This document shows, one piece after another, positions 1 to 64,000 of a DNA stretch of 64,000 nt. The stretch comes from an uncultured Bacteroidales bacterium (GTDB lineage: Bacteria; Bacteroidota; Bacteroidia; Bacteroidales; UBA932). The DNA is taken from positions 52,010-116,009 of the forward strand of contig CAMJBH010000005.1 in the NCBI GenBank assembly GCA_946403855.1. Reading direction: 5' to 3'. The translations under genes and the position numbers were made by a program. Every line of letters starts with the position of its first letter. The stretch's first letter is position 1. The notes beneath the pieces were generated by a model that saw only the letters and a program-made list of their open reading frames with translations, did no database searches and was not told the origin of the DNA.

Positions 1-194
1 CGCTTGATGGAGACGGCGATGCCGCAAATCAGGTCGATGGTTGTGGCAATGATAACGACATAGACGATGAACACGCCGCCGGAGACGGCATCCGCGATGA
101 ACAGGCCGAGACCGGCCAGCCAGCTGGCGGGGTAGCGCAGGGCTTCAAGGAGCTTCTGCGAGATATGGGGTAACAGGTGCGACTGAAAAAGCAT
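1..194 (-). CDS. Phage holin-family protein (partial, runs off the window)
   Basis: Reverse complement from 194 reads MLFQSHLLPHISQKLLEALRYPASWLAGLGLFIADAVSGGVFIVYVVIIATTIDLICGIAVSIK...; hydrophobic, with DLICGIAVSIK resembling phage holin families. Confidence 0.55.
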   Translation of the reverse strand, partial: MLFQSHLLPHISQKLLEALRYPASWLAGLGLFIADAVSGGVFIVYVVIIATTIDLICGIAVSIK

Positions 195-251
195 AGTAGT
201 AGAAGGATTATGCCCCTCCTGCCCATTCAAGAGGGGCGGTTAGACGGGTAA

Positions 252-752
252 TTAAATCAGCATGGCGACGTAGGCGGCTCCTATGGCCGAGATTTCAAGC
301 CAGAAGAGCCAGCTCCGGCTTATGGTTTTCGTGACCCCGGCGACGATGTAGAAGACGACGATGGAGCCCAGGATGAACGGCCACAGCTTGCAGGCGAGAA
401 TCACCCAGAGGATTGCCAGTACCGCGAAAAGGAGGTCAAGGAACGCATATACGCCCTTGGAGAATCCGCCGCTTGCAAATCGGCTGGAAAGCTGTGTGAA
501 CACGACCACGAAACCGGCCAGAAATCCGAGGAACTGCCACGGGCTTCCCTTCGTCACTTCGAGAATCGAGGGCAGGGCGGCGAACAGGGCGATGATGGTG
601 ACGATGCCGCTCAGGTACAGCGGGAACCCCGGCAGCTTCTCCTTCCAGCCCTTGAGCCAGTCGGAATACTTCTCGGGAACGCCGACGAAGATGCAGGAAA
701 GGGCCACGAATGCGACCATCAGCACGAGGGAAAAAATAAGCAATGCTTTCAT
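252..752 (-). CDS. Multi-pass membrane protein (phage, unknown function)
   Basis: 166-aa ORF with several hydrophobic segments, collinear with the phage late genes. Confidence 0.6.
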   Translation of the reverse strand: MKALLIFSLVLMVAFVALSCIFVGVPEKYSDWLKGWKEKLPGFPLYLSGIVTIIALFAALPSILEVTKGSPWQFLGFLAGFVVVFTQLSSRFASGGFSKGVYAFLDLLFAVLAILWVILACKLWPFILGSIVVFYIVAGVTKTISRSWLFWLEISAIGAAYVAMLI

Positions 753-782
753 AATGTGTTTGTTTTTGAAAAGGTTGATGGA

Positions 783-1619
783 TTATACTATGGTGACGTA
801 GTTCCCTACGAGCGCGGACAGCTCCCAATAGGAAGCGTCAAGGCTCCGGATGCAGAGGTACGTCACGCCGTTTTCAGAGTAGTATTTGCCCTGCACCAGC
901 TCCATGCCTACGGAATACTGGATAGGGTTGTCGATAGTCCCCTCTTCGGCGCTGGCCGCTACCTTGACGTACAGGCTGGCGGCGGTGTCCGGGGTCCAAT
1001 CCTTCTGCACAATGTGGGGCTGGCGGACCTTGTACAGGTCGCCGTCGTACCAGAGGCGACGGCCCTCGGTGACTTTCTGGCCGATGAGGTTGCCCCAGGC
1101 GGGGAAGAGCGCCGGTGTCTGGGCCGCTTCTTCGTCCGGCAGGTCCCCGGCAGATTCGCCGACGAACTCCCGCACCTGCGACATCACGTCGTGAATCGCC
1201 GGGGCAGTCTTCGGGGTCGGCTCCAGGTCCTCGGGCGTGCCGCCGGCGGCGATGCTCTCCTGTAGCTTGACGATATGGGTGCGGGCGTACTCCAGAAGAG
1301 AATCCGCAAGGCTCTTGGCGTACCTGCGCCACTCCTGGAATGTCTCGAACTCGGCGACCTCCTGCTTTCCGGCGGGGTTGTCGAGGTAGTTGTTAATCAG
1401 GGCCTCCACCTTGTCTGCGGGGTAGTATAGCCGGATAATCTCGTTCACCAGAATCGAGCGGTTCCACTCAGCAGGGGGAAGGGTGATGCTCAACCAGCGG
1501 TACTCGCCCTCGTTATCCGTGTCGTTTTTAGCTATCATGACGTTCACCGTCGCTATTTTCTGCCCGTATTTCGTCACTATGGTGACAGGGTCAGGCTGCT
1601 CTCCGTAATTCCAATTCAT
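783..1619 (-). CDS. Phage tail/fibre-associated protein with CBM5/12-like carbohydrate-binding segment
   Basis: 278 aa; C-terminal segment GRRLWYDGDLYKVRQPHIVQKDWTPDTAASLYVKV resembles the chitin-binding (CBM5/12-like) fold common in phage tail proteins. Confidence 0.6.
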   Translation of the reverse strand: MNWNYGEQPDPVTIVTKYGQKIATVNVMIAKNDTDNEGEYRWLSITLPPAEWNRSILVNEIIRLYYPADKVEALINNYLDNPAGKQEVAEFETFQEWRRYAKSLADSLLEYARTHIVKLQESIAAGGTPEDLEPTPKTAPAIHDVMSQVREFVGESAGDLPDEEAAQTPALFPAWGNLIGQKVTEGRRLWYDGDLYKVRQPHIVQKDWTPDTAASLYVKVAASAEEGTIDNPIQYSVGMELVQGKYYSENGVTYLCIRSLDASYWELSALVGNYVTIV

Positions 1620-2973
1620 ATTCGTAGTGTTTGAAAATGACGTTATCGTATCTGTGTTGGGGTTTGACGTGGACCACCAGCGCCCGCCGGGTGACGGAGC
1701 AATAGCGGTAGAAGTAATGCAGGGAGGCGAGCGGCTTTGTCCTGACGTTGTAGCTGTAGGCGTGGCTCATCAGCCCCAGATAGGAGTTGATGCCGTTCAC
1801 CGCGTGCTCAAGGTCGCGGGACAGCTCCAGGTCCATGCCCTTCTCCGCAATCCGCCTGCAAATCTTCTCGGCCCGGTGCAGGGTCTCAAGGTAGTGGCCG
1901 CGTGTGGTGTTCGATATGTACTTGCGCCCGGGCCGCAGGGACATGCCCACATAGTTCATCCCCTTGCGGGCCTCCTGTATATAGAACTTCTTTTCGTGCA
2001 GGTGCAGGCGAAGCTCCCGCCAGAGGAAATCCCGCGCAATGACCCTGAACGCCAGCAGGCGCTCCTTGCTCTGGTCCGCAGCCGGGAAGTCATCGACGAA
2101 CCGCTCATACTCGCCGCCGCTCTCCGCGAAGTAGGCTATCGCCATATCATCGAAGAAAGACATATAGAAGTTGGCGAGCAGCTGGCTGGTGAGGTTCCCT
2201 ATCGGCATTCCCACGTTGGGGTCCGAATCGAAGAGGCTCTTGCCCTTCGGCAGCTTCTCCCAGAGCGAGAGGTCGCCGGTGCGGACGCAGTTGTTCTGGG
2301 GGCAGTGGAAGACCGTTATCCGCGTCAGGTACAGCAGCGTCTCGATATCGTCGCCGGTGTAGTTCTCACGGATGAAAGGCTCCAGCTTGGCCCAGAGGAT
2401 GCGCTTGTCGATGCTCATAAAGAACGCCTGCACGTCGTACTTCGCAAGGTAGGCCATGCGCCTGTAGTCGGCGCTCACCCGGGCAATCTTATCCTGCATG
2501 GTCTCGATGGCCAGCAGGGTCCCGTAGCCCTTGCGGCAGTTGTACGAGACATTGCCCTGGGCGATGAAACGCGCCTCCAGAAGCGGGTTTATCCGTATGG
2601 CAATCCAATGCTGGACGATGCGGTCACGGAACGCCGCCGCGAATATCTCGCGGAGCCGGGGGCGCTTCACCACGAAGCAGGTGCTCGTGGACGGCTCGTA
2701 GGTCTGCGAATAGACCTCCCCGATAAGGTTGTACAGGTCCTCTTCATAGTCGATGCGGTACTCCCCGCACTGGGTTGAGGAAAGTTTCTTGTGTATGCAA
2801 TCGAGGTAGGCATCCACCCATCCCGCCACATCCTCATAATCAGTTGCGGCCCACGCCCGCACAGAGTTCTGGTTGTTCTTGTTGTTGTTGTTGACGTTGC
2901 CATTGGAAGCGTTGACGTTCCAGGCGTTGTTCTCGGAGTTCTCTGTGGAGGTAGCTTCGCACACTCGTGACAT
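1591..2973 (-). CDS. DGR reverse transcriptase (true start uncertain; ORF extends to 3093; a GTG start near 2829 would exclude the TR)
   Basis: RT motifs: KRPRLREIFAAAFRDRIVQHW, MPIGNLTSQLLANFYM, catalytic FVDD in EYERFVDDF, KKFYIQEARKGMNYVGMSL. Located beside TR, Avd and VR. Confidence 0.93.
   Translation of the reverse strand: MSRVCEATSTENSENNAWNVNASNGNVNNNNKNNQNSVRAWAATDYEDVAGWVDAYLDCIHKKLSSTQCGEYRIDYEEDLYNLIGEVYSQTYEPSTSTCFVVKRPRLREIFAAAFRDRIVQHWIAIRINPLLEARFIAQGNVSYNCRKGYGTLLAIETMQDKIARVSADYRRMAYLAKYDVQAFFMSIDKRILWAKLEPFIRENYTGDDIETLLYLTRITVFHCPQNNCVRTGDLSLWEKLPKGKSLFDSDPNVGMPIGNLTSQLLANFYMSFFDDMAIAYFAESGGEYERFVDDFPAADQSKERLLAFRVIARDFLWRELRLHLHEKKFYIQEARKGMNYVGMSLRPGRKYISNTTRGHYLETLHRAEKICRRIAEKGMDLELSRDLEHAVNGINSYLGLMSHAYSYNVRTKPLASLHYFYRYCSVTRRALVVHVKPQHRYDNVIFKHYEYELELRRAA
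2845..2951 (-). repeat. DGR template repeat (TR)
   Basis: 107-nt segment matching 3559-3665 and 40972-41078; all mismatches fall on T of the + strand (A of the coding strand); coding strand is AAC-rich (ENSENNAWNVNASNGNVNNNNKNNQNSVRAWAA). Confidence 0.96.
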
Positions 2974-3055
2974 AACTACGTTGTCCGGGGTGAGCCCGAG
3001 CAGCGCAGTGGTGCGACCATCTGATATCAATGAGGATAGACTAATCATAACAACC

Positions 3056-3451
3056 TTAATCATTATGAACATTAGTGGACCCTTCTGCGGCATTGACGCA
3101 CTGAATACCCTTCATAATGAATCCCGCCTGCGAGGCGATATCATGGAAGAGCTTCAGGGCGCGGGCGTACTGCTTCTTTGACACGACCTTACGACGAAGG
3201 AAGACACGGTAAATGGTCTTGACTTTCGACATCTTCAGCGCGAAAGCCTCCATACATTGAAGCTCATGCGCACCTTTTTGCTCCTTTTTAAGTGCGAGAT
3301 ACAGGAAATCGAGCGCGTCGTAGAGCGCATCCATAACCTTCTCGCCAGAAATGCGGTTTGGCAGGGACTTCGGGATACGTTCGACCAGCTCAAAGGTCAG
3401 TTCGAGCAGTTCTTCCGTCTTCCTGTAAATGGGTGCCTGCGCCGGTTGCAT
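3056..3451 (-). CDS. avd: DGR accessory variability determinant (Avd-like, four-helix bundle)
   Basis: 131 aa, helical and basic (IYRKTEELLELTFELVERIPKSLPNRISGEKVMDALYDALDFLYLALKKEQK...), located between VR1 and TR/RT as in the BPP-1 DGR layout. Confidence 0.88.
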   Translation of the reverse strand: MQPAQAPIYRKTEELLELTFELVERIPKSLPNRISGEKVMDALYDALDFLYLALKKEQKGAHELQCMEAFALKMSKVKTIYRVFLRRKVVSKKQYARALKLFHDIASQAGFIMKGIQCVNAAEGSTNVHND

Positions 3452-3515
3452 ACACTTGAAACTTTTTAATTGTTTTTAGGATTATTCATATAACTTCTCT
3501 TGCCCTCGCACATCT

Positions 3516-3539
3516 GCCCGCGTCGGAGACGACGCGGGC
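3516..3539 (-). promoter_or_regulatory. Hairpin/cruciform downstream of VR1 (10-bp stem, GAGA/TCTC tetraloop)
   Basis: GCCCGCGTCG-GAGA-CGACGCGGGC, 19 nt beyond the VR1 invariant end, matching the known DGR target-recognition hairpin type. Confidence 0.85.
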
Positions 3540-3552
3540 GACGGCCAAGATA

Positions 3553-6500
3553 TCAGAATGCGGCCCACGCCCGCACAGAGTACTGGTAGGACTTGCTGAC
3601 GTAGTAGACGACGCCACTGGAAGCGTAGACGCCCCAGGCGACGTTCTCGGAGTACTCTGTGGAGGACCAGTGGTAGGCGGTCGTTACGGTGTATATGCCA
3701 GCGTTGACTGCCATCTGGAAGGAGCCGTTCATGTTGTGCCAGACGAAGCGAGCCAGCTCACCTTCAGCAGGGAGGAACCAATGATGCGCCTTGAACTTGT
3801 CAGCCAGGACCTCACCGGCCTTGACCGTAGGCTCGTAGGCGTGGCAGAGGCTCGCGGCCGGGAAAAAGAACTGCTGGTACTTCGCGCCGGATTCGGCGGC
3901 GACAGCGGCCATGTTGTCCAGCAGTACCTGCATTTCGGTCTTATTCCCGACAATCATAGGCACCAGAGCGGCCATGTCCACGGCGCTGTCGGTCATCACG
4001 ATATCGCGGTGGTGGATAATCTTGATGGTGTTAACCAATCCCCACGGCACCATGTCGCCGACGGCGATGTGCAGGTCGTCGAAGTATTGGGAGTGCTGCT
4101 CATAGAGCGCCTGCGTCACCTCCGTATTGCCGATTTCCGCCAGAACATCGTTACCAGAGAACACCGCGAAGCCGTCGGGCTGGTTTTCGTCCAGATATCC
4201 CGCTTCCGTGGTGTAGGAAACGCCTCGCGTCGTCTTGTTTGTCAGGAACGGGTTATTGTAAGCGGAATACTCCGTGTCCTCCAGCGTCACGCCGGCCACG
4301 CCGTTTGAGGCATTGTTGTACAGGCCCCAATAATGGGAGGCCAAGACGGTGAGCGCCGCGCCTACGCCGTGCCGGGGATTGTTGGGGTCAACCCACGTCA
4401 CCTGCATGATGGGGGTCATCGCATCGTCGTAGTAGTCCAGTACCTGCCCGTTGGCATAAACAAGGTCTCCGACCTGCGGCATGTGCTCGTAGAAGGCGAC
4501 CTCGAAGGTGGCGGAGCGGACAGTCCCGGATGTGAGAGTGACCTGCACGGTGACGGTGGCCGTCGGGCCCACGTCCTCCGTGCTGACATTCTGCACAGAC
4601 ACTACGCCTGTCTTGGCGTTGATGGTCGCATAGGCGTTCGCGGATATCGACCAGGCGATAGACTTGAAGTTGTTGGCGTACTGGCTGTTCGGAATGAGCT
4701 GGAGCGGGTAGTTACCGGTGGCATCGAGGTAATGCTTGCCGTATATCTTCACGCTCGCAAGGTTGATATCCACATAGGTGATGTACAGGTCGTTCGTCGA
4801 ATCGTCCACGTCTCCCCAAGCGTCGATATACGCCTGCTTCGTGGCGAAGGTCACGCGGTTGTTGCCGGTGATGTCGATATGGCCCCGGAGGTCTGCGGAG
4901 AGGCTGGCGAGCCATGTCACCATACCCGCGCCGCTCAGGGTCCAGTCCACGCCGTCGATGCGCACGCCGCCAGTCAGCGGGGCTTCATCCTCGTAGCACT
5001 GCTGGATGATGGCCAGCGAGCTGATGTTGCCAGCAGCAGGCGCGACGATGCGGAGCGATTCAAGGAGGGTAGCCCCTTCGAGGGTCAGGGTGGCGAGGTT
5101 GGGCTGGTTCCCCACGGAAAGGTCGGTCAGGCCGGAGCCCAGCTGCACAGAGGTCAGCAGGCGGCTCTCCGGCAGAACGATGCCGTTGATGGAGGCACAG
5201 CCACGGATATCCACGGAGGCGAGGCGCACGCAGTCGGTGAGCCTGAGCGTGCCGCCGATGCGGCTACTCCCGTTGAGGTTGATGCTCTCCAGAAGCGGGG
5301 CGTTGAGCACCAGCGACGTGGGCCTGAAGTTCGGCTTGGTGGAATCCGTCGGCGATATGATGAGGTTCGTCAGGCGCTTGGCGGTAATCTGGCACTCGCG
5401 GCTGTCCTTGACGCTGATGTTCCCAAGGTTGCCCAGGGAGCGGTAGTAGTTGGTGCCGTAGAGGGCGCAGGCGGTGTCACCCTGCACGGGCGTTCCGCCG
5501 GTGAGGTCGAAGTTGACGGCCACGCCCGGCTTGCAGCGCTGGCGCAGCGCCTTGTTAGTCTGGCCGACACGACCGCCAGGCCACAGGTACTGATGGGGCA
5601 CAAGGCCGATGAACTGGATTTCGGACGAATTGCCCGCCACGTCGGTGGTCGCCTCGATACCCAGCAGGGCCGATGCGTCAGGCAGGCCGATGTTGCCGGA
5701 ACTGCCGGAAGAGACGGAGAAGTTGCCCCATTCCGCATAGCTGGCCAGCATCACCAGGCGGCGCTTCATATACTGGAGCTCGCTCTGGAGCTGGTCACCC
5801 ATCGACTGCGAGATAGGGCGCACGCCACGGTCAGAGACGAAGCCGATGCTCTCGGGGCCCTCGTAGCGGATGCGGGCGGTCTCGTTGTAAGCCACGGCGG
5901 GAATCCTCTTCTGGATGGAGAAGAAGTATTTCCAGATGCAGCCCCAGGGCGTAGGACGGTCGGCGCTATCAACCCAAGGTATGTTTTCCGTAGAGGATGC
6001 GAGCGAGGACATGGCCGTGAAGATGCTCTTGAACGTCTCGCGGATTTCGCCGGTCCCCTCGTACATGGCCTCGCAGGCGTTGAACAGGGCATTTGCGCCG
6101 CCCTCGTAGAGAGCGACCTGCGACCCTTCAGCGCACGGGTTCTGGCGGTCGATGTAGTAGGGCTTCGTCTGGAATCCGGAATTATCCGTCGCAAAGATGG
6201 TGTCCATGTCATCCTGCGAGAAGAACCACTTGAGCGTCGTCGGGTCAAGGGTGTAGTAGGTGTTCTTGGAACAGTTGTCGGAGCCAGCGATGAGCTGCTG
6301 GGTAAATGCGTAGTGGAACTTGAGGGAATCCACGTTGATGATATCGGCAGCGTTCTCGCGGGCGTGCTTGGCGATGGACGCGATAAAGGCGGCGTTCATG
6401 TCCTCCCACTCGCCCGGGTTGGCGGCAACGTCATCCGGGAACTCCGTGGAGAGGTTGCGCACCTCCGTCTGCTCGTTCACGTCGTCCCATCCTGCCTCCA

Positions 6501-9500
6501 CCCAGAGCTGGTCCACGAAGTCATAGCGGCGCAGCTTGTAGGCATCATCCCCGGCGGTACACCACCAGAGCCAATCACGTGCGGAGGTCTGCTGGTCCGA
6601 GGCCATGAAGCCGCCCGCGCCGGTCCAAGGGCCGACCCAGACCTTGATACGGGGATTATGGCGATAGAAGAAATTGATAAACTCCTTGATTTTTGCCTCG
6701 ACAGCGACGGATGGGCCCTTCAGGGACTTGGTTGTGCGCTGCATGTTGGCATCGAGCACGGCGAAATCCCGCGTCACGGTCTTGCAGCGGTCAAGGTCGA
6801 GGTTCACGGCCCCGTTGTACACCCAGCCCGCCACCTCGCCGTCTTCCTCTTCCACGGTGATGCGGTTGGACTGCCAGGGCACGCGCATATCGGTAAGGGG
6901 GAGGTTGTTGTCGGCTCCCTCAATCATGCAGAACATCGCATGGTCGTTTTTCTTGTAGCCCCACGTCGGGTCGTCCATCTTACCGGCCCCGAAGGTCATA
7001 GGCCCCTGGAAGACCGGCGCGGGCTCGTTGTCGGCCTGGGTGAAGTACAGGAAGAGCTCCTGGTACTTCGCCACCCTCGCCTTGCTGTTCTGCTGCTGGA
7101 TGGACGTAGCGCCCACGACGGCCCGGTGAAGGTCGTTATACAGGCGGCAGCTGCCCATGAGGTGCGACTGCATGGAGGATGCGTAGTTGATTTTGCCGAC
7201 GAGCTTCGTCGCGTAGGGCACGCCCGGGACGCTCTGGTACTGCGCACCGCGATACATGCCGTTCCCGTCAATCCAGCCGTCCACGACCTCGGCATAGCCG
7301 GGGTGCTCGACGCTCTCGGTCCAGCCGGTCACGTCCTGATGGATTCTTTCGATGGCAACAAGGATGGTGTCGGTCACGTCCTTGAGCTTCGTCTGGATAT
7401 TGGAGTAGTAGTAGGTGTTGGCGGTCGAACCCTGACGCGAAGCCTTCAGGCTCTTCGTCTCCTGGCAGATGGTCCCGGAGTGCTCGGGTATCTCATGGCC
7501 ACTCTCGTCGTACACGTGAATCTCCCACCAGCCGGACTGCTTGGCGGTCAGCTCGTGGTAAGGCTGGACACCGTGCCAGATGAGGACGTTCACGCCCTTC
7601 TGCTTGCACAGGTCGGCGCTCACAAGGCTGTTCGGGCCGAGGATGGCGTTGGCGCTGCGGAAGTCGTTCTTTTCCTGCGCCGTCGGCAGGGTAGCCACAT
7701 AGTCGTTGAGCACGTCGGCGCTGGTGAGGGCTCCGTTGTTGCCCTTATAGACGCGGATGCCGTAGATGTCGATATCTGCGGCGTGCTGGCCAATGACGAT
7801 GTTCCCGCCGTTGCGCCACCATTGCCCGGCCTCGGTCTCAAAGACAAACTCGCGGTTAATAACTCCGTTGATAAACACACGACACAGAGGCATGGCGCTA
7901 CCGCCAGCGGCCCCGGCGCGAAGCTGGGAAACGATGTTGATGGCGATGCGGACGCGCTCATCTTCCTGCCAGCGGAAATCCTGCGATTCCTCCGTTACCT
8001 TGGTCGCGGTCATAACAGCACCGACCAGCGGCTTCATCTTCAATCCGATGTAACCGGCGGCGCTGGCGTAGTTCTCAAGGGCCGTGATGCAGGGCGTATC
8101 CTCGTCGGTGATGTTGCGCACCTTCAGGTCCAGCTCAAGGGTGACGTTGGAGTTCGGATTACCGTTGAACGAATCCAGCCAGTCGTAGCCGAACGTCACT
8201 TTCTGGCCCGCCAGAAGACGCAGGACACGTTGGCCGTCCTCCGCTTCCAGCCAACCGTCGGTAAGCCACGAGAGGCCCTCGAAAGTGGCCGTTACGCCGT
8301 CGATGGTCTCCACGTTGTCAGTACCACCGGCATTCTTCGCGGAATTGTTGCGGGTCTTGGGATTCAGGACCCAATCGGCCCCGCCGGTGGGCGCGAACTT
8401 GTCGCTGTTATCCACGGTGATGGCCGTGCGGCTCCCGCTCTGCACGCCGTCCACGATGACGGAAAGGTAGGCGTACAGCGTATCGTTCACGCTGTCCTCA
8501 ATCTCCACGGTGGCGTTCTGGGCGTAGGACGTGCCCGGGACGGCCAGAATGGTCTCATCCATATAGACCTCGTTCCCGTTGTAGTCGGTGAGCTTGAAGC
8601 GCACGGGGACGGTCTCGCGCCCGGGTGCATAGACGGACCACGAGAAGAACTGCACCGGCACGTAGTTCTGCACGGAGGTGCGCAGGTTCTCGATGAGTAC
8701 AACAGGGTCGATGCTCGTACCAGCATCCACCACCACCTGATTGACGACATGCTCGCTCTCGATGGTCCCGCCGGACCCGCCAGCCGAGCAGGTAAGCCAC
8801 GCCTCGATGGTCTTTACGCCGGCGGTAAGGAGGCCGTAGATATCGCTGTCATCGTCGGCCTGACCGCGCCACGTCTGTAGCTCGCTGGTGTATTCGTTGG
8901 CCCCGATGTTGAACGTCTTGGTATAGGTTCCCCTGCTGCCGATGATGCTCACGTGGAGCTGCCGGGCGACGGAGCCTGTGAGAATATAGGCGAGCGGCAG
9001 GGCCGTCACCTGCGTAGCGTCGATGGCCGTGGAGTAATCCAGGGCGAACTCCAGCGTCAGGGTCGTGTAGATGATGTTGCTCCACGTAATCCAGGCGCTC
9101 GTCGCGGTGGAAAGGATATTGCCCTCTTCGTCTGTGACGGCGAAGCTGGCCCGGACGCGAATCTGCTGCGGGTTGGTGTTGGAGAAATACTTTCCGATGT
9201 CGAAGGTATCATACACCGTGTCGTTGGTCTCGCGGGACGTGATGGAATCCGTTCCCACGGTCTCCCATGTGGAACCGCCGTCAACGGAGCGCTGGAAGGT
9301 CAGGATGCCGGATATACCGGCGTTGATGAGCGTGCCGTTGTCGTTCTGGATGGAAGAGAACCGCAGGCCGGTGAGGTGGCGCTTCTCGACAGAGACAATC
9401 TGGTTAGAGACGGTCTCCGAGCACACGAGGCGGGCCGAATAGGTCACGCCGTGTTCCGTGCTGATGGGGATGGCGATGTCCTGGAGCAGCTTGCTGGCGT

Positions 9501-9780
9501 GGGTCGTTGGGTTCTCGACGTAGCTGTCATAATCCGCTTCCGTGGCGAAGCACCAGATATGATAAAACCCATCCTGCTGTTTGGCCTGCGGGATGGTGAT
9601 ATATCCGAACTTGGTGCCGAAGGTCGCCTTGATGAACGCCTCTACCGCGTCGCCGGAGAAAGGCAGGTTGTTCGCCGGGTCATTCTTCCAGCTCTGGGAC
9701 ATTGATGTGATGCTGTTGGGGCTTGTTCTTGCCATATAGTTGTGATTTAGTAGGGTTCTAAATTCCTTTCCAAGGGTCAT
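3553..9780 (-). CDS. DGR target protein 1: large phage tail/baseplate receptor-binding protein with C-terminal C-type-lectin (FGly/SUMF1-like) variable domain
   Basis: 2,075 aa in the tail module; C-terminus HHWFLPAEGELARFVWHNMNG...YHWSSTEYSENVAWGVYASSGVVYYVSKSYQYSVRAWAAF contains VR1. Confidence 0.85.
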   Translation of the reverse strand: MTLGKEFRTLLNHNYMARTSPNSITSMSQSWKNDPANNLPFSGDAVEAFIKATFGTKFGYITIPQAKQQDGFYHIWCFATEADYDSYVENPTTHASKLLQDIAIPISTEHGVTYSARLVCSETVSNQIVSVEKRHLTGLRFSSIQNDNGTLINAGISGILTFQRSVDGGSTWETVGTDSITSRETNDTVYDTFDIGKYFSNTNPQQIRVRASFAVTDEEGNILSTATSAWITWSNIIYTTLTLEFALDYSTAIDATQVTALPLAYILTGSVARQLHVSIIGSRGTYTKTFNIGANEYTSELQTWRGQADDDSDIYGLLTAGVKTIEAWLTCSAGGSGGTIESEHVVNQVVVDAGTSIDPVVLIENLRTSVQNYVPVQFFSWSVYAPGRETVPVRFKLTDYNGNEVYMDETILAVPGTSYAQNATVEIEDSVNDTLYAYLSVIVDGVQSGSRTAITVDNSDKFAPTGGADWVLNPKTRNNSAKNAGGTDNVETIDGVTATFEGLSWLTDGWLEAEDGQRVLRLLAGQKVTFGYDWLDSFNGNPNSNVTLELDLKVRNITDEDTPCITALENYASAAGYIGLKMKPLVGAVMTATKVTEESQDFRWQEDERVRIAINIVSQLRAGAAGGSAMPLCRVFINGVINREFVFETEAGQWWRNGGNIVIGQHAADIDIYGIRVYKGNNGALTSADVLNDYVATLPTAQEKNDFRSANAILGPNSLVSADLCKQKGVNVLIWHGVQPYHELTAKQSGWWEIHVYDESGHEIPEHSGTICQETKSLKASRQGSTANTYYYSNIQTKLKDVTDTILVAIERIHQDVTGWTESVEHPGYAEVVDGWIDGNGMYRGAQYQSVPGVPYATKLVGKINYASSMQSHLMGSCRLYNDLHRAVVGATSIQQQNSKARVAKYQELFLYFTQADNEPAPVFQGPMTFGAGKMDDPTWGYKKNDHAMFCMIEGADNNLPLTDMRVPWQSNRITVEEEDGEVAGWVYNGAVNLDLDRCKTVTRDFAVLDANMQRTTKSLKGPSVAVEAKIKEFINFFYRHNPRIKVWVGPWTGAGGFMASDQQTSARDWLWWCTAGDDAYKLRRYDFVDQLWVEAGWDDVNEQTEVRNLSTEFPDDVAANPGEWEDMNAAFIASIAKHARENAADIINVDSLKFHYAFTQQLIAGSDNCSKNTYYTLDPTTLKWFFSQDDMDTIFATDNSGFQTKPYYIDRQNPCAEGSQVALYEGGANALFNACEAMYEGTGEIRETFKSIFTAMSSLASSTENIPWVDSADRPTPWGCIWKYFFSIQKRIPAVAYNETARIRYEGPESIGFVSDRGVRPISQSMGDQLQSELQYMKRRLVMLASYAEWGNFSVSSGSSGNIGLPDASALLGIEATTDVAGNSSEIQFIGLVPHQYLWPGGRVGQTNKALRQRCKPGVAVNFDLTGGTPVQGDTACALYGTNYYRSLGNLGNISVKDSRECQITAKRLTNLIISPTDSTKPNFRPTSLVLNAPLLESINLNGSSRIGGTLRLTDCVRLASVDIRGCASINGIVLPESRLLTSVQLGSGLTDLSVGNQPNLATLTLEGATLLESLRIVAPAAGNISSLAIIQQCYEDEAPLTGGVRIDGVDWTLSGAGMVTWLASLSADLRGHIDITGNNRVTFATKQAYIDAWGDVDDSTNDLYITYVDINLASVKIYGKHYLDATGNYPLQLIPNSQYANNFKSIAWSISANAYATINAKTGVVSVQNVSTEDVGPTATVTVQVTLTSGTVRSATFEVAFYEHMPQVGDLVYANGQVLDYYDDAMTPIMQVTWVDPNNPRHGVGAALTVLASHYWGLYNNASNGVAGVTLEDTEYSAYNNPFLTNKTTRGVSYTTEAGYLDENQPDGFAVFSGNDVLAEIGNTEVTQALYEQHSQYFDDLHIAVGDMVPWGLVNTIKIIHHRDIVMTDSAVDMAALVPMIVGNKTEMQVLLDNMAAVAAESGAKYQQFFFPAASLCHAYEPTVKAGEVLADKFKAHHWFLPAEGELARFVWHNMNGSFQMAVNAGIYTVTTAYHWSSTEYSENVAWGVYASSGVVYYVSKSYQYSVRAWAAF
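3559..3665 (-). repeat. DGR variable repeat 1 (VR1), 3' end of the 2,075-aa gene
   Basis: 107-nt alignment to TR with 18 differences, all at TR adenines (coding strand); no other substitutions. Confidence 0.96.
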
Positions 9781-9949
9781 CGCCCAGCCAGGGGCGCTCG
9801 CCTATCCATGCTCCGGAGCCGAAACAGGAACGTATCGCCTGCCATACGAGACTGTCACCGCGATACATCTCCTGAACGGACCAGATTTCGCCGTTCGGAC
9901 GGACCTTGTAGCGGGCCGTCATTTCCTTATTTGCACCACGGAACCTCAT
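9758..9949 (-). CDS. Small phage tail-region protein
   Basis: 63 aa, overlaps neighbouring starts and stops as expected for a compact operon. Confidence 0.6.
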   Translation of the reverse strand: MRFRGANKEMTARYKVRPNGEIWSVQEMYRGDSLVWQAIRSCFGSGAWIGERPWLGDDPWKGI

Positions 9950-10641
9950 TGGCTGACAACCTCATAGATGTTGTACGTCTTGTTGGGGTCCTTGGTGGTG
10001 AGGGCTTCCCACTCGTTTTCCGTCAGCCAGACTTCATCCATGCCCAGATTTGCAAGCCAGGCCGCGTATTCCTGCTCCGTGCCCTGATATCCCCCTTCCA
10101 CGGCCAGCTCGTAGGCGCTCTTGCCGTTGGTCGGAAGGTATATCTTGGTGTAGATGGTGGAAGACGTGTTGTTGGTGTAGGATATGACCGTGCGGGACCA
10201 GAGCCATTTGCCAGCCTCCAGCGTGGGGATATTCTCGGACCACGACTCGGGGGCGGTCGCCTGGGCATCGCTCAGGCCGTAGCTGACGACGGAAGAGCTG
10301 ACACCGATACCGTCGGCTCCGTCCTGCCCATCTTGGCCGTCGCGCCCGTCCGCACCCTTCAGGGCGGCAAGTTGCTCTTCCGTAAAGTCCTGATATGTGA
10401 ACGCCGCGCCGGTCGCGCCACGGGATTCAGCGCCGGAATCCACATAAGCGTTTCCGCTCATGCTCCAGATGTACCAATGGCCGTTCGACCCGATATAGGG
10501 AGGTCTTACGATGGCGTGCAGCGGAACCTTCACGGAGCGGTTGTTGGCATCCGTGGCGATGGTATAAAGGCCCTCGAAGGTCGTTGCGGCGGGCAATCCG
10601 CTTATCGGTTGTAATTCAGCGTTCTCAACATCAATAGCCAT
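9946..10641 (-). CDS. Phage tail protein with short collagen-like GXX segment
   Basis: 231 aa; GADGRDGQDGQDGADGIG collagen-like repeat; located in tail module. Confidence 0.65.
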   Translation of the reverse strand: MAIDVENAELQPISGLPAATTFEGLYTIATDANNRSVKVPLHAIVRPPYIGSNGHWYIWSMSGNAYVDSGAESRGATGAAFTYQDFTEEQLAALKGADGRDGQDGQDGADGIGVSSSVVSYGLSDAQATAPESWSENIPTLEAGKWLWSRTVISYTNNTSSTIYTKIYLPTNGKSAYELAVEGGYQGTEQEYAAWLANLGMDEVWLTENEWEALTTKDPNKTYNIYEVVSQ

Positions 10642-10653
10642 AGCACTTCAATT

Positions 10654-11706
10654 TTAGAATGCAGGAATAATCGGTATCACTTTCCCGTCCTCGGTGATGA
10701 CGAAGCCGCCATCCTCAGTTGCGAGAAAAAAACTGGCGCTGCCTTCCTCCTCGAACAGCGTAAGAGTTAAGTTGAACTTGAGCCAGATGCGCCCGTCACG
10801 GTAAAGGAACTCTTCGACCCTCTGGCTCTTGTAGAAGCTCTTGAAGGTCTTGCCGAGTGCCCGGATAAAGATGGACCGCGCCCCGGCGAGGGTCGGGTCC
10901 GCGCTCACTACAGACTTGGAAAGGTTGTACAGGAGCGCATCGTAATTCTGCCATACGCCGGAGGCAGCGCCCCGCATCAGGCAGTTGAGGGTGATGTCGC
11001 GGCCCTTATAGGTGACGGTCCCCTGGGCCTTGCTGCGTTTCCAGTTGGCAGAAACGCCCTCCACGGAGCCGCCGATGGTCTCGTATTCCTCGCTGTCGAA
11101 GGTATCTTCAGCATCGTTCAGCAGGGGGTTTTCGTCGTAGGTCGCCCCGCTGATGACAGAGGATTTGCGGATAAGCAGCGGCTTGACTTCCGCGCCCTTG
11201 ATAACGGAGCTGATTGTGCCTTGCAGGACGCGCACTCCGTATCCGGAGAGCGGGACCTCATCAATGACATAATCGCGCTTCTCGGGTAGACTGGAGGACG
11301 GCGCGACATAGGAGTAACCTTCCAGAGGCTTGTCAGCGGCGAACTGCACCTGCATGATGTGGAAGGTCCGGGCATACTGGATGCTCGGCATGGATTCGAG
11401 GCGCAGGGTGCAGCTGCGGCCAATCTCCTGAAAGGTGAAGGAGCGCACCGGCTTGCCGCCCAGAAAGGCATAGAAGCCGTCGATATCCGCGATGGTCCCC
11501 TTCAGGATGAATTTCAGGGTGACGGTCCGGGATTCGAGCAGGGGGTTGGAAAGGTCCGGCTCGTAGCCGTTCATTTCCTGCCAGTCGTTGCCGCCGACAG
11601 CCTTCATTTCAGGCCACTGCACCAGCGTCTTGTACGCATCTTTGGCAAGCGTGACGTTATATGTGGTGAGGATATTAACCCCGTCTATGTATAGCTTGGT
11701 AATCAT
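10654..11706 (-). CDS. Phage distal tail-like protein
   Basis: 350 aa, immediately downstream of tape measure; position and beta-rich composition. Confidence 0.55.
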   Translation of the reverse strand: MITKLYIDGVNILTTYNVTLAKDAYKTLVQWPEMKAVGGNDWQEMNGYEPDLSNPLLESRTVTLKFILKGTIADIDGFYAFLGGKPVRSFTFQEIGRSCTLRLESMPSIQYARTFHIMQVQFAADKPLEGYSYVAPSSSLPEKRDYVIDEVPLSGYGVRVLQGTISSVIKGAEVKPLLIRKSSVISGATYDENPLLNDAEDTFDSEEYETIGGSVEGVSANWKRSKAQGTVTYKGRDITLNCLMRGAASGVWQNYDALLYNLSKSVVSADPTLAGARSIFIRALGKTFKSFYKSQRVEEFLYRDGRIWLKFNLTLTLFEEEGSASFFLATEDGGFVITEDGKVIPIIPAF

Positions 11707-14700
11707 TTTATCTTCACTCCGCTGTCTATGATTGTACCTACGCCGCTCTTGATGTGTCCTGCCAAGGTCTTGACCTCGGAGAGCGTCTGGCGCATATCGT
11801 TGGTGTCCGAATGAATACCCTGCACATGCTCAAGGATGGCGGCGGTGTTCTGCACGACTGCGGCGTGCTGGCTCTTGATTTCCCGCACGTCCTCCTTCAG
11901 CTCGAAGGTATGGCTTTGTATGGTAGTCAGGCGGGCATTGCCCTCGTTGACAGAATCCTGCGTAGCGGTGATGCCCGTTCGCGTCTGGGCGGTGCGCTGG
12001 TCAGATTGCCAAACGTCGTAACCCTGACTGCGGAGGTAGGCTTGCGCGGCCTTCATCTGTTCGTCGTAGTCGGCGAGGCCCTGCTTGTATGTTTCAGAGA
12101 AACGCATCAGGTCATCGACGATATTGTTATCCGCGTTCGGGCCCTTGAAGGAGGCCATGAAGTCGCTCTCCAGGTCGGTGAACATGTCGGAGAAGACGGA
12201 AGAGAAGACCAAAGAACTTACGATATCCTCAATCGTGGAAGTCATCTTCCCGTGGAAATCGTCGATGGCACCGTAAAGCTCTCCGTTCTTGAAAGCCGCC
12301 ACGAGCGAACTCTTCAGCTTGTCGCCCAGGTCGCCGGACAGGTCGGAGAAGTTTTCGCGCATCTGCTGCTCGGCCTCCTTCGCCTTGTCGGCGATATCCT
12401 GCCAGTTATCGACAATCTGCTTGGTTGCATCGTCCAGCTTATCATAATCCGCCAGAATGCGCTCGTTCAGCTCGTAGGTCTCGGGGTTGAATATCTGGCC
12501 GTAGTGCTGGGAAAGGCTCTCGAAGACGGGAACTATCTTCGTTGAAGCGAGGCCAGCAATCGCACCTGTCACCAGGCCGATGGCCGCACCCACGGCAGCG
12601 CCTATGGCCGTGCCTATACCTGGGATGATGGAGCCAACGGCAGCGCCAGCCGCTGTGCCGATGGCAGCGCCCTTGCCGACGTTGCCCCAGTCCACAACCT
12701 TCTTCGTGCCGGTCTGCACCTGACCGCCCGCGAGCTTGCCAACTTGCTCATTCAGCGCCTCCATAGCGGAACCATACTGCAAGGCCCCGTCAATGGCACG
12801 CTTGTAGGGATTCTCAACGCCGAAGATGTTCTTCTGCTTGTAGTCGAGCGCGTCCAGCTGAAGCATCTTGTACTTCATCGCCGCCGCCTCAATCGTCAGG
12901 TTCCATTCCTCCTGCGCTTTCTTATTCTTCTCGATGGAGGTCAGGACCATACCGAGAAGTTGGATGCTGCCGGAGACGGCCGTGGATATCGCGCCGGCGG
13001 TGTTTTCTGCGAAGCCGCCAGAGAACGCCTTGCCGATGGTATCGGCATTGTCGCCGATTGCGGAGAATGTCTTGCCGATATCACCCAGAGCGCCGTCGAA
13101 CTGCTCCAGCTCCTTGCCCAGCTCGGAGAAAGCAGCGCCAATCTCCTTGAAGGACTTTTCGATACCGTCCTGGAGCACCGCGACCTTTTCAAGGTCCGCA
13201 TCCTTACCCTTCGCCACCTCGGCATCAAGGGCCGCAATATTGCCAGCAAGGCCGACAAATCCCCATCCACGGTTGCGGTCCGCCTGCTCGTTCTGGAGGG
13301 CGTGCAGGCGCTCATAGAGCTTTGCGAGGGATTCGGTTGATGCCTTATTTTCGATTGCCTTGTTAATTTCGTCCTGCGTCGCCTTGATAGCATCGCCCAG
13401 AAGGGAGCCAGTAAGGGATTTGACGTTGGCGAAAATCAGCTTATAGATGTTGCTATACTGGCGGTACAGCTCCATGATGGCATCAGCCTTCTTCGCCCCA
13501 AGGGTTTTCTTCTCAAACTCATCCTCGGCTTCCGAAATCTTGCGGTCGAAATCTTCGATGGTCGCGGCCAGCTTCTGCTCGAAGGTACCATACTGACGGA
13601 GGAAGTCGATGCGGTTCTGCTCGCGCTTCTTCAGCGCGGCCTGCTCGTCGGCGGTTATCCTGTCGTTGGTCTCCTTCTCTTCCCTCTCAATGCCGGAAAG
13701 GGACGCGGCGTAGGAAGCCTCGATGTTCTGGGTGGTTTGGTTGTACAGGTCAGCGGCAGTCTGGAGCTGCTGGTCAAGCGCGGAGGTGTCCCAGCCTTTT
13801 TTCTGCCATTCAAGGCGCTTTTCCGCGACCTCCCTTTCCGTAGCCTCATAAGCGGCGAGGGCATCGGCTTTCTCCTGTTCGTAGTTGAACTTGGCAAGGT
13901 CGCGCTTGGCGCGGTAGTAGGTTTCCCAGTTATCGGAGCTCTTCGCCACGTCCATTTCGGCACCGAAAGCGTCGCGGATTCCCTCACGCTGTGCGGAGGT
14001 GAGCTGCTTCTTGAAGTTGTCGGTCTGCTTGAGGATTTCGGCCAGGGCCTCTTCATAAGTCCTGGCGGTGGCCCCGGTCGTATTGTGGACGATGGTCGGC
14101 AGGCCCTGCAAGAGGGTGGTTGCGATATCCGTCTGCGCAATCCCGTTCTGGATGAGGGAATCGGCCTCTTTCTCCAGCTGGGCGGCTTCTGCGAGCAACT
14201 TCTGGCGGTTGTTCTCGATGAAGTCGGAGCGCATGGCATCCTGCACCTCCTGACTGGCCCCGCCGTTACCGTATTCATCACCGCTTCCAGCAAGGCCGAT
14301 TGCGAGCTCCTGCCACCACTTCGTGCCGACGTTCTCGGCGGCGAGGCGCAGCTGTATGGCCTTGGCATATTTGGTTTCCGCAAGGCTGGCGTAGGCTGCG
14401 GCTTTCGCCCGGGCGATGAGGGCGTTCACGACAGCCTCGGAGTTCTCGACGGCCACCTTCTCGTAGGTGGTCGTGTCGTTGACCTCAAAGCCCAGCTTCT
14501 CCCACGCCTCGCGGTTCTTCTCTACGACGGCCTTCTGCTGCTCCAGAGAGCCGTTGCATTTCTCCCATTCGGCTTGCAGGCGGCGGTACTCGGCCAGCTG
14601 CGAACTGACGTTCTGCCCGACCTCATCCTGCCATTTCTTCTGCTCTTCCCGGGCTTTCTTCTGTTGCTCTGTGAGCTTGGATATGACGGCTATCGCGGCG

Positions 14701-15641
14701 ATGACTGCGGCCCCTCCAAGGAGAAGGAGCGCTGAATGCAGGCCGATGGTGGCGGCGCGGGCGAACTGCGCCGACGTGCCCATAGTCATAAGGCCGGTAG
14801 CGGTGCGGAGGTTCCAGGCGTGCCAGAGCTGCGTCGCCTTGGTGAGGACCGTGACGCGGAAGGCGGACGTGGAGCTCAAGGTGTTGGAGAGCTGCTGCAA
14901 GCCCATCAGGATAGACATGGAGGATTGCAACTTGGTCTGGATTGCCATCAGCTTCTCCTGGTCCTTAGTAAAGGCACCGGCTACGCCGGAAGCGGCGGTA
15001 TAAGCGCCCATGAGGCCCTGCACGCCGTTAACCATCCCGTTAAACATGTTGCTGGCCCCGGCGGTCATATTTGCCCGCTCGATGCTGAACTGGCGCTGTA
15101 CCTCAACGAGCTTGCGCATCTTCTCTTCGAGGTCGCGGTATTCTTCGGAGTTCTGGCGACCCTCTGCACGGAGGGCCATCATTTCATTTGCCAGCTGCCG
15201 CACCTGCGTGGTGAAGCGCGGCGCAGCCTCTCCTGCTATGGAATTGTAACGGTCTTCAAGTCCCTGCAAGGCGGCTTCTTCAAGGTCAATCTCCGCCTTA
15301 ATCTGGCGGAGCGCTGCCGCCATCTTGGGGTCGCCCGTCTTGTTCACGGCGGCGAGCGTGTCCCGGTACTGGAGCTTCAGCTCGGTAAGGTACTGCTTCG
15401 TCAGCTCGATGCCCTTCTTCAGGTCGTCCACCGTACCGTCAAAGTTATCCCGGGCGCTCTTGTAAGCACCCTCCAGCGTCGTGATGCTGGCGCTCATCTT
15501 CTTCGAGGATGAATCTATGGACTTGCCGGCGGCAGCGGCGGCGCGGTCAATCTTGTTGAACTCTTCGATTACGACCTGACCGTCTTTCTGTACGCCGGAA
15601 ATATCCAGACCTACGCCATAGTATGTACCTTCGTTCGCCAT
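11703..15641 (-). CDS. Phage tape measure protein
   Basis: 1,312 aa, long coiled-coil segments, central hydrophobic segment, Gly/Ala-rich GAAIGTAAGAAVGSIIPGIGTAIGAAVGAAIGLVTG. Confidence 0.93.
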   Translation of the reverse strand: MANEGTYYGVGLDISGVQKDGQVVIEEFNKIDRAAAAAGKSIDSSSKKMSASITTLEGAYKSARDNFDGTVDDLKKGIELTKQYLTELKLQYRDTLAAVNKTGDPKMAAALRQIKAEIDLEEAALQGLEDRYNSIAGEAAPRFTTQVRQLANEMMALRAEGRQNSEEYRDLEEKMRKLVEVQRQFSIERANMTAGASNMFNGMVNGVQGLMGAYTAASGVAGAFTKDQEKLMAIQTKLQSSMSILMGLQQLSNTLSSTSAFRVTVLTKATQLWHAWNLRTATGLMTMGTSAQFARAATIGLHSALLLLGGAAVIAAIAVISKLTEQQKKAREEQKKWQDEVGQNVSSQLAEYRRLQAEWEKCNGSLEQQKAVVEKNREAWEKLGFEVNDTTTYEKVAVENSEAVVNALIARAKAAAYASLAETKYAKAIQLRLAAENVGTKWWQELAIGLAGSGDEYGNGGASQEVQDAMRSDFIENNRQKLLAEAAQLEKEADSLIQNGIAQTDIATTLLQGLPTIVHNTTGATARTYEEALAEILKQTDNFKKQLTSAQREGIRDAFGAEMDVAKSSDNWETYYRAKRDLAKFNYEQEKADALAAYEATEREVAEKRLEWQKKGWDTSALDQQLQTAADLYNQTTQNIEASYAASLSGIEREEKETNDRITADEQAALKKREQNRIDFLRQYGTFEQKLAATIEDFDRKISEAEDEFEKKTLGAKKADAIMELYRQYSNIYKLIFANVKSLTGSLLGDAIKATQDEINKAIENKASTESLAKLYERLHALQNEQADRNRGWGFVGLAGNIAALDAEVAKGKDADLEKVAVLQDGIEKSFKEIGAAFSELGKELEQFDGALGDIGKTFSAIGDNADTIGKAFSGGFAENTAGAISTAVSGSIQLLGMVLTSIEKNKKAQEEWNLTIEAAAMKYKMLQLDALDYKQKNIFGVENPYKRAIDGALQYGSAMEALNEQVGKLAGGQVQTGTKKVVDWGNVGKGAAIGTAAGAAVGSIIPGIGTAIGAAVGAAIGLVTGAIAGLASTKIVPVFESLSQHYGQIFNPETYELNERILADYDKLDDATKQIVDNWQDIADKAKEAEQQMRENFSDLSGDLGDKLKSSLVAAFKNGELYGAIDDFHGKMTSTIEDIVSSLVFSSVFSDMFTDLESDFMASFKGPNADNNIVDDLMRFSETYKQGLADYDEQMKAAQAYLRSQGYDVWQSDQRTAQTRTGITATQDSVNEGNARLTTIQSHTFELKEDVREIKSQHAAVVQNTAAILEHVQGIHSDTNDMRQTLSEVKTLAGHIKSGVGTIIDSGVKIK

Positions 15642-15644
15642 TCC

Positions 15645-15862
15645 TTACAAATCGAAATTACCGGGTATATTGGCATCGAGACGGTCATCCCATTCCGCTT
15701 CCTTCTTTTCCTCTTCTGTCATCGGCTCATTGCTTGGGAGCGTCGCGCTCAACAGGCAAAGGCTCGCATAGCTGTATTTATAAAGCACGTCTTCAATCGG
15801 GATATCAAGGCCCTTCGACATGCCGAGAATTATCGCCCAGATGCTATCATTGTCTATTTTTC
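15645..15862 (-). CDS. Putative frameshift extension of the tail assembly chaperone (gpGT-like)
   Basis: -1 frame open from the upstream stop to TAA at 15645 (KIDNDSIWAIILGMSKGLDIPIEDVLYKYSYASLCLLSATLPSNEP...NFDL); sits exactly between chaperone and tape measure. Confidence 0.6.
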
Positions 15863-16315
15863 CACTTCCTCCGCTACCGTTCTGCGAAGCAGGTTTACTT
15901 CGAGCAGGGAAGTGGTAAGCCCGAAAAAATGCCCCACTTTCGCCTCTTCGAGGACCTTGAAAATAAGGTCCTGCATTTCTTCCGGGGTGAGGGTCCGCAT
16001 CAGCTCGTCGCCATACCGGCGGACCTTGCGCCGCCAGGCAGCTTTCTTGAACGCGGATTTGCTGTTGCTGACACCGAGAAGGAGAATAGCCGCCACCTTG
16101 CCCACGGGCTTGGTGTACGGCGCTATCGCCATAGATTCGGTGGTCATCTTCTTTATGTTCATCTTCCGCGCAGGCAGCTCCGCAATCACCTCTGACGCGG
16201 CGATGAGGGTTGCCATCGTCGGACGCGGGAAGGTGAACGTGCGACCTTTGACAACCAGCTCAACCGGCCTGTTGAAAACGATGTCGGCGGCTAATGATTC
16301 AAGTCTTTTCTTCAT
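15854..16315 (-). CDS. Tail assembly chaperone (gpG-like)
   Basis: 153 aa between major tail protein and tape measure, standard siphovirus order. Confidence 0.7.
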   Translation of the reverse strand: MKKRLESLAADIVFNRPVELVVKGRTFTFPRPTMATLIAASEVIAELPARKMNIKKMTTESMAIAPYTKPVGKVAAILLLGVSNSKSAFKKAAWRRKVRRYGDELMRTLTPEEMQDLIFKVLEEAKVGHFFGLTTSLLEVNLLRRTVAEEVEK

Positions 16316-16389
16316 TCGGATTCTCTTGTTAGCAATACAGGCCGGGCCCTAACACCCGGCCTGTGCATTCAGACTTCCGGCCATAGCGA

Positions 16390-16926
16390 TTAGACACTCG
16401 TGCCGGTTCCGCTGCCATTGGAGACTGGCGCAGGCTTCTTGAACCGGGTGTACCAGTTGGAAGATTCGTCAATCTTGATGAAGCGGAAAACGAGGTCGGC
16501 ATAGTTGCCGTCCGCGTCGCTCCAGCCGGGCTTATACTTGATGGAGGACAGAGGGCACTGGATGCCCATAGCGCCGACGTTCTTCGGAGTGACCTTCACT
16601 GCGTAGTTGTCGGAGGGAATGTGGGTCTTGACGTTGAAGTCTGTGGTGTTCGTCACCTCCCCGAGACCGAGTGCGGTCAGCAGTTCGTTCTCAGGCTCGA
16701 TGACGCGGACGGTGAGCTGCACGCCCCCTTCGAGGTCCTCGTGGCCGACTTCCTCGCCGCCAGTACCACGGGCAGAGAGCTCGTCGCCATCCAAAGCCTC
16801 CAGAATAGCAGACTTGTCCTTGATAACGCCGACATCAGTCAGCGCGGAAGAGGGCATAGAGAAGGTCCCGGTTGCTACGCCGATTTCGACCTTACACTTG
16901 CTCCAAGCCATTATTTTTCTTGCCAT
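16390..16926 (-). CDS. Major tail tube protein
   Basis: 178 aa, beta-rich, position upstream of chaperone/tape measure. Confidence 0.75.
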   Translation of the reverse strand: MARKIMAWSKCKVEIGVATGTFSMPSSALTDVGVIKDKSAILEALDGDELSARGTGGEEVGHEDLEGGVQLTVRVIEPENELLTALGLGEVTNTTDFNVKTHIPSDNYAVKVTPKNVGAMGIQCPLSSIKYKPGWSDADGNYADLVFRFIKIDESSNWYTRFKKPAPVSNGSGTGTSV

Positions 16927-16940
16927 AATGCGTAAAGGAT

Positions 16941-17354
16941 TTAGAAAGTGATTCGTTGAAAGGTAAGACCAATGCTTACAAAATGCTGTTTGTTATCGCG
17001 ATTGACGAAGACCTGGGCCGCTTTGTCGATTCCGAAGAGGTAGCCGGTGTCAGCATCGTTGAGGGTCTGGACGATGGCATCTTCGAGCTTGGATATCTCC
17101 TGCGCCCTGTCCTTATCCGGGACGGGATGGCCGGAGCCGTTGTCGATATCGGGCACATAGATGTTGATTTTCACCTTGCCTTCCTGAATCTGTTCGGCTC
17201 CGGTGGCAGAGACGATTATCACGGCATCCTCGGCCTTGGAATCGAGCGGGCGGCAGTCCTCTTCGTAGAGAGAGCCGCCGATACTGGTGCTGAAGAATGT
17301 CTCCAGCGCATCGTAAATATCCTGTTCGATTTCAGGTGTGCCTTTCGTTGCCAT
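16941..17354 (-). CDS. Tail terminator/completion-like protein
   Basis: 137 aa; position in head-tail module. Confidence 0.55.
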   Translation of the reverse strand: MATKGTPEIEQDIYDALETFFSTSIGGSLYEEDCRPLDSKAEDAVIIVSATGAEQIQEGKVKINIYVPDIDNGSGHPVPDKDRAQEISKLEDAIVQTLNDADTGYLFGIDKAAQVFVNRDNKQHFVSIGLTFQRITF

Positions 17355-17358
17355 TGTC

Positions 17359-17796
17359 CTAATATCCCAGGGACGAGAGCAGCTGGCGGGTCAGTTCACG
17401 TGCTTTGATTTCTGCGGAATCCAGAACGTCAAGGCCCATCGCCTCGATATATCCCGAATACTCCATGCCAGCGACCACAAGCAGTACCAAGCCCCTTGAG
17501 TGCTCCGGCGCGAGCTGGTGAAGGTATTCCCTTCCTTTCGCCGCCCCCTCTGCGCCACTTTTTACTACCGTAAAACCGCCCTCGCGGACGATTTCGCCAT
17601 CACGTATAATGCAATATCCTATGGAACTGGAAAGGTTTCCGGTCTGGTCCTCATAGCGGTGGCTCCGGCTGGCGGTCTGGCAGACGCTCTCGCCGATTTC
17701 GGATAGAGCCTCAACGAGCCTTTCGATGGTCCTCTCAACGCCTTGGCGGACAAACGCCGTCTCTTTGCTTTGGGGTGTAAGCCGTCGGATTGGCAT
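17359..17796 (-). CDS. HK97 gp10-like head-tail/tail component
   Basis: 145 aa; position and composition. Confidence 0.5.
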   Translation of the reverse strand: MPIRRLTPQSKETAFVRQGVERTIERLVEALSEIGESVCQTASRSHRYEDQTGNLSSSIGYCIIRDGEIVREGGFTVVKSGAEGAAKGREYLHQLAPEHSRGLVLLVVAGMEYSGYIEAMGLDVLDSAEIKARELTRQLLSSLGY

Positions 17797-17800
17797 GGTG

Positions 17801-18121
17801 TCAGACCTTAATCAGAACCTGCCCGACCTTCTCCAGCTGCTCGATGCTCTGAACCTCGAACGTCCCGACAGACGTAGTTCCGTCCTTCCGGAACAGCTCT
17901 ATGGTCTGTGCATCGAAGCTCTGGAGGTCGATTCGGACCCTGTAGGATTCCCTCGTGAAGTAGCTGTCATCAGCCTGGCCCCTTATGTCCTTCTGGACGG
18001 TCTCATAATGGCAGGGGATTGCCTCGCCACGGGTTTCAGTGACAGCAACCGGCTTTCCGTTCTGGAAGCCGCCGCCGGTCTTCTGGACCACCTTGATGAA
18101 ACCATTCGGGAAGTAAATCAT
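17801..18121 (-). CDS. Head-closure/head-tail adaptor-like protein
   Basis: 106 aa; compact beta protein in head-tail module. Confidence 0.5.
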   Translation of the reverse strand: MIYFPNGFIKVVQKTGGGFQNGKPVAVTETRGEAIPCHYETVQKDIRGQADDSYFTRESYRVRIDLQSFDAQTIELFRKDGTTSVGTFEVQSIEQLEKVGQVLIKV

Positions 18122-18513
18122 AAGAACGTGACCCTTGGCTTTTTCGTCAGCTCATCCTTAATCCCATATTCCTTGCATTGTAATCTGTACCAATCGAGAA
18201 TCGCTTCCCGGCTGGCCTTGGATATGCTAACGCCGCCCTCGGAGACGGCCTGCGGCATAATGAGCAGCTTGGGCACCGCCTTTATCATGGCGATGCTCGC
18301 CTCCCTGTGGTTGGAAGCCGAGACTTCGGCGCTGGCGGTCAGCTTGTTCTTGAGCACGATGTCAAGAACGGTGGCATCCGACAACCTCACGCCGAAGTCC
18401 TCGAACTGCTTCACTATGAACTCGGATATCGTCATCGCAGCTACTACTCGAAAGCGGAGCAGTCGATGAGACCCATCCTGTTGGAACGGTTGATATCGAC
18501 AATCCAGTCGCAA
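18118..18513 (-). CDS. Head-tail connector-like protein (start uncertain, overlaps capsid gene end)
   Basis: 131-aa ORF; likely start MTISEFIVKQFEDFGVRLSDATVLD near 18435. Confidence 0.5.
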   Translation of the reverse strand: MRLDCRYQPFQQDGSHRLLRFRVVAAMTISEFIVKQFEDFGVRLSDATVLDIVLKNKLTASAEVSASNHREASIAMIKAVPKLLIMPQAVSEGGVSISKASREAILDWYRLQCKEYGIKDELTKKPRVTFL

Positions 18514-19535
18514 CCGTACTCCATGAAACGCCCTTCCTTGGTGCGCTCCGTCGCGATGAACATGCCGTAGTCCTGCTCGGTATAAGCCTTGCCGGGGATA
18601 CGGTCCTTGAGCTCATACGGGGTGTGGTGACGGAGGTTGCCGATTTTCTCGCCCGGCAGGAGGGAAATCTTGTAGTTGGGCACGGCGTTGATGGCCGAGC
18701 CGTCCTGCATGTTGATATAGACCTCCTTGAGCTTGATGCGGTAGGGAATCTGGAGAGACGCGAACACGTCGTTGACGATGTTCGGGGAAATGAGGGAGAT
18801 GCTGTGGCCCACCTCGAAGTTCGCCACCTTCGTCAGGAAATTATCCTTGAACTCCTGGCACCCGAGGATGCACTTGGTGAAGGTGAAGCGGTTCATTTCC
18901 ATGATGGTCGCATCGCAACCGGCCAGACGCAGGGTCGGGATGGCGTTGATGAGGTAGGAAATGAAGGTGCTCTTGTTGCCGGCGACGGGGACGAGCTTGT
19001 TCTTCCCGGTCTTGAAGGGAAGGGTGATGGTGTTGATTTTCACACCGTTCTCGTCGGCCTTGCTGCGGACAGAAGCCTGGCCGCTGAACTTGAGGTCGTT
19101 GAGCATCAGGTCCATGCGCTTGTGGGGCGCGAGGGCGCACTGGCGGAAATCGTCAACGAGGAAGTTGACGACAGCCTCCATATCCTCCTGACGGCCCAGA
19201 CGGTTCAGGGTCTCGACGAGCTCCTGGAGACGGTCGAGGCGGTCGTTATCCATCTGGTAGGCTTCACCGAGGGAGCCGACTTCGCCCTGACCCTTGGCCA
19301 TCGCGTGACGCTTGCGGACGGGCTTGTTGGCATTCTTGTCGATGAAGGAACCGATGATGACGGCGGTCTGGTTGCCGGAGAAGGTCTTGAACGTCCCGTC
19401 AGGGTTGGTGGGCAGAGGGTCGAGGTAATCCGGCCAGTCGATGCGGTCCTGGTCGGTGAGAGTTACCAGCGCCCTGTTGATGACCACGTTCATAAAGACG
19501 GGATTCGCAAGAATGTTGTCAATAGTGTAAATCAT
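18444..19535 (-). CDS. Major capsid protein
   Basis: 363 aa in canonical position between decoration/scaffold and connector genes. Confidence 0.75.
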   Translation of the reverse strand: MIYTIDNILANPVFMNVVINRALVTLTDQDRIDWPDYLDPLPTNPDGTFKTFSGNQTAVIIGSFIDKNANKPVRKRHAMAKGQGEVGSLGEAYQMDNDRLDRLQELVETLNRLGRQEDMEAVVNFLVDDFRQCALAPHKRMDLMLNDLKFSGQASVRSKADENGVKINTITLPFKTGKNKLVPVAGNKSTFISYLINAIPTLRLAGCDATIMEMNRFTFTKCILGCQEFKDNFLTKVANFEVGHSISLISPNIVNDVFASLQIPYRIKLKEVYINMQDGSAINAVPNYKISLLPGEKIGNLRHHTPYELKDRIPGKAYTEQDYGMFIATERTKEGRFMEYGCDWIVDINRSNRMGLIDCSAFE

Positions 19536-19550
19536 AGCTTGTAATCCTTT

Positions 19551-20351
19551 TTATACGAACATGAAACGGGACGTGAGGGAAGCCTTGTCAGCCTCGGTCA
19601 CAGGGACGTAAAGCTCGGCCTCCTTGATTTCGTAAGCACGGAAGAGGGCGGTGACGGTCGCGCCGGTCTCCACCTTGGTGCGTGCATAGTTGAGAGCGGT
19701 CGCCACGCGGGCGGCCTTGTAGGAGCTGGCCGTCTTTTCCTCGATGACTGCGCCAGCGTCGAGCTTGGCGGTGAGGGCGGTGACGGTCAGGGTGTCGTAA
19801 TCGGCACGGGAGGTGTCGATAGCGGAAACGGCGATGTCGTTGGTGCCGTCGGAGAGCGTGCAAGCGCCGGTGATGCCGGAGCCCTTCGCAATCTTGACGG
19901 AGGTAGCCTCAGCCGCCGCGTTGGCAAACACCTTCGCGGTGAGCTTCACAGCCTCGGCCTCGGAGAGGACCGCACCGGCTGCGATGGCCTCGGACAGAGC
20001 GGAAACCGTCAGCTCGTCGTAAGCCTCTTCGGACTTATCGACGGCGGACACCGTAACCACGACACCGTTGGGCAGGACAAACTTGCCAGCCTTGGCGAAG
20101 CTGCCCTTCTGGATTTTGACGGACGTTGCAGCGGCCGCAGCGGCCTCCACCACCTTCAGGTTGTTGACCACGTAAGCCTTGCGGTTCACGAAGTCAATCT
20201 GGAGAGGGCAGAGGACGGGGACGTGAGCACCAGCGGGAAGGCCCTCGGTGTCAAGGTTGAAACCACCCTGAGAACGATAGCCGGAATCTACCGCATAAAG
20301 CTCCCTCTCGACCTCAAAAGCATTGTCGTCGTAAATAACTCCTGCTGCCAT
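19551..20351 (-). CDS. Head decoration/head fibre-like protein with internal duplication
   Basis: 266 aa; two related segments ATSVKIQKGSFAKAGKFVLPNGVVVTVSAVDKSEEAYDELTVSAL and ATSVKIAKGSGITGACTLSDGTNDIAVSAIDTSRADYDTLTVTAL. Confidence 0.6.
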   Translation of the reverse strand: MAAGVIYDDNAFEVERELYAVDSGYRSQGGFNLDTEGLPAGAHVPVLCPLQIDFVNRKAYVVNNLKVVEAAAAAATSVKIQKGSFAKAGKFVLPNGVVVTVSAVDKSEEAYDELTVSALSEAIAAGAVLSEAEAVKLTAKVFANAAAEATSVKIAKGSGITGACTLSDGTNDIAVSAIDTSRADYDTLTVTALTAKLDAGAVIEEKTASSYKAARVATALNYARTKVETGATVTALFRAYEIKEAELYVPVTEADKASLTSRFMFV

Positions 20352-20367
20352 AATTGATTGGGGTTAA

Positions 20368-21069
20368 TTAGGATTTTTTGTTTTTCTCTGCCGCGAGCTG
20401 GTCGGTTTTCTCCTGTGCGGCTTTCAGGAGGGGGTCTTCATCGCCCTGTTGGCCCGCGCCGGACTGGTCGGGCTGACGATTACCGGAATGATTGGCGTTA
20501 GCCACAGCCTGCTCGTCATCCTTGAAGGACTGCTCCACGGTTTCGGCAAATGCTTTCACCTCGTCCTCATCCTTGAACTCACGCCCGTTGATGATGGGCG
20601 CGTAGAATGATTCGCGGACCCCTTTTTCCTTGAGGATGGCTACCAGAGTGGAGCCGAAGCCCTGCTGCTTGGCCGCGTTCGCCTTTGCGGTCTCCCGCTC
20701 TTCGATTGCGTCCAGGCGCTCGGCGAGCTTCTTTGCCCACGCGGGTTCCTCTTGGTTGTTGGGCTGCTGTTGCGCAGGTTGCGTTTGGTTTCCAGATGTG
20801 CCCCCTGCATCGACCGGCTTTCCGTCTTTCAGGTTGTGCTTGGTCTCATAATCAGTCACTGCCTTGGTCGAGGCCGTGGCGACAGCCTGATTAACCCTGA
20901 AATCCGAATAGGTCTCCATCACCTGTGAGGTCGTAACGGCATCGACTGCCGCCTGAACGTCCTCTGCTTTGGTCGTCTCCTTTGCGAGTTTCCTCGCCAT
21001 AGGCTCCAGCCAGCTGGCCTCTACCCCAGGGAATTTCTGTTGCAAGGCCGCAAGAATTTGTTTGAACAT
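20368..21069 (-). CDS. Capsid scaffolding-like protein
   Basis: Helical, charged, Gln-rich; upstream of capsid genes; start MFKQILAALQQ. Confidence 0.6.
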   Translation of the reverse strand: MFKQILAALQQKFPGVEASWLEPMARKLAKETTKAEDVQAAVDAVTTSQVMETYSDFRVNQAVATASTKAVTDYETKHNLKDGKPVDAGGTSGNQTQPAQQQPNNQEEPAWAKKLAERLDAIEERETAKANAAKQQGFGSTLVAILKEKGVRESFYAPIINGREFKDEDEVKAFAETVEQSFKDDEQAVANANHSGNRQPDQSGAGQQGDEDPLLKAAQEKTDQLAAEKNKKS

Positions 21070-21287
21070 AAAAAGCGCTTTTTGGTTACTATAAATTCGA
21101 TGTCGCAAAATTACCCGGGACGCGCACGCAAGACCACGTTTCCGGGGATTCATCCGTGAATGTCACCGGGTGCGTTCACCAAATAATTTCAAAAAACGCA
21201 AGTGGCCGCACCTGTCAGGGCACGGCCACCGCCCCTTTCGGGGACTACAAACAAGAAGATGAAATACCCGCCTTGTGGCGGATGGGT

Positions 21288-22820
21288 CTATTTGGCCAGG
21301 GCGCTGACTGCGGGCTTCTCGCCGCTCTTCGCCTCGCCTTGGCCGTTCTGGGCATCCTTCTGGGCCTGCTCCTTGTCCTCTTTGTCAATCTGGGCGATTT
21401 CTTCCTCCACCTGGTCCGTCATACCAAGGAACATGATACCGCTCTTGCGGCTCATAAACTTGGCATCCTTCGCGCCGGTGGCAATCTCCAGCTTCTCCTT
21501 CAGGTTGTCGATGCTGTAGGGCTGAATCTCCACGGTGATGTCGATGGTGCCGGCAGCTTCTTTCAGGCCCGGGCACATGGAGCCGATGGCCGCAACGAGG
21601 AAGTTGTAACGGCGCTGTAGGAACTCGCCCAGGACCTCGGCGTGATTGTCAACGGCAAGGAGAATCTGCATGAACATATACTTGAACGCCACGCCGGAGA
21701 CGGCCTGCCCGAGGTTCTTCATGTTCTCGAACGTGATGCGTGGCGTAGAGGTCAGGCCGTAGATGTTCTCCAGCAGGGTGGTTATCTCCAGCTTGATGGC
21801 CTCCGGGGTCTGGTCCCAAGTCAGGTAGAACGCATCGCCCTCTTCCTCAATCTTAATCATCCTGCGCCGCTCGTCCTGATTGCCGAGGCCAGCTTCACCG
21901 GCCAGCTCGCCCTTCAGGATGAGGTACGGGAAGAAGTGGTAATCTATGCAGTCGGCATAGTCGGACAGCACCTTCTCCAGACGGGCCCTCTGGGGCTTGA
22001 TGTTGTGGCACAGGGTGCGGTCGCGGTAGCCGTAGATGCAGGGGAGCTTCGGGAAGTGATGCTCGAAGCTCTTGCGCTCGTCCAGGGACCACACGCCGCT
22101 GACCTTCTTCCAGACAAAGACGTTAGTTGCCGTGACCGTCTGGAAAAACTCGACGCGGCGACGGCCGAACAGGGTATGCTCCGTGATGGTGTAGGAACGG
22201 CTCTGGGCCACGTAGTCGCCGGTCTCATCGAAGAACGGATAAAGGGTGTCGCCACGGAACGGGGACCAGATAGTGCAGCGCAGCTTGTTGGCGGGCTTGA
22301 CGGAGCCGAACAGCTGCTTGATTTTGGCCGCGACCTTCGCCCAGAAGCCGGTGTCGGTCTTCTCGTACCAATACTCCACGACATCCTGCTCCGAGAACCA
22401 GGTGCGGGTGACGCGCTTGTTCTGGTAGCGGATTTTGTTGTCGCGGTTGATGGTCTGGACTACGGCGTACAGGTCATCCTCTTTCTTCCCGTTGGACTTG
22501 TAGGAGAGCAGGGGGTCCTTGCCGACGGTGAAGGCCGTGTGAATGTTCACAATCTCCTGCTCGATGGGCAGGGCGACGCGGTTCACGTCCTCTTCCTGAT
22601 AGATGGCGGGCTTGATGATGTTGTCATCTTCGCCGTATTCGGCCTCCTTCACCAGTACCTTCCGCTTCTTGCGGATGGACGGGTTCATAACGTCGTGCTG
22701 GTCGGGGTCCCACTCATCCCGCAGCTCCTTGACCTTCGGGAGCGGGGTCTTTCGGTAGGCTTTAAGCAGTTGTATCTTCTTCGAGATATCTTCCACTGCA
22801 AGGATTTCTTCAAGTGTCAT
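21288..22820 (-). CDS. Phage portal protein (SPP1 gp6-like)
   Basis: 510 aa, between terminase and scaffold/capsid; ERRRMIKIEEEGDAFYLTW...LEITTLLENIYGLTSTPRITFENMKNLGQAVSGVAFKYMF typical of this portal family. Confidence 0.88.
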   Translation of the reverse strand: MTLEEILAVEDISKKIQLLKAYRKTPLPKVKELRDEWDPDQHDVMNPSIRKKRKVLVKEAEYGEDDNIIKPAIYQEEDVNRVALPIEQEIVNIHTAFTVGKDPLLSYKSNGKKEDDLYAVVQTINRDNKIRYQNKRVTRTWFSEQDVVEYWYEKTDTGFWAKVAAKIKQLFGSVKPANKLRCTIWSPFRGDTLYPFFDETGDYVAQSRSYTITEHTLFGRRRVEFFQTVTATNVFVWKKVSGVWSLDERKSFEHHFPKLPCIYGYRDRTLCHNIKPQRARLEKVLSDYADCIDYHFFPYLILKGELAGEAGLGNQDERRRMIKIEEEGDAFYLTWDQTPEAIKLEITTLLENIYGLTSTPRITFENMKNLGQAVSGVAFKYMFMQILLAVDNHAEVLGEFLQRRYNFLVAAIGSMCPGLKEAAGTIDITVEIQPYSIDNLKEKLEIATGAKDAKFMSRKSGIMFLGMTDQVEEEIAQIDKEDKEQAQKDAQNGQGEAKSGEKPAVSALAK

Positions 22821-22843
22821 GGCTGTATGTATTTAAGAATGAA

Positions 22844-24079
22844 CTATCTGAATGTGCCCTTCGGCACGGTCTTCCGCTTTGCAGTCCTGGGCTTACCCAT
22901 CAGGCGCTCAAGGCAGACGTAGCGCACGCCGTCGATGATGTGGTTATAATCATCCACCGGCTCGTTGAGCCACTTGCCGTCCGCGTCCTGCTGGTAAGTG
23001 TAATTCTTGAACTCCTTGATAGCGTTCAGGGATTGGGCGGTTATGTATATCTTCTGGCAGGACTTCATAAAGTCGATGCCGGCCTCCACGGAGCCCTGAT
23101 ACTTCTTGACCTTGTGCGTCTTGAGCCCACCCTGCCGGAGCTCCTTTTCGAGGCGGGGGTCAGCGGATTCGCAGATGAACTCCAGCGGCTTGCACCTGGT
23201 CTTGCCAGCCTTGATGATGTCCCGGGTGAGCATATCCGTCTGGTAAAAGCGCTCGTCGATGTAGAGGCAATTCTTGTAGAATCCCACTTCGGCGGCGGCT
23301 GTCGGGTCGGTGGTGAAGCCGAAATCCAAGCAGTTCCAGCGCTTCGTGACCCACGGCGGGATGCTGTCGATAATCTCCCAATTCGAGAACACAAGGCCCT
23401 CGATGGTCGCACGCAGGCCGAGGCCGTATATCTTCCACTTGCGGATATCCACCGTCCCGTTGGCGTAGTTCTCTTCGGTCGGCTCGTAGGAGAGAATCTT
23501 GCGGCGGCTGTTCTCCGGGATGAAAGGATTGTCCAGCATCGTGCTGTGGTCGAAGTAGCAGTCGGGACGCGGGCAGACGGTATCGTAAATCCAGTGCTCT
23601 TCCGCGCTGGGGTTGTAGTCCAGGATGGAGAAGCGGGTGGTACGCTGCTCCAGCTGGTCGAAGTCATCCTTGGTCGCCTCCATCGCCTCGTTTATCCAGA
23701 CGATATCGGTGGTGAGACCGTGGAGCTTCTGCACCTCGTCAAGGCCGATGAACTCAAACGTCGTGGTCCCGAGCCGGATAATCTTCAACGTGTTGTTGAT
23801 GCGGCAGTACCTGAGCAGGCCCAGCGACATGAGGATGGTCTTGAAGTCGTTCCAGACGGTTGACTGCAACCACGTCGCACGCTTACGGGCGATGACGACG
23901 CGGTTAGGCTTATCCTGATTCGTCAGGGCGTACTGGATGAAAAACTGGATGATGGAATAGGTCTTCGAGCTACGGGAGCCGCCCTCGAACACGAACACAT
24001 GATAAATCCCCATCGCTACGGCGGAGATTATGCGGGATAGAATCGGGGTCCCATCTATGTTCAGCTCCCTGTTGTTCAC
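22844..24079 (-). CDS. terL: Phage terminase large subunit
   Basis: VFVFEGGSRSSKTYSIIQFFIQYA (Walker A-like), IVWINEAMEAT (Walker B), C-terminal nuclease CLDFGFTTDPTA. Confidence 0.93.
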   Translation of the reverse strand: MNNRELNIDGTPILSRIISAVAMGIYHVFVFEGGSRSSKTYSIIQFFIQYALTNQDKPNRVVIARKRATWLQSTVWNDFKTILMSLGLLRYCRINNTLKIIRLGTTTFEFIGLDEVQKLHGLTTDIVWINEAMEATKDDFDQLEQRTTRFSILDYNPSAEEHWIYDTVCPRPDCYFDHSTMLDNPFIPENSRRKILSYEPTEENYANGTVDIRKWKIYGLGLRATIEGLVFSNWEIIDSIPPWVTKRWNCLDFGFTTDPTAAAEVGFYKNCLYIDERFYQTDMLTRDIIKAGKTRCKPLEFICESADPRLEKELRQGGLKTHKVKKYQGSVEAGIDFMKSCQKIYITAQSLNAIKEFKNYTYQQDADGKWLNEPVDDYNHIIDGVRYVCLERLMGKPRTAKRKTVPKGTFR

Positions 24080-24081
24080 GT

Positions 24082-24918
24082 CTATTCCTTCGGTTTCTTG
24101 AACTTCTCCTGAAGAGCCAGGTCCTCCTTCTGGTTGTAGGTGATGCGGATATTCACCGCCGTAGGCAGGCCGGAGCTATCGCCACCGGCAGCAGCGGCCT
24201 CGGCCTCTTCACGCTTCTTGCGCAGGATATTCTCGCGCCATTCGGGGTCATTGTTGTACAAGAACGTCGCAAGGGCCTGCATGTTGGGCGCTATCTCCAT
24301 TTCGGATTCTTCGGTAATCACCTTGTCCGTGAGATAGTACCAGCCAGTACCACCGCAGCGAGGACAATCCTCTTTCGGGGTCATATCGTTCTCGAAGCAA
24401 CAGGGGCAGCGCTTCTGCACTGCGTTGCGCCGGACGATGGAAGTCTTGCGCTGGCCGAGGGCCATCTGGTAGTACGTGGAACGTGCCGCCTGCAAGATGC
24501 CCGACCGCCCGCGTGTGAGGGCTTGATTTATTAAAATGTTGCGCTGCGTGGGCTCTCCATTGTCATTTGTTTCGTTTTTGAACCGGCTAAATGATTCTGG
24601 AGTAAGGCTTTTCCCGAATTTATCAGCGAGGCCGTAGGCTATAGAAGCATCAGAATAACCGGCAGAAGCAAGCTCCTGAATGGTCTCATAGAAAACCGGG
24701 TCCTCGTAGTCGAATTTCTCCTTTGGACCTGGGCCGCTCTTTTTTTTCTTCGTCGCCTTTTGAGGGGCTGCGGCCGTGGTACTGGCAGAAGGTTCAGGAA
24801 CAGACGTGGGAGCAGAAGCAGCGACATCGGCGGTCTTCTTTTTTTTTGAAGATGCCGACGCAGACGATGATGGAGATTCAGATGCTTTCCTCCTTCTCTT
24901 CTTGGGTTCTACTTCCAT
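24082..24918 (-). CDS. terS: Terminase small subunit-like protein with zinc-ribbon motif
   Basis: 278 aa upstream of terL; helical region plus CPCCFENDMTPKEDCPRCGGTGWYY. Confidence 0.75.
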   Translation of the reverse strand: MEVEPKKRRRKASESPSSSASASSKKKKTADVAASAPTSVPEPSASTTAAAPQKATKKKKSGPGPKEKFDYEDPVFYETIQELASAGYSDASIAYGLADKFGKSLTPESFSRFKNETNDNGEPTQRNILINQALTRGRSGILQAARSTYYQMALGQRKTSIVRRNAVQKRCPCCFENDMTPKEDCPRCGGTGWYYLTDKVITEESEMEIAPNMQALATFLYNNDPEWRENILRKKREEAEAAAAGGDSSGLPTAVNIRITYNQKEDLALQEKFKKPKE

Positions 24919-25028
24919 TCTATTTCAATTACTACCGGTATTATTCCCTTTACATACACCTGTCTGGTGTTATAAATACTTATGCGCGGGGGCGCGGGTG
25001 CGTGCATATACGTGCGGGCGCGGGCGCG

Positions 25029-25778
25029 TTAGTCCACCAGCTCGATTCTATCCACGAACACGTCCCCGTTGATGAACTTCTCATCGGGCGCGTAGCCGAA
25101 GCGCTCGCAGAACTCCGCCTTGGCCTTGGCTGTGGTGAAGGACAGCGTTATGAACGTGTCGGCCTCTGCGGCCTTGGCGGCGGCTTTCTCCGCTACCTGC
25201 TGCTTCACCTGCTTCACGGCCTCTTTCCGGGCGGCTTTCAGCTCTTCCACGGGCTTCTGGGTCTCTTCTATGGCCTTCTTGATGTCGTTAGCCTTGGGGA
25301 CCTCTATCTTGATTCCGAACGCGGCAAGGTCCAGATTGCTGAAACCTGCCCGCTTGGGGTCAATCTGCGGTATCAGGACCTTCACCTTCCCCTCGTTCCA
25401 GCGGCCTTGGGCAGAAGGGTTGTTCATAAAGAAGTTGATTTCGATTTCCGTCTTCTGGTCCACGTCGATGAGCTCGACCTTCAGCTCGTAGTCGTGCTCG
25501 GGATAACCGGCCATCTCGTCCAACAGGCTGACCTTCTGGTGGCCCGATACGATGGTGTAGCCGGTCTGTTTGTTCACGAGGATGCCGCCCAGCAGGCCGA
25601 AGGACTTGAGGCCCCTCTTGAGGGTGTTGCGCTCGTTCTCCCCAATCTCGCGGGGGTTATAGTCCGCCGGGTGAATCTGCGAGCGCATCAGGGTGACGGT
25701 CTCGGAGGCGGTCAGTATCTTTTGCAGCCACTCGGGGATGCCTCCGTTCTCGGCTGCGGGTTTCGATTTCTTTGCCAT
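25029..25778 (-). CDS. ParB/Srx-like nuclease-domain protein (IbrB-like)
   Basis: HPADYNPREIGENERNTLKRGLKSFGLLGGILVNKQTGYTIVSGHQKVSLLDEMAG is a ParB N-terminal signature. Confidence 0.85.
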   Translation of the reverse strand: MAKKSKPAAENGGIPEWLQKILTASETVTLMRSQIHPADYNPREIGENERNTLKRGLKSFGLLGGILVNKQTGYTIVSGHQKVSLLDEMAGYPEHDYELKVELIDVDQKTEIEINFFMNNPSAQGRWNEGKVKVLIPQIDPKRAGFSNLDLAAFGIKIEVPKANDIKKAIEETQKPVEELKAARKEAVKQVKQQVAEKAAAKAAEADTFITLSFTTAKAKAEFCERFGYAPDEKFINGDVFVDRIELVD

Positions 25779-25853
25779 GTTCTTGCTTGTAGTATATTTA
25801 ATAACTATAGATATATCCCTGTAATAGGCTATAGAAGCATAGATATCGTACTT

Positions 25854-26543
25854 CTACATGTCGCCCCGGTGCTCGGCCCGGTAGAGGATGACTTCGGATA
25901 GGGGGAACGCCTCCAGAATCTTTTGCAGGTCGCCCGGCCAATGCTTCTTCAGGTACAGGAAGCAGTCTTCGCTGAAGGTCAGGCCCTGGGACTTCTGGCG
26001 CTCCGAATAGCGGACCGGCTCGGGGAGACGGCGCTGCCTGATGTAGGCCAGTACCTCGTTGTTGCCCCACTTCGACAGGGGATAGACGTTCTTGGTCTTG
26101 GGCTGAATCGCCTCCAGCACGTAATCCTTGCCCCTGAGCATGATGCCCCGCGTCATGTTGTCGCTCTGCTTCATCCCGTACAGGCACCAGTCGATGCCGA
26201 ACCGCAGGCGGCAGTTGTCGGCCACGTCGGAGAACTTCATCAGCTTCACGTCGGGGTCTGGCTGGCAGTACAGGCCCGATTTCAGGACGTAGGTAAGGCT
26301 CCAGTGCGGGACCTGGTGGAACTCCACGTTGGGATATCTCAACTCCGAATAGTCGATGTACTTCTGTATGTGCTCCATGTCGGGGACGAAGTACATGAAA
26401 ACGCAGACCACGCGGCGGAAATGGGGGGCCACGAGGTCCAGCAGCGCGATGCTGTCCTTGCCCGCGCTGTAGAAGAGAATGACTGAATCCGTCTTGGAAC
26501 GGACCCAGTCAATCACTTCTTGGGTGTGCTCCCTGTTAGTCAT
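25854..26543 (-). CDS. Phosphoadenosine phosphosulfate reductase-family protein (IbrA-like)
   Basis: VILFYSAGKDSIALLDLV (PP-loop SGGKDS-like) with downstream Cys/Arg motif DNCRLRFGIDWCLYGMK. Confidence 0.88.
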   Translation of the reverse strand: MTNREHTQEVIDWVRSKTDSVILFYSAGKDSIALLDLVAPHFRRVVCVFMYFVPDMEHIQKYIDYSELRYPNVEFHQVPHWSLTYVLKSGLYCQPDPDVKLMKFSDVADNCRLRFGIDWCLYGMKQSDNMTRGIMLRGKDYVLEAIQPKTKNVYPLSKWGNNEVLAYIRQRRLPEPVRYSERQKSQGLTFSEDCFLYLKKHWPGDLQKILEAFPLSEVILYRAEHRGDM

Positions 26544-26545
26544 GG

Positions 26546-26680
26546 CTAACCAGTGGAGAGGCCCAGACCGGCACGCACCTGACGGTACACCTGGTTCCGC
26601 GAGCGGAACTGGCCGTTGTCACCGGAGAGGCCGCGACGGCCACCACGGTAGTTGCTGGTGGAAAAGGTAGTTCTCGGCAT
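26546..26680 (-). CDS. Small Arg/Gly-rich phage protein (44 aa)
   Basis: MPRTTFSTSNYRGGRRGLSGDNGQFRSRNQVYRQVRAGLGLSTG, ends 2 nt before the PAPS-reductase start; operon-like spacing. Confidence 0.5.
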   Translation of the reverse strand: MPRTTFSTSNYRGGRRGLSGDNGQFRSRNQVYRQVRAGLGLSTG

Positions 26681-26700
26681 AGCTGTAAAGAATTACGGGG

Positions 26701-27090
26701 TTAAACATTGGACTCTATGATGTCGCCCAGGCTGTAGTCAATCTGGGCTGCAACATATTCCCTTCCCTTGTGGGTGTAGATGATGTCCTGCCCCTCGTCG
26801 TCCGTGAGGATGAAATACTCGGCACCCGTCACCTTCACGAGGGCGCTGGGGCGGTCCGGGGCATAGCCGACAAAGAAACGGATGGCATCGTACTGGATGC
26901 AGCGGGCATCGACCGGCGCGTCCTGCGGCACGTCGTCAGGCTTCGGATAGACGGCCCCGGTCTCGGTGTTGAAAAATTCGACATAACGGCTGGCGGTGTT
27001 CGGGCGAATCTCCCGCGTCTCCGTCTTCTTGTCTCCAGAGAGTATCTCGTCGAAATACTTCTGCTTGATGATGAGCGTTAAGATTTTCAT
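26701..27090 (-). CDS. ASCH domain-like protein
   Basis: MKILTLIIKQKYFDEILSGDKKTETREI and VKVTGAE fit the ASCH pattern. Confidence 0.7.
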   Translation of the reverse strand: MKILTLIIKQKYFDEILSGDKKTETREIRPNTASRYVEFFNTETGAVYPKPDDVPQDAPVDARCIQYDAIRFFVGYAPDRPSALVKVTGAEYFILTDDEGQDIIYTHKGREYVAAQIDYSLGDIIESNV

Positions 27091-27119
27091 TTCCTTGTTT
27101 GTTTAACGGGTGTTTGTAG

Positions 27120-27191
27120 TTGCGGGGGCAGGGCTCGAACCTGCGACCTCCGGGATATGGGCCCGACGAGCTACCGCTGCTCCACCCCGCA
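27120..27191 (-). tRNA. tRNA-Met (CAT), phage-encoded, initiator-like anticodon stem
   Basis: TGCGGGG-TG-GAGC-AGCGGTA-GCTC-G-TCGGG-CCCATAT-CCCGG-AGGTC-GCAGG-TTCGAGC-CCTGC-CCCCGCA-A folds into a full cloverleaf. Confidence 0.88.
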
Positions 27192-27271
27192 AAGGGTACG
27201 GCAAATTTAACCGAAGCCGCACCCCGGTGCAGGACAGGGCGCGGCCTTTTTCGTGAATAACGGGGTACGAT

Positions 27272-27469
27272 TCACCGATTTAGCCAGGCATCACGCTTTG
27301 CGCGTGCCTCTTCGAGGGACCCAGCTACGCAGGTGAACAGCTCGCCGTCCGTGTGTCTGTAGTCGTATTGCAGGCGCTTGACCGTCTTGCGGCCCAGCCG
27401 GAGCCTGAACCATTCGTATTGCTCGCCGCCTGCCTTGCAGGTGCTGCAACCTTGTACGTCTGTCTTCAT
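27272..27469 (-). CDS. DUF3873-like small protein
   Basis: 65 aa; GGEQYEWFRLRLGRKTVKRLQYDYRHTDGELFTCVAGSLEEARAKRDAWL resembles the DUF3873 family of Bacteroidales mobile elements. Confidence 0.65.
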   Translation of the reverse strand: MKTDVQGCSTCKAGGEQYEWFRLRLGRKTVKRLQYDYRHTDGELFTCVAGSLEEARAKRDAWLNR

Positions 27470-27481
27470 ATCGTTTCGGGG

Positions 27482-27841
27482 TTAGTAGGTTTTTACTTTC
27501 TCAAAGTGGCCGTTTACCGTGTGCATGTCGCTGTCTTCAAAGGCCGTTGCGCCAGCCTCGAACAGGTCGCAGGGCTTGTGCGTGCCGCCGCAGACGTAGC
27601 GAAGGGCGCACGCCTCGCAGCGGTCGCGGTCGTCGGTCTCTTTCAGCACGTAGCAATAGCCGCCCATGTAGATGGCGTTCTGCCGCTCTTCATCATCGAC
27701 ACTTACGCCGAAGCCGTAAACCCCGGCGACTTCGAGCGCCGGGGTCGATAAGATGTTCACATGGGAATAGCGTGCATACAGGTCGCAGATGACTTGCGCC
27801 AGCTGTTGAGCGTCGGCGCAGTATTTCTCAATTCGTTTCAT
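27482..27841 (-). CDS. Hypothetical phage protein, Cys-containing
   Basis: ORF starting MKRIEKYCADAQQLAQVICDLYARY; overlaps the upstream gene by 4 nt. Confidence 0.6.
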   Translation of the reverse strand: MKRIEKYCADAQQLAQVICDLYARYSHVNILSTPALEVAGVYGFGVSVDDEERQNAIYMGGYCYVLKETDDRDRCEACALRYVCGGTHKPCDLFEAGATAFEDSDMHTVNGHFEKVKTY

Positions 27842-28395
27842 ATCGTGTAAGGGTTGTTTTGTTGGTCCACATATTGCCGCCCGCCTACATGGTACAGGGG
27901 CGCAGATGAAGAACAGCCAAAGCGCAGGCGCGTGCAGCCGTCGAAATAGTCGCTTTTGCCCGGCCACGTCGCAAGCCTGAAATACAGCTCATTCAGGCGC
28001 TTGTTGTTGTCGCTGTATGTGACGAAAGCCCGGGCCCTGAAAAGCGGTGCGCCCTTGCTCTCTTGGGGTTTGATTTCAAAGCCTTGCGCCGGTTCGCCGT
28101 CGGTCAGGGTGCGCAAGACGAGCTGCACCTCTTCGAGGGTCAGGGCCGGGGCCGTGGGTCGTTCTGCCAGCTCTGCAAGAGCCAGCCAGAAAAAGCTCTT
28201 TTTGATATCAGACAGCCGCCCGTGGGGGTAGTCTGTCTCGACAATCAGCGTGCAGTTGCACGCAGAGCGGGAGTACGATATCTTGTAGTTGTGATATGTG
28301 CGCCCTTCAAGGGCCGCTTTCAGGGCCTTGCACTGGTCTTCGTTGAAATACCCTTCAACGGTGAAAGAGCGCACGCGGTTTGCTGTCTGTCTCAT
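27838..28395 (-). CDS. Hypothetical phage protein
   Basis: 185-aa ORF in an overlapping operon. Confidence 0.6.
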   Translation of the reverse strand: MRQTANRVRSFTVEGYFNEDQCKALKAALEGRTYHNYKISYSRSACNCTLIVETDYPHGRLSDIKKSFFWLALAELAERPTAPALTLEEVQLVLRTLTDGEPAQGFEIKPQESKGAPLFRARAFVTYSDNNKRLNELYFRLATWPGKSDYFDGCTRLRFGCSSSAPLYHVGGRQYVDQQNNPYTI

Positions 28396-28919
28396 AGCGG
28401 TAAAAGGTTGCAGGTTTCGGCATAGCTGACAAGGTGGCGAAGGCTTTCAAAGCCTATAAGGTTGCGGTTTGAATAAACGCCCCGGCAACCGTCGCAAGAG
28501 CCGACAAACAGCCCTTTTTCAAATCTGGCGCGGTCAATTACCGAAGCCTCGCAGCCAGCGGCCCGCAAGCTGCCATCAATGGCAACAGCGCCGTAGATGA
28601 TTGCGCCGGCGTGCTCGAAAGACGTTTGCCCGCTCGCAAGCAGAATGCCCACGGCTATAGGCAAATCGAAGCAGCTGAAATTTGCCTTTATCTCTTCGAC
28701 CGGCTCGACGGTTATAACAACCTTTTTGCCCGGGACCCTCGCCCCGATGCTTTGCAGCGCTGTGATAACGCGCAAAAGGCTTTCTTTCACTGCATTGTCA
28801 GGCAGGCCGATGATGTGGTAGCCGATACCGTCCGACACTTGCACGCGGACCGTGGCGTTATGGACCCCGCCGCCCTTCACAAAGGCGCTTCTTACTTCTT
28901 TGGTGATAGTGTTTGCCAT
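28392..28919 (-). CDS. Stand-alone ComM/YifB N-terminal (Mg-chelatase-related ChlI-like) domain protein
   Basis: IIGLPDNAVKESLLRVITALQSIG...KVVITVEPVEEIKANFSCFDLPIAVGILLASGQ matches the ComM N-terminal domain; no AAA domain follows. Confidence 0.75.
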   Translation of the reverse strand: MANTITKEVRSAFVKGGGVHNATVRVQVSDGIGYHIIGLPDNAVKESLLRVITALQSIGARVPGKKVVITVEPVEEIKANFSCFDLPIAVGILLASGQTSFEHAGAIIYGAVAIDGSLRAAGCEASVIDRARFEKGLFVGSCDGCRGVYSNRNLIGFESLRHLVSYAETCNLLPL

Positions 28920-28926
28920 AGCTGTA

Positions 28927-29163
28927 TTATTGAAAATTTTTGAGACTTACGACGCGCCGCCCCTCTTTCAGGCAAGCGGCTTTGTACAGGTCAAATTTGC
29001 CCTGCAAAATATCGCGGTGCGCTTGCGCCTTGCCTTTCAGCGCGAAGACAGCCCACGTATAATTGAAATCGGCTTGCAGGTAGAGCGACGTTGTTTTGTC
29101 GCCGCTCTTCTGCATTTGCCGCTTTGATTCTTTCATAATCAGGTAGAGAGTAGTTTTTGACAT
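28927..29163 (-). CDS. Hypothetical phage protein
   Basis: 78-aa ORF, operon-consistent. Confidence 0.5.
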   Translation of the reverse strand: MSKTTLYLIMKESKRQMQKSGDKTTSLYLQADFNYTWAVFALKGKAQAHRDILQGKFDLYKAACLKEGRRVVSLKNFQ

Positions 29164-29174
29164 GGCCTTATATT

Positions 29175-29591
29175 TTAGATTACCTTCATACCCATCTTTT
29201 TGGCGCTGTCGCGCAGGGCCTTGCCCTTGTAGGTTTCGTCGCTCATGCTGTAGTCTCTTTCTATCATGCCATCGAGAACAAAGCCCAGGTTATCGCAATA
29301 GACCTCATTGTTAGACTTTTTGATAGCGCCTTTCAGGTTCGTGCAATAGACCTCGTAAACGTCGCGCCCTTCATTATAGCAGATATAAACATAGCCTTTG
29401 TGAAGCAGCCCAGAGACGCGAAGACCTAAAGCAGGCATATTTTTATAGACCGTTGCAAACCTGCGAGAAAGGCCCCAGGACCAAACGACGAATTTGTTTT
29501 CAACGCTTGCGAACATTTGCGCGTTGATAGTCTTTGCAACCTCGTTCACGTAGGCAGCAGAGAGCTCGTTTACTAATGCAGTGTTGTTCAT
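29175..29591 (-). CDS. Hypothetical phage protein
   Basis: 138-aa ORF, first gene of the leftward operon opposite the XRE gene. Confidence 0.55.
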   Translation of the reverse strand: MNNTALVNELSAAYVNEVAKTINAQMFASVENKFVVWSWGLSRRFATVYKNMPALGLRVSGLLHKGYVYICYNEGRDVYEVYCTNLKGAIKKSNNEVYCDNLGFVLDGMIERDYSMSDETYKGKALRDSAKKMGMKVI

Positions 29592-29718
29592 CTTCTTCTT
29601 ATTTTATAGGTTCAACTTTATTTCTATCTTCATTTCTTTTTGCAAATGTAGGTAAAAATAAATTAACGTGCAAATTTTTCTGCAAAACTTTTTCGATAAA
29701 AATAAATTTACCTTGTTA

Positions 29719-29749
29719 TTTGCAGATTAAAATAAAATGTATATCTTTG
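29719..29749 (+). promoter_or_regulatory. Bacteroidetes-type promoter (TTTG-N19-TAtcTTTG)
   Basis: TTTG CAGATTAAAATAAAATGTA TATCTTTG upstream of the XRE gene; matches the TTTG/TAnnTTTG sigma-ABfr consensus. Confidence 0.7.
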
Positions 29750-29775
29750 CAGCGTATTTGCAAACGTGTAGATAT

Positions 29776-30063
29776 ATGAACATTACAAACACAGTAAAAC
29801 AGATTTGCAAGGCTCGCGGGCTATCGCTGGCAGAGGTCGCCGCCAAAATCGGCGTACCGGCTTCGTCCCTGTCCCAGATTATGAGAGGCAACCCCACCCT
29901 GTCGAAGTTGACGGCCATAGCTGAAGCGCTCGACGTGCCTGTATCTGAAATCCTGGCTGACGGCGAAGTCAAGGCCAAGGTGCGCTGCCCGCACTGCGGC
30001 CAGACCTTCCCGGTGAGCATCAGGACCGCAGAAGGAGGTGCAGAGGATGGAGAAACCAAATAA
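29776..30063 (+). CDS. XRE-family HTH regulator with C-terminal CPHCG zinc-ribbon-like motif
   Basis: MNITNTVKQICKARGLSLAEVAAKIGVPASSLSQIMRGNPTLSKLTAIAEALDVPVSEI...RCPHCGQTFPV. Confidence 0.85.
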   Translation: MNITNTVKQICKARGLSLAEVAAKIGVPASSLSQIMRGNPTLSKLTAIAEALDVPVSEILADGEVKAKVRCPHCGQTFPVSIRTAEGGAEDGETK

Positions 30064-30472
30064 GCAGAACACCCTCTACCTACCTATCAAGCAGGTCTAT
30101 TTCGATGCCATCATCGCCGGGACCAAGAAAGCCGAGTACCGCGAGGTGAAGGAAGGCTTGACCGCCAACAAATACCTCATCAAGGACCCGGCCACCGGCT
30201 ACAGGCTGAACCCAGCTGTCGCCACCGACCCGACGCGCCGCTACTACGTCGATGACTACATCAACGGAGGATTCCCGTTCCTGCCGCGCCCGTACAGGTA
30301 TCTGTATCTGGCCGTCGGCTACAACAAAGAGCGAGATACGGCCCTGGTCGAAGTCACCGGCTACAGCTTCACCCCTGACATGATACGCGAAGACCGCGAC
30401 GGCGTGCCGCGCTTTGCGTTCTGGACCATCGCCTACCACCTCGGGCGAGTTATCGAGGTACACCGCAAATAA
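30047..30472 (+). CDS. ASCH domain-like protein (second copy)
   Basis: TLYLPIKQVYFDAIIAGTKKAEYREV...ALVEVTGYSF, same pattern as 26701-27090. Confidence 0.65.
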   Translation: MEKPNKQNTLYLPIKQVYFDAIIAGTKKAEYREVKEGLTANKYLIKDPATGYRLNPAVATDPTRRYYVDDYINGGFPFLPRPYRYLYLAVGYNKERDTALVEVTGYSFTPDMIREDRDGVPRFAFWTIAYHLGRVIEVHRK

Positions 30473-30547
30473 ACCTGCGAACGACACAAGAGAAGCCGGG
30501 CCAGCCTCAACAGCTGCCCGGCTTTCTTCTGCCCAGGCGGCCCCGGG

Positions 30548-30988
30548 TCAGGAAAGGAGGCCCTTCGCAATCAGCGTGCGGTCCACCTCTGAAATGGCCG
30601 TGTTGCACTCGCCCCGGAACTTGGGATAGATGTCGTACCAGTTGACGGCGCAGGACCGCATCTTGTAGATGGCCGTATTGGCCTTGATTCCCAGCGCTGA
30701 GGCGATGGCCCGGCGCAGGTTCTTGTTAATGCCGCCGCCCACCAGCGAGGCGGGAGAATAGAGGTTCAGGATGAGAAACACGAACTGCTTGTTATTGGCG
30801 GTCCCGTCGCCGCTGAAAGCGTGTTCCCGGGCTGTCTCGATGTACCAGCCGTGAATCTTCTCGATGAGCGACAGGTCCTCCAGACGGGCGCGGAATACGG
30901 CGCTGAACTGAAGGTGAGCCTCGGCCACGCTCCTGTTGGCCTCTTTCAGGCCGTCGATGGCCTTTGTGTATTTATCCAGTACGTTCAT
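30548..30988 (-). CDS. Hypothetical phage protein
   Basis: 146-aa ORF, operon-consistent. Confidence 0.55.
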   Translation of the reverse strand: MNVLDKYTKAIDGLKEANRSVAEAHLQFSAVFRARLEDLSLIEKIHGWYIETAREHAFSGDGTANNKQFVFLILNLYSPASLVGGGINKNLRRAIASALGIKANTAIYKMRSCAVNWYDIYPKFRGECNTAISEVDRTLIAKGLLS

Positions 30989-30990
30989 AT

Positions 30991-31509
30991 CTATTTGCGT
31001 TTATTGATTCTCAAAGGGAGGCCCGCCAGCCGCCACGCCAGCAGGGCCGCGTCCCGCTCTTCCTGGTTGCTCCGTGACTTTTTCAGGCCGGTGACGGCCA
31101 CCAGCTCCTCGTGGGTTATCTTGCCATCCGGGCCGCTCCACATGTACATGCCACCGATTTTGAGCGGCAGAGGGGCCATTTCGGCGACGGGGATGCCCCA
31201 ATGCACGCACAGCTCGATGAGCTTTTTACCGGTCTCATGGTTGGCTCCTACGTTCTTCGCTATCTTCTCGCCACGACGGCCGTAGTAGCCGTGGAAGTTG
31301 CTCTTGCTGTTCTGCCAGCCAGCCTCCACGACAGCCTGCACGCTCTTCCCCTCGAAATGGGATTTGTCGCGCAGGTAGATGAGCCGGTCCACCAGCTCGG
31401 GGAAGGTCAGGCAGGACAGCTCCAGATGGAAGGTCTGGGTCTCCAGTACCGCCACGCCGCTCTTCGCGGTGTCGGGGTCTATTCCGATGATGTAGTCAGC
31501 CCTGCTCAT
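30991..31509 (-). CDS. RuvC-like Holliday junction resolvase/RNase H-fold protein
   Basis: YIIGIDPDTAKSGVAVLE start with catalytic-type Asp, internal VVEAGW and C-terminal ERDAALLAWRLAG. Confidence 0.75.
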   Translation of the reverse strand: MSRADYIIGIDPDTAKSGVAVLETQTFHLELSCLTFPELVDRLIYLRDKSHFEGKSVQAVVEAGWQNSKSNFHGYYGRRGEKIAKNVGANHETGKKLIELCVHWGIPVAEMAPLPLKIGGMYMWSGPDGKITHEELVAVTGLKKSRSNQEERDAALLAWRLAGLPLRINKRK

Positions 31510-32081
31510 AGCACGTCCTCGATTGGCCCTCCCGTAGCCGCCTTATACTCTTCCCGAAGGAAGCGAATCTCGCCCCGGAGCTGCTGGATGGTGTCCTGGT
31601 AGTGGTCGTGCCGCCAGCGGAGGTTGGTGTAATTGTAGTAGAACTTCTCCAGCAGCTTCAGCTCTTCGTCCGACATCTTCCGCGAGTGGAGCGCCTGCGG
31701 CATTCTCACCAGCCGGACGTTGCCCCAATCGTCCACGGTCGCGATTCCGGCGTAGGACGGTATCAGGTCGGCCACCTTCTCCAGCAGGTGCGCCGGCACG
31801 CAATAGGAGAAGTAGTTGGGCCGCAGCCCATCTTTGCGACCTTCGAGGATATCGTATTTCTCGGGCTTGTGCCTGCGGTCGTTCTTGAAGTCGGCGCGGG
31901 ATATCTTCACCTCAACCTCATACCAGTACCCCGCCTTGGTCTTCAGCAGGAAGTCGCTCTCCCAGCTGAAGACAAACAGGTTTGCAATCGCGTAGGTGGG
32001 ATTGCTCATATAGCCGTACCGCAGGCGCTCAAGGATGCTCTGCTCGGTAAAGGCGAAATTCCCCTTTCTCAATACTCCCAT
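31506..32081 (-). CDS. Nuclease-like hypothetical (MmcB-like)
   Basis: SWESDFLLKTKAGYWYEVEVKISRADFKNDRRHKPEKYD contains an E-x-K restriction-like core (EVEVKISRADF). Confidence 0.5.
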   Translation of the reverse strand: MGVLRKGNFAFTEQSILERLRYGYMSNPTYAIANLFVFSWESDFLLKTKAGYWYEVEVKISRADFKNDRRHKPEKYDILEGRKDGLRPNYFSYCVPAHLLEKVADLIPSYAGIATVDDWGNVRLVRMPQALHSRKMSDEELKLLEKFYYNYTNLRWRHDHYQDTIQQLRGEIRFLREEYKAATGGPIEDVL

Positions 32082-32878
32082 TATTCCTCCCTCCTGATGC
32101 TGAAGATATCTATCGGCTGCTGCCGCTCTTGCCGCAGGTAGTCTGTGAGGCTGTTCTTGTAGTAGGTCGGAACCTCCAGAAGACGGATGCGCTCGCACAT
32201 TTCAAAGATATCTTCCTCCTGATAGTAGTCTTTGGGCACACCGCTCTGGAGGCCCAGCTTGAACAGGTCGCAATGCTCTGCCGCAGCTGCCGCGACGGTT
32301 GCCGTCTTGGCCGGAACCACGATAGGCTCCAGCGAGGCGAAGGTCCTGAACCCGGCCCGGTGAAGCTGCGCCATCGCCTCGATGCGCCGCGAGGTGGGGG
32401 AAGCGCCGGGCTCCAGCTCGTCGCACCCCGTCAGGGTGAAGCCCCAGGCGACCATATCGAGAGCCTTCTTGCTACCAACCTCATTGAACAGCTCGCCCAT
32501 CTTCGGGTCCATGGGGAAATCGCCGTTCTTCGTCAGTACCTGGCACCGCACACCATGCTTGACAGCCTCGATAATGCACATCCAATGGAGGGCGGCGGTC
32601 TCGCCTATCATCGGGTCGCTGGAGAAGGTGAAGAACAGGCTGGAGCGCTGGAGTTCGAGTATGTTCATATCCAGCTCTTTCTTGAAGACGCGCAGGGCAT
32701 CCTGCCAGTCCTTGAAGCACTTTTTGAGAGTGGCGACCGGCCCGCCCATCGCGTGCCCCAGAACGCCGCGCTTGCAATAACAGTAGGAGCAGTTGTTGCT
32801 GCACCCGACATAGAGATTGCAGGCCCATTCCGCATATTCCCCGGCCTTGCCTTTGGGTTTGTAAATTGCTTTGCTCAT
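32081..32878 (-). CDS. Radical SAM protein
   Basis: CNLYVGCSNNCSYCYCKRG has the CxxxCxxC-type cluster motif; SPL-like layout. Confidence 0.8.
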   Translation of the reverse strand: MSKAIYKPKGKAGEYAEWACNLYVGCSNNCSYCYCKRGVLGHAMGGPVATLKKCFKDWQDALRVFKKELDMNILELQRSSLFFTFSSDPMIGETAALHWMCIIEAVKHGVRCQVLTKNGDFPMDPKMGELFNEVGSKKALDMVAWGFTLTGCDELEPGASPTSRRIEAMAQLHRAGFRTFASLEPIVVPAKTATVAAAAAEHCDLFKLGLQSGVPKDYYQEEDIFEMCERIRLLEVPTYYKNSLTDYLRQERQQPIDIFSIRREE

Positions 32879-33558
32879 TTCAGTTTCTTTATTTCGTTTC
32901 CAAGGATTACAAGTTTTTCATCAAACCTTCTTTCCTCAAACCCAAACCTTCTATACCAGCGCTCAGGAAAAGTGTTCTGTTCTGCGGCCAGTTCCACCTC
33001 GCTTGCCCCCATTCTCTCGGCTTCTGATATGGCAGCTTTGAGCAGTTCTGTCCCATAGCCTTTTTTGCGGGACGACCCGATGACAGACAGGCCAGATACC
33101 CACGCAACCCGTGGCGTTTCATCTTCAATGGAGACTGTTACGACCGCGAGGCCGCCATGAGCAACGATTATTGTCGAGCGCCCCCAATTCCAAGTGTTCC
33201 TATGAAAAATGATGTTATTTTCATCGCCATCTTCCTCCTCTGGATAATCTGGCAACTCTACGGTCTGGCCCGCCAAATGGTGTGTGCAGTCGGCCAGGAA
33301 TTGAATACGACCGTCGCGGATGAAAGAATGACAGCGCCTTATGTTCGGCTCAATCTTAACATCAGCCGGAATGTCAACCGTCACGAGGACACTTGGATTG
33401 ATTGTCGGCTTTTCGTAATCGCCGTTAAATTGCCAGCGGATATTCCAATATGACTTCGGACCGACACTAACGACGTGAGTTTCGCCGCAGGCAGGACACT
33501 TGAACCCAAGCATATCGGAATACTCGGGCCGCTCTGGGAATAATTTCTTGATTTTCAT
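32875..33558 (-). CDS. DUF6527-like domain fused to GNAT acetyltransferase
   Basis: N-term LGFKCPACGETHVVSVG...WRWQFNGDYEKPTINPSVL-like...CHSFIRDGRIQFLADCTHHLAGQTVELP; C-term LSVIGSSRKKGYGTELLKAAISEAERMGASEVELAAEQ...WYRRFGFE. Confidence 0.7.
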   Translation of the reverse strand: MKIKKLFPERPEYSDMLGFKCPACGETHVVSVGPKSYWNIRWQFNGDYEKPTINPSVLVTVDIPADVKIEPNIRRCHSFIRDGRIQFLADCTHHLAGQTVELPDYPEEEDGDENNIIFHRNTWNWGRSTIIVAHGGLAVVTVSIEDETPRVAWVSGLSVIGSSRKKGYGTELLKAAISEAERMGASEVELAAEQNTFPERWYRRFGFEERRFDEKLVILGNEIKKLK

Positions 33559-33674
33559 TTTCTTTTCCTCCTGAATAGCTTCTGAATAAAACTTGTATGC
33601 GTGAAGTCGTATATCACCACGAAGAGAAGGGCGACGGCTATCCACGCGATTACACAAATCTTGATATCTGTCAT
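33555..33674 (-). CDS. Small membrane protein (39 aa)
   Basis: MTDIKICVIAWIAVALLFVVIYDFTHTSFIQKLFRRKRK, overlapping-stop arrangement. Confidence 0.5.
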   Translation of the reverse strand: MTDIKICVIAWIAVALLFVVIYDFTHTSFIQKLFRRKRK

Positions 33675-33853
33675 TTCTTTATCCTCCTGTATTTTTCTGA
33701 TGTTTCCTTGGCGACGAACTCCTGCGGGGTCATGTTCTTGTACCCGTTGGCGAAAGGATTCACCTTGAAGCCTTTCTTGAGCCTGTAGTCGCGCACCTTG
33801 GTAGATTCGGCGGTTACGAGGCTGTACTTTACGCCGTGTTTCTTCCGGCTCAT
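33671..33853 (-). CDS. Small basic phage protein (60 aa)
   Basis: MSRKKHGVKYSLVTAESTKVRDYRLKKGFKVNPFANG...; overlaps neighbours by 4 nt. Confidence 0.5.
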   Translation of the reverse strand: MSRKKHGVKYSLVTAESTKVRDYRLKKGFKVNPFANGYKNMTPQEFVAKETSEKYRRIKK

Positions 33854-34023
33854 TGCTGTGTGTATTTCGGTCCGTATTGCCGCCCGGCATAGATGCCCAG
33901 ACAGAGCCATTCAAACTCCAGCTCGTGAGAGTGGAGGTTGATGTTGATAGACGGCACGAGGTGCCAGAATTGGAAGTCGATATCAACATCTACCCTGAAA
34001 GAAAACCGTTTTGATTCCTTCAT
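33850..34023 (-). CDS. Small hypothetical phage protein (57 aa)
   Basis: MKESKRFSFRVDVDIDFQFWHLVPSININLHSHELEFEWLCLGIYAGRQYGPKYTQQ; overlapping starts/stops. Confidence 0.5.
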   Translation of the reverse strand: MKESKRFSFRVDVDIDFQFWHLVPSININLHSHELEFEWLCLGIYAGRQYGPKYTQQ

Positions 34024-34346
34024 TTGTCAGCCATTTTAAGTAATTCCCTATGCGCATTCTGGATTCTTTGAAGACCGGCCAGAAGTCCCGGCTTCGAGGC
34101 TTCCATCTTCTGCTTCATTTCAGCCACCTCTTTGTTGCCTCTCTCGCGCTGTTCTGGGGTCGTATGGTCGTTCAGCCAGCGGTTCCAGTGCTCCTTGCAG
34201 CAGAAGAAGTGACCGCCCTCGATGCCGAAGAAAAACGGCATCTTATAGACGTATCCTTTCTGTACGGCCTCGGCACCGTCCGCGCCGTCCGGCTTGTCTG
34301 TAGAGAACAGATACAGGCCGCATTGCTCGCAATAGATATCCTTCAT
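34020..34346 (-). CDS. Hypothetical Cys-containing phage protein
   Basis: MKDIYCEQCGLYLFSTDK...HFFCCKEHWNRW (zinc-binding-like). Confidence 0.55.
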   Translation of the reverse strand: MKDIYCEQCGLYLFSTDKPDGADGAEAVQKGYVYKMPFFFGIEGGHFFCCKEHWNRWLNDHTTPEQRERGNKEVAEMKQKMEASKPGLLAGLQRIQNAHRELLKMADK

Positions 34347-34534
34347 ATCTTCCTATGCACAAAATGTCTTTTTGACAGCTCTTGTTGCCGCTTGATGAAA
34401 GCACGGCGATTCCGCTCCTGTTCTTCCAGGGCCAGGCGGACGCGACCATCATCGAGCACCTCCGTCGCCCTGTCCTCAATCATTTTATCGACACCTATTC
34501 TTGTATGGTGTAGTGGTCCACAATTCTTCTTCAT
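34343..34534 (-). CDS. Small hypothetical phage protein
   Basis: 63-aa ORF with 4-nt overlaps. Confidence 0.45.
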   Translation of the reverse strand: MKKNCGPLHHTRIGVDKMIEDRATEVLDDGRVRLALEEQERNRRAFIKRQQELSKRHFVHRKI

Positions 34535-34758
34535 GGTTTTTGGGTTTTACGAAGGAGCCGACCGAGAACCTGAAGCAGCCAGTCGGTGAAGAATAGAAGC
34601 GCGGAGAACGGGCCCCAGATGAAGATACCCAGGACGTAATTCCGCAGCTCGCGCCCGCTCGTGAACGGCCTCTTCGGAACCTTCTTCCAGATGAAGGCGA
34701 GCGAAATAATGAAGCTGACCAGCCAGATGAGGCTTATAATTGTAATCCACTTTCCCAT
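34531..34758 (-). CDS. Small membrane protein
   Basis: 75 aa with two hydrophobic segments. Confidence 0.5.
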   Translation of the reverse strand: MGKWITIISLIWLVSFIISLAFIWKKVPKRPFTSGRELRNYVLGIFIWGPFSALLFFTDWLLQVLGRLLRKTQKP

Positions 34759-34761
34759 AAC

Positions 34762-36345
34762 TTACGATGCTATGCGGTTGATTTCGTAAGCCAGTGAGGC
34801 GCACAGGGCGCAGGCGACGTGCGTCTCCACGGCGTTTCCGATGTATTTCTTCTGTTCCGTCTGTGTGCCCACCAGAACGTAGGTGTCCGGGAAGCCCATG
34901 ATGCGCTTCAGCTCTTGGATTTTGAGCATACGCATACAGATGTCGCTGATACCATACAGGGCCATGAACTCCTTTATCTTGACGGTCATCGGGCTGTCGG
35001 TCTCATAGACAACGATGCAAGGCTCCCCGTCCGTGGTACTGACCAGGTACGGCGGGCGCTTGTCCATGCGGGCGATGAGGGTGAAGCAAGGCTTGTCAAT
35101 CGACGCGCCAGCGGATTCAAACTGCGGGTTCATCAGGAACTTCGCAGAAACGAGATTCAGCTTCGGGTTGGTCGTGACCGTTCCGGCCGGCCGGTCCAGA
35201 GAAGCTGACGTGCCGGTCCCGTACTGCTTATCCAGGAACTGCGCATTTACATACCCGAGCCGGTCCTTCGTGGTGACGGTTGGGGCCGGTGCCTCGATTG
35301 AGTGATTATGTCCGTTCCCATAGTAGGCGGTAATAAAGGCGTGATGGTCGCGTGTGTTGATGGCTCCAGCAGGGCCGTCCACGGTGATATTATTGTCGTA
35401 GGTGGAGCCTGAATACTGCTTCGACAGGAAGCTGACCTTGGCAAGGCCGAGGCGGTTCTGGGCGGCGACCACCGGGCAGGGCGCATCAATGCTGGGCGCA
35501 TGGTACACACCCTTGCGGCTCATAGAGTTCCACTTGATAAGGAAAGCATCTTTGCCACCGGCGACAAACTTCACCAGGCCGGCATAAATGCGCTGGAGGG
35601 TCTTTTCGGACAGCGGCTTGTCGCGGAAGATGCTGTTGCCGCAGTCGTCAAGGTCCAGGACTTCGCGCACGGGCTTCCATGAATCCACCCCGCCGAAGAG
35701 GTCGCTTCCTGCGGTCTTGCTGTGCGTAGGCTCTGGGAATACGATGGGCAGGCCCTTGCGGGCGAAGATGCCAAAGAACCGCTCTCGGGAGGTGTAAGCG
35801 CCATAGTCGGCGGCATTCAGGATTCGGCGCTGGAAGTCGTAGCCGCGCTGGCAGACGTTTCGCACCCAGCGGAGATACAGCCGCCCGGCATCCTTGCTCA
35901 CCGGCTTGCCGTTCGCATCGAGGTCGCCCCACATCATAAACTCGCGGACGTTCTCAATCTGGATATAGTCGGGCTTAAGCGCGTCAATGTAACGGAAAAG
36001 ATGCTCGGCGAGGGTCCGGCTGTCAGCGTCCCGGGGCTGGCCACCTTTTGCCCGGCTGAAATTTGTACATTCCAGCGAGGCCCAAAGTACCAGGAGCGCA
36101 CCGGGGTTCTCTGCCCTCTTTCTGGCCGTGTGCTCCACAAGGGTAGTCAGGTCCAGCGTGCGGATATCTTCGGTGTAGTGCTTGGCCTCCGGATGGTTCG
36201 CAAGATGGGAGGCTATGGCGTGCGGGTCGTGGTTCACGCAGGCGATGACGTGGGCGCATTTCTGGCCGTCGAGCGTCGCAGATTCTACGCCGGTTGAAGT
36301 ACCACCAGCCCCGCAAAATAGGTCTATGTAAAGCAGCTTTTTCAT
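34762..36345 (-). CDS. DNA (cytosine-5) methyltransferase
   Basis: YIDLFCGAGGTSTGVESA (motif I), QIENVREF (ENV motif), C-terminal IMGFPDTYVLVGTQTEQKKYIGNAVETHVA. Confidence 0.9.
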   Translation of the reverse strand: MKKLLYIDLFCGAGGTSTGVESATLDGQKCAHVIACVNHDPHAIASHLANHPEAKHYTEDIRTLDLTTLVEHTARKRAENPGALLVLWASLECTNFSRAKGGQPRDADSRTLAEHLFRYIDALKPDYIQIENVREFMMWGDLDANGKPVSKDAGRLYLRWVRNVCQRGYDFQRRILNAADYGAYTSRERFFGIFARKGLPIVFPEPTHSKTAGSDLFGGVDSWKPVREVLDLDDCGNSIFRDKPLSEKTLQRIYAGLVKFVAGGKDAFLIKWNSMSRKGVYHAPSIDAPCPVVAAQNRLGLAKVSFLSKQYSGSTYDNNITVDGPAGAINTRDHHAFITAYYGNGHNHSIEAPAPTVTTKDRLGYVNAQFLDKQYGTGTSASLDRPAGTVTTNPKLNLVSAKFLMNPQFESAGASIDKPCFTLIARMDKRPPYLVSTTDGEPCIVVYETDSPMTVKIKEFMALYGISDICMRMLKIQELKRIMGFPDTYVLVGTQTEQKKYIGNAVETHVACALCASLAYEINRIAS

Positions 36346-36456
36346 ACACTCCTTGTTATCAGGCAATAGCCATATTCGATTGGTTTAGAGCAGTCCCCCC
36401 CCCCCCCACGGTTGTACCAGCGGCAGCAGAGGCACAGGTTTTTCGGCTTACTCATC
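36343..36456 (-). CDS. Tiny Cys-rich ORF (37 aa) containing a G13 tract, stop overlaps methyltransferase start
   Basis: MSKPKNLCLCCRWYNRGGGGDCSKPIEYGYCLITRSV read from the reverse complement; TGA overlaps ATGA of the methyltransferase. Confidence 0.55.
36395..36407. repeat. Homopolymer C13/G13 tract
   Basis: Thirteen consecutive C on the + strand. Confidence 0.95.
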
Positions 36457-36702
36457 CTCGCCTCCTTGCCCGTCCAGCAGGTCGTCTTTGTTCAGCGAGG
36501 GGAGCTGCGGCTGCAAGGGCTGGCCGAAGTTCATCTGTCCCAGCCACAGCAGGCCGGTGAAGAGCAGCTTTACACGCTCCTTGAAGGAAAGCCGGTAGCA
36601 GGTTATCGTCACGTTGCCGGTCCTCTGGGCGTGAAGGGGTTTGTATTCCGGCTGGTCCGCCCCATATACGGTGTTGCAGCCTTCAAATTTCACGTTTTCC
36701 AT
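36448..36702 (-). CDS. Hypothetical phage protein
   Basis: 84-aa ORF in operon. Confidence 0.5.
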   Translation of the reverse strand: MENVKFEGCNTVYGADQPEYKPLHAQRTGNVTITCYRLSFKERVKLLFTGLLWLGQMNFGQPLQPQLPSLNKDDLLDGQGGEDE

Positions 36703-36709
36703 TGTGGTC

Positions 36710-36964
36710 TTACTTTAGCGGTTTGATGGTGAACGCGGTCCAGAGCAGGGTGATGGGCTCGATGAAACAGCCGCCGCCGATGATGGCCTTATCGCGGAAA
36801 TAGTCCATGAGCTTGTTTACCACCTCGAAGCGCTCGAACTCGCGCTTGTCAATCAGGAAATGCCCCTTTTCCTCCTTGGAGTGGGCGCTTCCCGGGATAT
36901 TGAACAGGGCGCGGCAGTCGCTGACGGCCTGCTCAATGGTGATTTGCTTCTTTTTCTTTGCCAT
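36710..36964 (-). CDS. Hypothetical phage protein
   Basis: 84-aa ORF, MAKKKKQITIEQAVSDCRALFNIPGSAHSKEEKGHF. Confidence 0.55.
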   Translation of the reverse strand: MAKKKKQITIEQAVSDCRALFNIPGSAHSKEEKGHFLIDKREFERFEVVNKLMDYFRDKAIIGGGCFIEPITLLWTAFTIKPLK

Positions 36965-36968
36965 AGGA

Positions 36969-37913
36969 TTATTCGTTTTTGGGTGATTCTTCCTCTGGGA
37001 ACAGCCCGCCGTCCTGCGATGCTTCAGCTGGGGCCTCCTTCGGCTTCTCTTCCTTCTTTTCGCCAGCTTCAGGGTTGTACTGCATCGTGAACTCGCGGCA
37101 GATGACAGCGGAACAATTCACGGTGGTTGCGGTCTTGAGGGTAACTTCAAAATCGCTCTCTATCAGAATCTGCTCGAAGAAACCCAGGTCGCCGTAGCCT
37201 TTGTTCTCGCGGATGGTATCGCCGATGTACTTCTCGATGCGGCTCTTCACGTCCTCCACGTCCTTGGCATACACAAGGAAATGATAGTTGCGCTCTTCGC
37301 TGTCGTCCTTATGGAACTTGCAGCCAAACTTCACGTCGGCATCGACGGAATAGAAGACATACACGTCTTTCTTGCCCTCTTCGGTCTCGTTTTCCGGCTT
37401 CTCCTTACCATCCTCTTCCACCATGCGAACGGTGTCGTCTTGCAGGAAGATGTGGTTTTTGAAGCCCCTGGCGGTGGTGATGTAGAAAGACTTGTCGTAG
37501 TGGAGTTCCACGTAATCGGTCACAATCTCAAGCGCCTGGAAGATGTTTCTCGCAAGCAGGATGAAGTTGTGCCCCTTCTCGTAGATTTTGGCAGTCACGC
37601 ACCAAGGCGAGAGGTTCCAGCCGGGCGACAGGGTGGCAAGGCGCTTCTGGTCCGAGACTTTCACGCCGTCAATGTCGCCGGTCTGGGTGTGGAAGTTGAT
37701 GATGGCCAGCTGGTCTTCGCCGATGAACGTACCGCGCTCCAGAATGATTTCCTTCCGCTCGACATCGACAACCTCGCCGGTGTCTTCGTCAAGGAAACGC
37801 TCTTTCCAAGTGCGGTACAGGTTCTCTACCAGATATTTCTGGTACATTTCTTCGGGAACAATCGTCGTGATGATGTTCTCGTTCTTTCTGGTCTGTACTT
37901 TGGGGGTTTCCAT
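36969..37913 (-). CDS. Hypothetical phage protein (314 aa)
   Basis: Long ORF upstream of the helicase-methyltransferase. Confidence 0.6.
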   Translation of the reverse strand: METPKVQTRKNENIITTIVPEEMYQKYLVENLYRTWKERFLDEDTGEVVDVERKEIILERGTFIGEDQLAIINFHTQTGDIDGVKVSDQKRLATLSPGWNLSPWCVTAKIYEKGHNFILLARNIFQALEIVTDYVELHYDKSFYITTARGFKNHIFLQDDTVRMVEEDGKEKPENETEEGKKDVYVFYSVDADVKFGCKFHKDDSEERNYHFLVYAKDVEDVKSRIEKYIGDTIRENKGYGDLGFFEQILIESDFEVTLKTATTVNCSAVICREFTMQYNPEAGEKKEEKPKEAPAEASQDGGLFPEEESPKNE

Positions 37914-37915
37914 TG

Positions 37916-40558
37916 CTATTTGGTTTTGTTGATGATATCCAAGGTGTCCGGGTCCAGCTCGATTTCGATAGGCTCTTCCTCCGGCGGGTTCTGGCGCTCA
38001 TCGTCCAGAAGGTCGAACAGGGTCGGCGAGAGCTGCGCCTGTTCTGCTTCGCGCAGGTATTCGAGGCCGTCCCTCCAGTAGTCGTGATTCAGTTCCGTAG
38101 AGAGGCCCCTGCGGCCCATCTTTACGGCGCAGTATGGTACGGTGGCGATGCCGCCGAACGGGTCGAAAACGAGGTCGCCCTTGTTGGAATAGCGCTCAAT
38201 CAGCCGCTCAACGAGGTCCAGCTGAAGGGGGCAGACGTGCATCTGGAGGGCCTTCTGGCTCTGGCGCGAGTTGAGGGTACGGAAGCGCAGAATGTCGTCC
38301 CAGATGTAGTCCTTATGGCTGGCCGGGTCCACGGCCATGAACGTCTTCGGCAGGCGACCGTAAGCCTCCAGCTCTTCCGCAAAGGCCACATGGTCCTCGT
38401 AGCTGTACAGGTGCTCGGCGCTGAACTTGCGGAAGATGCGACGGATGCCGTCGATATCCATGCCCCGCACATCGTCGAAGGACAGAAGCCGGTTGCCGCT
38501 GCTCTTCCAGTCGGCGTGCGCGTCAATCTGCCAGCGGGCGAGGCTGTAGTCTTCCTTACGCTTGGTTACGGGAACGTCGGCGTAGGCCCGGGAGGTGTCC
38601 GTGGGCAGCTTGCGGAACAGCAGGACATATTCAGGACAGCCGATGCCCATCTTGGTGCCGTCCTTGCGCATTTCGGTATAGCCCAGCCTGTAGGTCTGGT
38701 TGTTTTCCCTCACCACGTCGGTGTCAACGGTGATGCGCCCCATGTAGCGGAAGCCGTGACGGATATAGTGGAACACGCACATATCGCTGAAGGGGTCGAT
38801 GGTCGGCATTCCGTCGCCGGTGGCGTTCCCGAACAGCACGCGGTCCTTGACATGGACGCAGAGCAACCGGCCCGGGCGCAGGACGCGCATCAGCTCCGGG
38901 GTCAGGAAGTCCATCTGCTTGAAAAATTCGTCGTTGTCGGTATTGAAGCCGAAATCGTTGTAGCTGGCCGTGTACTCGTAGTGATTGGAAAACGGAACCG
39001 AGGTCACGATGAGGTCCACCGAATCAGGCTCCATATTCCGGCACTCCAGTACGTTGTCATTGTTGATGGCCCGGTAGAGCTCGCCCTTCTGCTCTTCCCT
39101 CTGGGAGAACATGTAGCGCATCAGCTTCTGCTTCACGTCGAGGCCGAAAAGGCCGTATTCCCGCACGATGCCCGCCATCTTCTCCACGGTCTCGTTGTGC
39201 TGCCGCCACTTCTCCATGAAACTCTTGTAGATTTCCTGCTCGCTCTCAGCATAGACGAGGTACAGGTCCACGGGGTACTGCTGCATGAAGCGGTGGATGC
39301 GGGCGACAGCCTGGAACTTGTCATTGAAGCGGTAGTCGATGAACATGATGGCCTTGTGGCAGTGGTATTGGAAGTTCAGGCCCTCGCCCAGCATTTCGGG
39401 CTTGGCCGCAAGGTACTTGAGCCGTCCTTCCTTGAAGTCCAGCACTATCTGGTCGGCTTCGTCTTCGTCCTGGGAGCCATAGACGGCCTTGCAGCCGGGT
39501 ATGGCCTTGCAGAGGGCGTGGCGCTCATCTTCGAGGTCGTGCCAAAGGAGGAAATGGTCGTCTTTGTTCTCGGGCCGGTTGATGATTTCGACCACGCGGG
39601 CAATCTTCTCCGGCATACTATCGCGGCGTTCCTTCGCGGCTGCGTTGAGGCCCAGGGCGGCATCACGAAACATCTTCATCTGGCCGTCCTGGTCCACGCC
39701 TGCGGAAAGGTGGTCCACGCTCACGACTTCTTCATGCACGCGCAGCTCCGGGAGCTGGTAGCCGTCATCTGGATATCCGAGGTCGGAGGGCTTGGTGAGG
39801 AAGAGCGCCCACGTGGCGACCCACAGCCAGAACTCCTGTTCTTTGTTGGGGTACAGGGTCAGGTTGTTGGCCTTGGTGCTGTCGCGCTTGAAGAAGCGGG
39901 TGAGCGCCTGCCCGGTGTCCATCACGCCCAGATAGCCGCTGTAGTGGATTAGCTCTTTCAGGCGGTTCGGTGACGGGGTGGCCGTGGCGACAAAGCGGTA
40001 CTTCACGCCTGCGAACAAGGGAAGGAACTCTTGGAAGGTCTTGGTGCCATAACCACGGAGCACCGAAGCCTCGTCAAGGGACGTGGCGGTGAAATAGTCC
40101 GGGTCAATGCGCACGCCATCCTCCCCGTCCCGGACGCGCTCATAGTTCGTCACCATGATGGGCGTGGGGCAGGCTTTCACTTCCTGCATCGTCCTGACGT
40201 AGTGGACTTCCATATCAAGCCAGCGTTTCGACTGCTCGATGAACTCGACCACCACGCGCTTGGGGCAGACAATCAGCCCGTAGCCGCCCTCGTGGGCAAG
40301 GATGATGCGCAGAATCTCCAGCTGGGTGACGGTCTTCTGCATTCCGAAGGAACTGAATATAGCCCGTCGCCCCCCCCTAACGGCCCATTTCACGGTGTCC
40401 TTCACGTGCGGGAACAGCGAAGGTGTCAGCTCTTCGTCTGCGACCTCGAAGCCGCTCTGCGAGCTGATGGCCATCTTGTTTTCGAGGAACTCAATGTATT
40501 TGTCTCTTTTCTTCATTTCGGTTGTGTTAAATTTCCCAAGGGAAAGGCTTGTCTGCAT
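37916..40558 (-). CDS. SNF2/DEAD-like helicase fused to DNA (N4/N6) methyltransferase
   Basis: N-term IFSSFGMQKTVTQLE, LIVCPKRVVVEF, TSLDEASVLRG, FVATATPSPN (helicase motifs); C-term DLIVTSVPFSNHYEY and DLVFDPFGGIATVPYCAVKMGRRGLSTELN (methyltransferase motifs). Confidence 0.85.
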   Translation of the reverse strand: MQTSLSLGKFNTTEMKKRDKYIEFLENKMAISSQSGFEVADEELTPSLFPHVKDTVKWAVRGGRRAIFSSFGMQKTVTQLEILRIILAHEGGYGLIVCPKRVVVEFIEQSKRWLDMEVHYVRTMQEVKACPTPIMVTNYERVRDGEDGVRIDPDYFTATSLDEASVLRGYGTKTFQEFLPLFAGVKYRFVATATPSPNRLKELIHYSGYLGVMDTGQALTRFFKRDSTKANNLTLYPNKEQEFWLWVATWALFLTKPSDLGYPDDGYQLPELRVHEEVVSVDHLSAGVDQDGQMKMFRDAALGLNAAAKERRDSMPEKIARVVEIINRPENKDDHFLLWHDLEDERHALCKAIPGCKAVYGSQDEDEADQIVLDFKEGRLKYLAAKPEMLGEGLNFQYHCHKAIMFIDYRFNDKFQAVARIHRFMQQYPVDLYLVYAESEQEIYKSFMEKWRQHNETVEKMAGIVREYGLFGLDVKQKLMRYMFSQREEQKGELYRAINNDNVLECRNMEPDSVDLIVTSVPFSNHYEYTASYNDFGFNTDNDEFFKQMDFLTPELMRVLRPGRLLCVHVKDRVLFGNATGDGMPTIDPFSDMCVFHYIRHGFRYMGRITVDTDVVRENNQTYRLGYTEMRKDGTKMGIGCPEYVLLFRKLPTDTSRAYADVPVTKRKEDYSLARWQIDAHADWKSSGNRLLSFDDVRGMDIDGIRRIFRKFSAEHLYSYEDHVAFAEELEAYGRLPKTFMAVDPASHKDYIWDDILRFRTLNSRQSQKALQMHVCPLQLDLVERLIERYSNKGDLVFDPFGGIATVPYCAVKMGRRGLSTELNHDYWRDGLEYLREAEQAQLSPTLFDLLDDERQNPPEEEPIEIELDPDTLDIINKTK
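40380..40387. repeat. Homopolymer C8/G8 tract within the helicase-methyltransferase CDS
   Basis: Eight C on + strand; encodes VRGGRRA on the minus strand. Confidence 0.9.
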
Positions 40559-40910
40559 CCGGATTCTTGAACTGCTTGCATCCTTCGACTATCGAGGGCA
40601 TCTTCTGCCAGTCTTCGTCGTCGATGTTTCGCAAATGCTCTTTCTTCCATTCGGCACAGAGCGGGGTAAAGAGAAAGCATTTCCTTGCCTCACACTTGCG
40701 CTTCGGGACCTTGCTTGAGCGGTAGTCGTCCAGCCACACCTCTTGCTTTTCCCCGGTGTCGGAATAGTTCACGCAGAAGTCCCAGCATTGCGGCTTGTTT
40801 TCAGGGTTCGAGTGGCAGACGCGCTCATGCCTGGATAGCGCACCGGCATTGAGCGATACCTTTCCGCAGTGCTCACACTGATAAACCTTTATGCCTGTTA
40901 GCGTTTTCAT
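40527..40910 (-). CDS. Hypothetical protein with C2H2-like zinc finger
   Basis: YQCEHCGKVSLNAGALSRHERVCHSN at N-terminus. Confidence 0.6.
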   Translation of the reverse strand: MKTLTGIKVYQCEHCGKVSLNAGALSRHERVCHSNPENKPQCWDFCVNYSDTGEKQEVWLDDYRSSKVPKRKCEARKCFLFTPLCAEWKKEHLRNIDDEDWQKMPSIVEGCKQFKNPDADKPFPWEI

Positions 40911-40925
40911 CTTCTTGTGGGTTGT

Positions 40926-40949
40926 GCCGGGGTCGGAGACGACCCCGGC
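40926..40949 (-). promoter_or_regulatory. Hairpin/cruciform downstream of VR2 (10-bp stem, GAGA/TCTC tetraloop)
   Basis: GCCGGGGTCG-GAGA-CGACCCCGGC, 22 nt beyond the VR2 invariant end; same loop as the VR1 hairpin, different stem. Confidence 0.85.
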
Positions 40950-40962
40950 GATATGTCAAAAA

Positions 40963-41538
40963 TTACTTAGATGCGGCCCACGCCCGCACAGAGCCCTGGA
41001 CGCCCTTGCCGTAGCTGCCGACGTAGCCACTGGAAGCGCGGACGACCCAGGCGCCGTACTCGGAGCCCTCTGTGGAGGTCCAGTACCACTTATCGAGCTC
41101 TTCGCCGCCGTTCTCGCGCAGGAGCCGGTTGATTTCATCTTTGAAGAAGAGGATGATATACCACTCATCGCGGGAAGGTGCGCCCTCTTTGACGGCTTTG
41201 TCCCAGTTCACTTCCGCACCGTTGAAGCTGTCCTGCATGGCGAGGTACTTGCCCACGACGGGCACGTAGATGCCATTTCCTTCGACGTAGCGGGGCTTGA
41301 GGTCCAGGGGTTCGGGGAGTGGCGGAACGGTGACGGAAGCCTTATTGACCCAATCAATGAACGGCTTTTCGTCGAAGGGTAAATCTTCGCCGTTCAGGAA
41401 CTTGATAAGGCTTTCCTTGATGTCTTCCTCGGTCAGTTGGCGGTTGGCATTGAAAAGCTCGCGGAACTTCTCTTTGTCCTTCTCATCTGCGTTCTGGTAA
41501 GCCGCAAACAGGGCTTCGGGGGTGATTTCTTTTTTCAT
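40963..41538 (-). CDS. DGR target protein 2 (191 aa, C-terminal C-type-lectin-like variable domain)
   Basis: ...WYWTSTEGSEYGAWVVRASSGYVGSYGKGVQGSVRAWAASK contains VR2; N-terminus unrelated to target 1. Confidence 0.9.
   Translation of the reverse strand: MKKEITPEALFAAYQNADEKDKEKFRELFNANRQLTEEDIKESLIKFLNGEDLPFDEKPFIDWVNKASVTVPPLPEPLDLKPRYVEGNGIYVPVVGKYLAMQDSFNGAEVNWDKAVKEGAPSRDEWYIILFFKDEINRLLRENGGEELDKWYWTSTEGSEYGAWVVRASSGYVGSYGKGVQGSVRAWAASK
40972..41078 (-). repeat. DGR variable repeat 2 (VR2), 3' end of the 191-aa gene
   Basis: 107-nt alignment to TR with 23 differences, all at TR adenines. Confidence 0.96.
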
Positions 41539-41569
41539 TTTCTTGATTGTTTATTGGGTTTGGGATATA

Positions 41570-42082
41570 TCAGAAGGGGAGGTCATCTGTCGGCGGGTCG
41601 GTGAAGCCAGCGGGCGCGGCCTGCTGGGCCATCTGGGAAACGCTCTGCGGGGTGAACTGCGGCTGTGCCGGTGCGGCGGTAGGTTGGCCGTACTGCTGGC
41701 GCTGCTCGCTCATCTGGCGGGCGGTGTTTATCATTCCGGCGGCTTGGAGTTCCTGCCTGGAGCCACACAGCTGGAGGTTCTGGACCACGACCTCGGTAGT
41801 CCATTTCCGCTGTCCGTTCTGCTCGTATTCGCGTGTGCGCAGCTTGCCGATGATGCAGACCTGCGTACCCTTGTGGACGTAGTTTTCCGTGACGGTGGCG
41901 AAGGTGCCAAAGGCGACGATGCTGTGCCATTCGGTCGTTTCCTGACGCTGGCCCTGCTTGTCCTTGTAGTATTCGGTGGTGGCGAGGGAGAACATCGCCA
42001 CCTTGCTGTTGTTTTCGAGGTAGCGGACCGTCGGCTCCTTGCCGACGTTTCCGAGAAGCATTACCTGATTGATGCTTGCCAT
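41570..42082 (-). CDS. ssb: Single-stranded DNA-binding protein
   Basis: MASINQVMLLGNVGKEPTVRYLENNSKVAMFSLATTEYYKDKQGQRQETTEWHSIVAFG...; C-term DDLPF. Confidence 0.95.
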   Translation of the reverse strand: MASINQVMLLGNVGKEPTVRYLENNSKVAMFSLATTEYYKDKQGQRQETTEWHSIVAFGTFATVTENYVHKGTQVCIIGKLRTREYEQNGQRKWTTEVVVQNLQLCGSRQELQAAGMINTARQMSEQRQQYGQPTAAPAQPQFTPQSVSQMAQQAAPAGFTDPPTDDLPF

Positions 42083-42096
42083 TGTTGCGGTGTGTT

Positions 42097-42369
42097 TTAA
42101 TCTGTTTCCTGTTCAGGGAAGAGGGTGGAGGACGGGGCCTGCGGCTCTTCCAAAAGTTCGTAGTAGGTATCGTTGAGCGTCTTGCCGGTCCTGATGCGGC
42201 CCAGATTTTCCAGTTCTCGGGCCGTTTCGGGCAGTCTGGCGCTGTTTTCGGGCTTCAGGCGTGGAATTACCCAGACGGACAGGCCGAACGTCGGGAAGCG
42301 GCGTTTTTCGGTCCTCTCGCGCCTGATGTCTTCAAGCGCCTGGAGCAGTTCTGTCTGTTGCGGTGTCAT
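42097..42369 (-). CDS. Hypothetical phage protein
   Basis: 90-aa ORF in operon. Confidence 0.5.
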   Translation of the reverse strand: MTPQQTELLQALEDIRRERTEKRRFPTFGLSVWVIPRLKPENSARLPETARELENLGRIRTGKTLNDTYYELLEEPQAPSSTLFPEQETD

Positions 42370-43358
42370 TTGAATGATGCGCGGGGCATTATCTTGTTGG
42401 AAAACTCTATCTTCAGCTTGGGGTTGATGGCGTTGCGGACGATGGCCGCGCCGGTTTCATCTTCCTTGAAGTAGGCGACCAGACCCTTGGGGTAGTGCAG
42501 TACCACGGTGTCGGAGCCTTGCAGGAACTCGATGCCGTTGCGGTCGTCGATGCAGAGCGGGGCGAGGTCCGGGCGCAGCTTCAGCAGGTCGTCGTAAATC
42601 TGCCGGAGGACGGAAATGTATTTGTCGCGGTCCTTGGGGCAGCGGTCGTCCTGTGCCCACATGCCAGCGAGCGCGAGCCGCTGGGCCGGGGTGTCGAAAA
42701 CTACGTCGCCGGAGCGCCAGCCCTTGCCCTGATTCTTCCTGATGAACTTCTCAACCTCTTTGGCCGGTCGCCAGATATTCGCCCAATAGAAGGAGGCGAG
42801 GAAGGCGGAACGCTCGCTCTGCTGCTGCTCTTCGGGCAGCGCCAGAAAGTCAACCTTCTCGCGTGCGTGCGCGGGGGCGTGCGGAATATTATTATTAAGA
42901 ACAGTTGTTGTTATTGTTGTAATACCTTCTTCCCTTTTAATACCTTCTTCCCCTTCTTTTGCTATTGTGCCTGTTGTTTGATTGTTGATTGATTGTTGTC
43001 CGTTTGTTGCTGGATTGTTATTTGATTGTTGGGCGCTCTCTTCCTTTGCTTGGTAACTCTCGAAATTACAGATAGTTATAATTGTGTATTTGTTTGTTGT
43101 TTGCCTGTTGATTATCTGCGAATTTTCAAGCCGTGCAAGGGCGGTGCGTAGATTCTGGGCTGTTAGATTGGTCTTTTCGGAAAGTTCAGCTACCGTGGTG
43201 GCGAGCTGGCCGCGCTCCAGGACAATGCCCCTCCACTTCCGCTGCTCGATGCTGGCAGACAGAAGCAGATAGACGAACAGCTGCACCATCTTGGAATCGG
43301 TGAACCATTCCCAGTCCAGAAACTTCCGGTAGAGCTTTATCCAACCGCCTACAGACAT
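42366..43358 (-). CDS. Phage replication initiator/replisome organiser-like protein
   Basis: MSVGGWIKLYRKFLDWEWFTDSKMVQLFVYLLLSAS...RGQLATTVAELSEKTNLTAQNLRTALARLENSQII (winged-helix N-terminus). Confidence 0.75.
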   Translation of the reverse strand: MSVGGWIKLYRKFLDWEWFTDSKMVQLFVYLLLSASIEQRKWRGIVLERGQLATTVAELSEKTNLTAQNLRTALARLENSQIINRQTTNKYTIITICNFESYQAKEESAQQSNNNPATNGQQSINNQTTGTIAKEGEEGIKREEGITTITTTVLNNNIPHAPAHAREKVDFLALPEEQQQSERSAFLASFYWANIWRPAKEVEKFIRKNQGKGWRSGDVVFDTPAQRLALAGMWAQDDRCPKDRDKYISVLRQIYDDLLKLRPDLAPLCIDDRNGIEFLQGSDTVVLHYPKGLVAYFKEDETGAAIVRNAINPKLKIEFSNKIMPRASFK

Positions 43359-43360
43359 GG

Positions 43361-43534
43361 CTACTTCTCTTCTTCCATTGGCTTTTTCTTCTCAAGCGCA
43401 TTGGCAAGCAACCGGGCGCGGCGGCGCAGGTTGTGCAGCTTGTAGCCCTCTTCGTGAGCCGGACGGCCCTCGCTGTAGAAGGCCGTGAGCATGGAAATGA
43501 GCTCGTCGCGGTGCCGGTTGCTTATCATGTACAT
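43361..43534 (-). CDS. Small hypothetical phage protein
   Basis: MYMISNRHRDELISMLTAFYSEGRPAHEEGYKLHNLRRRARLLANALEKKK. Confidence 0.5.
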   Translation of the reverse strand: MYMISNRHRDELISMLTAFYSEGRPAHEEGYKLHNLRRRARLLANALEKKKPMEEEK

Positions 43535-43539
43535 AGCGC

Positions 43540-44484
43540 CTACTTCTTCAGGAGGAAACGACGGTCGCCGGGGCCGGTCTTGGTGAACTCTTCTGCCATC
43601 TTCGGGTGCTTGGCGGCGAAGCCGTCGAGGTCGAAGAAAGTCTTGTCCTTGCTGGACTTCCACGTGGCGAGGGTCAGGCCCTTGTAGGTCAGGACCTCGG
43701 CATCACCCATGAAGAGCTTCAGCTTGTCGGCCAGCTCGCTGGAAGCGTCCTTGGCGGCTTTCTCTGCGGCCTTGGCCTCGACCAGCTGGGCGGCGACGGT
43801 CGAAATCTCTTCGGTGGCCTCGATGCTCTTGCCCTTCGCGGAGCGGGGTGCGCGAATCATCACGTCTTCCACGCTCATATTTTCAGGCACAGCGTCGCCG
43901 ATGATGTAGTCGGTCCAGAACTTATCGACCTCTTCGAGCATGAACTTGAAGAAATCGGAATCGAAATCGTAGTTGACAAAGCCGAAGTCGCGGCCCTGCG
44001 TGAGCCAGGCGAGCGCCCCGGTGTCCTTCTCTGCGGTTCCAAGCTGCCACTGGAGCTGACAATACCAGTGCTGCGGTATGCTGTCGGCATCGACGGGCAG
44101 CTGCGTTGTCTTGCATTCCAGTATGCCCTTGTTAGCCTCGTTGCGGGTCATGTTGGGCAACCAGAAGGTGCGGTCAGGCGACACACGCAGGTACTCGCGC
44201 AGGCTGTTCACGATAAGGAAGTCTTCGGCGCTGCGCTTGATGATTTCAACGCCCGTGGAATCGGCGTAGAAACGCGCCACGGCATCTTCGAGGTAGTGCC
44301 CGGCCTTCATATAGAAGTTCTCTTCCTTGGGCGGGTCTATGCCCTTCTTGCGCCTCCAGAGCTGGTAAGGGGTTTCCCAGGGGTTAGCCCCCAGGATGGT
44401 GCCGACTTCGGAAGAGCCTATGCCCCCCTTGCGGCCTTCGAGCCATTCTGCCCGGTCCTTGTAACGAATAATTTGTACACTCAT
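43540..44484 (-). CDS. YqaJ-type viral recombinase/exonuclease
   Basis: GRKGGIGSSEVGTILGANPWETPYQLWRRKKG, GILECKTTQLP (E-x-K), PQHWYCQLQWQL. Confidence 0.88.
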   Translation of the reverse strand: MSVQIIRYKDRAEWLEGRKGGIGSSEVGTILGANPWETPYQLWRRKKGIDPPKEENFYMKAGHYLEDAVARFYADSTGVEIIKRSAEDFLIVNSLREYLRVSPDRTFWLPNMTRNEANKGILECKTTQLPVDADSIPQHWYCQLQWQLGTAEKDTGALAWLTQGRDFGFVNYDFDSDFFKFMLEEVDKFWTDYIIGDAVPENMSVEDVMIRAPRSAKGKSIEATEEISTVAAQLVEAKAAEKAAKDASSELADKLKLFMGDAEVLTYKGLTLATWKSSKDKTFFDLDGFAAKHPKMAEEFTKTGPGDRRFLLKK

Positions 44485-44505
44485 CTTCTTGTTTGTTTGT
44501 GGGTT

Positions 44506-45450
44506 TTACTGCTGTTGATACACTTCGCCGGTCTCGGGGTCGATTTCGCCCGGTGCGGGCGGCAGGTCCTCTTCAGCTGCTGCGGGGGCCGTGGAAGTCT
44601 TCGCCCTGGCACCGGCGGCGCTGGCGGCGATGCGGTCCTTGGCCGCTGCATTCTTCTCGCGCACCTTCTGGGCGGCGGCAGCTTCGGCGGCGGGCTTCTT
44701 GAAGGTCTCTTCGATGGTGGTCTGGCCGTCCCGCAGGGCGTTCCAAAGACTTGCGAGGTTCACGACCATTTCAGCGGTGATGTCATCGACCGCCTGCACG
44801 CCCAGATGCTTGCAGAGCATTTCGGAATTGACACCAGCGAGCGCATAGGTCTTGAGCATCTTCGCCCGGCGGTTTTCGAGGTTGTTCTGCACGTCGCCGA
44901 TGGCCTTGGTCTTGATTTTCGCGTACAGGTTCTTGAAGATGGCCTGCGGAATCACGGCCAGAATGGCGTTGCGGCGTGCGATGGACGCGGCGGCGTTGCC
45001 GGTGACGACCTGCATGTCAGCCGAGAAGGTGAAGCCCTTCGAGGTGCAGATGGAGCGCTTGACTTCCACCACCTGGATGACGTTGCTTTCGAGGTCGTGG
45101 CACGCGCCCTGCGCGGTGATGAACTTGCCGTCGTTGCCGACGATGCGGGTGGCAATTCTGATGTTGCCCCAGCTGTTCGCAATGATTTCGGCAAGGCGAA
45201 TGGAAGGGCCCTCGATGATGGACTTCTGGCCCGTCTTCTTGTCTTCGCGCTCCAGACGGTAGAAGCAGCTCTCGGCGGTCTCGGAATCGACGAGGGCGAA
45301 GCTCTCTGCCTTGACGAGCGCAAAGTTAATCTGGTCGGGCGTGGAGTGCTTGGGGTAGCGCATGGCCGTCTGGACCTGAATGTCGATGTCGGACCGGTTC
45401 AGGGCTTCGAGGGCCTCGCTGCTGTTGATGATTTGAACTTCGGGTTCCAT
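44506..45450 (-). CDS. RecT/ERF-like single-strand annealing protein
   Basis: Adjacent to the YqaJ exonuclease; ESNVIQVVEVKRSICTSKGFTFSADMQVVTGNAAASIARRNAILAVIP. Confidence 0.7.
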   Translation of the reverse strand: MEPEVQIINSSEALEALNRSDIDIQVQTAMRYPKHSTPDQINFALVKAESFALVDSETAESCFYRLEREDKKTGQKSIIEGPSIRLAEIIANSWGNIRIATRIVGNDGKFITAQGACHDLESNVIQVVEVKRSICTSKGFTFSADMQVVTGNAAASIARRNAILAVIPQAIFKNLYAKIKTKAIGDVQNNLENRRAKMLKTYALAGVNSEMLCKHLGVQAVDDITAEMVVNLASLWNALRDGQTTIEETFKKPAAEAAAAQKVREKNAAAKDRIAASAAGARAKTSTAPAAAEEDLPPAPGEIDPETGEVYQQQ

Positions 45451-45462
45451 ATTGAAAAAGTG

Positions 45463-45681
45463 TTAAGAATTGTTTCTGTTGTAGAAGATTTTGCGGATGG
45501 TATGGCCGTCCAGGACGCGCTGCGGGCGCTTTCTGCCCTCTGTGCGCACGTCAAAGGTGAACATGCCCGCCGCCTCATAGTTGTAGAGGGTCTGGCGGCA
45601 GATACCCAGAATCTTGCAAATCTCTGTCACGGGGTAGATGCCCCAGAGGTCGAAGTCTGCGGGCAGGGAAGAGACCATCAT
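45463..45681 (-). CDS. HTH DNA-binding protein (MerR/excisionase-like)
   Basis: YPVTEICKILGICRQTLYNYEAAGMF. Confidence 0.65.
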   Translation of the reverse strand: MMVSSLPADFDLWGIYPVTEICKILGICRQTLYNYEAAGMFTFDVRTEGRKRPQRVLDGHTIRKIFYNRNNS

Positions 45682-45926
45682 AGCGCCTGCCCTCCACCTA
45701 CGATGATGAGGGGCTTGCGCCCGTTGGTCTTGTAGATGCCCCTCTTGATGAGGATGCCCTTCACGCCCACCTCGGTCAAGCCGTTGGACGTGGCGATGGT
45801 GGCGATGAGCCGGTGAGGGGCCACGTCCGGGTGCTGCCGGTAAGCGTCAAGGAACTCTGCACAGATGCGGTCCTGCCGCTCGTCGGTCGCCCGCTGTGCC
45901 GGGGTTCTCAAATCAATGTTGCTCAT
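45678..45926 (-). CDS. Small phage DNA-binding-like protein
   Basis: MSNIDLRTPAQRATDERQDRICAEFLDAYRQHPDVAPHRLIATIATSNGLTEVGVKGILIKRG. Confidence 0.55.
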   Translation of the reverse strand: MSNIDLRTPAQRATDERQDRICAEFLDAYRQHPDVAPHRLIATIATSNGLTEVGVKGILIKRGIYKTNGRKPLIIVGGGQAL

Positions 45927-46016
45927 ATAGTGATGCGTTTTAAGGTTCGTAAAAAGGGGCCGCAAAACTTGCCTGAAAAGACGGCCCCGGTAGGGTTTTG
46001 AAGAAGATGGCGGCGA

Positions 46017-46193
46017 CTAACCGCAGGCAGTTTCAAGTCTCTCTTCGCGCTCTCTCTCGGCCCGCTCTTCGCAAGCGTCCAGATAGGCGTTATAGTCGGC
46101 TTCTTCGTCGTAGTCGTCATCGAAGGCCGGGTCCTGGGGATGGATGCCAAAATTCTTACTTCGCCAAGGTTTCATGGGTTGGTACGGTTTCAT
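46017..46193 (-). CDS. Small acidic hypothetical protein
   Basis: MKPYQPMKPWRSKNFGIHPQDPAFDDDYDEEADYNAYLDACEERAERERE. Confidence 0.4.
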   Translation of the reverse strand: MKPYQPMKPWRSKNFGIHPQDPAFDDDYDEEADYNAYLDACEERAEREREERLETACG

Positions 46194-46311
46194 TGGGTTT
46201 TGCCGGGCTGTACATCGGCGGCGTGCTGCCGCCGGTGTACCTTGCCCGCATTTCTTCGCGCATACGCAAGTAGTCGCGCTTGAGCTCTTCAAATGCTTCT
46301 TTACTCATCAT
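46156..46311 (-). CDS. Small hypothetical protein
   Basis: MMSKEAFEELKRDYLRMREEMRARYTGGSTPPMYSPAKPNETVPTHETLAK. Confidence 0.4.
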   Translation of the reverse strand: MMSKEAFEELKRDYLRMREEMRARYTGGSTPPMYSPAKPNETVPTHETLAK

Positions 46312-46492
46312 TGCCTGAACGCATTGCGAGCCACATAATGCAGCATATTGCAGCCGTGAACAGATGCCAGTAGGCACCTTTGATGATTACGCCGGCCAGA
46401 CTGCCGCACATGAGAACGAACCAGAAGCCGGCAAGGCCCTTGTTCAATTTCTGGTCGAAGTTTTCGACCGGGTTTGCATTTGTTTTTTTCAT
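46301..46492 (-). CDS. Small membrane protein
   Basis: 63 aa with two hydrophobic segments. Confidence 0.45.
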   Translation of the reverse strand: MKKTNANPVENFDQKLNKGLAGFWFVLMCGSLAGVIIKGAYWHLFTAAICCIMWLAMRSGNDE

Positions 46493-46496
46493 GGGG

Positions 46497-46820
46497 CTAT
46501 CGGTTTAAGACGTTAGCGAGTTTGAAGCATCTGAAATCTTGCACCTCTGTGTCAAAATAGACCTGCACGGTGGGGTTTTTCAGCCGCCGGTCGTTGCCGT
46601 CGGGCTTCACCGGCATAAGGTCAGGGTTGAGGGTCCCGTAGGCTTCGCGCAAGCTGCCATCGACTTTCTGATAGTAGAACTTGACGATACCTTTGAACAG
46701 CTTCACTTTGAGCTTGAAAACCTGCCAGGCTTGTTTCAGGGCCTCTGCGAGGGTGAACCCGTTGCGCTTGACAAACTGCCAGGCGAGGGTCATAATGGTG
46801 CGTAAATCGGTCTTTTTCAT
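46497..46820 (-). CDS. Hypothetical phage protein
   Basis: 107-aa ORF, operon-consistent. Confidence 0.5.
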   Translation of the reverse strand: MKKTDLRTIMTLAWQFVKRNGFTLAEALKQAWQVFKLKVKLFKGIVKFYYQKVDGSLREAYGTLNPDLMPVKPDGNDRRLKNPTVQVYFDTEVQDFRCFKLANVLNR

Positions 46821-46838
46821 CTTCTTATTATTTAGGGG

Positions 46839-47072
46839 TTAGTCTTCTATCGTTTCGAGCTCTTTTTGCAGCTTTTCAAGGGCGCAAAAGACTTTGTACG
46901 CATTGCGCTGTATCTTCTTGCCTGTTTCGCTGTTGTAGGCTTCTTTTACCTCTTGAAGGGTAGAGAATGAAAGAGCGTGAAAACCTTTGCTGTTTTCGTG
47001 AGCGATACGCAGGTGTTCGAGCATCTTGCTGTAATCGCTTTTGACTGCATCTAAATAGGTGTTGTGTGCCAT
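46839..47072 (-). CDS. Hypothetical phage early protein
   Basis: 77-aa ORF, first leftward gene opposite the repressor. Confidence 0.5.
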   Translation of the reverse strand: MAHNTYLDAVKSDYSKMLEHLRIAHENSKGFHALSFSTLQEVKEAYNSETGKKIQRNAYKVFCALEKLQKELETIED

Positions 47073-47204
47073 CTTCTTAATTTTTTATTGTCGCTGTTTT
47101 TAACTATCTTTGAAGCGAGTTTCAAAACCTGTTGCAAAAGTAAACAAAAGTTTTCAAACGTGCAAACATTTTTTGAAAAAGTTTGCAGAAAGTTTTTTAC
47201 AATT

Positions 47205-47624
47205 ATGTATGTAAATGTAAGTCAGCGATTTATCGAGGCTGTTAATTTCTTGATTGATAGCAGGCATCTGCGCAATCAAGCGGAATTGACTGCACAGCTG
47301 GGCCTCTCAAAGGGCTATGTCTCGCAAATTGTGACGGGGAAAAGGGAACCGAGTGAGCAGATAGTTCGCAAATTTGCAAACCAATATCCTGAAATTAACA
47401 TCGCCTGGCTCTTGACCGGCGAAGGGGAAATGCTAACTGAAAAAACCAAAAATCAGACGGTCATTGAAAACAACCACGGAACTGCCATCAATGGGGACGG
47501 CGCTGTAATCCATCCAAAGGAAGAGAGCCCAGATATCGTGAAAAGGATGCAGGACCAGATAGATGAACTGCTGTCCCAGAACAGAACGCTGCTTAATATA
47601 GTTGACAGATTAACCTCCAAATAG
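47205..47624 (+). CDS. CI-like HTH phage repressor
   Basis: RNQAELTAQLGLSKGYVSQIVTGKREPSEQIVRKFANQYPEINIAWLLTGEGEML; divergent from the early operon. Confidence 0.85.
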   Translation: MYVNVSQRFIEAVNFLIDSRHLRNQAELTAQLGLSKGYVSQIVTGKREPSEQIVRKFANQYPEINIAWLLTGEGEMLTEKTKNQTVIENNHGTAINGDGAVIHPKEESPDIVKRMQDQIDELLSQNRTLLNIVDRLTSK

Positions 47625-47625
47625 A

Positions 47626-48129
47626 ATGAAGAAAGTATTATTATTCGCTCTCGCGGCGATTCTCTCCTTATCCGCCAGCGCCCAATTCGTGCGCCACACC
47701 CAGGATTGCGGAGACATCAAGGCGAATGATGGCGTTACTTGCAGCTTTGGAATTATTGAGGACACAGATATTCTTGATGGAACCAAAACAGGATTTGTAA
47801 GATTCATCAGCACCTCGACGCGCTCCGCCGGCGGCGGGACCATACAATACGAGGACCTCGGGGCACTTATCCAGACATTGCGCTACGCGAAGGAAAACCC
47901 GCCAAAAAGAGGTGACGATGAAACGACAAGGATTTTCTTCCGAACTGATGAATTGCAGGTAGTCTGCGAATATGCTTATGGAAGCCATCCTGAAAATTAT
48001 GTAGAGATGTCCGAAATTGCGCCTACGGCCGGAATAGCCACGCAAATACCGTGGTCTCGCCTCGATGAGTTAATTTCCATGCTGGAGAAATGCAAGGGCA
48101 TTCTGGACGTTCACTGCGCTGGAAACTGA
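47626..48129 (+). CDS. Secreted hypothetical protein (candidate prophage moron)
   Basis: MKKVLLFALAAILSLSASAQ signal peptide; directly follows the repressor. Confidence 0.65.
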   Translation: MKKVLLFALAAILSLSASAQFVRHTQDCGDIKANDGVTCSFGIIEDTDILDGTKTGFVRFISTSTRSAGGGTIQYEDLGALIQTLRYAKENPPKRGDDETTRIFFRTDELQVVCEYAYGSHPENYVEMSEIAPTAGIATQIPWSRLDELISMLEKCKGILDVHCAGN

Positions 48130-48223
48130 CATGAAAAGAGGCCCACACGTGCAAAAGACGTGCAAGCCTCCGTAAAAATATACAAGTTTAACCGATGATA
48201 ATCCTCTGATTCCGAATTGGTTC

Positions 48224-48297
48224 GGTCCGGTAGCTCAGTTGGATAGAGCAACAGCCTTCTAAGCTGTGGGTCTTGGGTTCGAGTCCCAACGGAATCA
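48224..48297 (+). tRNA. tRNA-Arg (TCT), acceptor stem partly mispaired
   Basis: GCTC-AGTTGGATA-GAGC, ACAGC-CTTCTAA-GCTGT and TTGGG-TTCGAGT-CCCAA arms are perfect; acceptor GGTCCGG/CGGAATC has mismatches. Confidence 0.85.
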
Positions 48298-48304
48298 CGC
48301 TTCC

Positions 48305-48330
48305 AAGCCACCCGCAATGGTGGCTTTTTG
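48305..48330 (+). terminator. Rho-independent terminator after tRNA-Arg
   Basis: AAGCCACC-CGCAAT-GGTGGCTT followed by TTTG. Confidence 0.75.
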
Positions 48331-48337
48331 TAGTACT

Positions 48338-48973
48338 ATGGCAGACAATTATCTGGAAAAACGCGAGGAGGCTCTCCGTACGGCGGGGCGCACAGTACTT
48401 CGCCGCAACACACCTTCTCTTGATACCCTGCTGCTGAGAAACCGCAGCCACAGAGGTTTCGACAAAACCTACGTCGTGGCCATGCGGCAACTGGAGGCCA
48501 TTGTGTCCGTCAACAACAAGATTCCGTCTGGCCGCAACGCACAAGAGCTGCGCTTCAAGCTTCTCGACGCCCGCACAGGCGGCGCAGACTTCTGCCGCTT
48601 CCTGCATTTGGGAGGCTTCCTGCCTGAGCTGCATCTGCCATCGCCTGGCACTGAGCCGCAAGCTTTCATTATAGTGTGCAGCACCGTGCCTGAGTCGCCA
48701 ACCATCGACATCGACCTGGGGATTTCCCTGCAGAGCATGGCGCTCAAAGCCGTGGAAATAGGGCTTAACGCACTGATAGTCCGTGCATTCGACCACGCTC
48801 AAGTACAGCAGGCACTGGGCCTGAGTCTGGAACCTCTGGCCGTGCTGGCTATCGGAAAGGGCACAGACAAAATCGAACTCGTGGATGTTACGGAAGGTTC
48901 CGATCTGAAATACTACCGCCAGGACGGAGTTCACTTCGTCCCCAAAATCCGCATCGAGGATCTGCTGCTGTAA
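48338..48973 (+). CDS. Nitroreductase family protein
   Basis: MADNYLEKREE...LLRNRSHRGFDKTYVV...QLEAIVSVNNKIPSGRNAQELRF. Confidence 0.8.
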   Translation: MADNYLEKREEALRTAGRTVLRRNTPSLDTLLLRNRSHRGFDKTYVVAMRQLEAIVSVNNKIPSGRNAQELRFKLLDARTGGADFCRFLHLGGFLPELHLPSPGTEPQAFIIVCSTVPESPTIDIDLGISLQSMALKAVEIGLNALIVRAFDHAQVQQALGLSLEPLAVLAIGKGTDKIELVDVTEGSDLKYYRQDGVHFVPKIRIEDLLL

Positions 48974-49148
48974 AGCTCCGGCCGCTGAGCCGCTGTCTCA
49001 TGGTAAGAAATTGTAAATAAAACCGTTACAAATAAAAACGATAAAAGGCCTCTCTGCTCCGCTTCGCTAAGATTTTGAAGGGTGCAAAGGTAGTTAAAGA
49101 TTTTTGTATATTTGTATCGTAATTGGTTACAAACCTAATCCAATATTT

Positions 49149-50639
49149 ATGAGCAATTATTTCTATGACATGCTCCCGAAGGAAGAATTCGAAAGGATTC
49201 CCTACCTTCCCACAATGGGAGAATTCGTGGACTGGTTCACGAAAGAGTATGCCGAGCTTCCGGCAATTTCCGATCAAGTAAACACAATTACCTACAAAGA
49301 GCTTGGAGAGCGCGTTGCGCGCCGCAGGGCCTTCCTGGAGGGCCTCGGACTGCCGAAGGGTGCACATATCGCAATATTCGACAAAAACAGCCAGGATGCG
49401 ATAGAGATGTTCCTGGCGGTCACTTCCGCCGGCTACGTGGCAATGAACTTCCCTGCCGCCCTGCCCGAACCAGCAGTGGTCGGTTCCTGCATGAAATTCG
49501 ACGTGTCCGCCATCATGGTGCGTGACGAATTCATGCCCCTTACCGCCAAGCTTCAGGGCGTCAAAGTCTGCCCCGTAAATTCCATCGCCGACACCCAGGC
49601 TCCCAGCACCAAGGTCGATCCCGACAGCCCAGCTGCGATATTCTTCACCGGAGGCACCACCGGAGCTCCCAAGGGCGCCGTTCTGAGCCACAGGGCCCTC
49701 ATGAGAGGTAACTACAATGCCATCTTCAAGCCCGGCAAGGTCATAGGCGTACACCGCTACATTGCCATACTCCCTCTGAGCCACGTGTTCGGCCTCATCG
49801 CAGGCACCATGGGATGCTTCTACACCGGCAACCTCATCTTCACATGCGAGGACATGAAGGCCACCATAGGCAAACTCCCTATGCTCAAGCCCACCTTGCT
49901 TGTCATCGTGCCCGGCGTGTGCGACATCCTGGCAGGTCTCTGCAAGATGTACGGCCCGCAATTCCTGGGCGGCAACCTGCGTCTCATCATTTCCGGAGCA
50001 GCCAACGTGCCCCCGAGGCTAGTTGACATCTTCACCAAGATGGGCGTCGAGTTCTGCTTCGGCTACGGCCTCACCGAGACCGCCAACCTCACTTCCGCCA
50101 ACGCAGACGCCATCACCCACCCCACATCCATCGGCAAAATCTATCCCGGCCAGCAGACCAAAGTCGTGGACGGCGAGCTCTGGGTCAAGGGTGACAATGT
50201 GTTCTCCGGATACTACAAAGACCCTCAGAGGACTGCCGAGGCCTTCAGCGAGGACGGCTGGTTCCGCACCGGCGACCTGGTGCGCTTCGACGAGGACGGC
50301 TTCCTGTACATCACCGGACGCATCAAGAACCTCATCATCCTGGCCAACGGCGAGAACGTTAGCCCCGAGTCGCTCGAGGAGCCTTTCTACGCCGACCCTT
50401 GCGTGCGTGACGCCATGGTCAAGGAGGACGATCTGAACGGTCACAAGGTTATTGCTGTTGAAATTCTGCCCTTCGCTCCTGCATTCGACGGCAAGAGCCC
50501 CGAAGAGATCCATGACTACATGAGCAAGCTGGTGGACAAGATCAACGCCACCCTGCCCTCTACCCACAGAATTATGAAGATGACCGTACGCACCGAGGAC
50601 TTCAAGCGTACCGGCAGCATGAAAGTGGCCCGCGTATGA
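49149..50639 (+). CDS. AMP-binding acyl-CoA/acyl-ACP synthetase
   Basis: PAAIFFTGGTTGAPKGAVLSH, FCFGYGLTETANLTS, GWFRTGDLVRFDEDGFLYITGRIKNLIILANGENVSPE. Confidence 0.92.
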   Translation: MSNYFYDMLPKEEFERIPYLPTMGEFVDWFTKEYAELPAISDQVNTITYKELGERVARRRAFLEGLGLPKGAHIAIFDKNSQDAIEMFLAVTSAGYVAMNFPAALPEPAVVGSCMKFDVSAIMVRDEFMPLTAKLQGVKVCPVNSIADTQAPSTKVDPDSPAAIFFTGGTTGAPKGAVLSHRALMRGNYNAIFKPGKVIGVHRYIAILPLSHVFGLIAGTMGCFYTGNLIFTCEDMKATIGKLPMLKPTLLVIVPGVCDILAGLCKMYGPQFLGGNLRLIISGAANVPPRLVDIFTKMGVEFCFGYGLTETANLTSANADAITHPTSIGKIYPGQQTKVVDGELWVKGDNVFSGYYKDPQRTAEAFSEDGWFRTGDLVRFDEDGFLYITGRIKNLIILANGENVSPESLEEPFYADPCVRDAMVKEDDLNGHKVIAVEILPFAPAFDGKSPEEIHDYMSKLVDKINATLPSTHRIMKMTVRTEDFKRTGSMKVARV

Positions 50640-50875
50640 GCAGAGAAGAAGTTTTCGAAGGCCTCAAGGAATTGATTGCCGGAATGCGTCCGCAGACGGA
50701 CCTTAGCAAAGTGACTTATAATACCGAGCTCGTGCGTGAGCTCGGTATTGACTCGCTGTTCATGATTCTCCTTTCGCTTGCTGTGGAGGAGAAGTTCAAG
50801 ATGAGATTCCCCGACGGCCAGGCTGCTCCTACCACCGTAGGAGAGGTCTGCGACACCGTGCTCGCACAGCAATAG
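50636..50875 (+). CDS. Acyl carrier protein
   Basis: 79 aa with ELGIDSLFMILL phosphopantetheine site. Confidence 0.88.
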   Translation: MSREEVFEGLKELIAGMRPQTDLSKVTYNTELVRELGIDSLFMILLSLAVEEKFKMRFPDGQAAPTTVGEVCDTVLAQQ

Positions 50876-50885
50876 CATTGTGCTA

Positions 50886-50959
50886 TAATAGTGATAAAAT
50901 AAACTCCGGGCCCCTTTTCCCATGTTTTACGGGGCCCGGAGTTTATTTTATCACTATTA
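50886..50959. terminator. Bidirectional terminator, 29-bp perfect inverted repeat
   Basis: TAATAGTGATAAAATAAACTCCGGGCCCC / GGGGCCCGGAGTTTATTTTATCACTATTA between convergent genes. Confidence 0.85.
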
Positions 50960-50962
50960 ATA

Positions 50963-52093
50963 CTACAGTTCCTTGACGTAGCTGCGGCGGCGCTGATAGG
51001 GCACAGGATCGTAGCCGGCGAAGAGCGACTGCACCTTGTGATTCTCTTCCAGCTGAGGATTTAGAAGCATCCGCTTAATTCCCAAGCGGATGTAATTTTC
51101 GTGCAGATGCTTGAACATCAGCAGCGCAGCGCCCTTGGCCTGATACTCCGGGAGCACTCCTATGAGGAGCGCCTCCACGGTGTCGTTGTGCCTTAGGGAC
51201 TTGAGTATCGGTATCCAGCCGAACGGGAAGATACGGCCTTTGGCCTTGCGCACTGCGGCTGAGATATGCGGCATGGTGACAGTGAAGCCCACCAGCTCGT
51301 CCTTGTCGTTGACGGCAAAAGCCACAAGGTCTTTGTTGAGCACCGGCACGTACTGCTTCACATAGCCGTCTATCTGCTCTTCCGACAGTTTGGAGTATTC
51401 GTACAGAGGGGCGAACGCTTCGTTGAGCACATGGAACATCTCCCTGCCGCGCTTGGCCATCTTGCCGAGGGTATTAGCCGTGTAGATATGCACGCCGTAG
51501 CGCTTCTCCACAAGGTCAGCATACTGAAGCATGGGCGGAAGCTCCGTGGGCAGGTTTATCATTCGCTGGGTCCAGTCCACGTCTTTGGTGAAGCCCAGGC
51601 GCTCCAGATACTCCCCGTAGTATGGATAATTATATATGACCGTAAAGGGGCTTTCGTTTTCAAATCCTTCGACAAGCAGGCCCTCGCGGTCCATGTCGGT
51701 AAAGCCCAGTGGGCCCTTTATCTTTTCGGCTCCATTAGCTTTGCCCCATTCTATAACCTTATCAATCAGAGCTTTGGCCACTTCGAAATCTTCCACGAAA
51801 TCTATCCACCCAAAGCGCACCGTATGCTCGTTCCACTTCTTGTCGGCATTGTGGTTTATGATAGCTGCAACACGTCCCAGAACTTTACCGCCGGGAGAAA
51901 CTGCCAGGTACAGCTCGCGCTCGCAGAAGGCCAGCGACGGATTGTCAGGACCGAGAGACTTAAGTTCGTCATCTTCAAAAGCCGGGACCCATTTATCACA
52001 ATCTTTGTAAAGGTCTATAGGGAATTGAATGAACTGCCGAAGCATTTTTTTGCCCTGAACGGGCACGATTTCAATAGGTTTAGTATTTTTCAT
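50963..52093 (-). CDS. GNAT-family N-acyltransferase-like protein
   Basis: 376 aa; VEALLIGVLPEYQAKGAALLMFKHLHENYIRLGIKRMLLNPQLEENHKVQSLFAGY. Confidence 0.75.
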   Translation of the reverse strand: MKNTKPIEIVPVQGKKMLRQFIQFPIDLYKDCDKWVPAFEDDELKSLGPDNPSLAFCERELYLAVSPGGKVLGRVAAIINHNADKKWNEHTVRFGWIDFVEDFEVAKALIDKVIEWGKANGAEKIKGPLGFTDMDREGLLVEGFENESPFTVIYNYPYYGEYLERLGFTKDVDWTQRMINLPTELPPMLQYADLVEKRYGVHIYTANTLGKMAKRGREMFHVLNEAFAPLYEYSKLSEEQIDGYVKQYVPVLNKDLVAFAVNDKDELVGFTVTMPHISAAVRKAKGRIFPFGWIPILKSLRHNDTVEALLIGVLPEYQAKGAALLMFKHLHENYIRLGIKRMLLNPQLEENHKVQSLFAGYDPVPYQRRRSYVKEL

Positions 52094-52105
52094 CTTTTAA
52101 CTTCC

Positions 52106-52177
52106 AAACTGCGTCGGGTCCCCCTCCGGGGGCCTTTTTCCATATTATAGCCCCTGGAGGGGGACCCGCCGCAGTTT
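52106..52177. repeat. Large imperfect palindrome between divergent genes
   Basis: AAACTGCGTCGGGTCCCCCTCCGGGGGC ... GCCCCTGGAGGGGGACCCGCCGCAGTTT; two arm mismatches. Confidence 0.8.
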
Positions 52178-52227
52178 TTAACAATACGGCTTACAAAAAT
52201 ACTAAAAAAGATGTATTTTTGTACAAC

Positions 52228-53676
52228 ATGAAGACTTTAACCATCATAGGAGCCGGTATTTCCGGCCTGATATGCGGTATCTACGCCCAAAGATCGGGCT
52301 TTCAAACCATAATTCTCGAAAAAGCCGGAAATCCCGGAGGAATATCAACAAGTTGGAAACGCAAAGGCTACACCTTTGAGGGAGGCATCCACTGGCTCAT
52401 AGGAGCCAAGAAAGGGGTGCCCCTCAACGATATATGGACCGAAACCGGAGCCCTTCGGGACAACAATCCGGTGTTCTTCAAAGACCCCATATATACCCTC
52501 ATGGACGGCGACGTGCAGCTGGACCTGCACCGCGACCTGCGAACCCTGGCCAAGTTTGCGCCCGAAGACCGCATACCGCTGGCAATCATGCGCTTCCACG
52601 TGTGGTGCTTCACCTTCTTCCACTCCCCCGTCCAAGACATAGGCGGCCTCAGGGTCCGCCACCCCAGGAAGTTTTCGCTCATGGAATTCATAAAAATGGG
52701 ACCGGCTGTTCTGCTAACCCCCTGGCTGATGAGTTTCTCGGCACGCACCTACATCAAGCGCTTCCGCAATCCGCACTTGCGCCGGCTGCTCGAAGCCGTC
52801 GTGGACCCGGAAATCAACGCCCTGTCGCTCATCTACACGCTGAGCTCCTTCACCAGCGGCGACAGCGGATACCCCGAAGGAGGGTCGCTCCGCATGGCGC
52901 AGAACATGGCAGATACGTTCGTTTCGCTGGGAGGACAGATTCTCTACCGCAATCCGGCGCTCGAGCTCTCGCAGGACGGCGTCCGCACCGCAGATGGCAC
53001 GCTCAAGAGCGACGCAGTGGTAATCTCCATGGATGCCCGTACAGCCATAGACAAACTTTTCAATCCCCGTCTGGAGGCGCCCTGGGCCACCCGAATGCGC
53101 CGAAAGCTGCGCACCGCCCAGTGCATGTTCATAGCACTCGGGATCCGTGCCGACCTTGCCGGACGCCCGCGCTGCATGCAGATAATCCCCAAGGAGACCC
53201 TGCACGCCGGCGGACTGGAATTCGGGGCCCTCACCGTAAACAACTACTCACGCGACACAGAATATGCACCCGAAGGATGCACTGTGCTTACCTGCATCCT
53301 GGCCGGACCTTCCTACGGATTCTGGAAAAACGCACGGGAGCAAGGCCGCTACCGGGAACTCAAACAAAAGACCACGGACGACTTTATCCGCATCCTGGAG
53401 CAGACGCTTCCTGAGATTTCCGGCAAAGTGGAAGTTACCGACATGGCTACTCCCCTCACCTACGAGCGGTACTGCGACACCCATGAAGGCAGTTACATGA
53501 GCGAATGGCGCCCTTGGCACTTCTGCGCCAACGCCCCCATACGCATACGCAAAGGACTGTATTTCACGGGTCAGCGCACAGCCTTCTCCGGAGGCCTCCC
53601 GGTGGCCGCCGAGACAGGGCGCCGTACGGCGCAGACACTTTGCAAAGACTTCGACGCCGAGTTTATCAGCCTTTGA
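52228..53676 (+). CDS. FAD-dependent oxidoreductase (CrtI/retinol saturase-like)
   Basis: TLTIIGAGISGLICGIYAQRSGFQTIILEKAGNPGGISTSW and C-terminal GLYFTGQRTAFSGGLPVAAETGR. Confidence 0.85.
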   Translation: MKTLTIIGAGISGLICGIYAQRSGFQTIILEKAGNPGGISTSWKRKGYTFEGGIHWLIGAKKGVPLNDIWTETGALRDNNPVFFKDPIYTLMDGDVQLDLHRDLRTLAKFAPEDRIPLAIMRFHVWCFTFFHSPVQDIGGLRVRHPRKFSLMEFIKMGPAVLLTPWLMSFSARTYIKRFRNPHLRRLLEAVVDPEINALSLIYTLSSFTSGDSGYPEGGSLRMAQNMADTFVSLGGQILYRNPALELSQDGVRTADGTLKSDAVVISMDARTAIDKLFNPRLEAPWATRMRRKLRTAQCMFIALGIRADLAGRPRCMQIIPKETLHAGGLEFGALTVNNYSRDTEYAPEGCTVLTCILAGPSYGFWKNAREQGRYRELKQKTTDDFIRILEQTLPEISGKVEVTDMATPLTYERYCDTHEGSYMSEWRPWHFCANAPIRIRKGLYFTGQRTAFSGGLPVAAETGRRTAQTLCKDFDAEFISL

Positions 53677-54142
53677 ACAGAGAAATAGCCCCGAAGACGC
53701 CGAGCGATCCGAGGAGCATTATCACGCCGGCCAGCACGACACCCAGCAGCACGAAAAGCACGCTCTTCTTGAAATCCATGTTCAGGAAGCTGGCTGCCAG
53801 AGTGCCCGTCCAGGCACCTGTGCCGGGCAGCGGAATGCCAACAAACAGCAGCAGGGCCCAGTAGAGCCCGCGGCCGGCTTTGGCTTCCAGCTTACGGCCT
53901 CCTTTCTCTCCTTTCTCAAGACACCAGCGGAAGAAGCCGCCAACATACTTCTTGTCCTTGCCCCATTCCAGAATACGGCGCGCGAAAAGGAAAATAAAGG
54001 GCACAGGCACCATATTGCCCAGAACGGCAACTATATAAGAAGGCACCAGGGGCAGTCCGAAGCCCACGGCGTAGGGAATAGCGCCGCGGAGTTCCAGTAG
54101 CGGCACCATGGATATCAAGAAAACTATCAGGTACTTTTTCAT
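53666..54142 (-). CDS. Small multi-drug export family membrane protein
   Basis: ISMVPLLELRGAIPYAVGFGL and FVGIPLPGTGAWTGTLAASFL. Confidence 0.8.
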   Translation of the reverse strand: MKKYLIVFLISMVPLLELRGAIPYAVGFGLPLVPSYIVAVLGNMVPVPFIFLFARRILEWGKDKKYVGGFFRWCLEKGEKGGRKLEAKAGRGLYWALLLFVGIPLPGTGAWTGTLAASFLNMDFKKSVLFVLLGVVLAGVIMLLGSLGVFGAISLFKG

Positions 54143-54201
54143 ATCTTTTCCGGATGCAAAGGTAGTGTTTTTGAGGGAATGATTTGTTATATTTGTACGT
54201 T

Positions 54202-56100
54202 ATGAAAAACATATTGACCACTTTTTTAGCACTTACACTCATGGCCGTGGCTTGCACCAAGCCGGAGCCCGAGCCGCAGCCGCAACCCGAGCCCGAACCC
54301 GTAGTACCCGTTCCCCAACCGGAACCTGAGCCCGAACCCGAGCCGCAGCCGAAACCTCAGCCCGAACTCCCCAAGGCAGATTTGCTTGATATAGAGTTCC
54401 TTGCCGACGGCACTGCCGTTGACCGCAGCCCCAAGGGCATGAAGGTAGAGACCCTGCCGGGAGCAAGGCTCACCACATATTCCAACACTCTCTTCGGCCG
54501 GCAGGTCGCTCACTTCTCCAACGACCTGGGCACCACCGTCAGCAACAGTTACTACAAAATCGACTACAGTTCTGACGCTTCCTTCAAGAACGCCTTGGCA
54601 GACGGACACAGCTGGGAAGCCGTAGTTCGAATAGACGAAAGCCCCGTAGGCCTTGGCGAAATTAAATTCTTCACAGCAACTCAGAGCGGCGGTACCGGTT
54701 TTCTGATATCCAATCAGAGCCGCGGCAACCACTTCAGCTTCATACCCAACACCGGCAGCTGGAACTGGGCGGAGAGCTCAACCGTGCCGCAAGTCGGGCG
54801 CTACTATCATCTGGTGGGAATCTTCGACAACGACAACGGCGTCTCTCAGATTTATGTGGACGGAGTCCTGCAGGGCAGCGTAAGCAATTCCTCCAAGACT
54901 TTCCAGCACGCCAATTCCTCCTATCAGTTTATAGCGCTGGGCGGCGACCCGGGCAAAGGCGGATGCACCAATGCCTGGAACGGCGACGTTGTACTGGCCC
55001 GCATCTACGACAAAGTGCTGTCCTCAGATGAAGTGGCTTCTCTCGCCGCAAGCCTGCCTCTGGATGGACAGGTGCCCTCTGTGCCTCAGATCCAGGACCT
55101 GCAGTTCCTGGGCACTGCGCACGTGAACGCCGGTTGGAAATACAACATTTTCGCCAGCGGATTCCAGTCCGGCGACAGCATAACCCTGAGCGGCCGCCAA
55201 GACTACACACCCTCTGTGTCAGTGAGTTCCGACCACTTGAGCATGACCATACCGCAGGACCTCAAGGAAGGAAGCTACACCATCATCCTTAAAAGAGGTT
55301 CGACGGAGTACCCTCTCGGCAATGTCAACTTCTACCTCACAAGTTCTGCAAAACCCATCACCACAAAGGTTGTCGCCCACCGCGGCGCCCACAAGAATAC
55401 CGGGCTCCCGCAGAACTCGATTGCGTCGCTGCGCGCCGTCGCGCCCCTGGGAATATACGCATCGGAGCTTGACGTCTGGATCACCAAGGACGATGTGGTG
55501 GTGGTAAATCACGACGCAAACTACCCTTCCGACAACCACGTCATTCAAGACAGCAACTATTCCGACCTGGCCGGGGTGAAACTCGGTAACGGCGAAGGCG
55601 CCCCGACCCTCGAAGCCTTTATCCATAATGCCAAGGAGCTGGGAATCAGGCTTGTAATCGAGGTCAAGAGGCAGAAAGCATGCAGCGACGGGTCCTTCTC
55701 GGCCGAACGCAACAACGAGCGAGTGGTGGACGCCGCCGTGGCTTTGGTCAAGAAATACGACTACACTGCCATGTGCGACTGGATTGGCTTCGACATGAGC
55801 AGTTGTAAGCGCATCGCCGCCGCTCTCCCCGGAGCCTGTGTGCAGTATCTGAACGGAGACCTCTCTCCCGCCCAGTGCCAGTACAACGGACTTTCCGGAA
55901 TAGACTACAAGAACAGCGTGCTCATAGACCACATCCCCTGGATAGAGAGCGCCCATTCACTCGGCATGGTCGTAAATGTATGGACCGTAGATGCATCTTC
56001 AGAAATGCTCGACTGGATTGGCCGAGGAGTGGATTTCATCACCACCAATCAGCCTGAACTATGCCAGGAGATTGTCAGCCGCAAATTTATCGAAGAGTAA
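54202..56100 (+). CDS. Lipoprotein: Pro/Glu-rich linker, LamG-like domain, glycerophosphodiester phosphodiesterase domain
   Basis: Signal LMAVAC lipobox, PEPEPQP tract, C-term VVAHRGAHKNTGLPQNSIASLRAV...SELDVWITKDDVVVVNHD. Confidence 0.85.
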   Translation: MKNILTTFLALTLMAVACTKPEPEPQPQPEPEPVVPVPQPEPEPEPEPQPKPQPELPKADLLDIEFLADGTAVDRSPKGMKVETLPGARLTTYSNTLFGRQVAHFSNDLGTTVSNSYYKIDYSSDASFKNALADGHSWEAVVRIDESPVGLGEIKFFTATQSGGTGFLISNQSRGNHFSFIPNTGSWNWAESSTVPQVGRYYHLVGIFDNDNGVSQIYVDGVLQGSVSNSSKTFQHANSSYQFIALGGDPGKGGCTNAWNGDVVLARIYDKVLSSDEVASLAASLPLDGQVPSVPQIQDLQFLGTAHVNAGWKYNIFASGFQSGDSITLSGRQDYTPSVSVSSDHLSMTIPQDLKEGSYTIILKRGSTEYPLGNVNFYLTSSAKPITTKVVAHRGAHKNTGLPQNSIASLRAVAPLGIYASELDVWITKDDVVVVNHDANYPSDNHVIQDSNYSDLAGVKLGNGEGAPTLEAFIHNAKELGIRLVIEVKRQKACSDGSFSAERNNERVVDAAVALVKKYDYTAMCDWIGFDMSSCKRIAAALPGACVQYLNGDLSPAQCQYNGLSGIDYKNSVLIDHIPWIESAHSLGMVVNVWTVDASSEMLDWIGRGVDFITTNQPELCQEIVSRKFIEE

Positions 56101-56127
56101 CGCAGAATATTTGTATATTTGTAAGTT

Positions 56128-57135
56128 ATGAAATCTATACTCGGAATTGGCAATGCCCTCACGGACATACTCGCAGTCCTGCCAGATGATACGCTTCTGA
56201 AAACATTCCACCTGCCCAAGGGCAGCATGCAGCACGTTGACATGGAAACGGGCGACCGTATATGGGCCGCACTCAAGCCGCTTGGCGTCAAGTATGTTGC
56301 CGGAGGAAGCGCAGCCAACACAATAGTCTGCACATCCATTTTCGGCATGCCCTCCAGCTTCATCGGCAAGATTGGCGACGACGAGCTGGGACTCCTTTTC
56401 AAGAGCGACCAGGAGCAGTACGGCGTGAACACCATGCTGCTCAAAAGTGAACACTCCAGCGGACGCTCCATGGTGTTCGTGAGCGGCGGAAACGCCGAAC
56501 GCACTTTCGCCGTGTACCTGGGAGCCGCCCTGGACCTTGTGCCCGAGGACCTCAAGCCGGAGTATTTTGAGGGTCACGACTATTTTCATATCGAAGGCTA
56601 CCTTGTTCAGAACCAGGCCCTTATCCGCCGCGCCGTAGAGCTTGCGCACGAAGCCGGCTGCATCATTTCCCTGGACATGGCTTCATACAACGTTGTAGAG
56701 AGCAACAATGCCTTCCTGCATGACATCGTGGACCGCTACGTTGACATAGTATTCGCCAACGAGACAGAGGGCCGGGCTTTCACCAAACTGTCAACGGCGG
56801 AGGAGATTCTGAACGAGATGAGCTCTCACTGCAAGACGGCAATCTTGAAAGTCGGCAAAGACGGCAGCTGGGTCAAATCCGGCAGCGAAGAGCACTATAT
56901 AGAAGCATGGCCGGCCAACACCATCGACGCCACCGGCGCCGGAGACACCTACGCCGCAGGATTCTTGTACGCCCACTCGCTGGGCATGCCGTTGCGCGTA
57001 TGCGGTGAGGTGGGATCAATCATCGCCGCCAAGGTGGTGGAGGTCATAGGCACCAAGATAGATATTCCCCGCTGGAGAGACGCCAAGATCGAGATTAGGG
57101 ACCTGATTGCAAAAAACTCTAAGGTTGTTCTTTAA
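56128..57135 (+). CDS. PfkB-family carbohydrate kinase (adenosine kinase-like)
   Basis: GGSAANTIVCTSIFG and AWPANTIDATGAGDTYAAGFLY. Confidence 0.9.
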   Translation: MKSILGIGNALTDILAVLPDDTLLKTFHLPKGSMQHVDMETGDRIWAALKPLGVKYVAGGSAANTIVCTSIFGMPSSFIGKIGDDELGLLFKSDQEQYGVNTMLLKSEHSSGRSMVFVSGGNAERTFAVYLGAALDLVPEDLKPEYFEGHDYFHIEGYLVQNQALIRRAVELAHEAGCIISLDMASYNVVESNNAFLHDIVDRYVDIVFANETEGRAFTKLSTAEEILNEMSSHCKTAILKVGKDGSWVKSGSEEHYIEAWPANTIDATGAGDTYAAGFLYAHSLGMPLRVCGEVGSIIAAKVVEVIGTKIDIPRWRDAKIEIRDLIAKNSKVVL

Positions 57136-57137
57136 AT

Positions 57138-58145
57138 ATGAAAAGATTCTGTTTGACTGTGCTGGCCCTCGTGCTGGCATGTTCGCTCGGGGCACAGGAA
57201 CGCGCCTGGGAGTATTGGAAAAATTCGGATCGCTATCTCTCGGACCAGGCGGAAGAGATTCTGAATAACGTAGATGCCACCCTTCTGGCCTATCCCCCGT
57301 CGGCGAAGCCCTCCGAGGCCAGGCGCCTGGCTTTCACAGCGCTTGACGCAGTGCTCCACGAGACCCGCTACGATAACAGTCCGCTGTTCCACGCCTTTAT
57401 GGACAAACGGCTGCAAAGGGTGGCGGATCAGCTCAAACAGCCGGCCCGCTCCGGGTTGAGCATCTACAAGCTATATAACGACGGATTCATCGTTAAGACC
57501 AAAAAACTCACCGTGGGTTTCGATATCTGTGGCAACCGCAAGGGTGTTAAAGTCATTCCTGACGCCCTGCTCAAGGAGTTCACAGAGTTCTGTGACGTAA
57601 TTTTCATCTCGCACCGCCACGAGGACCATGCAGACCTACTGGTTGTCAAGTTTGCTTCAGAAGCAGGCATTCCTGTTTACGGACCGGCGGATTTCGAGTG
57701 TGAAGGTTTCAACATTTTGAATCCTTCAGGGCCGGAGAACAAGGTGCTGAAAGCCCGCAACGGGTATGAGTTGCCCGTGCTAGTTATCCCCGGACATCAG
57801 GTCAAGTTGCTTAACAACATCTACGTGGTCACTCTCCCCGGCGGCAAGACAATTGCCCATTTCGGAGACCAGGACCTGGAAGCGGACAACGAAATGGTCT
57901 TCGGAGCCCCCGCTCTGATGAAGAAGCGGCTGGACATCATGATAATCAACGGCTGGAACCCCTATCTAGAGGCCACGGTAAAGAGTTTCAATCCCAGAGT
58001 GGTTCTGAGCGGCCACGAGAACGAAATGTTCCACGGGATAGACCATCGCGAAGCGCTCTGGCTCACCCAGTACAAATTCGACACCCTCGCCTTCCCCATG
58101 CCCGCATACACACTGGTTTGGGGAGAAAGCTTCCGCTACAGGTAG
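57138..58145 (+). CDS. Secreted MBL-fold metallo-hydrolase
   Basis: Signal peptide MKRFCLTVLALVLACSLGAQ; FISHRHEDHADLLVV. Confidence 0.8.
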   Translation: MKRFCLTVLALVLACSLGAQERAWEYWKNSDRYLSDQAEEILNNVDATLLAYPPSAKPSEARRLAFTALDAVLHETRYDNSPLFHAFMDKRLQRVADQLKQPARSGLSIYKLYNDGFIVKTKKLTVGFDICGNRKGVKVIPDALLKEFTEFCDVIFISHRHEDHADLLVVKFASEAGIPVYGPADFECEGFNILNPSGPENKVLKARNGYELPVLVIPGHQVKLLNNIYVVTLPGGKTIAHFGDQDLEADNEMVFGAPALMKKRLDIMIINGWNPYLEATVKSFNPRVVLSGHENEMFHGIDHREALWLTQYKFDTLAFPMPAYTLVWGESFRYR

Positions 58146-58410
58146 ATCCCGAACGGTCCCTCCTCTTAGCCACCAGCCTTGCCGAGCCCAGGTGGTCTGC
58201 GTCTTCTGGGTATTTTGTTTGCTCGTTGGGATTTATTCATTATCTTTGTTATTGATTATGAAACACATCATAAAAGCATCCCTCCAGGCGAGCACAACTC
58301 CGGAGCTTATTTGCATCACTCATCTGCAAGCGGCCCAAATGCTCGGTGTAGAGAGGCGCACTGTGTCCAACCAAATATCCCGCAAAGATTGATCTGTCCA
58401 TCTGCAGCAT

Positions 58411-58839
58411 ATGTCTTTCCTTCGTAAGTTTGGTCGTTGGCTCTGTCTCAGGGCGCATCGCAGCAAAGTTCCCACATCACTGATTCCCCTTTCGGAAGTC
58501 AAGAGCGCCGTAGTGTATGTGGATGCTACCGAAGCTTACTGCGAACCTTTTAAACTTCGTCTGAAAGACTTTTTCGGCAAGAGAGGAATCAGCTTAAAAA
58601 TCATCGGAGAATTCGACAAAGACCTTCGCACCGATTCGGACTTCTTCTTGGCGCTTAATCCAAAGCCCTGCCTGAACGAAAGATACGCAGCAATTAGCAG
58701 CACAGCCCGCTTCAAGGCCGGACGCCACCAAATAAAAGGAGGCGTCTATGACCTTGTGGTATCCGATGCCCCGGAAAACCCGCTTCAAATGAAAGAAGCG
58801 TTTGACGCCATTGAAAAATTACTGATAAACATTAAATAA
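58411..58839 (+). CDS. DUF6913-like conserved Bacteroidetes protein
   Basis: 142 aa; FFGKRGISLKIIGEFDKDL...FFLALNPKPCLNERYAAISSTARFKAGRH. Confidence 0.6.
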   Translation: MSFLRKFGRWLCLRAHRSKVPTSLIPLSEVKSAVVYVDATEAYCEPFKLRLKDFFGKRGISLKIIGEFDKDLRTDSDFFLALNPKPCLNERYAAISSTARFKAGRHQIKGGVYDLVVSDAPENPLQMKEAFDAIEKLLINIK

Positions 58840-58846
58840 ATCAACC

Positions 58847-59704
58847 ATGTTTGAGATTCTGACCAAAGAAATGCTCACCCCCATCATCTGCAGGATGAAG
58901 GTACGCGCCCCCAGGCTTGCGGCAGCAGCCCTGCCCGGCGAGTTCCTGATTGTCCGCGCAGACGAGAAGGGAGAACGTATCCCCCTTACCATCAGCGACT
59001 TCGATCGCGAGGAAGGCACAGTTACCATCGTCACCCAGAAGATCGGCGCTTCTACTGCTGACATCATTGCCTATGAGGCCGGCGAGTGCTTCGCAGATGT
59101 GGTAGGCCCCCTCGGACAGCCCTCCGACTTTGTGAAAATGAGCCCCGAAGAGCTGGCCGCCCAGCGTTACATCTTGATAGCCGGCGGTCTGGGCACAGCC
59201 CCCGTGTACCCCCAGGCCAAATGGCTGAAGGAGCATGGTGTGCCTGTGGATGTCATCATCGGAGCCAAAACAAAGGACCTGCTGATTTATGTTGACGAAA
59301 TGAAGGACGTGTGCGACAACCTGTTCGTCTGCACCGACGACGGTTCCTACGGATTCAAGGGAATGGGTACCAACATGCTCGAGCACGTGGTGGCCGAGGG
59401 GCACAGCTACACCCAGGCCGTCATCATCGGTCCCATGATCATGATGAAATTCACCACTCTCACCTGCAAGAAACTCGGCATCCCCGCCATCGTGAGCCTT
59501 AATACACTCATGGTTGACGGCACAGGCATGTGCGGAGCCTGCCGCGTGAGCGTGGGCGGCAAAACGCGTTTCGCTTGCGTCGAAGGCCCCGAATTCGACG
59601 GATACGAGGTCGATTTTGACGAGGCAATGCGCCGCCAGGGTCAGTACAAGTCCGAAGAGGCTGCAGTAAATGAAAAACATGTCTGTAAAATAGGGAGGGG
59701 ATAA
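58847..59704 (+). CDS. Sulfide/dihydroorotate dehydrogenase-like FAD/NAD-binding subunit (NfnA-like)
   Basis: ILIAGGLGTAPVYPQAKWLKEHG and Cys-cluster MCGACRVSVGGKTRFACVEGPEF. Confidence 0.88.
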   Translation: MFEILTKEMLTPIICRMKVRAPRLAAAALPGEFLIVRADEKGERIPLTISDFDREEGTVTIVTQKIGASTADIIAYEAGECFADVVGPLGQPSDFVKMSPEELAAQRYILIAGGLGTAPVYPQAKWLKEHGVPVDVIIGAKTKDLLIYVDEMKDVCDNLFVCTDDGSYGFKGMGTNMLEHVVAEGHSYTQAVIIGPMIMMKFTTLTCKKLGIPAIVSLNTLMVDGTGMCGACRVSVGGKTRFACVEGPEFDGYEVDFDEAMRRQGQYKSEEAAVNEKHVCKIGRG

Positions 59705-59706
59705 TA

Positions 59707-61083
59707 ATGGCAAACAGAATACCCAGAGTCGCGGTCCGCGAGCAGGACGCCAAGGTCCGCGCAACCAATTTCGAAGAAGTATGCTACGGCTACAACCGCG
59801 AGGAGGCGATGCTGGAGGCGAGCCGCTGCCTGCATTGCAAGAACCCGCGCTGCGTCACGGCATGCCCGGTGAACATACAGATTCCCGAGTTCATCGCCAA
59901 GGTGAACGAAGGCGACATCGAGGGCGCCGCCGCCATCATAGCCCACGACAGCTCCCTTCCCGCAGTGTGCGGACGCGTGTGCCCGCAGGAAACCCAGTGC
60001 GAAGGCAGCTGCGTGCTCGGTGTCAAGGGTGAGCCAGTAGCCATCGGCAAACTGGAGAGGTTCGTTGCCGACGAGACGCTCGGAAAAGCTACCGCAGAGT
60101 GCGCTCCATCCAACGGCATCAAGGTAGCGGTTGTCGGCAGCGGGCCCGCCGGCCTCGCATGCGCCAGCGACCTTGCCAAATGGGGCTACGACGTCACCAT
60201 CTTCGAGGCGCTCCACAAAGCTGGCGGCGTGCTGGAATACGGCATCCCTGAGTTCCGTCTGCCCAAAGATAAAGTGCTCAAACACGAGATCGACGAGGTC
60301 AAGCGTCTCGGCGTAAAGATAGAGACCGATGTTATTATAGGAAAGACAGTTACAATCGACTCGCTGATGGATGAGGAAGGCTTCAAAGCAGTATTCATCG
60401 GCAGCGGCGCAGGTCTTCCCAAGTTTATGGGTATCCCCGGCGAAAATCTCTGCGGCGTGTTCTCCGCCAACGAGTTCCTTACCCGCAACAACCTCATGAA
60501 GGCCTGGCGCGAGGACTATCTGACCCCCATACATGCTGGCAAGAAGGTTTGCGTAGTGGGCGGAGGCAATGTGGCCATGGATGCAGCCCGCACGGCATTG
60601 AGGCTGGGTGCCGAAGTGCACATCGTGTACAGGCGCACCGAAGCTGAACTTCCGGCCCGCCGCGAGGAAGTACACCACGCCATGGAGGAAGGTATTGTAT
60701 TCGACATGCTCACCAACCCGGTGGAGATTTTGGGAGACGAGAAAGGTTGGGTGCGCGCATTGCGCTGCATCCGCATGGAACTGGGTGAGCCCGACGAAAG
60801 TGGACGCCGCAGCCCGGTGCCCATCCCCGGCAGCGAGTTCGAGATTGAGACCGAGACCGTGATCATGGCTCTTGGCACATCGCCTAATCCGTTGATTTCC
60901 AAGACTACGGAAGGTTTGGAAGTAACCCGCAGGGGTTGCCTCGTGGCCGACGAGAACGGAGCCACTACTCGTCCCGGTGTATTCGCCGGCGGCGATGCCG
61001 TGACCGGTGCTGCAACAGTGATTCTCGCCATGGGGGCGGGAAGGACTGCAGCGAAGGCTATTGACGAATTCCTTCGTCAATAG
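59707..61083 (+). CDS. gltA: NADPH-dependent glutamate synthase-like subunit (NfnB-like)
   Basis: EASRCLHCKNPRCVTACPVNIQIPEF, VAVVGSGPAGLACASDLAKWGYDVTIFEA, GGDAVTGAATVILAMGAGRTAAKAI. Confidence 0.92.
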   Translation: MANRIPRVAVREQDAKVRATNFEEVCYGYNREEAMLEASRCLHCKNPRCVTACPVNIQIPEFIAKVNEGDIEGAAAIIAHDSSLPAVCGRVCPQETQCEGSCVLGVKGEPVAIGKLERFVADETLGKATAECAPSNGIKVAVVGSGPAGLACASDLAKWGYDVTIFEALHKAGGVLEYGIPEFRLPKDKVLKHEIDEVKRLGVKIETDVIIGKTVTIDSLMDEEGFKAVFIGSGAGLPKFMGIPGENLCGVFSANEFLTRNNLMKAWREDYLTPIHAGKKVCVVGGGNVAMDAARTALRLGAEVHIVYRRTEAELPARREEVHHAMEEGIVFDMLTNPVEILGDEKGWVRALRCIRMELGEPDESGRRSPVPIPGSEFEIETETVIMALGTSPNPLISKTTEGLEVTRRGCLVADENGATTRPGVFAGGDAVTGAATVILAMGAGRTAAKAIDEFLRQ

Positions 61084-61253
61084 CCTTCGGCTAAGTTCTG
61101 CCCCCCGCAGCTTGGCTGCGGCCCCTTAGGGGCTGACGAATTCATCCGTCAATAGCCTTCGGCTAAGTTCTGCCCCCCGCAGCTTGGCTGCGGCCCCTTA
61201 GGGGCTGACGAATTCATCCGTCAATAGCCTTCGGCTAAGTTCTGCCCCCCGCA
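61063..61253. repeat. Tandem direct repeat, period 72 bp, about 2.6 copies
   Basis: GACGAATTC[CA]T[TC]CGTCAATAGCCTTCGGCTAAGTTCTGCCCCCCGCAGCTTGGCTGCGGCCCCTTAGGGGCT starts at 61063, 61135 and 61207. Confidence 0.93.
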
Positions 61254-61268
61254 CGGGTCAGAAGATGA

Positions 61269-62942
61269 CTATTTAAACCCGATAGAAACGAAGGTCAGAA
61301 CCTCCGGAAGAGCGGTACGCCAATACTCCTGATTGTGCGTGCCCTCCCGCATACGGAGCTGCACACAAGGAAAGCCAAGAGAACGCATCTCGCGCCACAA
61401 ATCCACACTGCCGTCCACCAAATAATCATCGTCGCCACAATCTATAAACCAACGAATCGCGGCAATAGCCTCCTGCTTTTCGGCCGGAGCGTTACGCAGA
61501 TACGCCGGCATATCATTCGCCGCCACCTGGTCCAAATACTCATTCATCTCCTCCCTACCGGCATAGGCACCAGGATCGGGACGCCCCTGCAGACGGCCGC
61601 TTAGAGGGCAGGCGGAACTCCAATACTGAGGCCTGTGCATGGCGAAGAGCGCAGTGCCGTGGCCTCCCATAGAAAGGCCTGCAATGGCCCTGTGTGCACT
61701 GTCGGCCTGGATACGGTAGCGACTTTCGATCTCCGGGATAAATTCATCGAAGAAGAAATCTTCGTACTTCCAGCCGGGATAATTGAAATATCCCATGTAA
61801 CGGCCCGTATTGTCGGAAGCACCGCCGGACGCATCAGGCATGACGATTATCATAGGCACGCTGAACCCCGAGCTGATGCGCCAGTCCGTTATGACTTTCA
61901 TGTTGTACTTCTGCGTCCAGGTATTGCAGCTGCCCTTTGCTCCGTGAAGAAGATACAGCACCGGGTACTTCCTGTCCGGATCTAGATCGTAACCTTCGGG
62001 CAGATATACATTGTATTTCTTTTCCGCACCCAGAATCTTACTCGAAACAAGTCCGGACTCGATACGGCTCTTTTTCATGACCAGGTCAGAATAGACGGGG
62101 TAATGATCCGAAATAAACTTCTTGCCAGCATACTCCTTCGTTACCACCTTGAAACACAGGCTCGTATCGAAGCCGCTGTAATAGATGTAATCCAGCGGAC
62201 GAAGAGTGGCCTTCTCCTGCTTGCTGTCGTTCAGGGAAGGCGCACCGGACGAGAATCCATATTTACCGAAACCGTTGAACGAGCCGATGGAGTCGGCATC
62301 CTGAGAGCAGAAACGGGCACTCTTCATAAGAGAATTGATCTCCTTAAGCCCTTCGTTGTCCGGCAGGATATTGAAATCACCCGTCAAGACCATGGGGAGA
62401 CCCGAAGGATTCATCTCCTGAATCTTACGATATATCAGAGCAAGCCCTTCCTTACGAGCCTTAACGCCTACATGGTCGAGGTGTGTATTGACAAAATAAA
62501 ACTTCTGCCCGGTGGCGATTTCTTTCAGCAGTGTCCACGTCGCAGTGCGGCGGCACTTAGCATCCCAGCCAAAGCTCGGCACATCGGGAGTTTCTGACAA
62601 CCAATAGGTTCCCCACTCCAAAAGTTCGATACGGGTGCTGTCGTAGAAAACAGACATGTGCTCGCCCTCCGACTTGCCGTCGTCACGGCCCACACCAACT
62701 GCCTTATATTCAGGGCACTGCTCCACGATATAAGCTATTTGGAAATCGTAGGCTTCCTGCACGCCGAACACTGCCGGGCGAATGTCGCGGAGCATGGCGG
62801 GAGTGGCCTCCTTGCGATTGTCCCAAGAATTGGCACCGTCTTTTGCCACACCGAGACGAATATTATAAGACATAACTCTTACGCCCGCCGCGGCGCTGAA
62901 GGCCAGCAGCAGGGCAAAAATGGAGAAGATTATACGTTTCAT
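61269..62942 (-). CDS. Secreted two-domain hydrolase: endonuclease/exonuclease/phosphatase domain plus esterase-like alpha/beta hydrolase
   Basis: N-term VMSYNIRLGVAKDGANSWDNRKEATPAMLRDIRPAVFGVQE; C-term YNVYLPEGYDLDPDRKYPVLYLLHGAKGSCNTW and AIAGLSMGGHGTALFA. Confidence 0.85.
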   Translation of the reverse strand: MKRIIFSIFALLLAFSAAAGVRVMSYNIRLGVAKDGANSWDNRKEATPAMLRDIRPAVFGVQEAYDFQIAYIVEQCPEYKAVGVGRDDGKSEGEHMSVFYDSTRIELLEWGTYWLSETPDVPSFGWDAKCRRTATWTLLKEIATGQKFYFVNTHLDHVGVKARKEGLALIYRKIQEMNPSGLPMVLTGDFNILPDNEGLKEINSLMKSARFCSQDADSIGSFNGFGKYGFSSGAPSLNDSKQEKATLRPLDYIYYSGFDTSLCFKVVTKEYAGKKFISDHYPVYSDLVMKKSRIESGLVSSKILGAEKKYNVYLPEGYDLDPDRKYPVLYLLHGAKGSCNTWTQKYNMKVITDWRISSGFSVPMIIVMPDASGGASDNTGRYMGYFNYPGWKYEDFFFDEFIPEIESRYRIQADSAHRAIAGLSMGGHGTALFAMHRPQYWSSACPLSGRLQGRPDPGAYAGREEMNEYLDQVAANDMPAYLRNAPAEKQEAIAAIRWFIDCGDDDYLVDGSVDLWREMRSLGFPCVQLRMREGTHNQEYWRTALPEVLTFVSIGFK

Positions 62943-62990
62943 AGCAACAAAACTACGAAAAACTCCCCATATTGTCAAGGTTTAAGAGTC

Positions 62991-63926
62991 TTACAACAAA
63001 AAGAACAGAGCAACGCCAAGCATGGTGACGGCCACTCCGATCAGCTCACGCATACGTATTTTCTGCTTGAATATAATTGCATACGGAAGCATGATAAAAA
63101 CCGGCGAGAGAGCCATAAGGGTAGATGCGATTCCTGCGCTGGTGTAACGCACGGCCATCAGCGACATGGACACGCCCAGCGCGGGGCCGAACACGGTCAT
63201 AATCGCAGTGTACTTCATGCCGGTGCCATTTTTGAGGGCGGCACCGAGAACGGGCATTTCCTTCCTGAGAGCCATAATGGCGAGGAATCCGAAACCACCC
63301 ACAATAGCCCTTAGCATGGTCGAAGCGAAAGGGAGCATGGTGTTGACGATCTCGGGGGCATCGGCCGGAATAGCTTCGGCATAATATGTCAATCCTATCT
63401 TGCTCAGCACGAGACCGACGCCCTGCCCCATGGCGGCGCCGACACCGAAAATAACGCCTTTGAGCGGCAGAGTAAGCTGGACTTTGTGCCCATCCCCTTT
63501 GCCAAGGATGGATATAGCCAGACCGGCCAAAGTTACCACCATTGCGATCAAAGATGTCCATGACAGTTTCTCTCCAAGAAAAATCCAGCCGGTAAGGGCG
63601 GCAATCGGAGGTGCCAAAGTCATAAGGAGCTGCCCGAAACGCGCTCCAATGGACATATAGCTATTGAAAAGGCACCAGTCGCCGAAGTTATAGCCTACCA
63701 GAGCAGAGAGAGCAAGCCAAAGAATGGTTTTACCGTCGGCATAGACCGGATAGGGATGCCCGACAGTAATCCAAAGCACTGCGCCCAAAAGGATGAATGA
63801 CATGAATAACCTGATGACATTGGTACTCATGGTCCCGATCTTACGGCAGGCAAGGTCTGCGTATATAGAGGAAATCGTCCAGGAGAACGACACCAAGAGC
63901 GCTAGTATTTCACCAAGATATTGCAT
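62991..63926 (-). CDS. EamA/DMT-family transporter
   Basis: Repeated hydrophobic segments; start MQYLGEILALLVSFSWTISSIYADLACRKIG. Confidence 0.8.
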   Translation of the reverse strand: MQYLGEILALLVSFSWTISSIYADLACRKIGTMSTNVIRLFMSFILLGAVLWITVGHPYPVYADGKTILWLALSALVGYNFGDWCLFNSYMSIGARFGQLLMTLAPPIAALTGWIFLGEKLSWTSLIAMVVTLAGLAISILGKGDGHKVQLTLPLKGVIFGVGAAMGQGVGLVLSKIGLTYYAEAIPADAPEIVNTMLPFASTMLRAIVGGFGFLAIMALRKEMPVLGAALKNGTGMKYTAIMTVFGPALGVSMSLMAVRYTSAGIASTLMALSPVFIMLPYAIIFKQKIRMRELIGVAVTMLGVALFFLL

Positions 63927-63950
63927 GAATTTATGAATCTCTATAATAAC

Positions 63951-63986
63951 AAAAAAAATGGCTCGGGTCAAAAGACTCGAGCCATT
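63951..63986 (-). terminator. Rho-independent terminator (minus strand)
   Basis: AATGGCTCGGGTC-AAAA-GACTCGAGCCATT with an A8 run on the + strand giving a U tract on minus transcripts. Confidence 0.7.
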
Positions 63987-64000
63987 CGAAAAGCGGCAGC

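Follow-up and report, generated by a model that had tools for sequence, protein, structure and literature searches.

One template, two targets: an adenine-specific diversity-generating retroelement in a gut-bacterial prophage

The 64,000-nt stretch of Bacteroidales DNA analysed here (the window) carries an adenine-specific diversity-generating retroelement (DGR) within a gut-bacterial prophage. Taken as a whole, the element is best explained as a recently active phage DGR in which one template repeat (TR) serves two targets (probability roughly 0.85). The original prediction described a complete cassette. Its observation is confirmed, target 1, avd, TR, and the reverse transcriptase (RT) gene all being present, and its interpretation is partly supported: the system extends beyond the cassette to a second variable repeat, VR2 (40972–41078), which lies 38 kb away and was missed. 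Earlier work had already described DGRs, overlaps of TR with RT, and phage DGRs with two targets; a recurrent early-module target and a translated template accompanied by a hairpin appear under-described so far.

The host prophage is about 57 kb long and integrated at a tRNA-Arg gene (48224–48298, plus strand), the att site at its right end; the att partner repeat and the integrase are situated left of the window. All other features discussed here lie on the minus strand, and the positions of RT, TR, avd, and VR1 proved to be as first described. Target 1 (3553–9780) is a 2075-aa tail-region protein with a C-terminal C-type-lectin-like (Lcl_C) domain (match 7e-6), encoded next to tail and tape-measure genes. 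VR1 (107 nt, 3559–3665) and TR (107 nt with 36 adenines, 2845–2951) show 18 differences over the 107 positions, every one at a TR adenine (hypergeometric P = 8e-11), the same count as had been claimed; by direct reading 17 of these differences fall in AAC codons and one in AAT, which agrees with the statement that most are in AAC. The accessory variability determinant, Avd (3056–3451, 131 aa), matches the PHROG Avd family at 9.7e-8 and Pfam bAvd at 1.2e-4, the latter under the curated cut-off. The RT ORF (1591–3048, 485 aa) hits the PHROG reverse transcriptase family (1.3e-59); the FVDD and IGNLTSQ motifs noted earlier are present and correspond to the YVDD-like and GxxxSQ motifs of DGR-type RTs. 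The best PDB match of its AF2 model is the DGR RT 8ub7 (E 1e-15), and the modelled fold is BPP-1 bRT-like. Neither RT nor avd contains a stop or frameshift.

The remote repeat obeys the same rule as VR1, as all 23 of its differences from TR are at adenines. The last 22 nt are the same in TR, VR1, and VR2 (IMH-like), and each VR is followed by a GC hairpin or cruciform with a 10-bp stem (3516–3539 after VR1, 40926–40949 after VR2). The two stems are unlike in sequence and share a TCTC loop; no such hairpin follows TR. Across the surveyed DGRs, a downstream hairpin with a stem of at least 7 bp is found after 57 of 69 VRs versus 1 of 44 TRs, and in 3.5% of shuffles. This prevalence fits the requirement of BPP-1 for a hairpin downstream of its VR (PMC3240598). 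A chance origin of VR2 was considered and dropped because of its adenine-only differences, its own hairpin, and its recurrence in other phages.

VR2 forms the end of target 2 (40963–41538), a 191-aa protein with an N-terminal module followed by a C-type-lectin-like domain. The Lcl_C match of target 2 is weak (0.0076); the VR2 family profile matches HbP1 (8q4e) at 2.9e-8. Its AF2 model is poor (pLDDT 41), and a C-type-lectin fold is predicted from these profile matches. Members of the family range from 122 to 411 aa by ORF calls, and no homologue that gives target 2 a function was found. The gene lies in a replication module, between an SSB gene (41570–42082, Pfam SSB 1.4e-30) and a helicase-DNA methyltransferase fusion (37916–40558), with genes for a DnaD-like helicase loader and a RecE-like exonuclease nearby (42366–44484).

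A similar arrangement recurs in other phages. VR1 together with a remote VR2 is present in the window, G101, G048, G032, Bacteroides phages F2/F4, and BS-TP1, as well as in 12 of 46 IMG/VR records, many of which are fragments, and such pairs of tail and remote targets are spread over about ten branches of the related phage DGR RT tree. The IMG/VR relatives were found with an RT alignment; IMG/VR queried with the RT or target 2 as single proteins returned no confirmed relatives, and query A5 gave 10 loci only. Annotated neighbours of VR2 genes include polymerase, primase, helicase, SSB, RecE, and methyltransferase; the 25 commonest PHROG families listed include no tail family. Early-module placement is supported for only some of the lineages, because VR2 neighbours tested singly in G122, G133, G135, and G151 have no known function. 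In G105 and G107 the VR match came from a gapped search and its mismatches are not adenine-only.

Several roles can be proposed for target 2. Target 1 would most likely vary host adsorption, and target 2 would most likely vary binding to a protein of the host or of a rival element inside the cell. Use in counter-defence is the leading guess, at somewhat under even odds. Alternatively, target 2, though expressed from an early-module gene, may still function in attachment, as an accessory adhesin or a minor component of the virion, in which case both VRs would act on host range. The two targets of the Bacuni phages were interpreted as adhesins by Hedzet et al. on the basis of similarity to a Bacteroides ovatus fimbrial-tip protein (PMC8143477), and the VR2 family profile reaches such a structure, 4eps, weakly (E 0.053). 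However, target 2 is small, has no tail domain and, by inspection, no obvious secretion signal; it is probably cytoplasmic, and its nameable neighbours are replication genes, all of which makes a virion or adhesin role fairly unlikely. Variation directed at competing phages rather than host defences, whether by excluding superinfection or by binding the proteins of rivals, would suit a gene in a prophage early module whose N-terminal module has been swapped between sister prophages within flanks about 98–99% identical, but no repressor-linked or lysogenic-expression context supports such a role, and it is judged unlikely.

The template appears to be coding sequence as well. TR lies in frame within the RT ORF, whose ATG at 3048 is seven bases past the avd stop: residues 1–32 form a leader, about 33–68 are encoded by TR, and about 71–485 make up the RT fold. 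Some 30 nt of coding sequence separate the end of TR from the fold, with little synonymous constraint past TR (codon identity 0.43 at residues 69–90 and 0.35 beyond), and the window cassette has no structured non-coding TR-RT spacer of the BPP-1 type. No in-frame ATG lies between TR and the RT core in the window, and a start at 3048 with TR contained in frame is most likely. Could RT translation instead begin at an internal non-ATG codon 3' of TR, so that the leader serves only as RNA and the agreement in frame is a coincidence? Two in-frame GTG codons 3' of TR in the window would allow this, the TR-encoded leader is predicted to be disordered (AF2 pLDDT about 30 or below), and where two records share a residue they use the same codon more often in the leader and TR (0.63–0.64) than in the RT core (0.35–0.41), a sign of RNA-level constraint. 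Yet TR shares the RT frame, uninterrupted by stops, in 38 of 44 surveyed DGRs, where chance would give one-third (P = 5e-13 if the records were independent, which they are not), and the six exceptions have an ATG between TR and RT. Moreover, many records lack any in-frame ATG, GTG, or TTG in this interval, and the upstream ATG sits beside the avd stop, overlapping it by 4 nt as ATGA in 8 of 36. An internal start is therefore quite unlikely. RT starts are not uniform, because an in-frame ATG occurs close to where the RT core begins in G112, G119, and G130, and G110 and G126 have no ATG upstream of TR. An overlap of TR with the end of the annotated RT ORF is shared with the DiGReF group 3 cassettes (PMC3521204); the portion of that survey's text that was searched describes the overlap only, and the frame lock, the start at the avd stop, and the leader hairpin were not found in it.

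The leader also contains a conserved element, AATGGGCGNNNNACT (window version GATGGTCGCACCACT, 3004–3022), and, immediately 5' of TR and still within the RT ORF, an RNA hairpin (2975–3009). Across phages, 90.8% of cells in the hairpin are paired and the pairs covary (0.606 versus 0.206 when shuffled and at most 0.148 when slid). The leader motif NGRxT was considered as mainly a protein motif, a reading dropped because third codon positions are conserved and the pairs covary. Constraint on the TR-encoded leader appears to act mainly at the RNA level. Rfam searches of the leader/TR region and eight relatives returned no DGR-related family; weak thermometer and CRISPR-repeat matches, far below gathering scores, were rejected.

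Evidence for activity comes from the sister prophage. TR and avd are 100% identical between the two prophages and the RT core is 98.9% identical, and the DNA around VR2 is about 98% identical. Between the sisters, VR1 differs at 17 sites and VR2 at 14, every one a TR adenine, and each VR of the sister shows 17 differences from TR, all 17 at adenines; none of the 71 non-adenine positions has changed in either VR. Because TR and avd are identical while VR1 differs at 17 TR-adenine sites, the two assemblies suggest that the DGR was active in the past, which adds to the strong support that the sequence gives for an intact adenine-specific system as originally proposed. That both VRs are relics diversified long ago in a DGR now silent in this prophage, as knowledge of them from assemblies might allow, is very unlikely given an intact and nearly identical RT, avd, and TR and VRs that differ only at TR adenines with no change elsewhere.

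A working mechanism for the two-target DGR can be outlined. The RT would be translated from the ATG beside the avd stop, through TR, so that every RT mRNA carries its own template. RT and Avd would reverse-transcribe TR RNA, placing random bases wherever the template has an adenine, and the resulting cDNA would overwrite the 3' end of the tail gene at VR1 and, acting in trans, the 3' end of the early-module lectin-like gene at VR2. Sites may be recognized by the common 22-nt repeat end and the downstream GC hairpin. The hairpin 5' of TR probably replaces the job of the flanking RNA in BPP-1, either recruiting RT-Avd or stopping reverse transcription. It is conceivable, if doubtful, that many Bacteroidota-phage DGRs form a class with a TR translated as RT leader, a recognition hairpin 5' of TR, and one template diversifying both an adsorption protein and an early cytoplasmic anti-defence binder. 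Most descriptions of phage DGRs concern the diversification of tails. The repeated occurrence of a second, non-tail target, in many cases surrounded by replication genes, suggests that hypermutation is also directed at a phage protein with an intracellular role; if true, this would be a programmed way to keep pace with intracellular defences. A coding template with a conserved 5' hairpin also offers a contrast to BPP-1 for defining the RNA parts that bring in the RT and those that initiate or end the synthesis of cDNA.

Comparison with known systems separates shared from distinct features. The element resembles Bordetella phage BPP-1 (mtd-avd-TR-brt) in VR-avd-TR-RT order, as proposed, and in RT fold, and it also shares an adenine-specific VR and a GC hairpin after VR. 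The likeness does not extend to RNA layout: in BPP-1 a structured spacer separates TR from brt (PMC12875486), whereas here TR lies inside the RT ORF with no long non-coding spacer and a covarying hairpin 5' of it. Two targets are present, and the VR hairpins show TCTC rather than a GRNA loop in the sense strand, with the GRNA-type GAGA on the opposite strand only. Phages Bacuni F1/F2/F4 of Bacteroides uniformis (PMC8143477) likewise have one target beside the cassette and one distant, the latter adjoining DNA polymerase A, with variation almost only at adenines in both, but they carry TR in a small ORF of its own, which overlaps the start of the RT, and their near target is 253 aa. The Quimbyvirus DGR (PMC8008677) also pairs a structural with a non-structural C-type-lectin target, and methyltransferases and a nuclease are encoded close to the non-structural one; its RT, unlike that of the window, is reported as split over three overlapping frames, and its second target belongs to a defence-related island and is encoded on the opposite strand.

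Diversity-generating retroelements (DGRs) use a reverse transcriptase (RT) and the accessory variability determinant Avd to make adenine-mutagenized cDNA from the RNA of a template repeat (TR), and this cDNA replaces a variable repeat (VR). The window very probably carries such a system (probability about 0.85), and the cassette is of an ordinary kind, correctly recognized in the original prediction. The predicted order is found on the minus strand: the ORF of target 1, a 2075-aa tail-region protein (9780-3553), VR1 at its 3' end (3665-3559), avd (3451-3056), TR (2951-2845) and, last in transcription order, the RT ORF, ending at 1591. TR and VR1 are unlike at 18/107 sites, all 18 being TR adenines (P = 8e-11) and 17 lying in AAC codons, which agrees with the count and adenine bias first proposed. 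Inactivating mutations in RT or Avd, named beforehand as refuting the prediction, were sought, and both genes are intact; the top PDB match of the RT model is the DGR RT 8ub7 (E 1e-15). Located 3' of the RT, a 278-aa phage protein (783-1619, minus strand) has a weak match to the carbohydrate-binding CBM_5_12 family (8e-5, below the cut-off).

The RT frame is open from upstream of TR. Its candidate start is an ATG at 3048, seven bases past the avd stop, and the window has no in-frame ATG from TR to the RT fold. TR shares the RT frame without an intervening stop in 38/44 surveyed records (37 scripted, plus G110 by eye). An ATG lies upstream of TR in 36 of the 37 scripted in-frame records, and 34 have none after TR; the 6/44 exceptions have an ATG in the stretch from TR to RT. 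Among 36 relatives, the start chosen for the RT usually falls no more than 30 nt from the avd stop, and eight show the 4-nt ATGA overlap. AlphaFold2 block means are at most 30 through residue 70, with a confident RT from residue 71 on. Given the shared frame, the upstream ATG near the avd stop and these low scores, translation of TR most likely yields a disordered RT leader. Overlap of annotated RT ORFs by TR was noted in the DiGReF survey (PMC3521204).

Among same-residue pairs, codon identity reaches 0.63-0.64 over residues 10-68, compared with 0.43 for residues 69-90 and 0.35-0.41 for the RT core. An eight-pair helix directly 5' of TR covaries (0.606 versus 0.206 shuffled and at most 0.148 slid), with 90.8% of cells paired and both-sided changes in 6/8 pairs; Rfam at its thresholds gave zero matches for the leader/TR region and eight relatives. 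In Bordetella phage BPP-1, by contrast, RT-Avd is recruited by a folded spacer 3' of TR, and reverse transcription is halted by a motif within avd (PMC12875486). The leader hairpin may perform either recruitment or the stop.

Hairpins also follow both VRs, GCCCGCGTCG-TCTC-CGACGCGGGC after VR1 and GCCGGGGTCG-TCTC-CGACCCCGGC after VR2, with unlike stems but a common loop. Across surveyed sites, stems of at least 7 bp lie 3' of 57/69 VRs versus 1/44 TRs (shuffles, 3.5%). Such a structure is required for BPP-1 homing, where the loop consensus is GRNA on the sense strand, whereas the window has GAGA on the opposite strand (PMC3240598).

VR2, found by searching the genome with its own TR, is remote (40972-41078), and all 23 differences from TR fall at adenines (24/24 in a longer 111-nt match). 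It ends the 191-aa target 2 ORF (40963-41538), which is flanked by SSB and helicase-methyltransferase genes, with DnaD-like and RecE-like genes close by. Target 2 has no obvious secretion signal on inspection. A weak Lcl_C match and a family-profile match to HbP1 (8q4e, 2.9e-8) indicate a C-type-lectin-like C-terminal part. The surrounding phage region, with terminase, portal, major head, tail, recombination and replication genes, ends at a tRNA-Arg gene (48224-48298), and a 62-nt, 93.5% identical partner repeat lies beside an integrase gene ~57 kb leftward. The simplest reading is that the region is a tRNA-integrated prophage; it also contains a tRNA-Met gene (27119-27191, minus strand).

A sister prophage in the goat-abomasum Bacteroidales MAG RGIG1532 has identical TR and avd (100%) and a 98.9% identical RT core. 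The two differ at 17 positions in VR1 and 14 in VR2, all at TR adenines, with zero changes at non-A positions; DNA flanking VR2 is ~98% identical. Divergence confined to TR adenines is what repeated homing from a constant template leaves behind, so this comparison of two assemblies suggests past activity. The N-terminal module of target 2 (41311-41538) is replaced between the sisters, unlike the upstream SSB and the lectin scaffold (~98-99% identical). Target 1 without its lectin domain (3901-9780) is 85.7% identical, and the adjoining tail gene 98.1%.

Beyond the observed parts, adenine-only differences, conserved TR and avd, hairpins and frame fusion, we infer that one RNA would be both RT mRNA and template and that VR2 would be reached in trans. 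Target 1 would vary adsorption and target 2 an intracellular interaction, for which counter-defence is the leading guess, at slightly under even odds. A remote target in the early module, together with a probably translated template and the hairpin beside it, makes this system a variant deserving specialist notice.

Two-target DGRs have precedents in the Bacuni phages (PMC8143477) and in Quimbyvirus, for which a non-structural second target close to defence-related genes has been described (PMC8008677); the present work adds recurrence of the remote target across lineages. An A-specific scan finds VR1 by the cassette plus a remote VR2 also in the sister prophage, G048, G032 and Bacteroides phages F2, F4 and BS-TP1. 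A remote VR2 occurs in 12/46 IMG/VR records with related RTs, where absence weighs little because many records are fragments. Two-target records fall in about 10 separate RT-tree branches over all major clades. Annotated neighbours of VR2 genes include DNA polymerase A, primase, helicases, SSB, RecE, DnaD-like loaders and methyltransferases, with no tail families in the complete Pfam list or the 25 commonest PHROGs. Early-module placement is not established for every lineage, since singly tested neighbours in G122, G133, G135 and G151 match no known function. The weakest of the 12 is G107, with mixed mismatches between its TR-like stretch and its VRs; that stretch, in the RT frame (L049 ~9820-9980), has Tyr/Val where Asn codons are expected, which would fit overwriting or decay of the template itself. 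The F4 RT (L031:3619-4749) lacks a residue block, the QGNVS...GYGT region, that relatives have; F1/F4 are published as differing from F2 by 57 bp (PMC8143477). In BS-TP1, not many genes away from the VR2 gene, gp79 (L030:7020-8348), annotated as a tail protein, is by its phrog_1423 match (1e-19) a second reverse transcriptase, either of DGR type or of another kind.

Follow-up and report, generated by a model that had tools for sequence, protein, structure and literature searches.

In the stretch of DNA analysed here (the window, 64,000 nucleotides from an uncultured gut Bacteroidales bacterium) there is a prophage in which one retroelement (DGR) has two targets. Its single template repeat (TR) has one variable counterpart at the end of a tail protein gene (VR1, target 1) and another one (VR2) at the end of a small gene 38.1 kb from the cassette, outside the structural module (target 2, gene 2). 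The mismatches between the TR and either VR are found exclusively at TR adenines, and both VRs have recently changed at such adenines only. We think that the best explanation of the whole is one DGR which rewrites both the tail protein and an intracellular C-lectin binder, and we consider it fairly probable; for the retroelement part of this explanation, we are nearly certain.

The cassette and its two targets

The features discussed here are collected in Table 1. RT, Avd and the TR are clustered at 1591-3451. The RT motifs IGNLTSQ and FVDD can be read in the open frame, and the RT domain starts near residue 94; since the TR sits within this frame, the true start of the RT is uncertain. The typical components of a DGR are therefore present, namely a TR/VR pair that differs at A only, a DGR-type RT adjoining the TR, and Avd. 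Across the entire assembly (G000, 1.95 Mb, 82% complete), the only full-length copies of the repeat were three in number, the TR, VR1 and VR2 themselves.

Table 1. Positions of the DGR components, hairpins and neighbouring genes in the window.
Feature	Position	Strand	Remarks
DGR reverse transcriptase (RT) ORF	1591..3093	-	500 aa as open frame; Pfam RVT_1 6e-8, PHROG RT 1e-59
Template repeat (TR)	2845..2951	-	107 nt, 36 A
Avd accessory protein	3056..3451	-	131 aa; PHROG 'Avd protein of DGR' 1e-7, Pfam bAvd 1e-4 (below curated cut-off)
Hairpin after VR1	3516..3539	-	10-bp stem, sense loop TCTC (GAGA on the other strand), 19 nt past VR
Target 1	3553..9780	-	2075 aa; tail end of structural module, VR1 at 3' end
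VR1	3559..3665	-	18/18 mismatches to TR at TR A
C5-cytosine DNA methyltransferase	34762..36366	-	Pfam DNA_methylase 4e-28, PHROG 2e-78
SNF2-type helicase fused to N6/N4 DNA methyltransferase	37916..40558	-	Pfam N6_N4_Mtase 6e-15, PHROG helicase 1e-111
Zinc-finger protein	40527..40910	-	directly downstream of target 2; weak Pfam zinc-finger matches
Hairpin after VR2	40926..40949	-	10-bp stem, loop and inner 4 bp as in VR1 hairpin, 22 nt past VR
Target 2 (gene 2)	40963..41538	-	191 aa; predicted helical N-terminal part and C-lectin-like C-terminal domain
VR2	40972..41078	-	23/23 mismatches to TR at TR A
SSB	41570..42082	-	directly upstream of target 2; Pfam SSB 1.4e-30
DnaD-like helicase loader	42366..43358	-	PHROG 2e-27
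YqaJ-type recombinase/exonuclease	43540..44484	-	Pfam YqaJ 1e-20

A preliminary description of this DNA had reported a gapless alignment of VR2 to the TR in which each of the 23 mismatches falls at a TR adenine, and our re-alignment gave the same values: read in the sense of the minus strand, the ungapped alignment has 84 identities in 107 positions and 23 mismatches, with none outside TR adenines. Given 36 A in 107 TR bases, the chance of such an outcome is 1.3e-11. The reading frame of gene 2 is intact, and VR2 forms its 3' end. In a BLASTP comparison with target 1, only the VR-encoded stretch and a few further residues were aligned, so the statement that target 2 is unlike the tail protein outside the variable domain holds.

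The location beside SSB and recombination genes was also as described. SSB ends 31 bp before target 2, the DnaD-like loader and YqaJ lie further upstream, and both methyltransferase genes are found downstream on the same strand. In this connection, the preliminary description had mentioned neither the methyltransferases nor the hairpins after the VRs. A second VR which is remote, non-structural in its location and has methyltransferases as neighbours is the arrangement of the Quimbyvirus and Bacuni type. Target 2 had furthermore been called early-expressed. The gene content of this early-type neighbourhood suggests as much; on the other hand, the structural and the replication genes of the prophage share one strand, which weakens this part of the claim. 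Elsewhere in the window, a host oxidoreductase gene has a perfect 17-bp inverted repeat at its end (61052-61089), which is probably a terminator.

The fold of target 2 is less clear than its location. The only Pfam match of gene 2 is a sub-threshold one to Lcl_C (0.0076), which is also matched by 8 of 9 relatives, and a profile of nine relatives matches PDB 8q4e, described as the Legionella Lcl C-terminal domain (E 1.7e-6). The AlphaFold model is poor (mean pLDDT 52.6) and has a helical N-terminal part and a mixed alpha/beta C-terminal domain. Its fold-search matches are non-significant (best E 0.13); the top two, an InvE adhesin and the Lcl C-terminal domain, would fit a lectin-like fold. Because the model is poor, the C-lectin assignment made in the preliminary description rests on the weak Lcl_C matches and the non-significant structural match to Lcl, and we keep it as a prediction. 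For the N-terminal part there was no convincing match among solved structures, and this domain was not found in any other protein of the phages examined.

Recent change and recurrence of the second VR

When viral and genome collections were searched with patterns for gene 2, there were no matches, probably because the protein evolves fast. The methyltransferase next to it is conserved and served as bait instead; of the loci retrieved with this bait, most had no gene 2 relative in their flanks. In the annotated phage collection there was no close relative of the window phage DNA. Through the bait we did, however, find a sister of the window prophage in a second genome from the goat gut (L177, JAFPWG010000011.1, G150:C13). 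This sister is 94-99% identical to the window over the aligned prophage blocks; these blocks end near window position 48.3 kb. The RT, SSB, TerL and methyltransferase proteins of the sisters are 99-100% identical, with 99-99.9% for RT, SSB and methyltransferase, and their TRs are identical, yet VR1 differs at 17 positions and VR2 at 14, every one of them a TR adenine (17/17 and 14/14). Both VRs must have been rewritten since these prophages diverged. VR2 is thus, as far as such a comparison of sequences can tell, a genuine and recently used target of the DGR, which agrees with the earlier claim of a second, actively diversified target: between independent genomes the stretch at 40972-41078 is not identical, and it contains no mismatch at a position other than A.

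Just outside the VR, the C-lectin core of gene 2 has 98% DNA identity between the sisters, whereas the N-terminal part (first 240 nt) has only 53% (window 40963-41538 against L177 9024-9596). This difference suggests that the N-terminal part was exchanged too, and gene 2 would apparently vary by domain exchange in addition to mutation by the retroelement. As a separate observation, the DnaD-like loader is only 82% identical at the protein level between the sisters, with neighbours at 99%.

The layout recurs. In total, 13 prophages or phages have a second VR at a distance of 6-41 kb; of their 222 VR2 mismatches, 215 fall on TR adenines, and the reading frames of the second-VR targets are intact. 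Five further dual-VR prophages come from the host genus (G048, G032, G065, G054 and G051), found with a TR/VR finder in 150 related genomes. Additional systems were found in IMG/VR, GTDB genomes and GenBank phages, namely G150, G151-G154, L089 and Bacuni F1/F2/F4. Within the host genus we examined 13 DGR cassettes (the window included). In 6 of them a second VR lies at a distance of 5.7-38 kb, and among the remaining ones several are on short contigs; the statement that remote targets are less common should accordingly be softened.

In most of these systems, genes for replication, methyltransferases or anti-restriction adjoin the remote target, with G051 as an ambiguous case. We see SSB and the helicase-methyltransferase in the window and G048, a DnaG-like primase in G032, a DnaG primase and an endonuclease VII/Lar-like protein in G054, a polynucleotide kinase in G065, and DNA polymerase A with a C5-methyltransferase in Bacuni F1. 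In the IMG/VR phage L089 (positions 1-108, 814-929 and 9433-9548), the remote target lies 47 bp past an anti-restriction gene. All of these neighbourhoods, including those of the other Bacuni phages, were found without the methyltransferase as bait. Note that the methyltransferase adjacency in G151-G154 is not independent evidence, since the methyltransferase was the bait by which these were found.

Several of these genomes deserve a separate remark. The helicase-methyltransferase of G151:C1 is 86% identical to that of the window while terminase (29%) and portal (38%) are distant, which indicates movement of the early module between phages that are otherwise distant. In G153:C17 the remote VR (37048-37172) and the TR have opposite orientations, so that a shared strand would not be needed for retrohoming there. 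The RT matches of G013:C1 (521992-523065) and G051:C152 (7742-8854) contain in-frame stops (2 TAG, 1 TAA), which suggests decay or recoding; the VRs look A-mutated. Finally, Bacteroides phage BS-TP1 (PQ571274, 77864-80613) has a relative of the remote-target family near an RT-like gene, and the finder detected no TR/VR pair in it.

Earlier publications already describe second targets that are remote and lie near counter-defence genes, in Quimbyviridae, Bacuni phages and gut prophages. According to Benler et al. 2021 (PMC8008677), Quimbyviridae have one cassette and two C-lectin targets and resemble the window in this, with the C-lectin fold of the window's target 2 being a prediction. Their second target is distal, was judged to be non-structural and has methyltransferases, a nuclease and a tRNA ligase in its vicinity. 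By the same text, their RT is divided between three frames, and their target 2 reads from the opposite strand; in the window, the RT occupies a single frame and target 2, next to SSB, is encoded on the same strand. Bacuni phages of Bacteroides uniformis were likewise reported to have a distant VR (PMC8143477). We compared the genomes of F1, F2 and F4 (MT635598, MT806186, MT806185), in which, much as in the window, a DUF1566-type target with the remote VR adjoins the genes for DNA polymerase A and a C5-methyltransferase. To this target gene 2 is detectably related (41.5% identity over 65 aa, 1e-10). Unlike the window, these are isolated phages with the remote VR 12.6 kb away, hairpin loops GAAA/GCAA and a different N-terminal domain. 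Four more gut prophages with a distal second VR near counter-defence genes are described in the accessible part of Dahlman et al. 2025 (PMC12629997), and they are like the window by that description rather than by sequence. Tentaclin phages nd4/nd12 also combine one TR with two unrelated C-lectin targets (PMC10743442), but both targets are in the same cassette, and tentaclins have an N-terminal C-lectin domain followed by Ig-like domains; in target 2 the VR is C-terminal, and we found no Ig-like domain. A large metagenome survey states that its own method would miss remote targets (PMC8144416). Our analysis adds four things to these reports: the sister prophages show that both VRs changed recently, the layout recurs in a dozen systems or more, the N-terminal domain has apparently been exchanged, and the hairpins match within phages.

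Hairpins downstream of the VRs

Each of the two VRs in the window is followed by a hairpin with a perfect, GC-rich stem, and there are no others of that sequence in the window. No hairpin is found downstream of the TR, so the window has the DGR hallmark of a hairpin after the VR that is absent at the TR. In Bordetella phage BPP-1, the hairpin lies 4-34 bp past the VR, has a stem of 7-10 bp and a 4-nt loop, and is required for homing; hairpin and IMH transplanted together suffice to retarget homing (Guo et al. 2011, PMC3240598). The window shares with BPP-1 the TR, VR, RT, Avd, a target that has the VR at its 3' end (with a C-lectin fold that in the window is predicted) and the GC-rich hairpin after the VR. 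On the other hand, BPP-1 has one target and a GRNA loop on the sense strand, whereas the window has two targets and lacks a sense-strand GRNA loop; GRNA is the published consensus of phage DGRs and not a defining trait of all DGRs. The accessible text on Quimbyviridae (PMC8008677) does not mention hairpins after the VRs, which the window does have.

By analogy with BPP-1, retrohoming would proceed as follows. RNA of the TR would be reverse transcribed by the RT with Avd, and adenines would be randomised in this step. Any VR with the shared 3' end and, downstream, a cognate hairpin would then receive a copy of the cDNA in trans, and one template could in this way serve both the tail protein and the small C-lectin protein.

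We compared the hairpins of VR1 and VR2 in 12 independent dual-VR phages, with the core defined as the loop and 4 nt on each side. The mean edit distance of the cores is 1.75 within and 7.4 between phages, and none of 50,000 permutations reached the observed match, also after omitting three phages with near-identical flanks. The cores match (distance 0-3) in 10 of the 12 phages, the exceptions being G151 and G032, and no comparable hairpins were found at the TRs of the dual-VR phages. Since the spacer is also more alike within than between phages, shared descent of the 3' flank contributes to this match. In the window, however, the spacers differ and the outer stem has two compensated pair changes; such compensating changes, which are also seen in G153, argue for selection that keeps the structure, the inner stem and the loop.

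Two simpler accounts of the hairpins were considered. Terminators would not be expected to have matching loops, and neither window hairpin has a T run after it. Recent duplication alone partly explains the match in G051, G048 and G065, but the match persists without them and the outer stems are compensated. In a limited literature search, we found no earlier report of hairpins after VRs that match within a phage.

Where the second target may act

In the explanation that we prefer, target 2 would be a hypervariable binder inside the cell; the factor that it recognises would belong to the host and be variable itself, and most likely it would be a protein of defence. Its intracellular place is suggested by the location of the gene, by the hydropathy profile, in which we see no signal peptide, export signal or transmembrane-like segment, and by the pattern in the Bacuni phages. 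The idea that target 2 may be host-exposed, which the preliminary description had also put forward, is not supported. For a counter-defence role as such, the arguments seem to us about evenly balanced.

Could target 2 instead be a second receptor-binding or decoration protein of the virion, with both VRs serving adsorption and the gene lying in the replication region by coincidence? Phage C-lectin DGR targets are mostly receptor-binding, there are adhesin-like proteins within the Lcl_C/DUF1566 family, and virion proteins normally have no signal peptide either. Against this, the genes that surround remote targets in unrelated phages are those of replication, methylation and anti-restriction, and target 2 has a short helical N-terminus but neither a tail-docking nor a fibre domain. 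The nearly identical genomes of the Bacuni phages are also of interest here. F1 and F2 share a host and differ at 16 positions in the remote VR target and at 1 in the near one, while F1 and F4, which have different hosts, differ at 18 positions in the near target and at 0 in the remote one (hosts as in PMC8143477). The difference in host tracks the near VR and not the remote one, a pattern that, in these three genomes, fits a remote target which would not determine adsorption. We therefore regard a role in the virion as unlikely. A role in the lysogen rather than in lytic growth, such as superinfection exclusion or the sensing of phages that enter the cell, seems to us decidedly unlikely as well. 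Target 2 is indeed carried in prophages, bacterial DGR targets are linked to conflict systems in the accessible part of PMC10907252, and hypervariable binding would suit the recognition of varied competing phages; but the gene is in the replication operon behind SSB and not near a repressor, and its product has no membrane anchor or signal.

It could also be that VR2 is a passenger, i.e. a duplicate competent for homing that has no selected role. Such a duplication predicts that the hairpin and part of the spacer resemble those of VR1, and in several phages they do. Intact frames in 13 phages, a C-lectin core that is 98% identical between the sisters, repeated occurrence on different proteins and the compensating stem changes make this very improbable. 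An artefact of assembly or chance is hardly worth considering: the host assembly is fragmented and 82% complete, but the same arrangement is present in the sister genome, the isolated Bacuni phages and 10 other records, and the probability of the mismatch pattern by chance is about 1e-11.

One may extend the preferred explanation to an intracellular, antibody-like repertoire against host defences, in which a hairpin address specific to the element would be read by the cognate RT, Avd and TR RNA. We put this forward only tentatively, and with more doubt than belief. The matched hairpins nevertheless provide a simple rule for finding more targets and a direct hypothesis of how a DGR picks the genes that it mutates.

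Phage DGRs are usually explained as devices for receptor switching. A second target that recurs in the replication and methylation module would mean that the same machine diversifies something besides receptor binding, and with 13 dual-VR phages, among them a sister pair and a trio of isolates, this question becomes testable.
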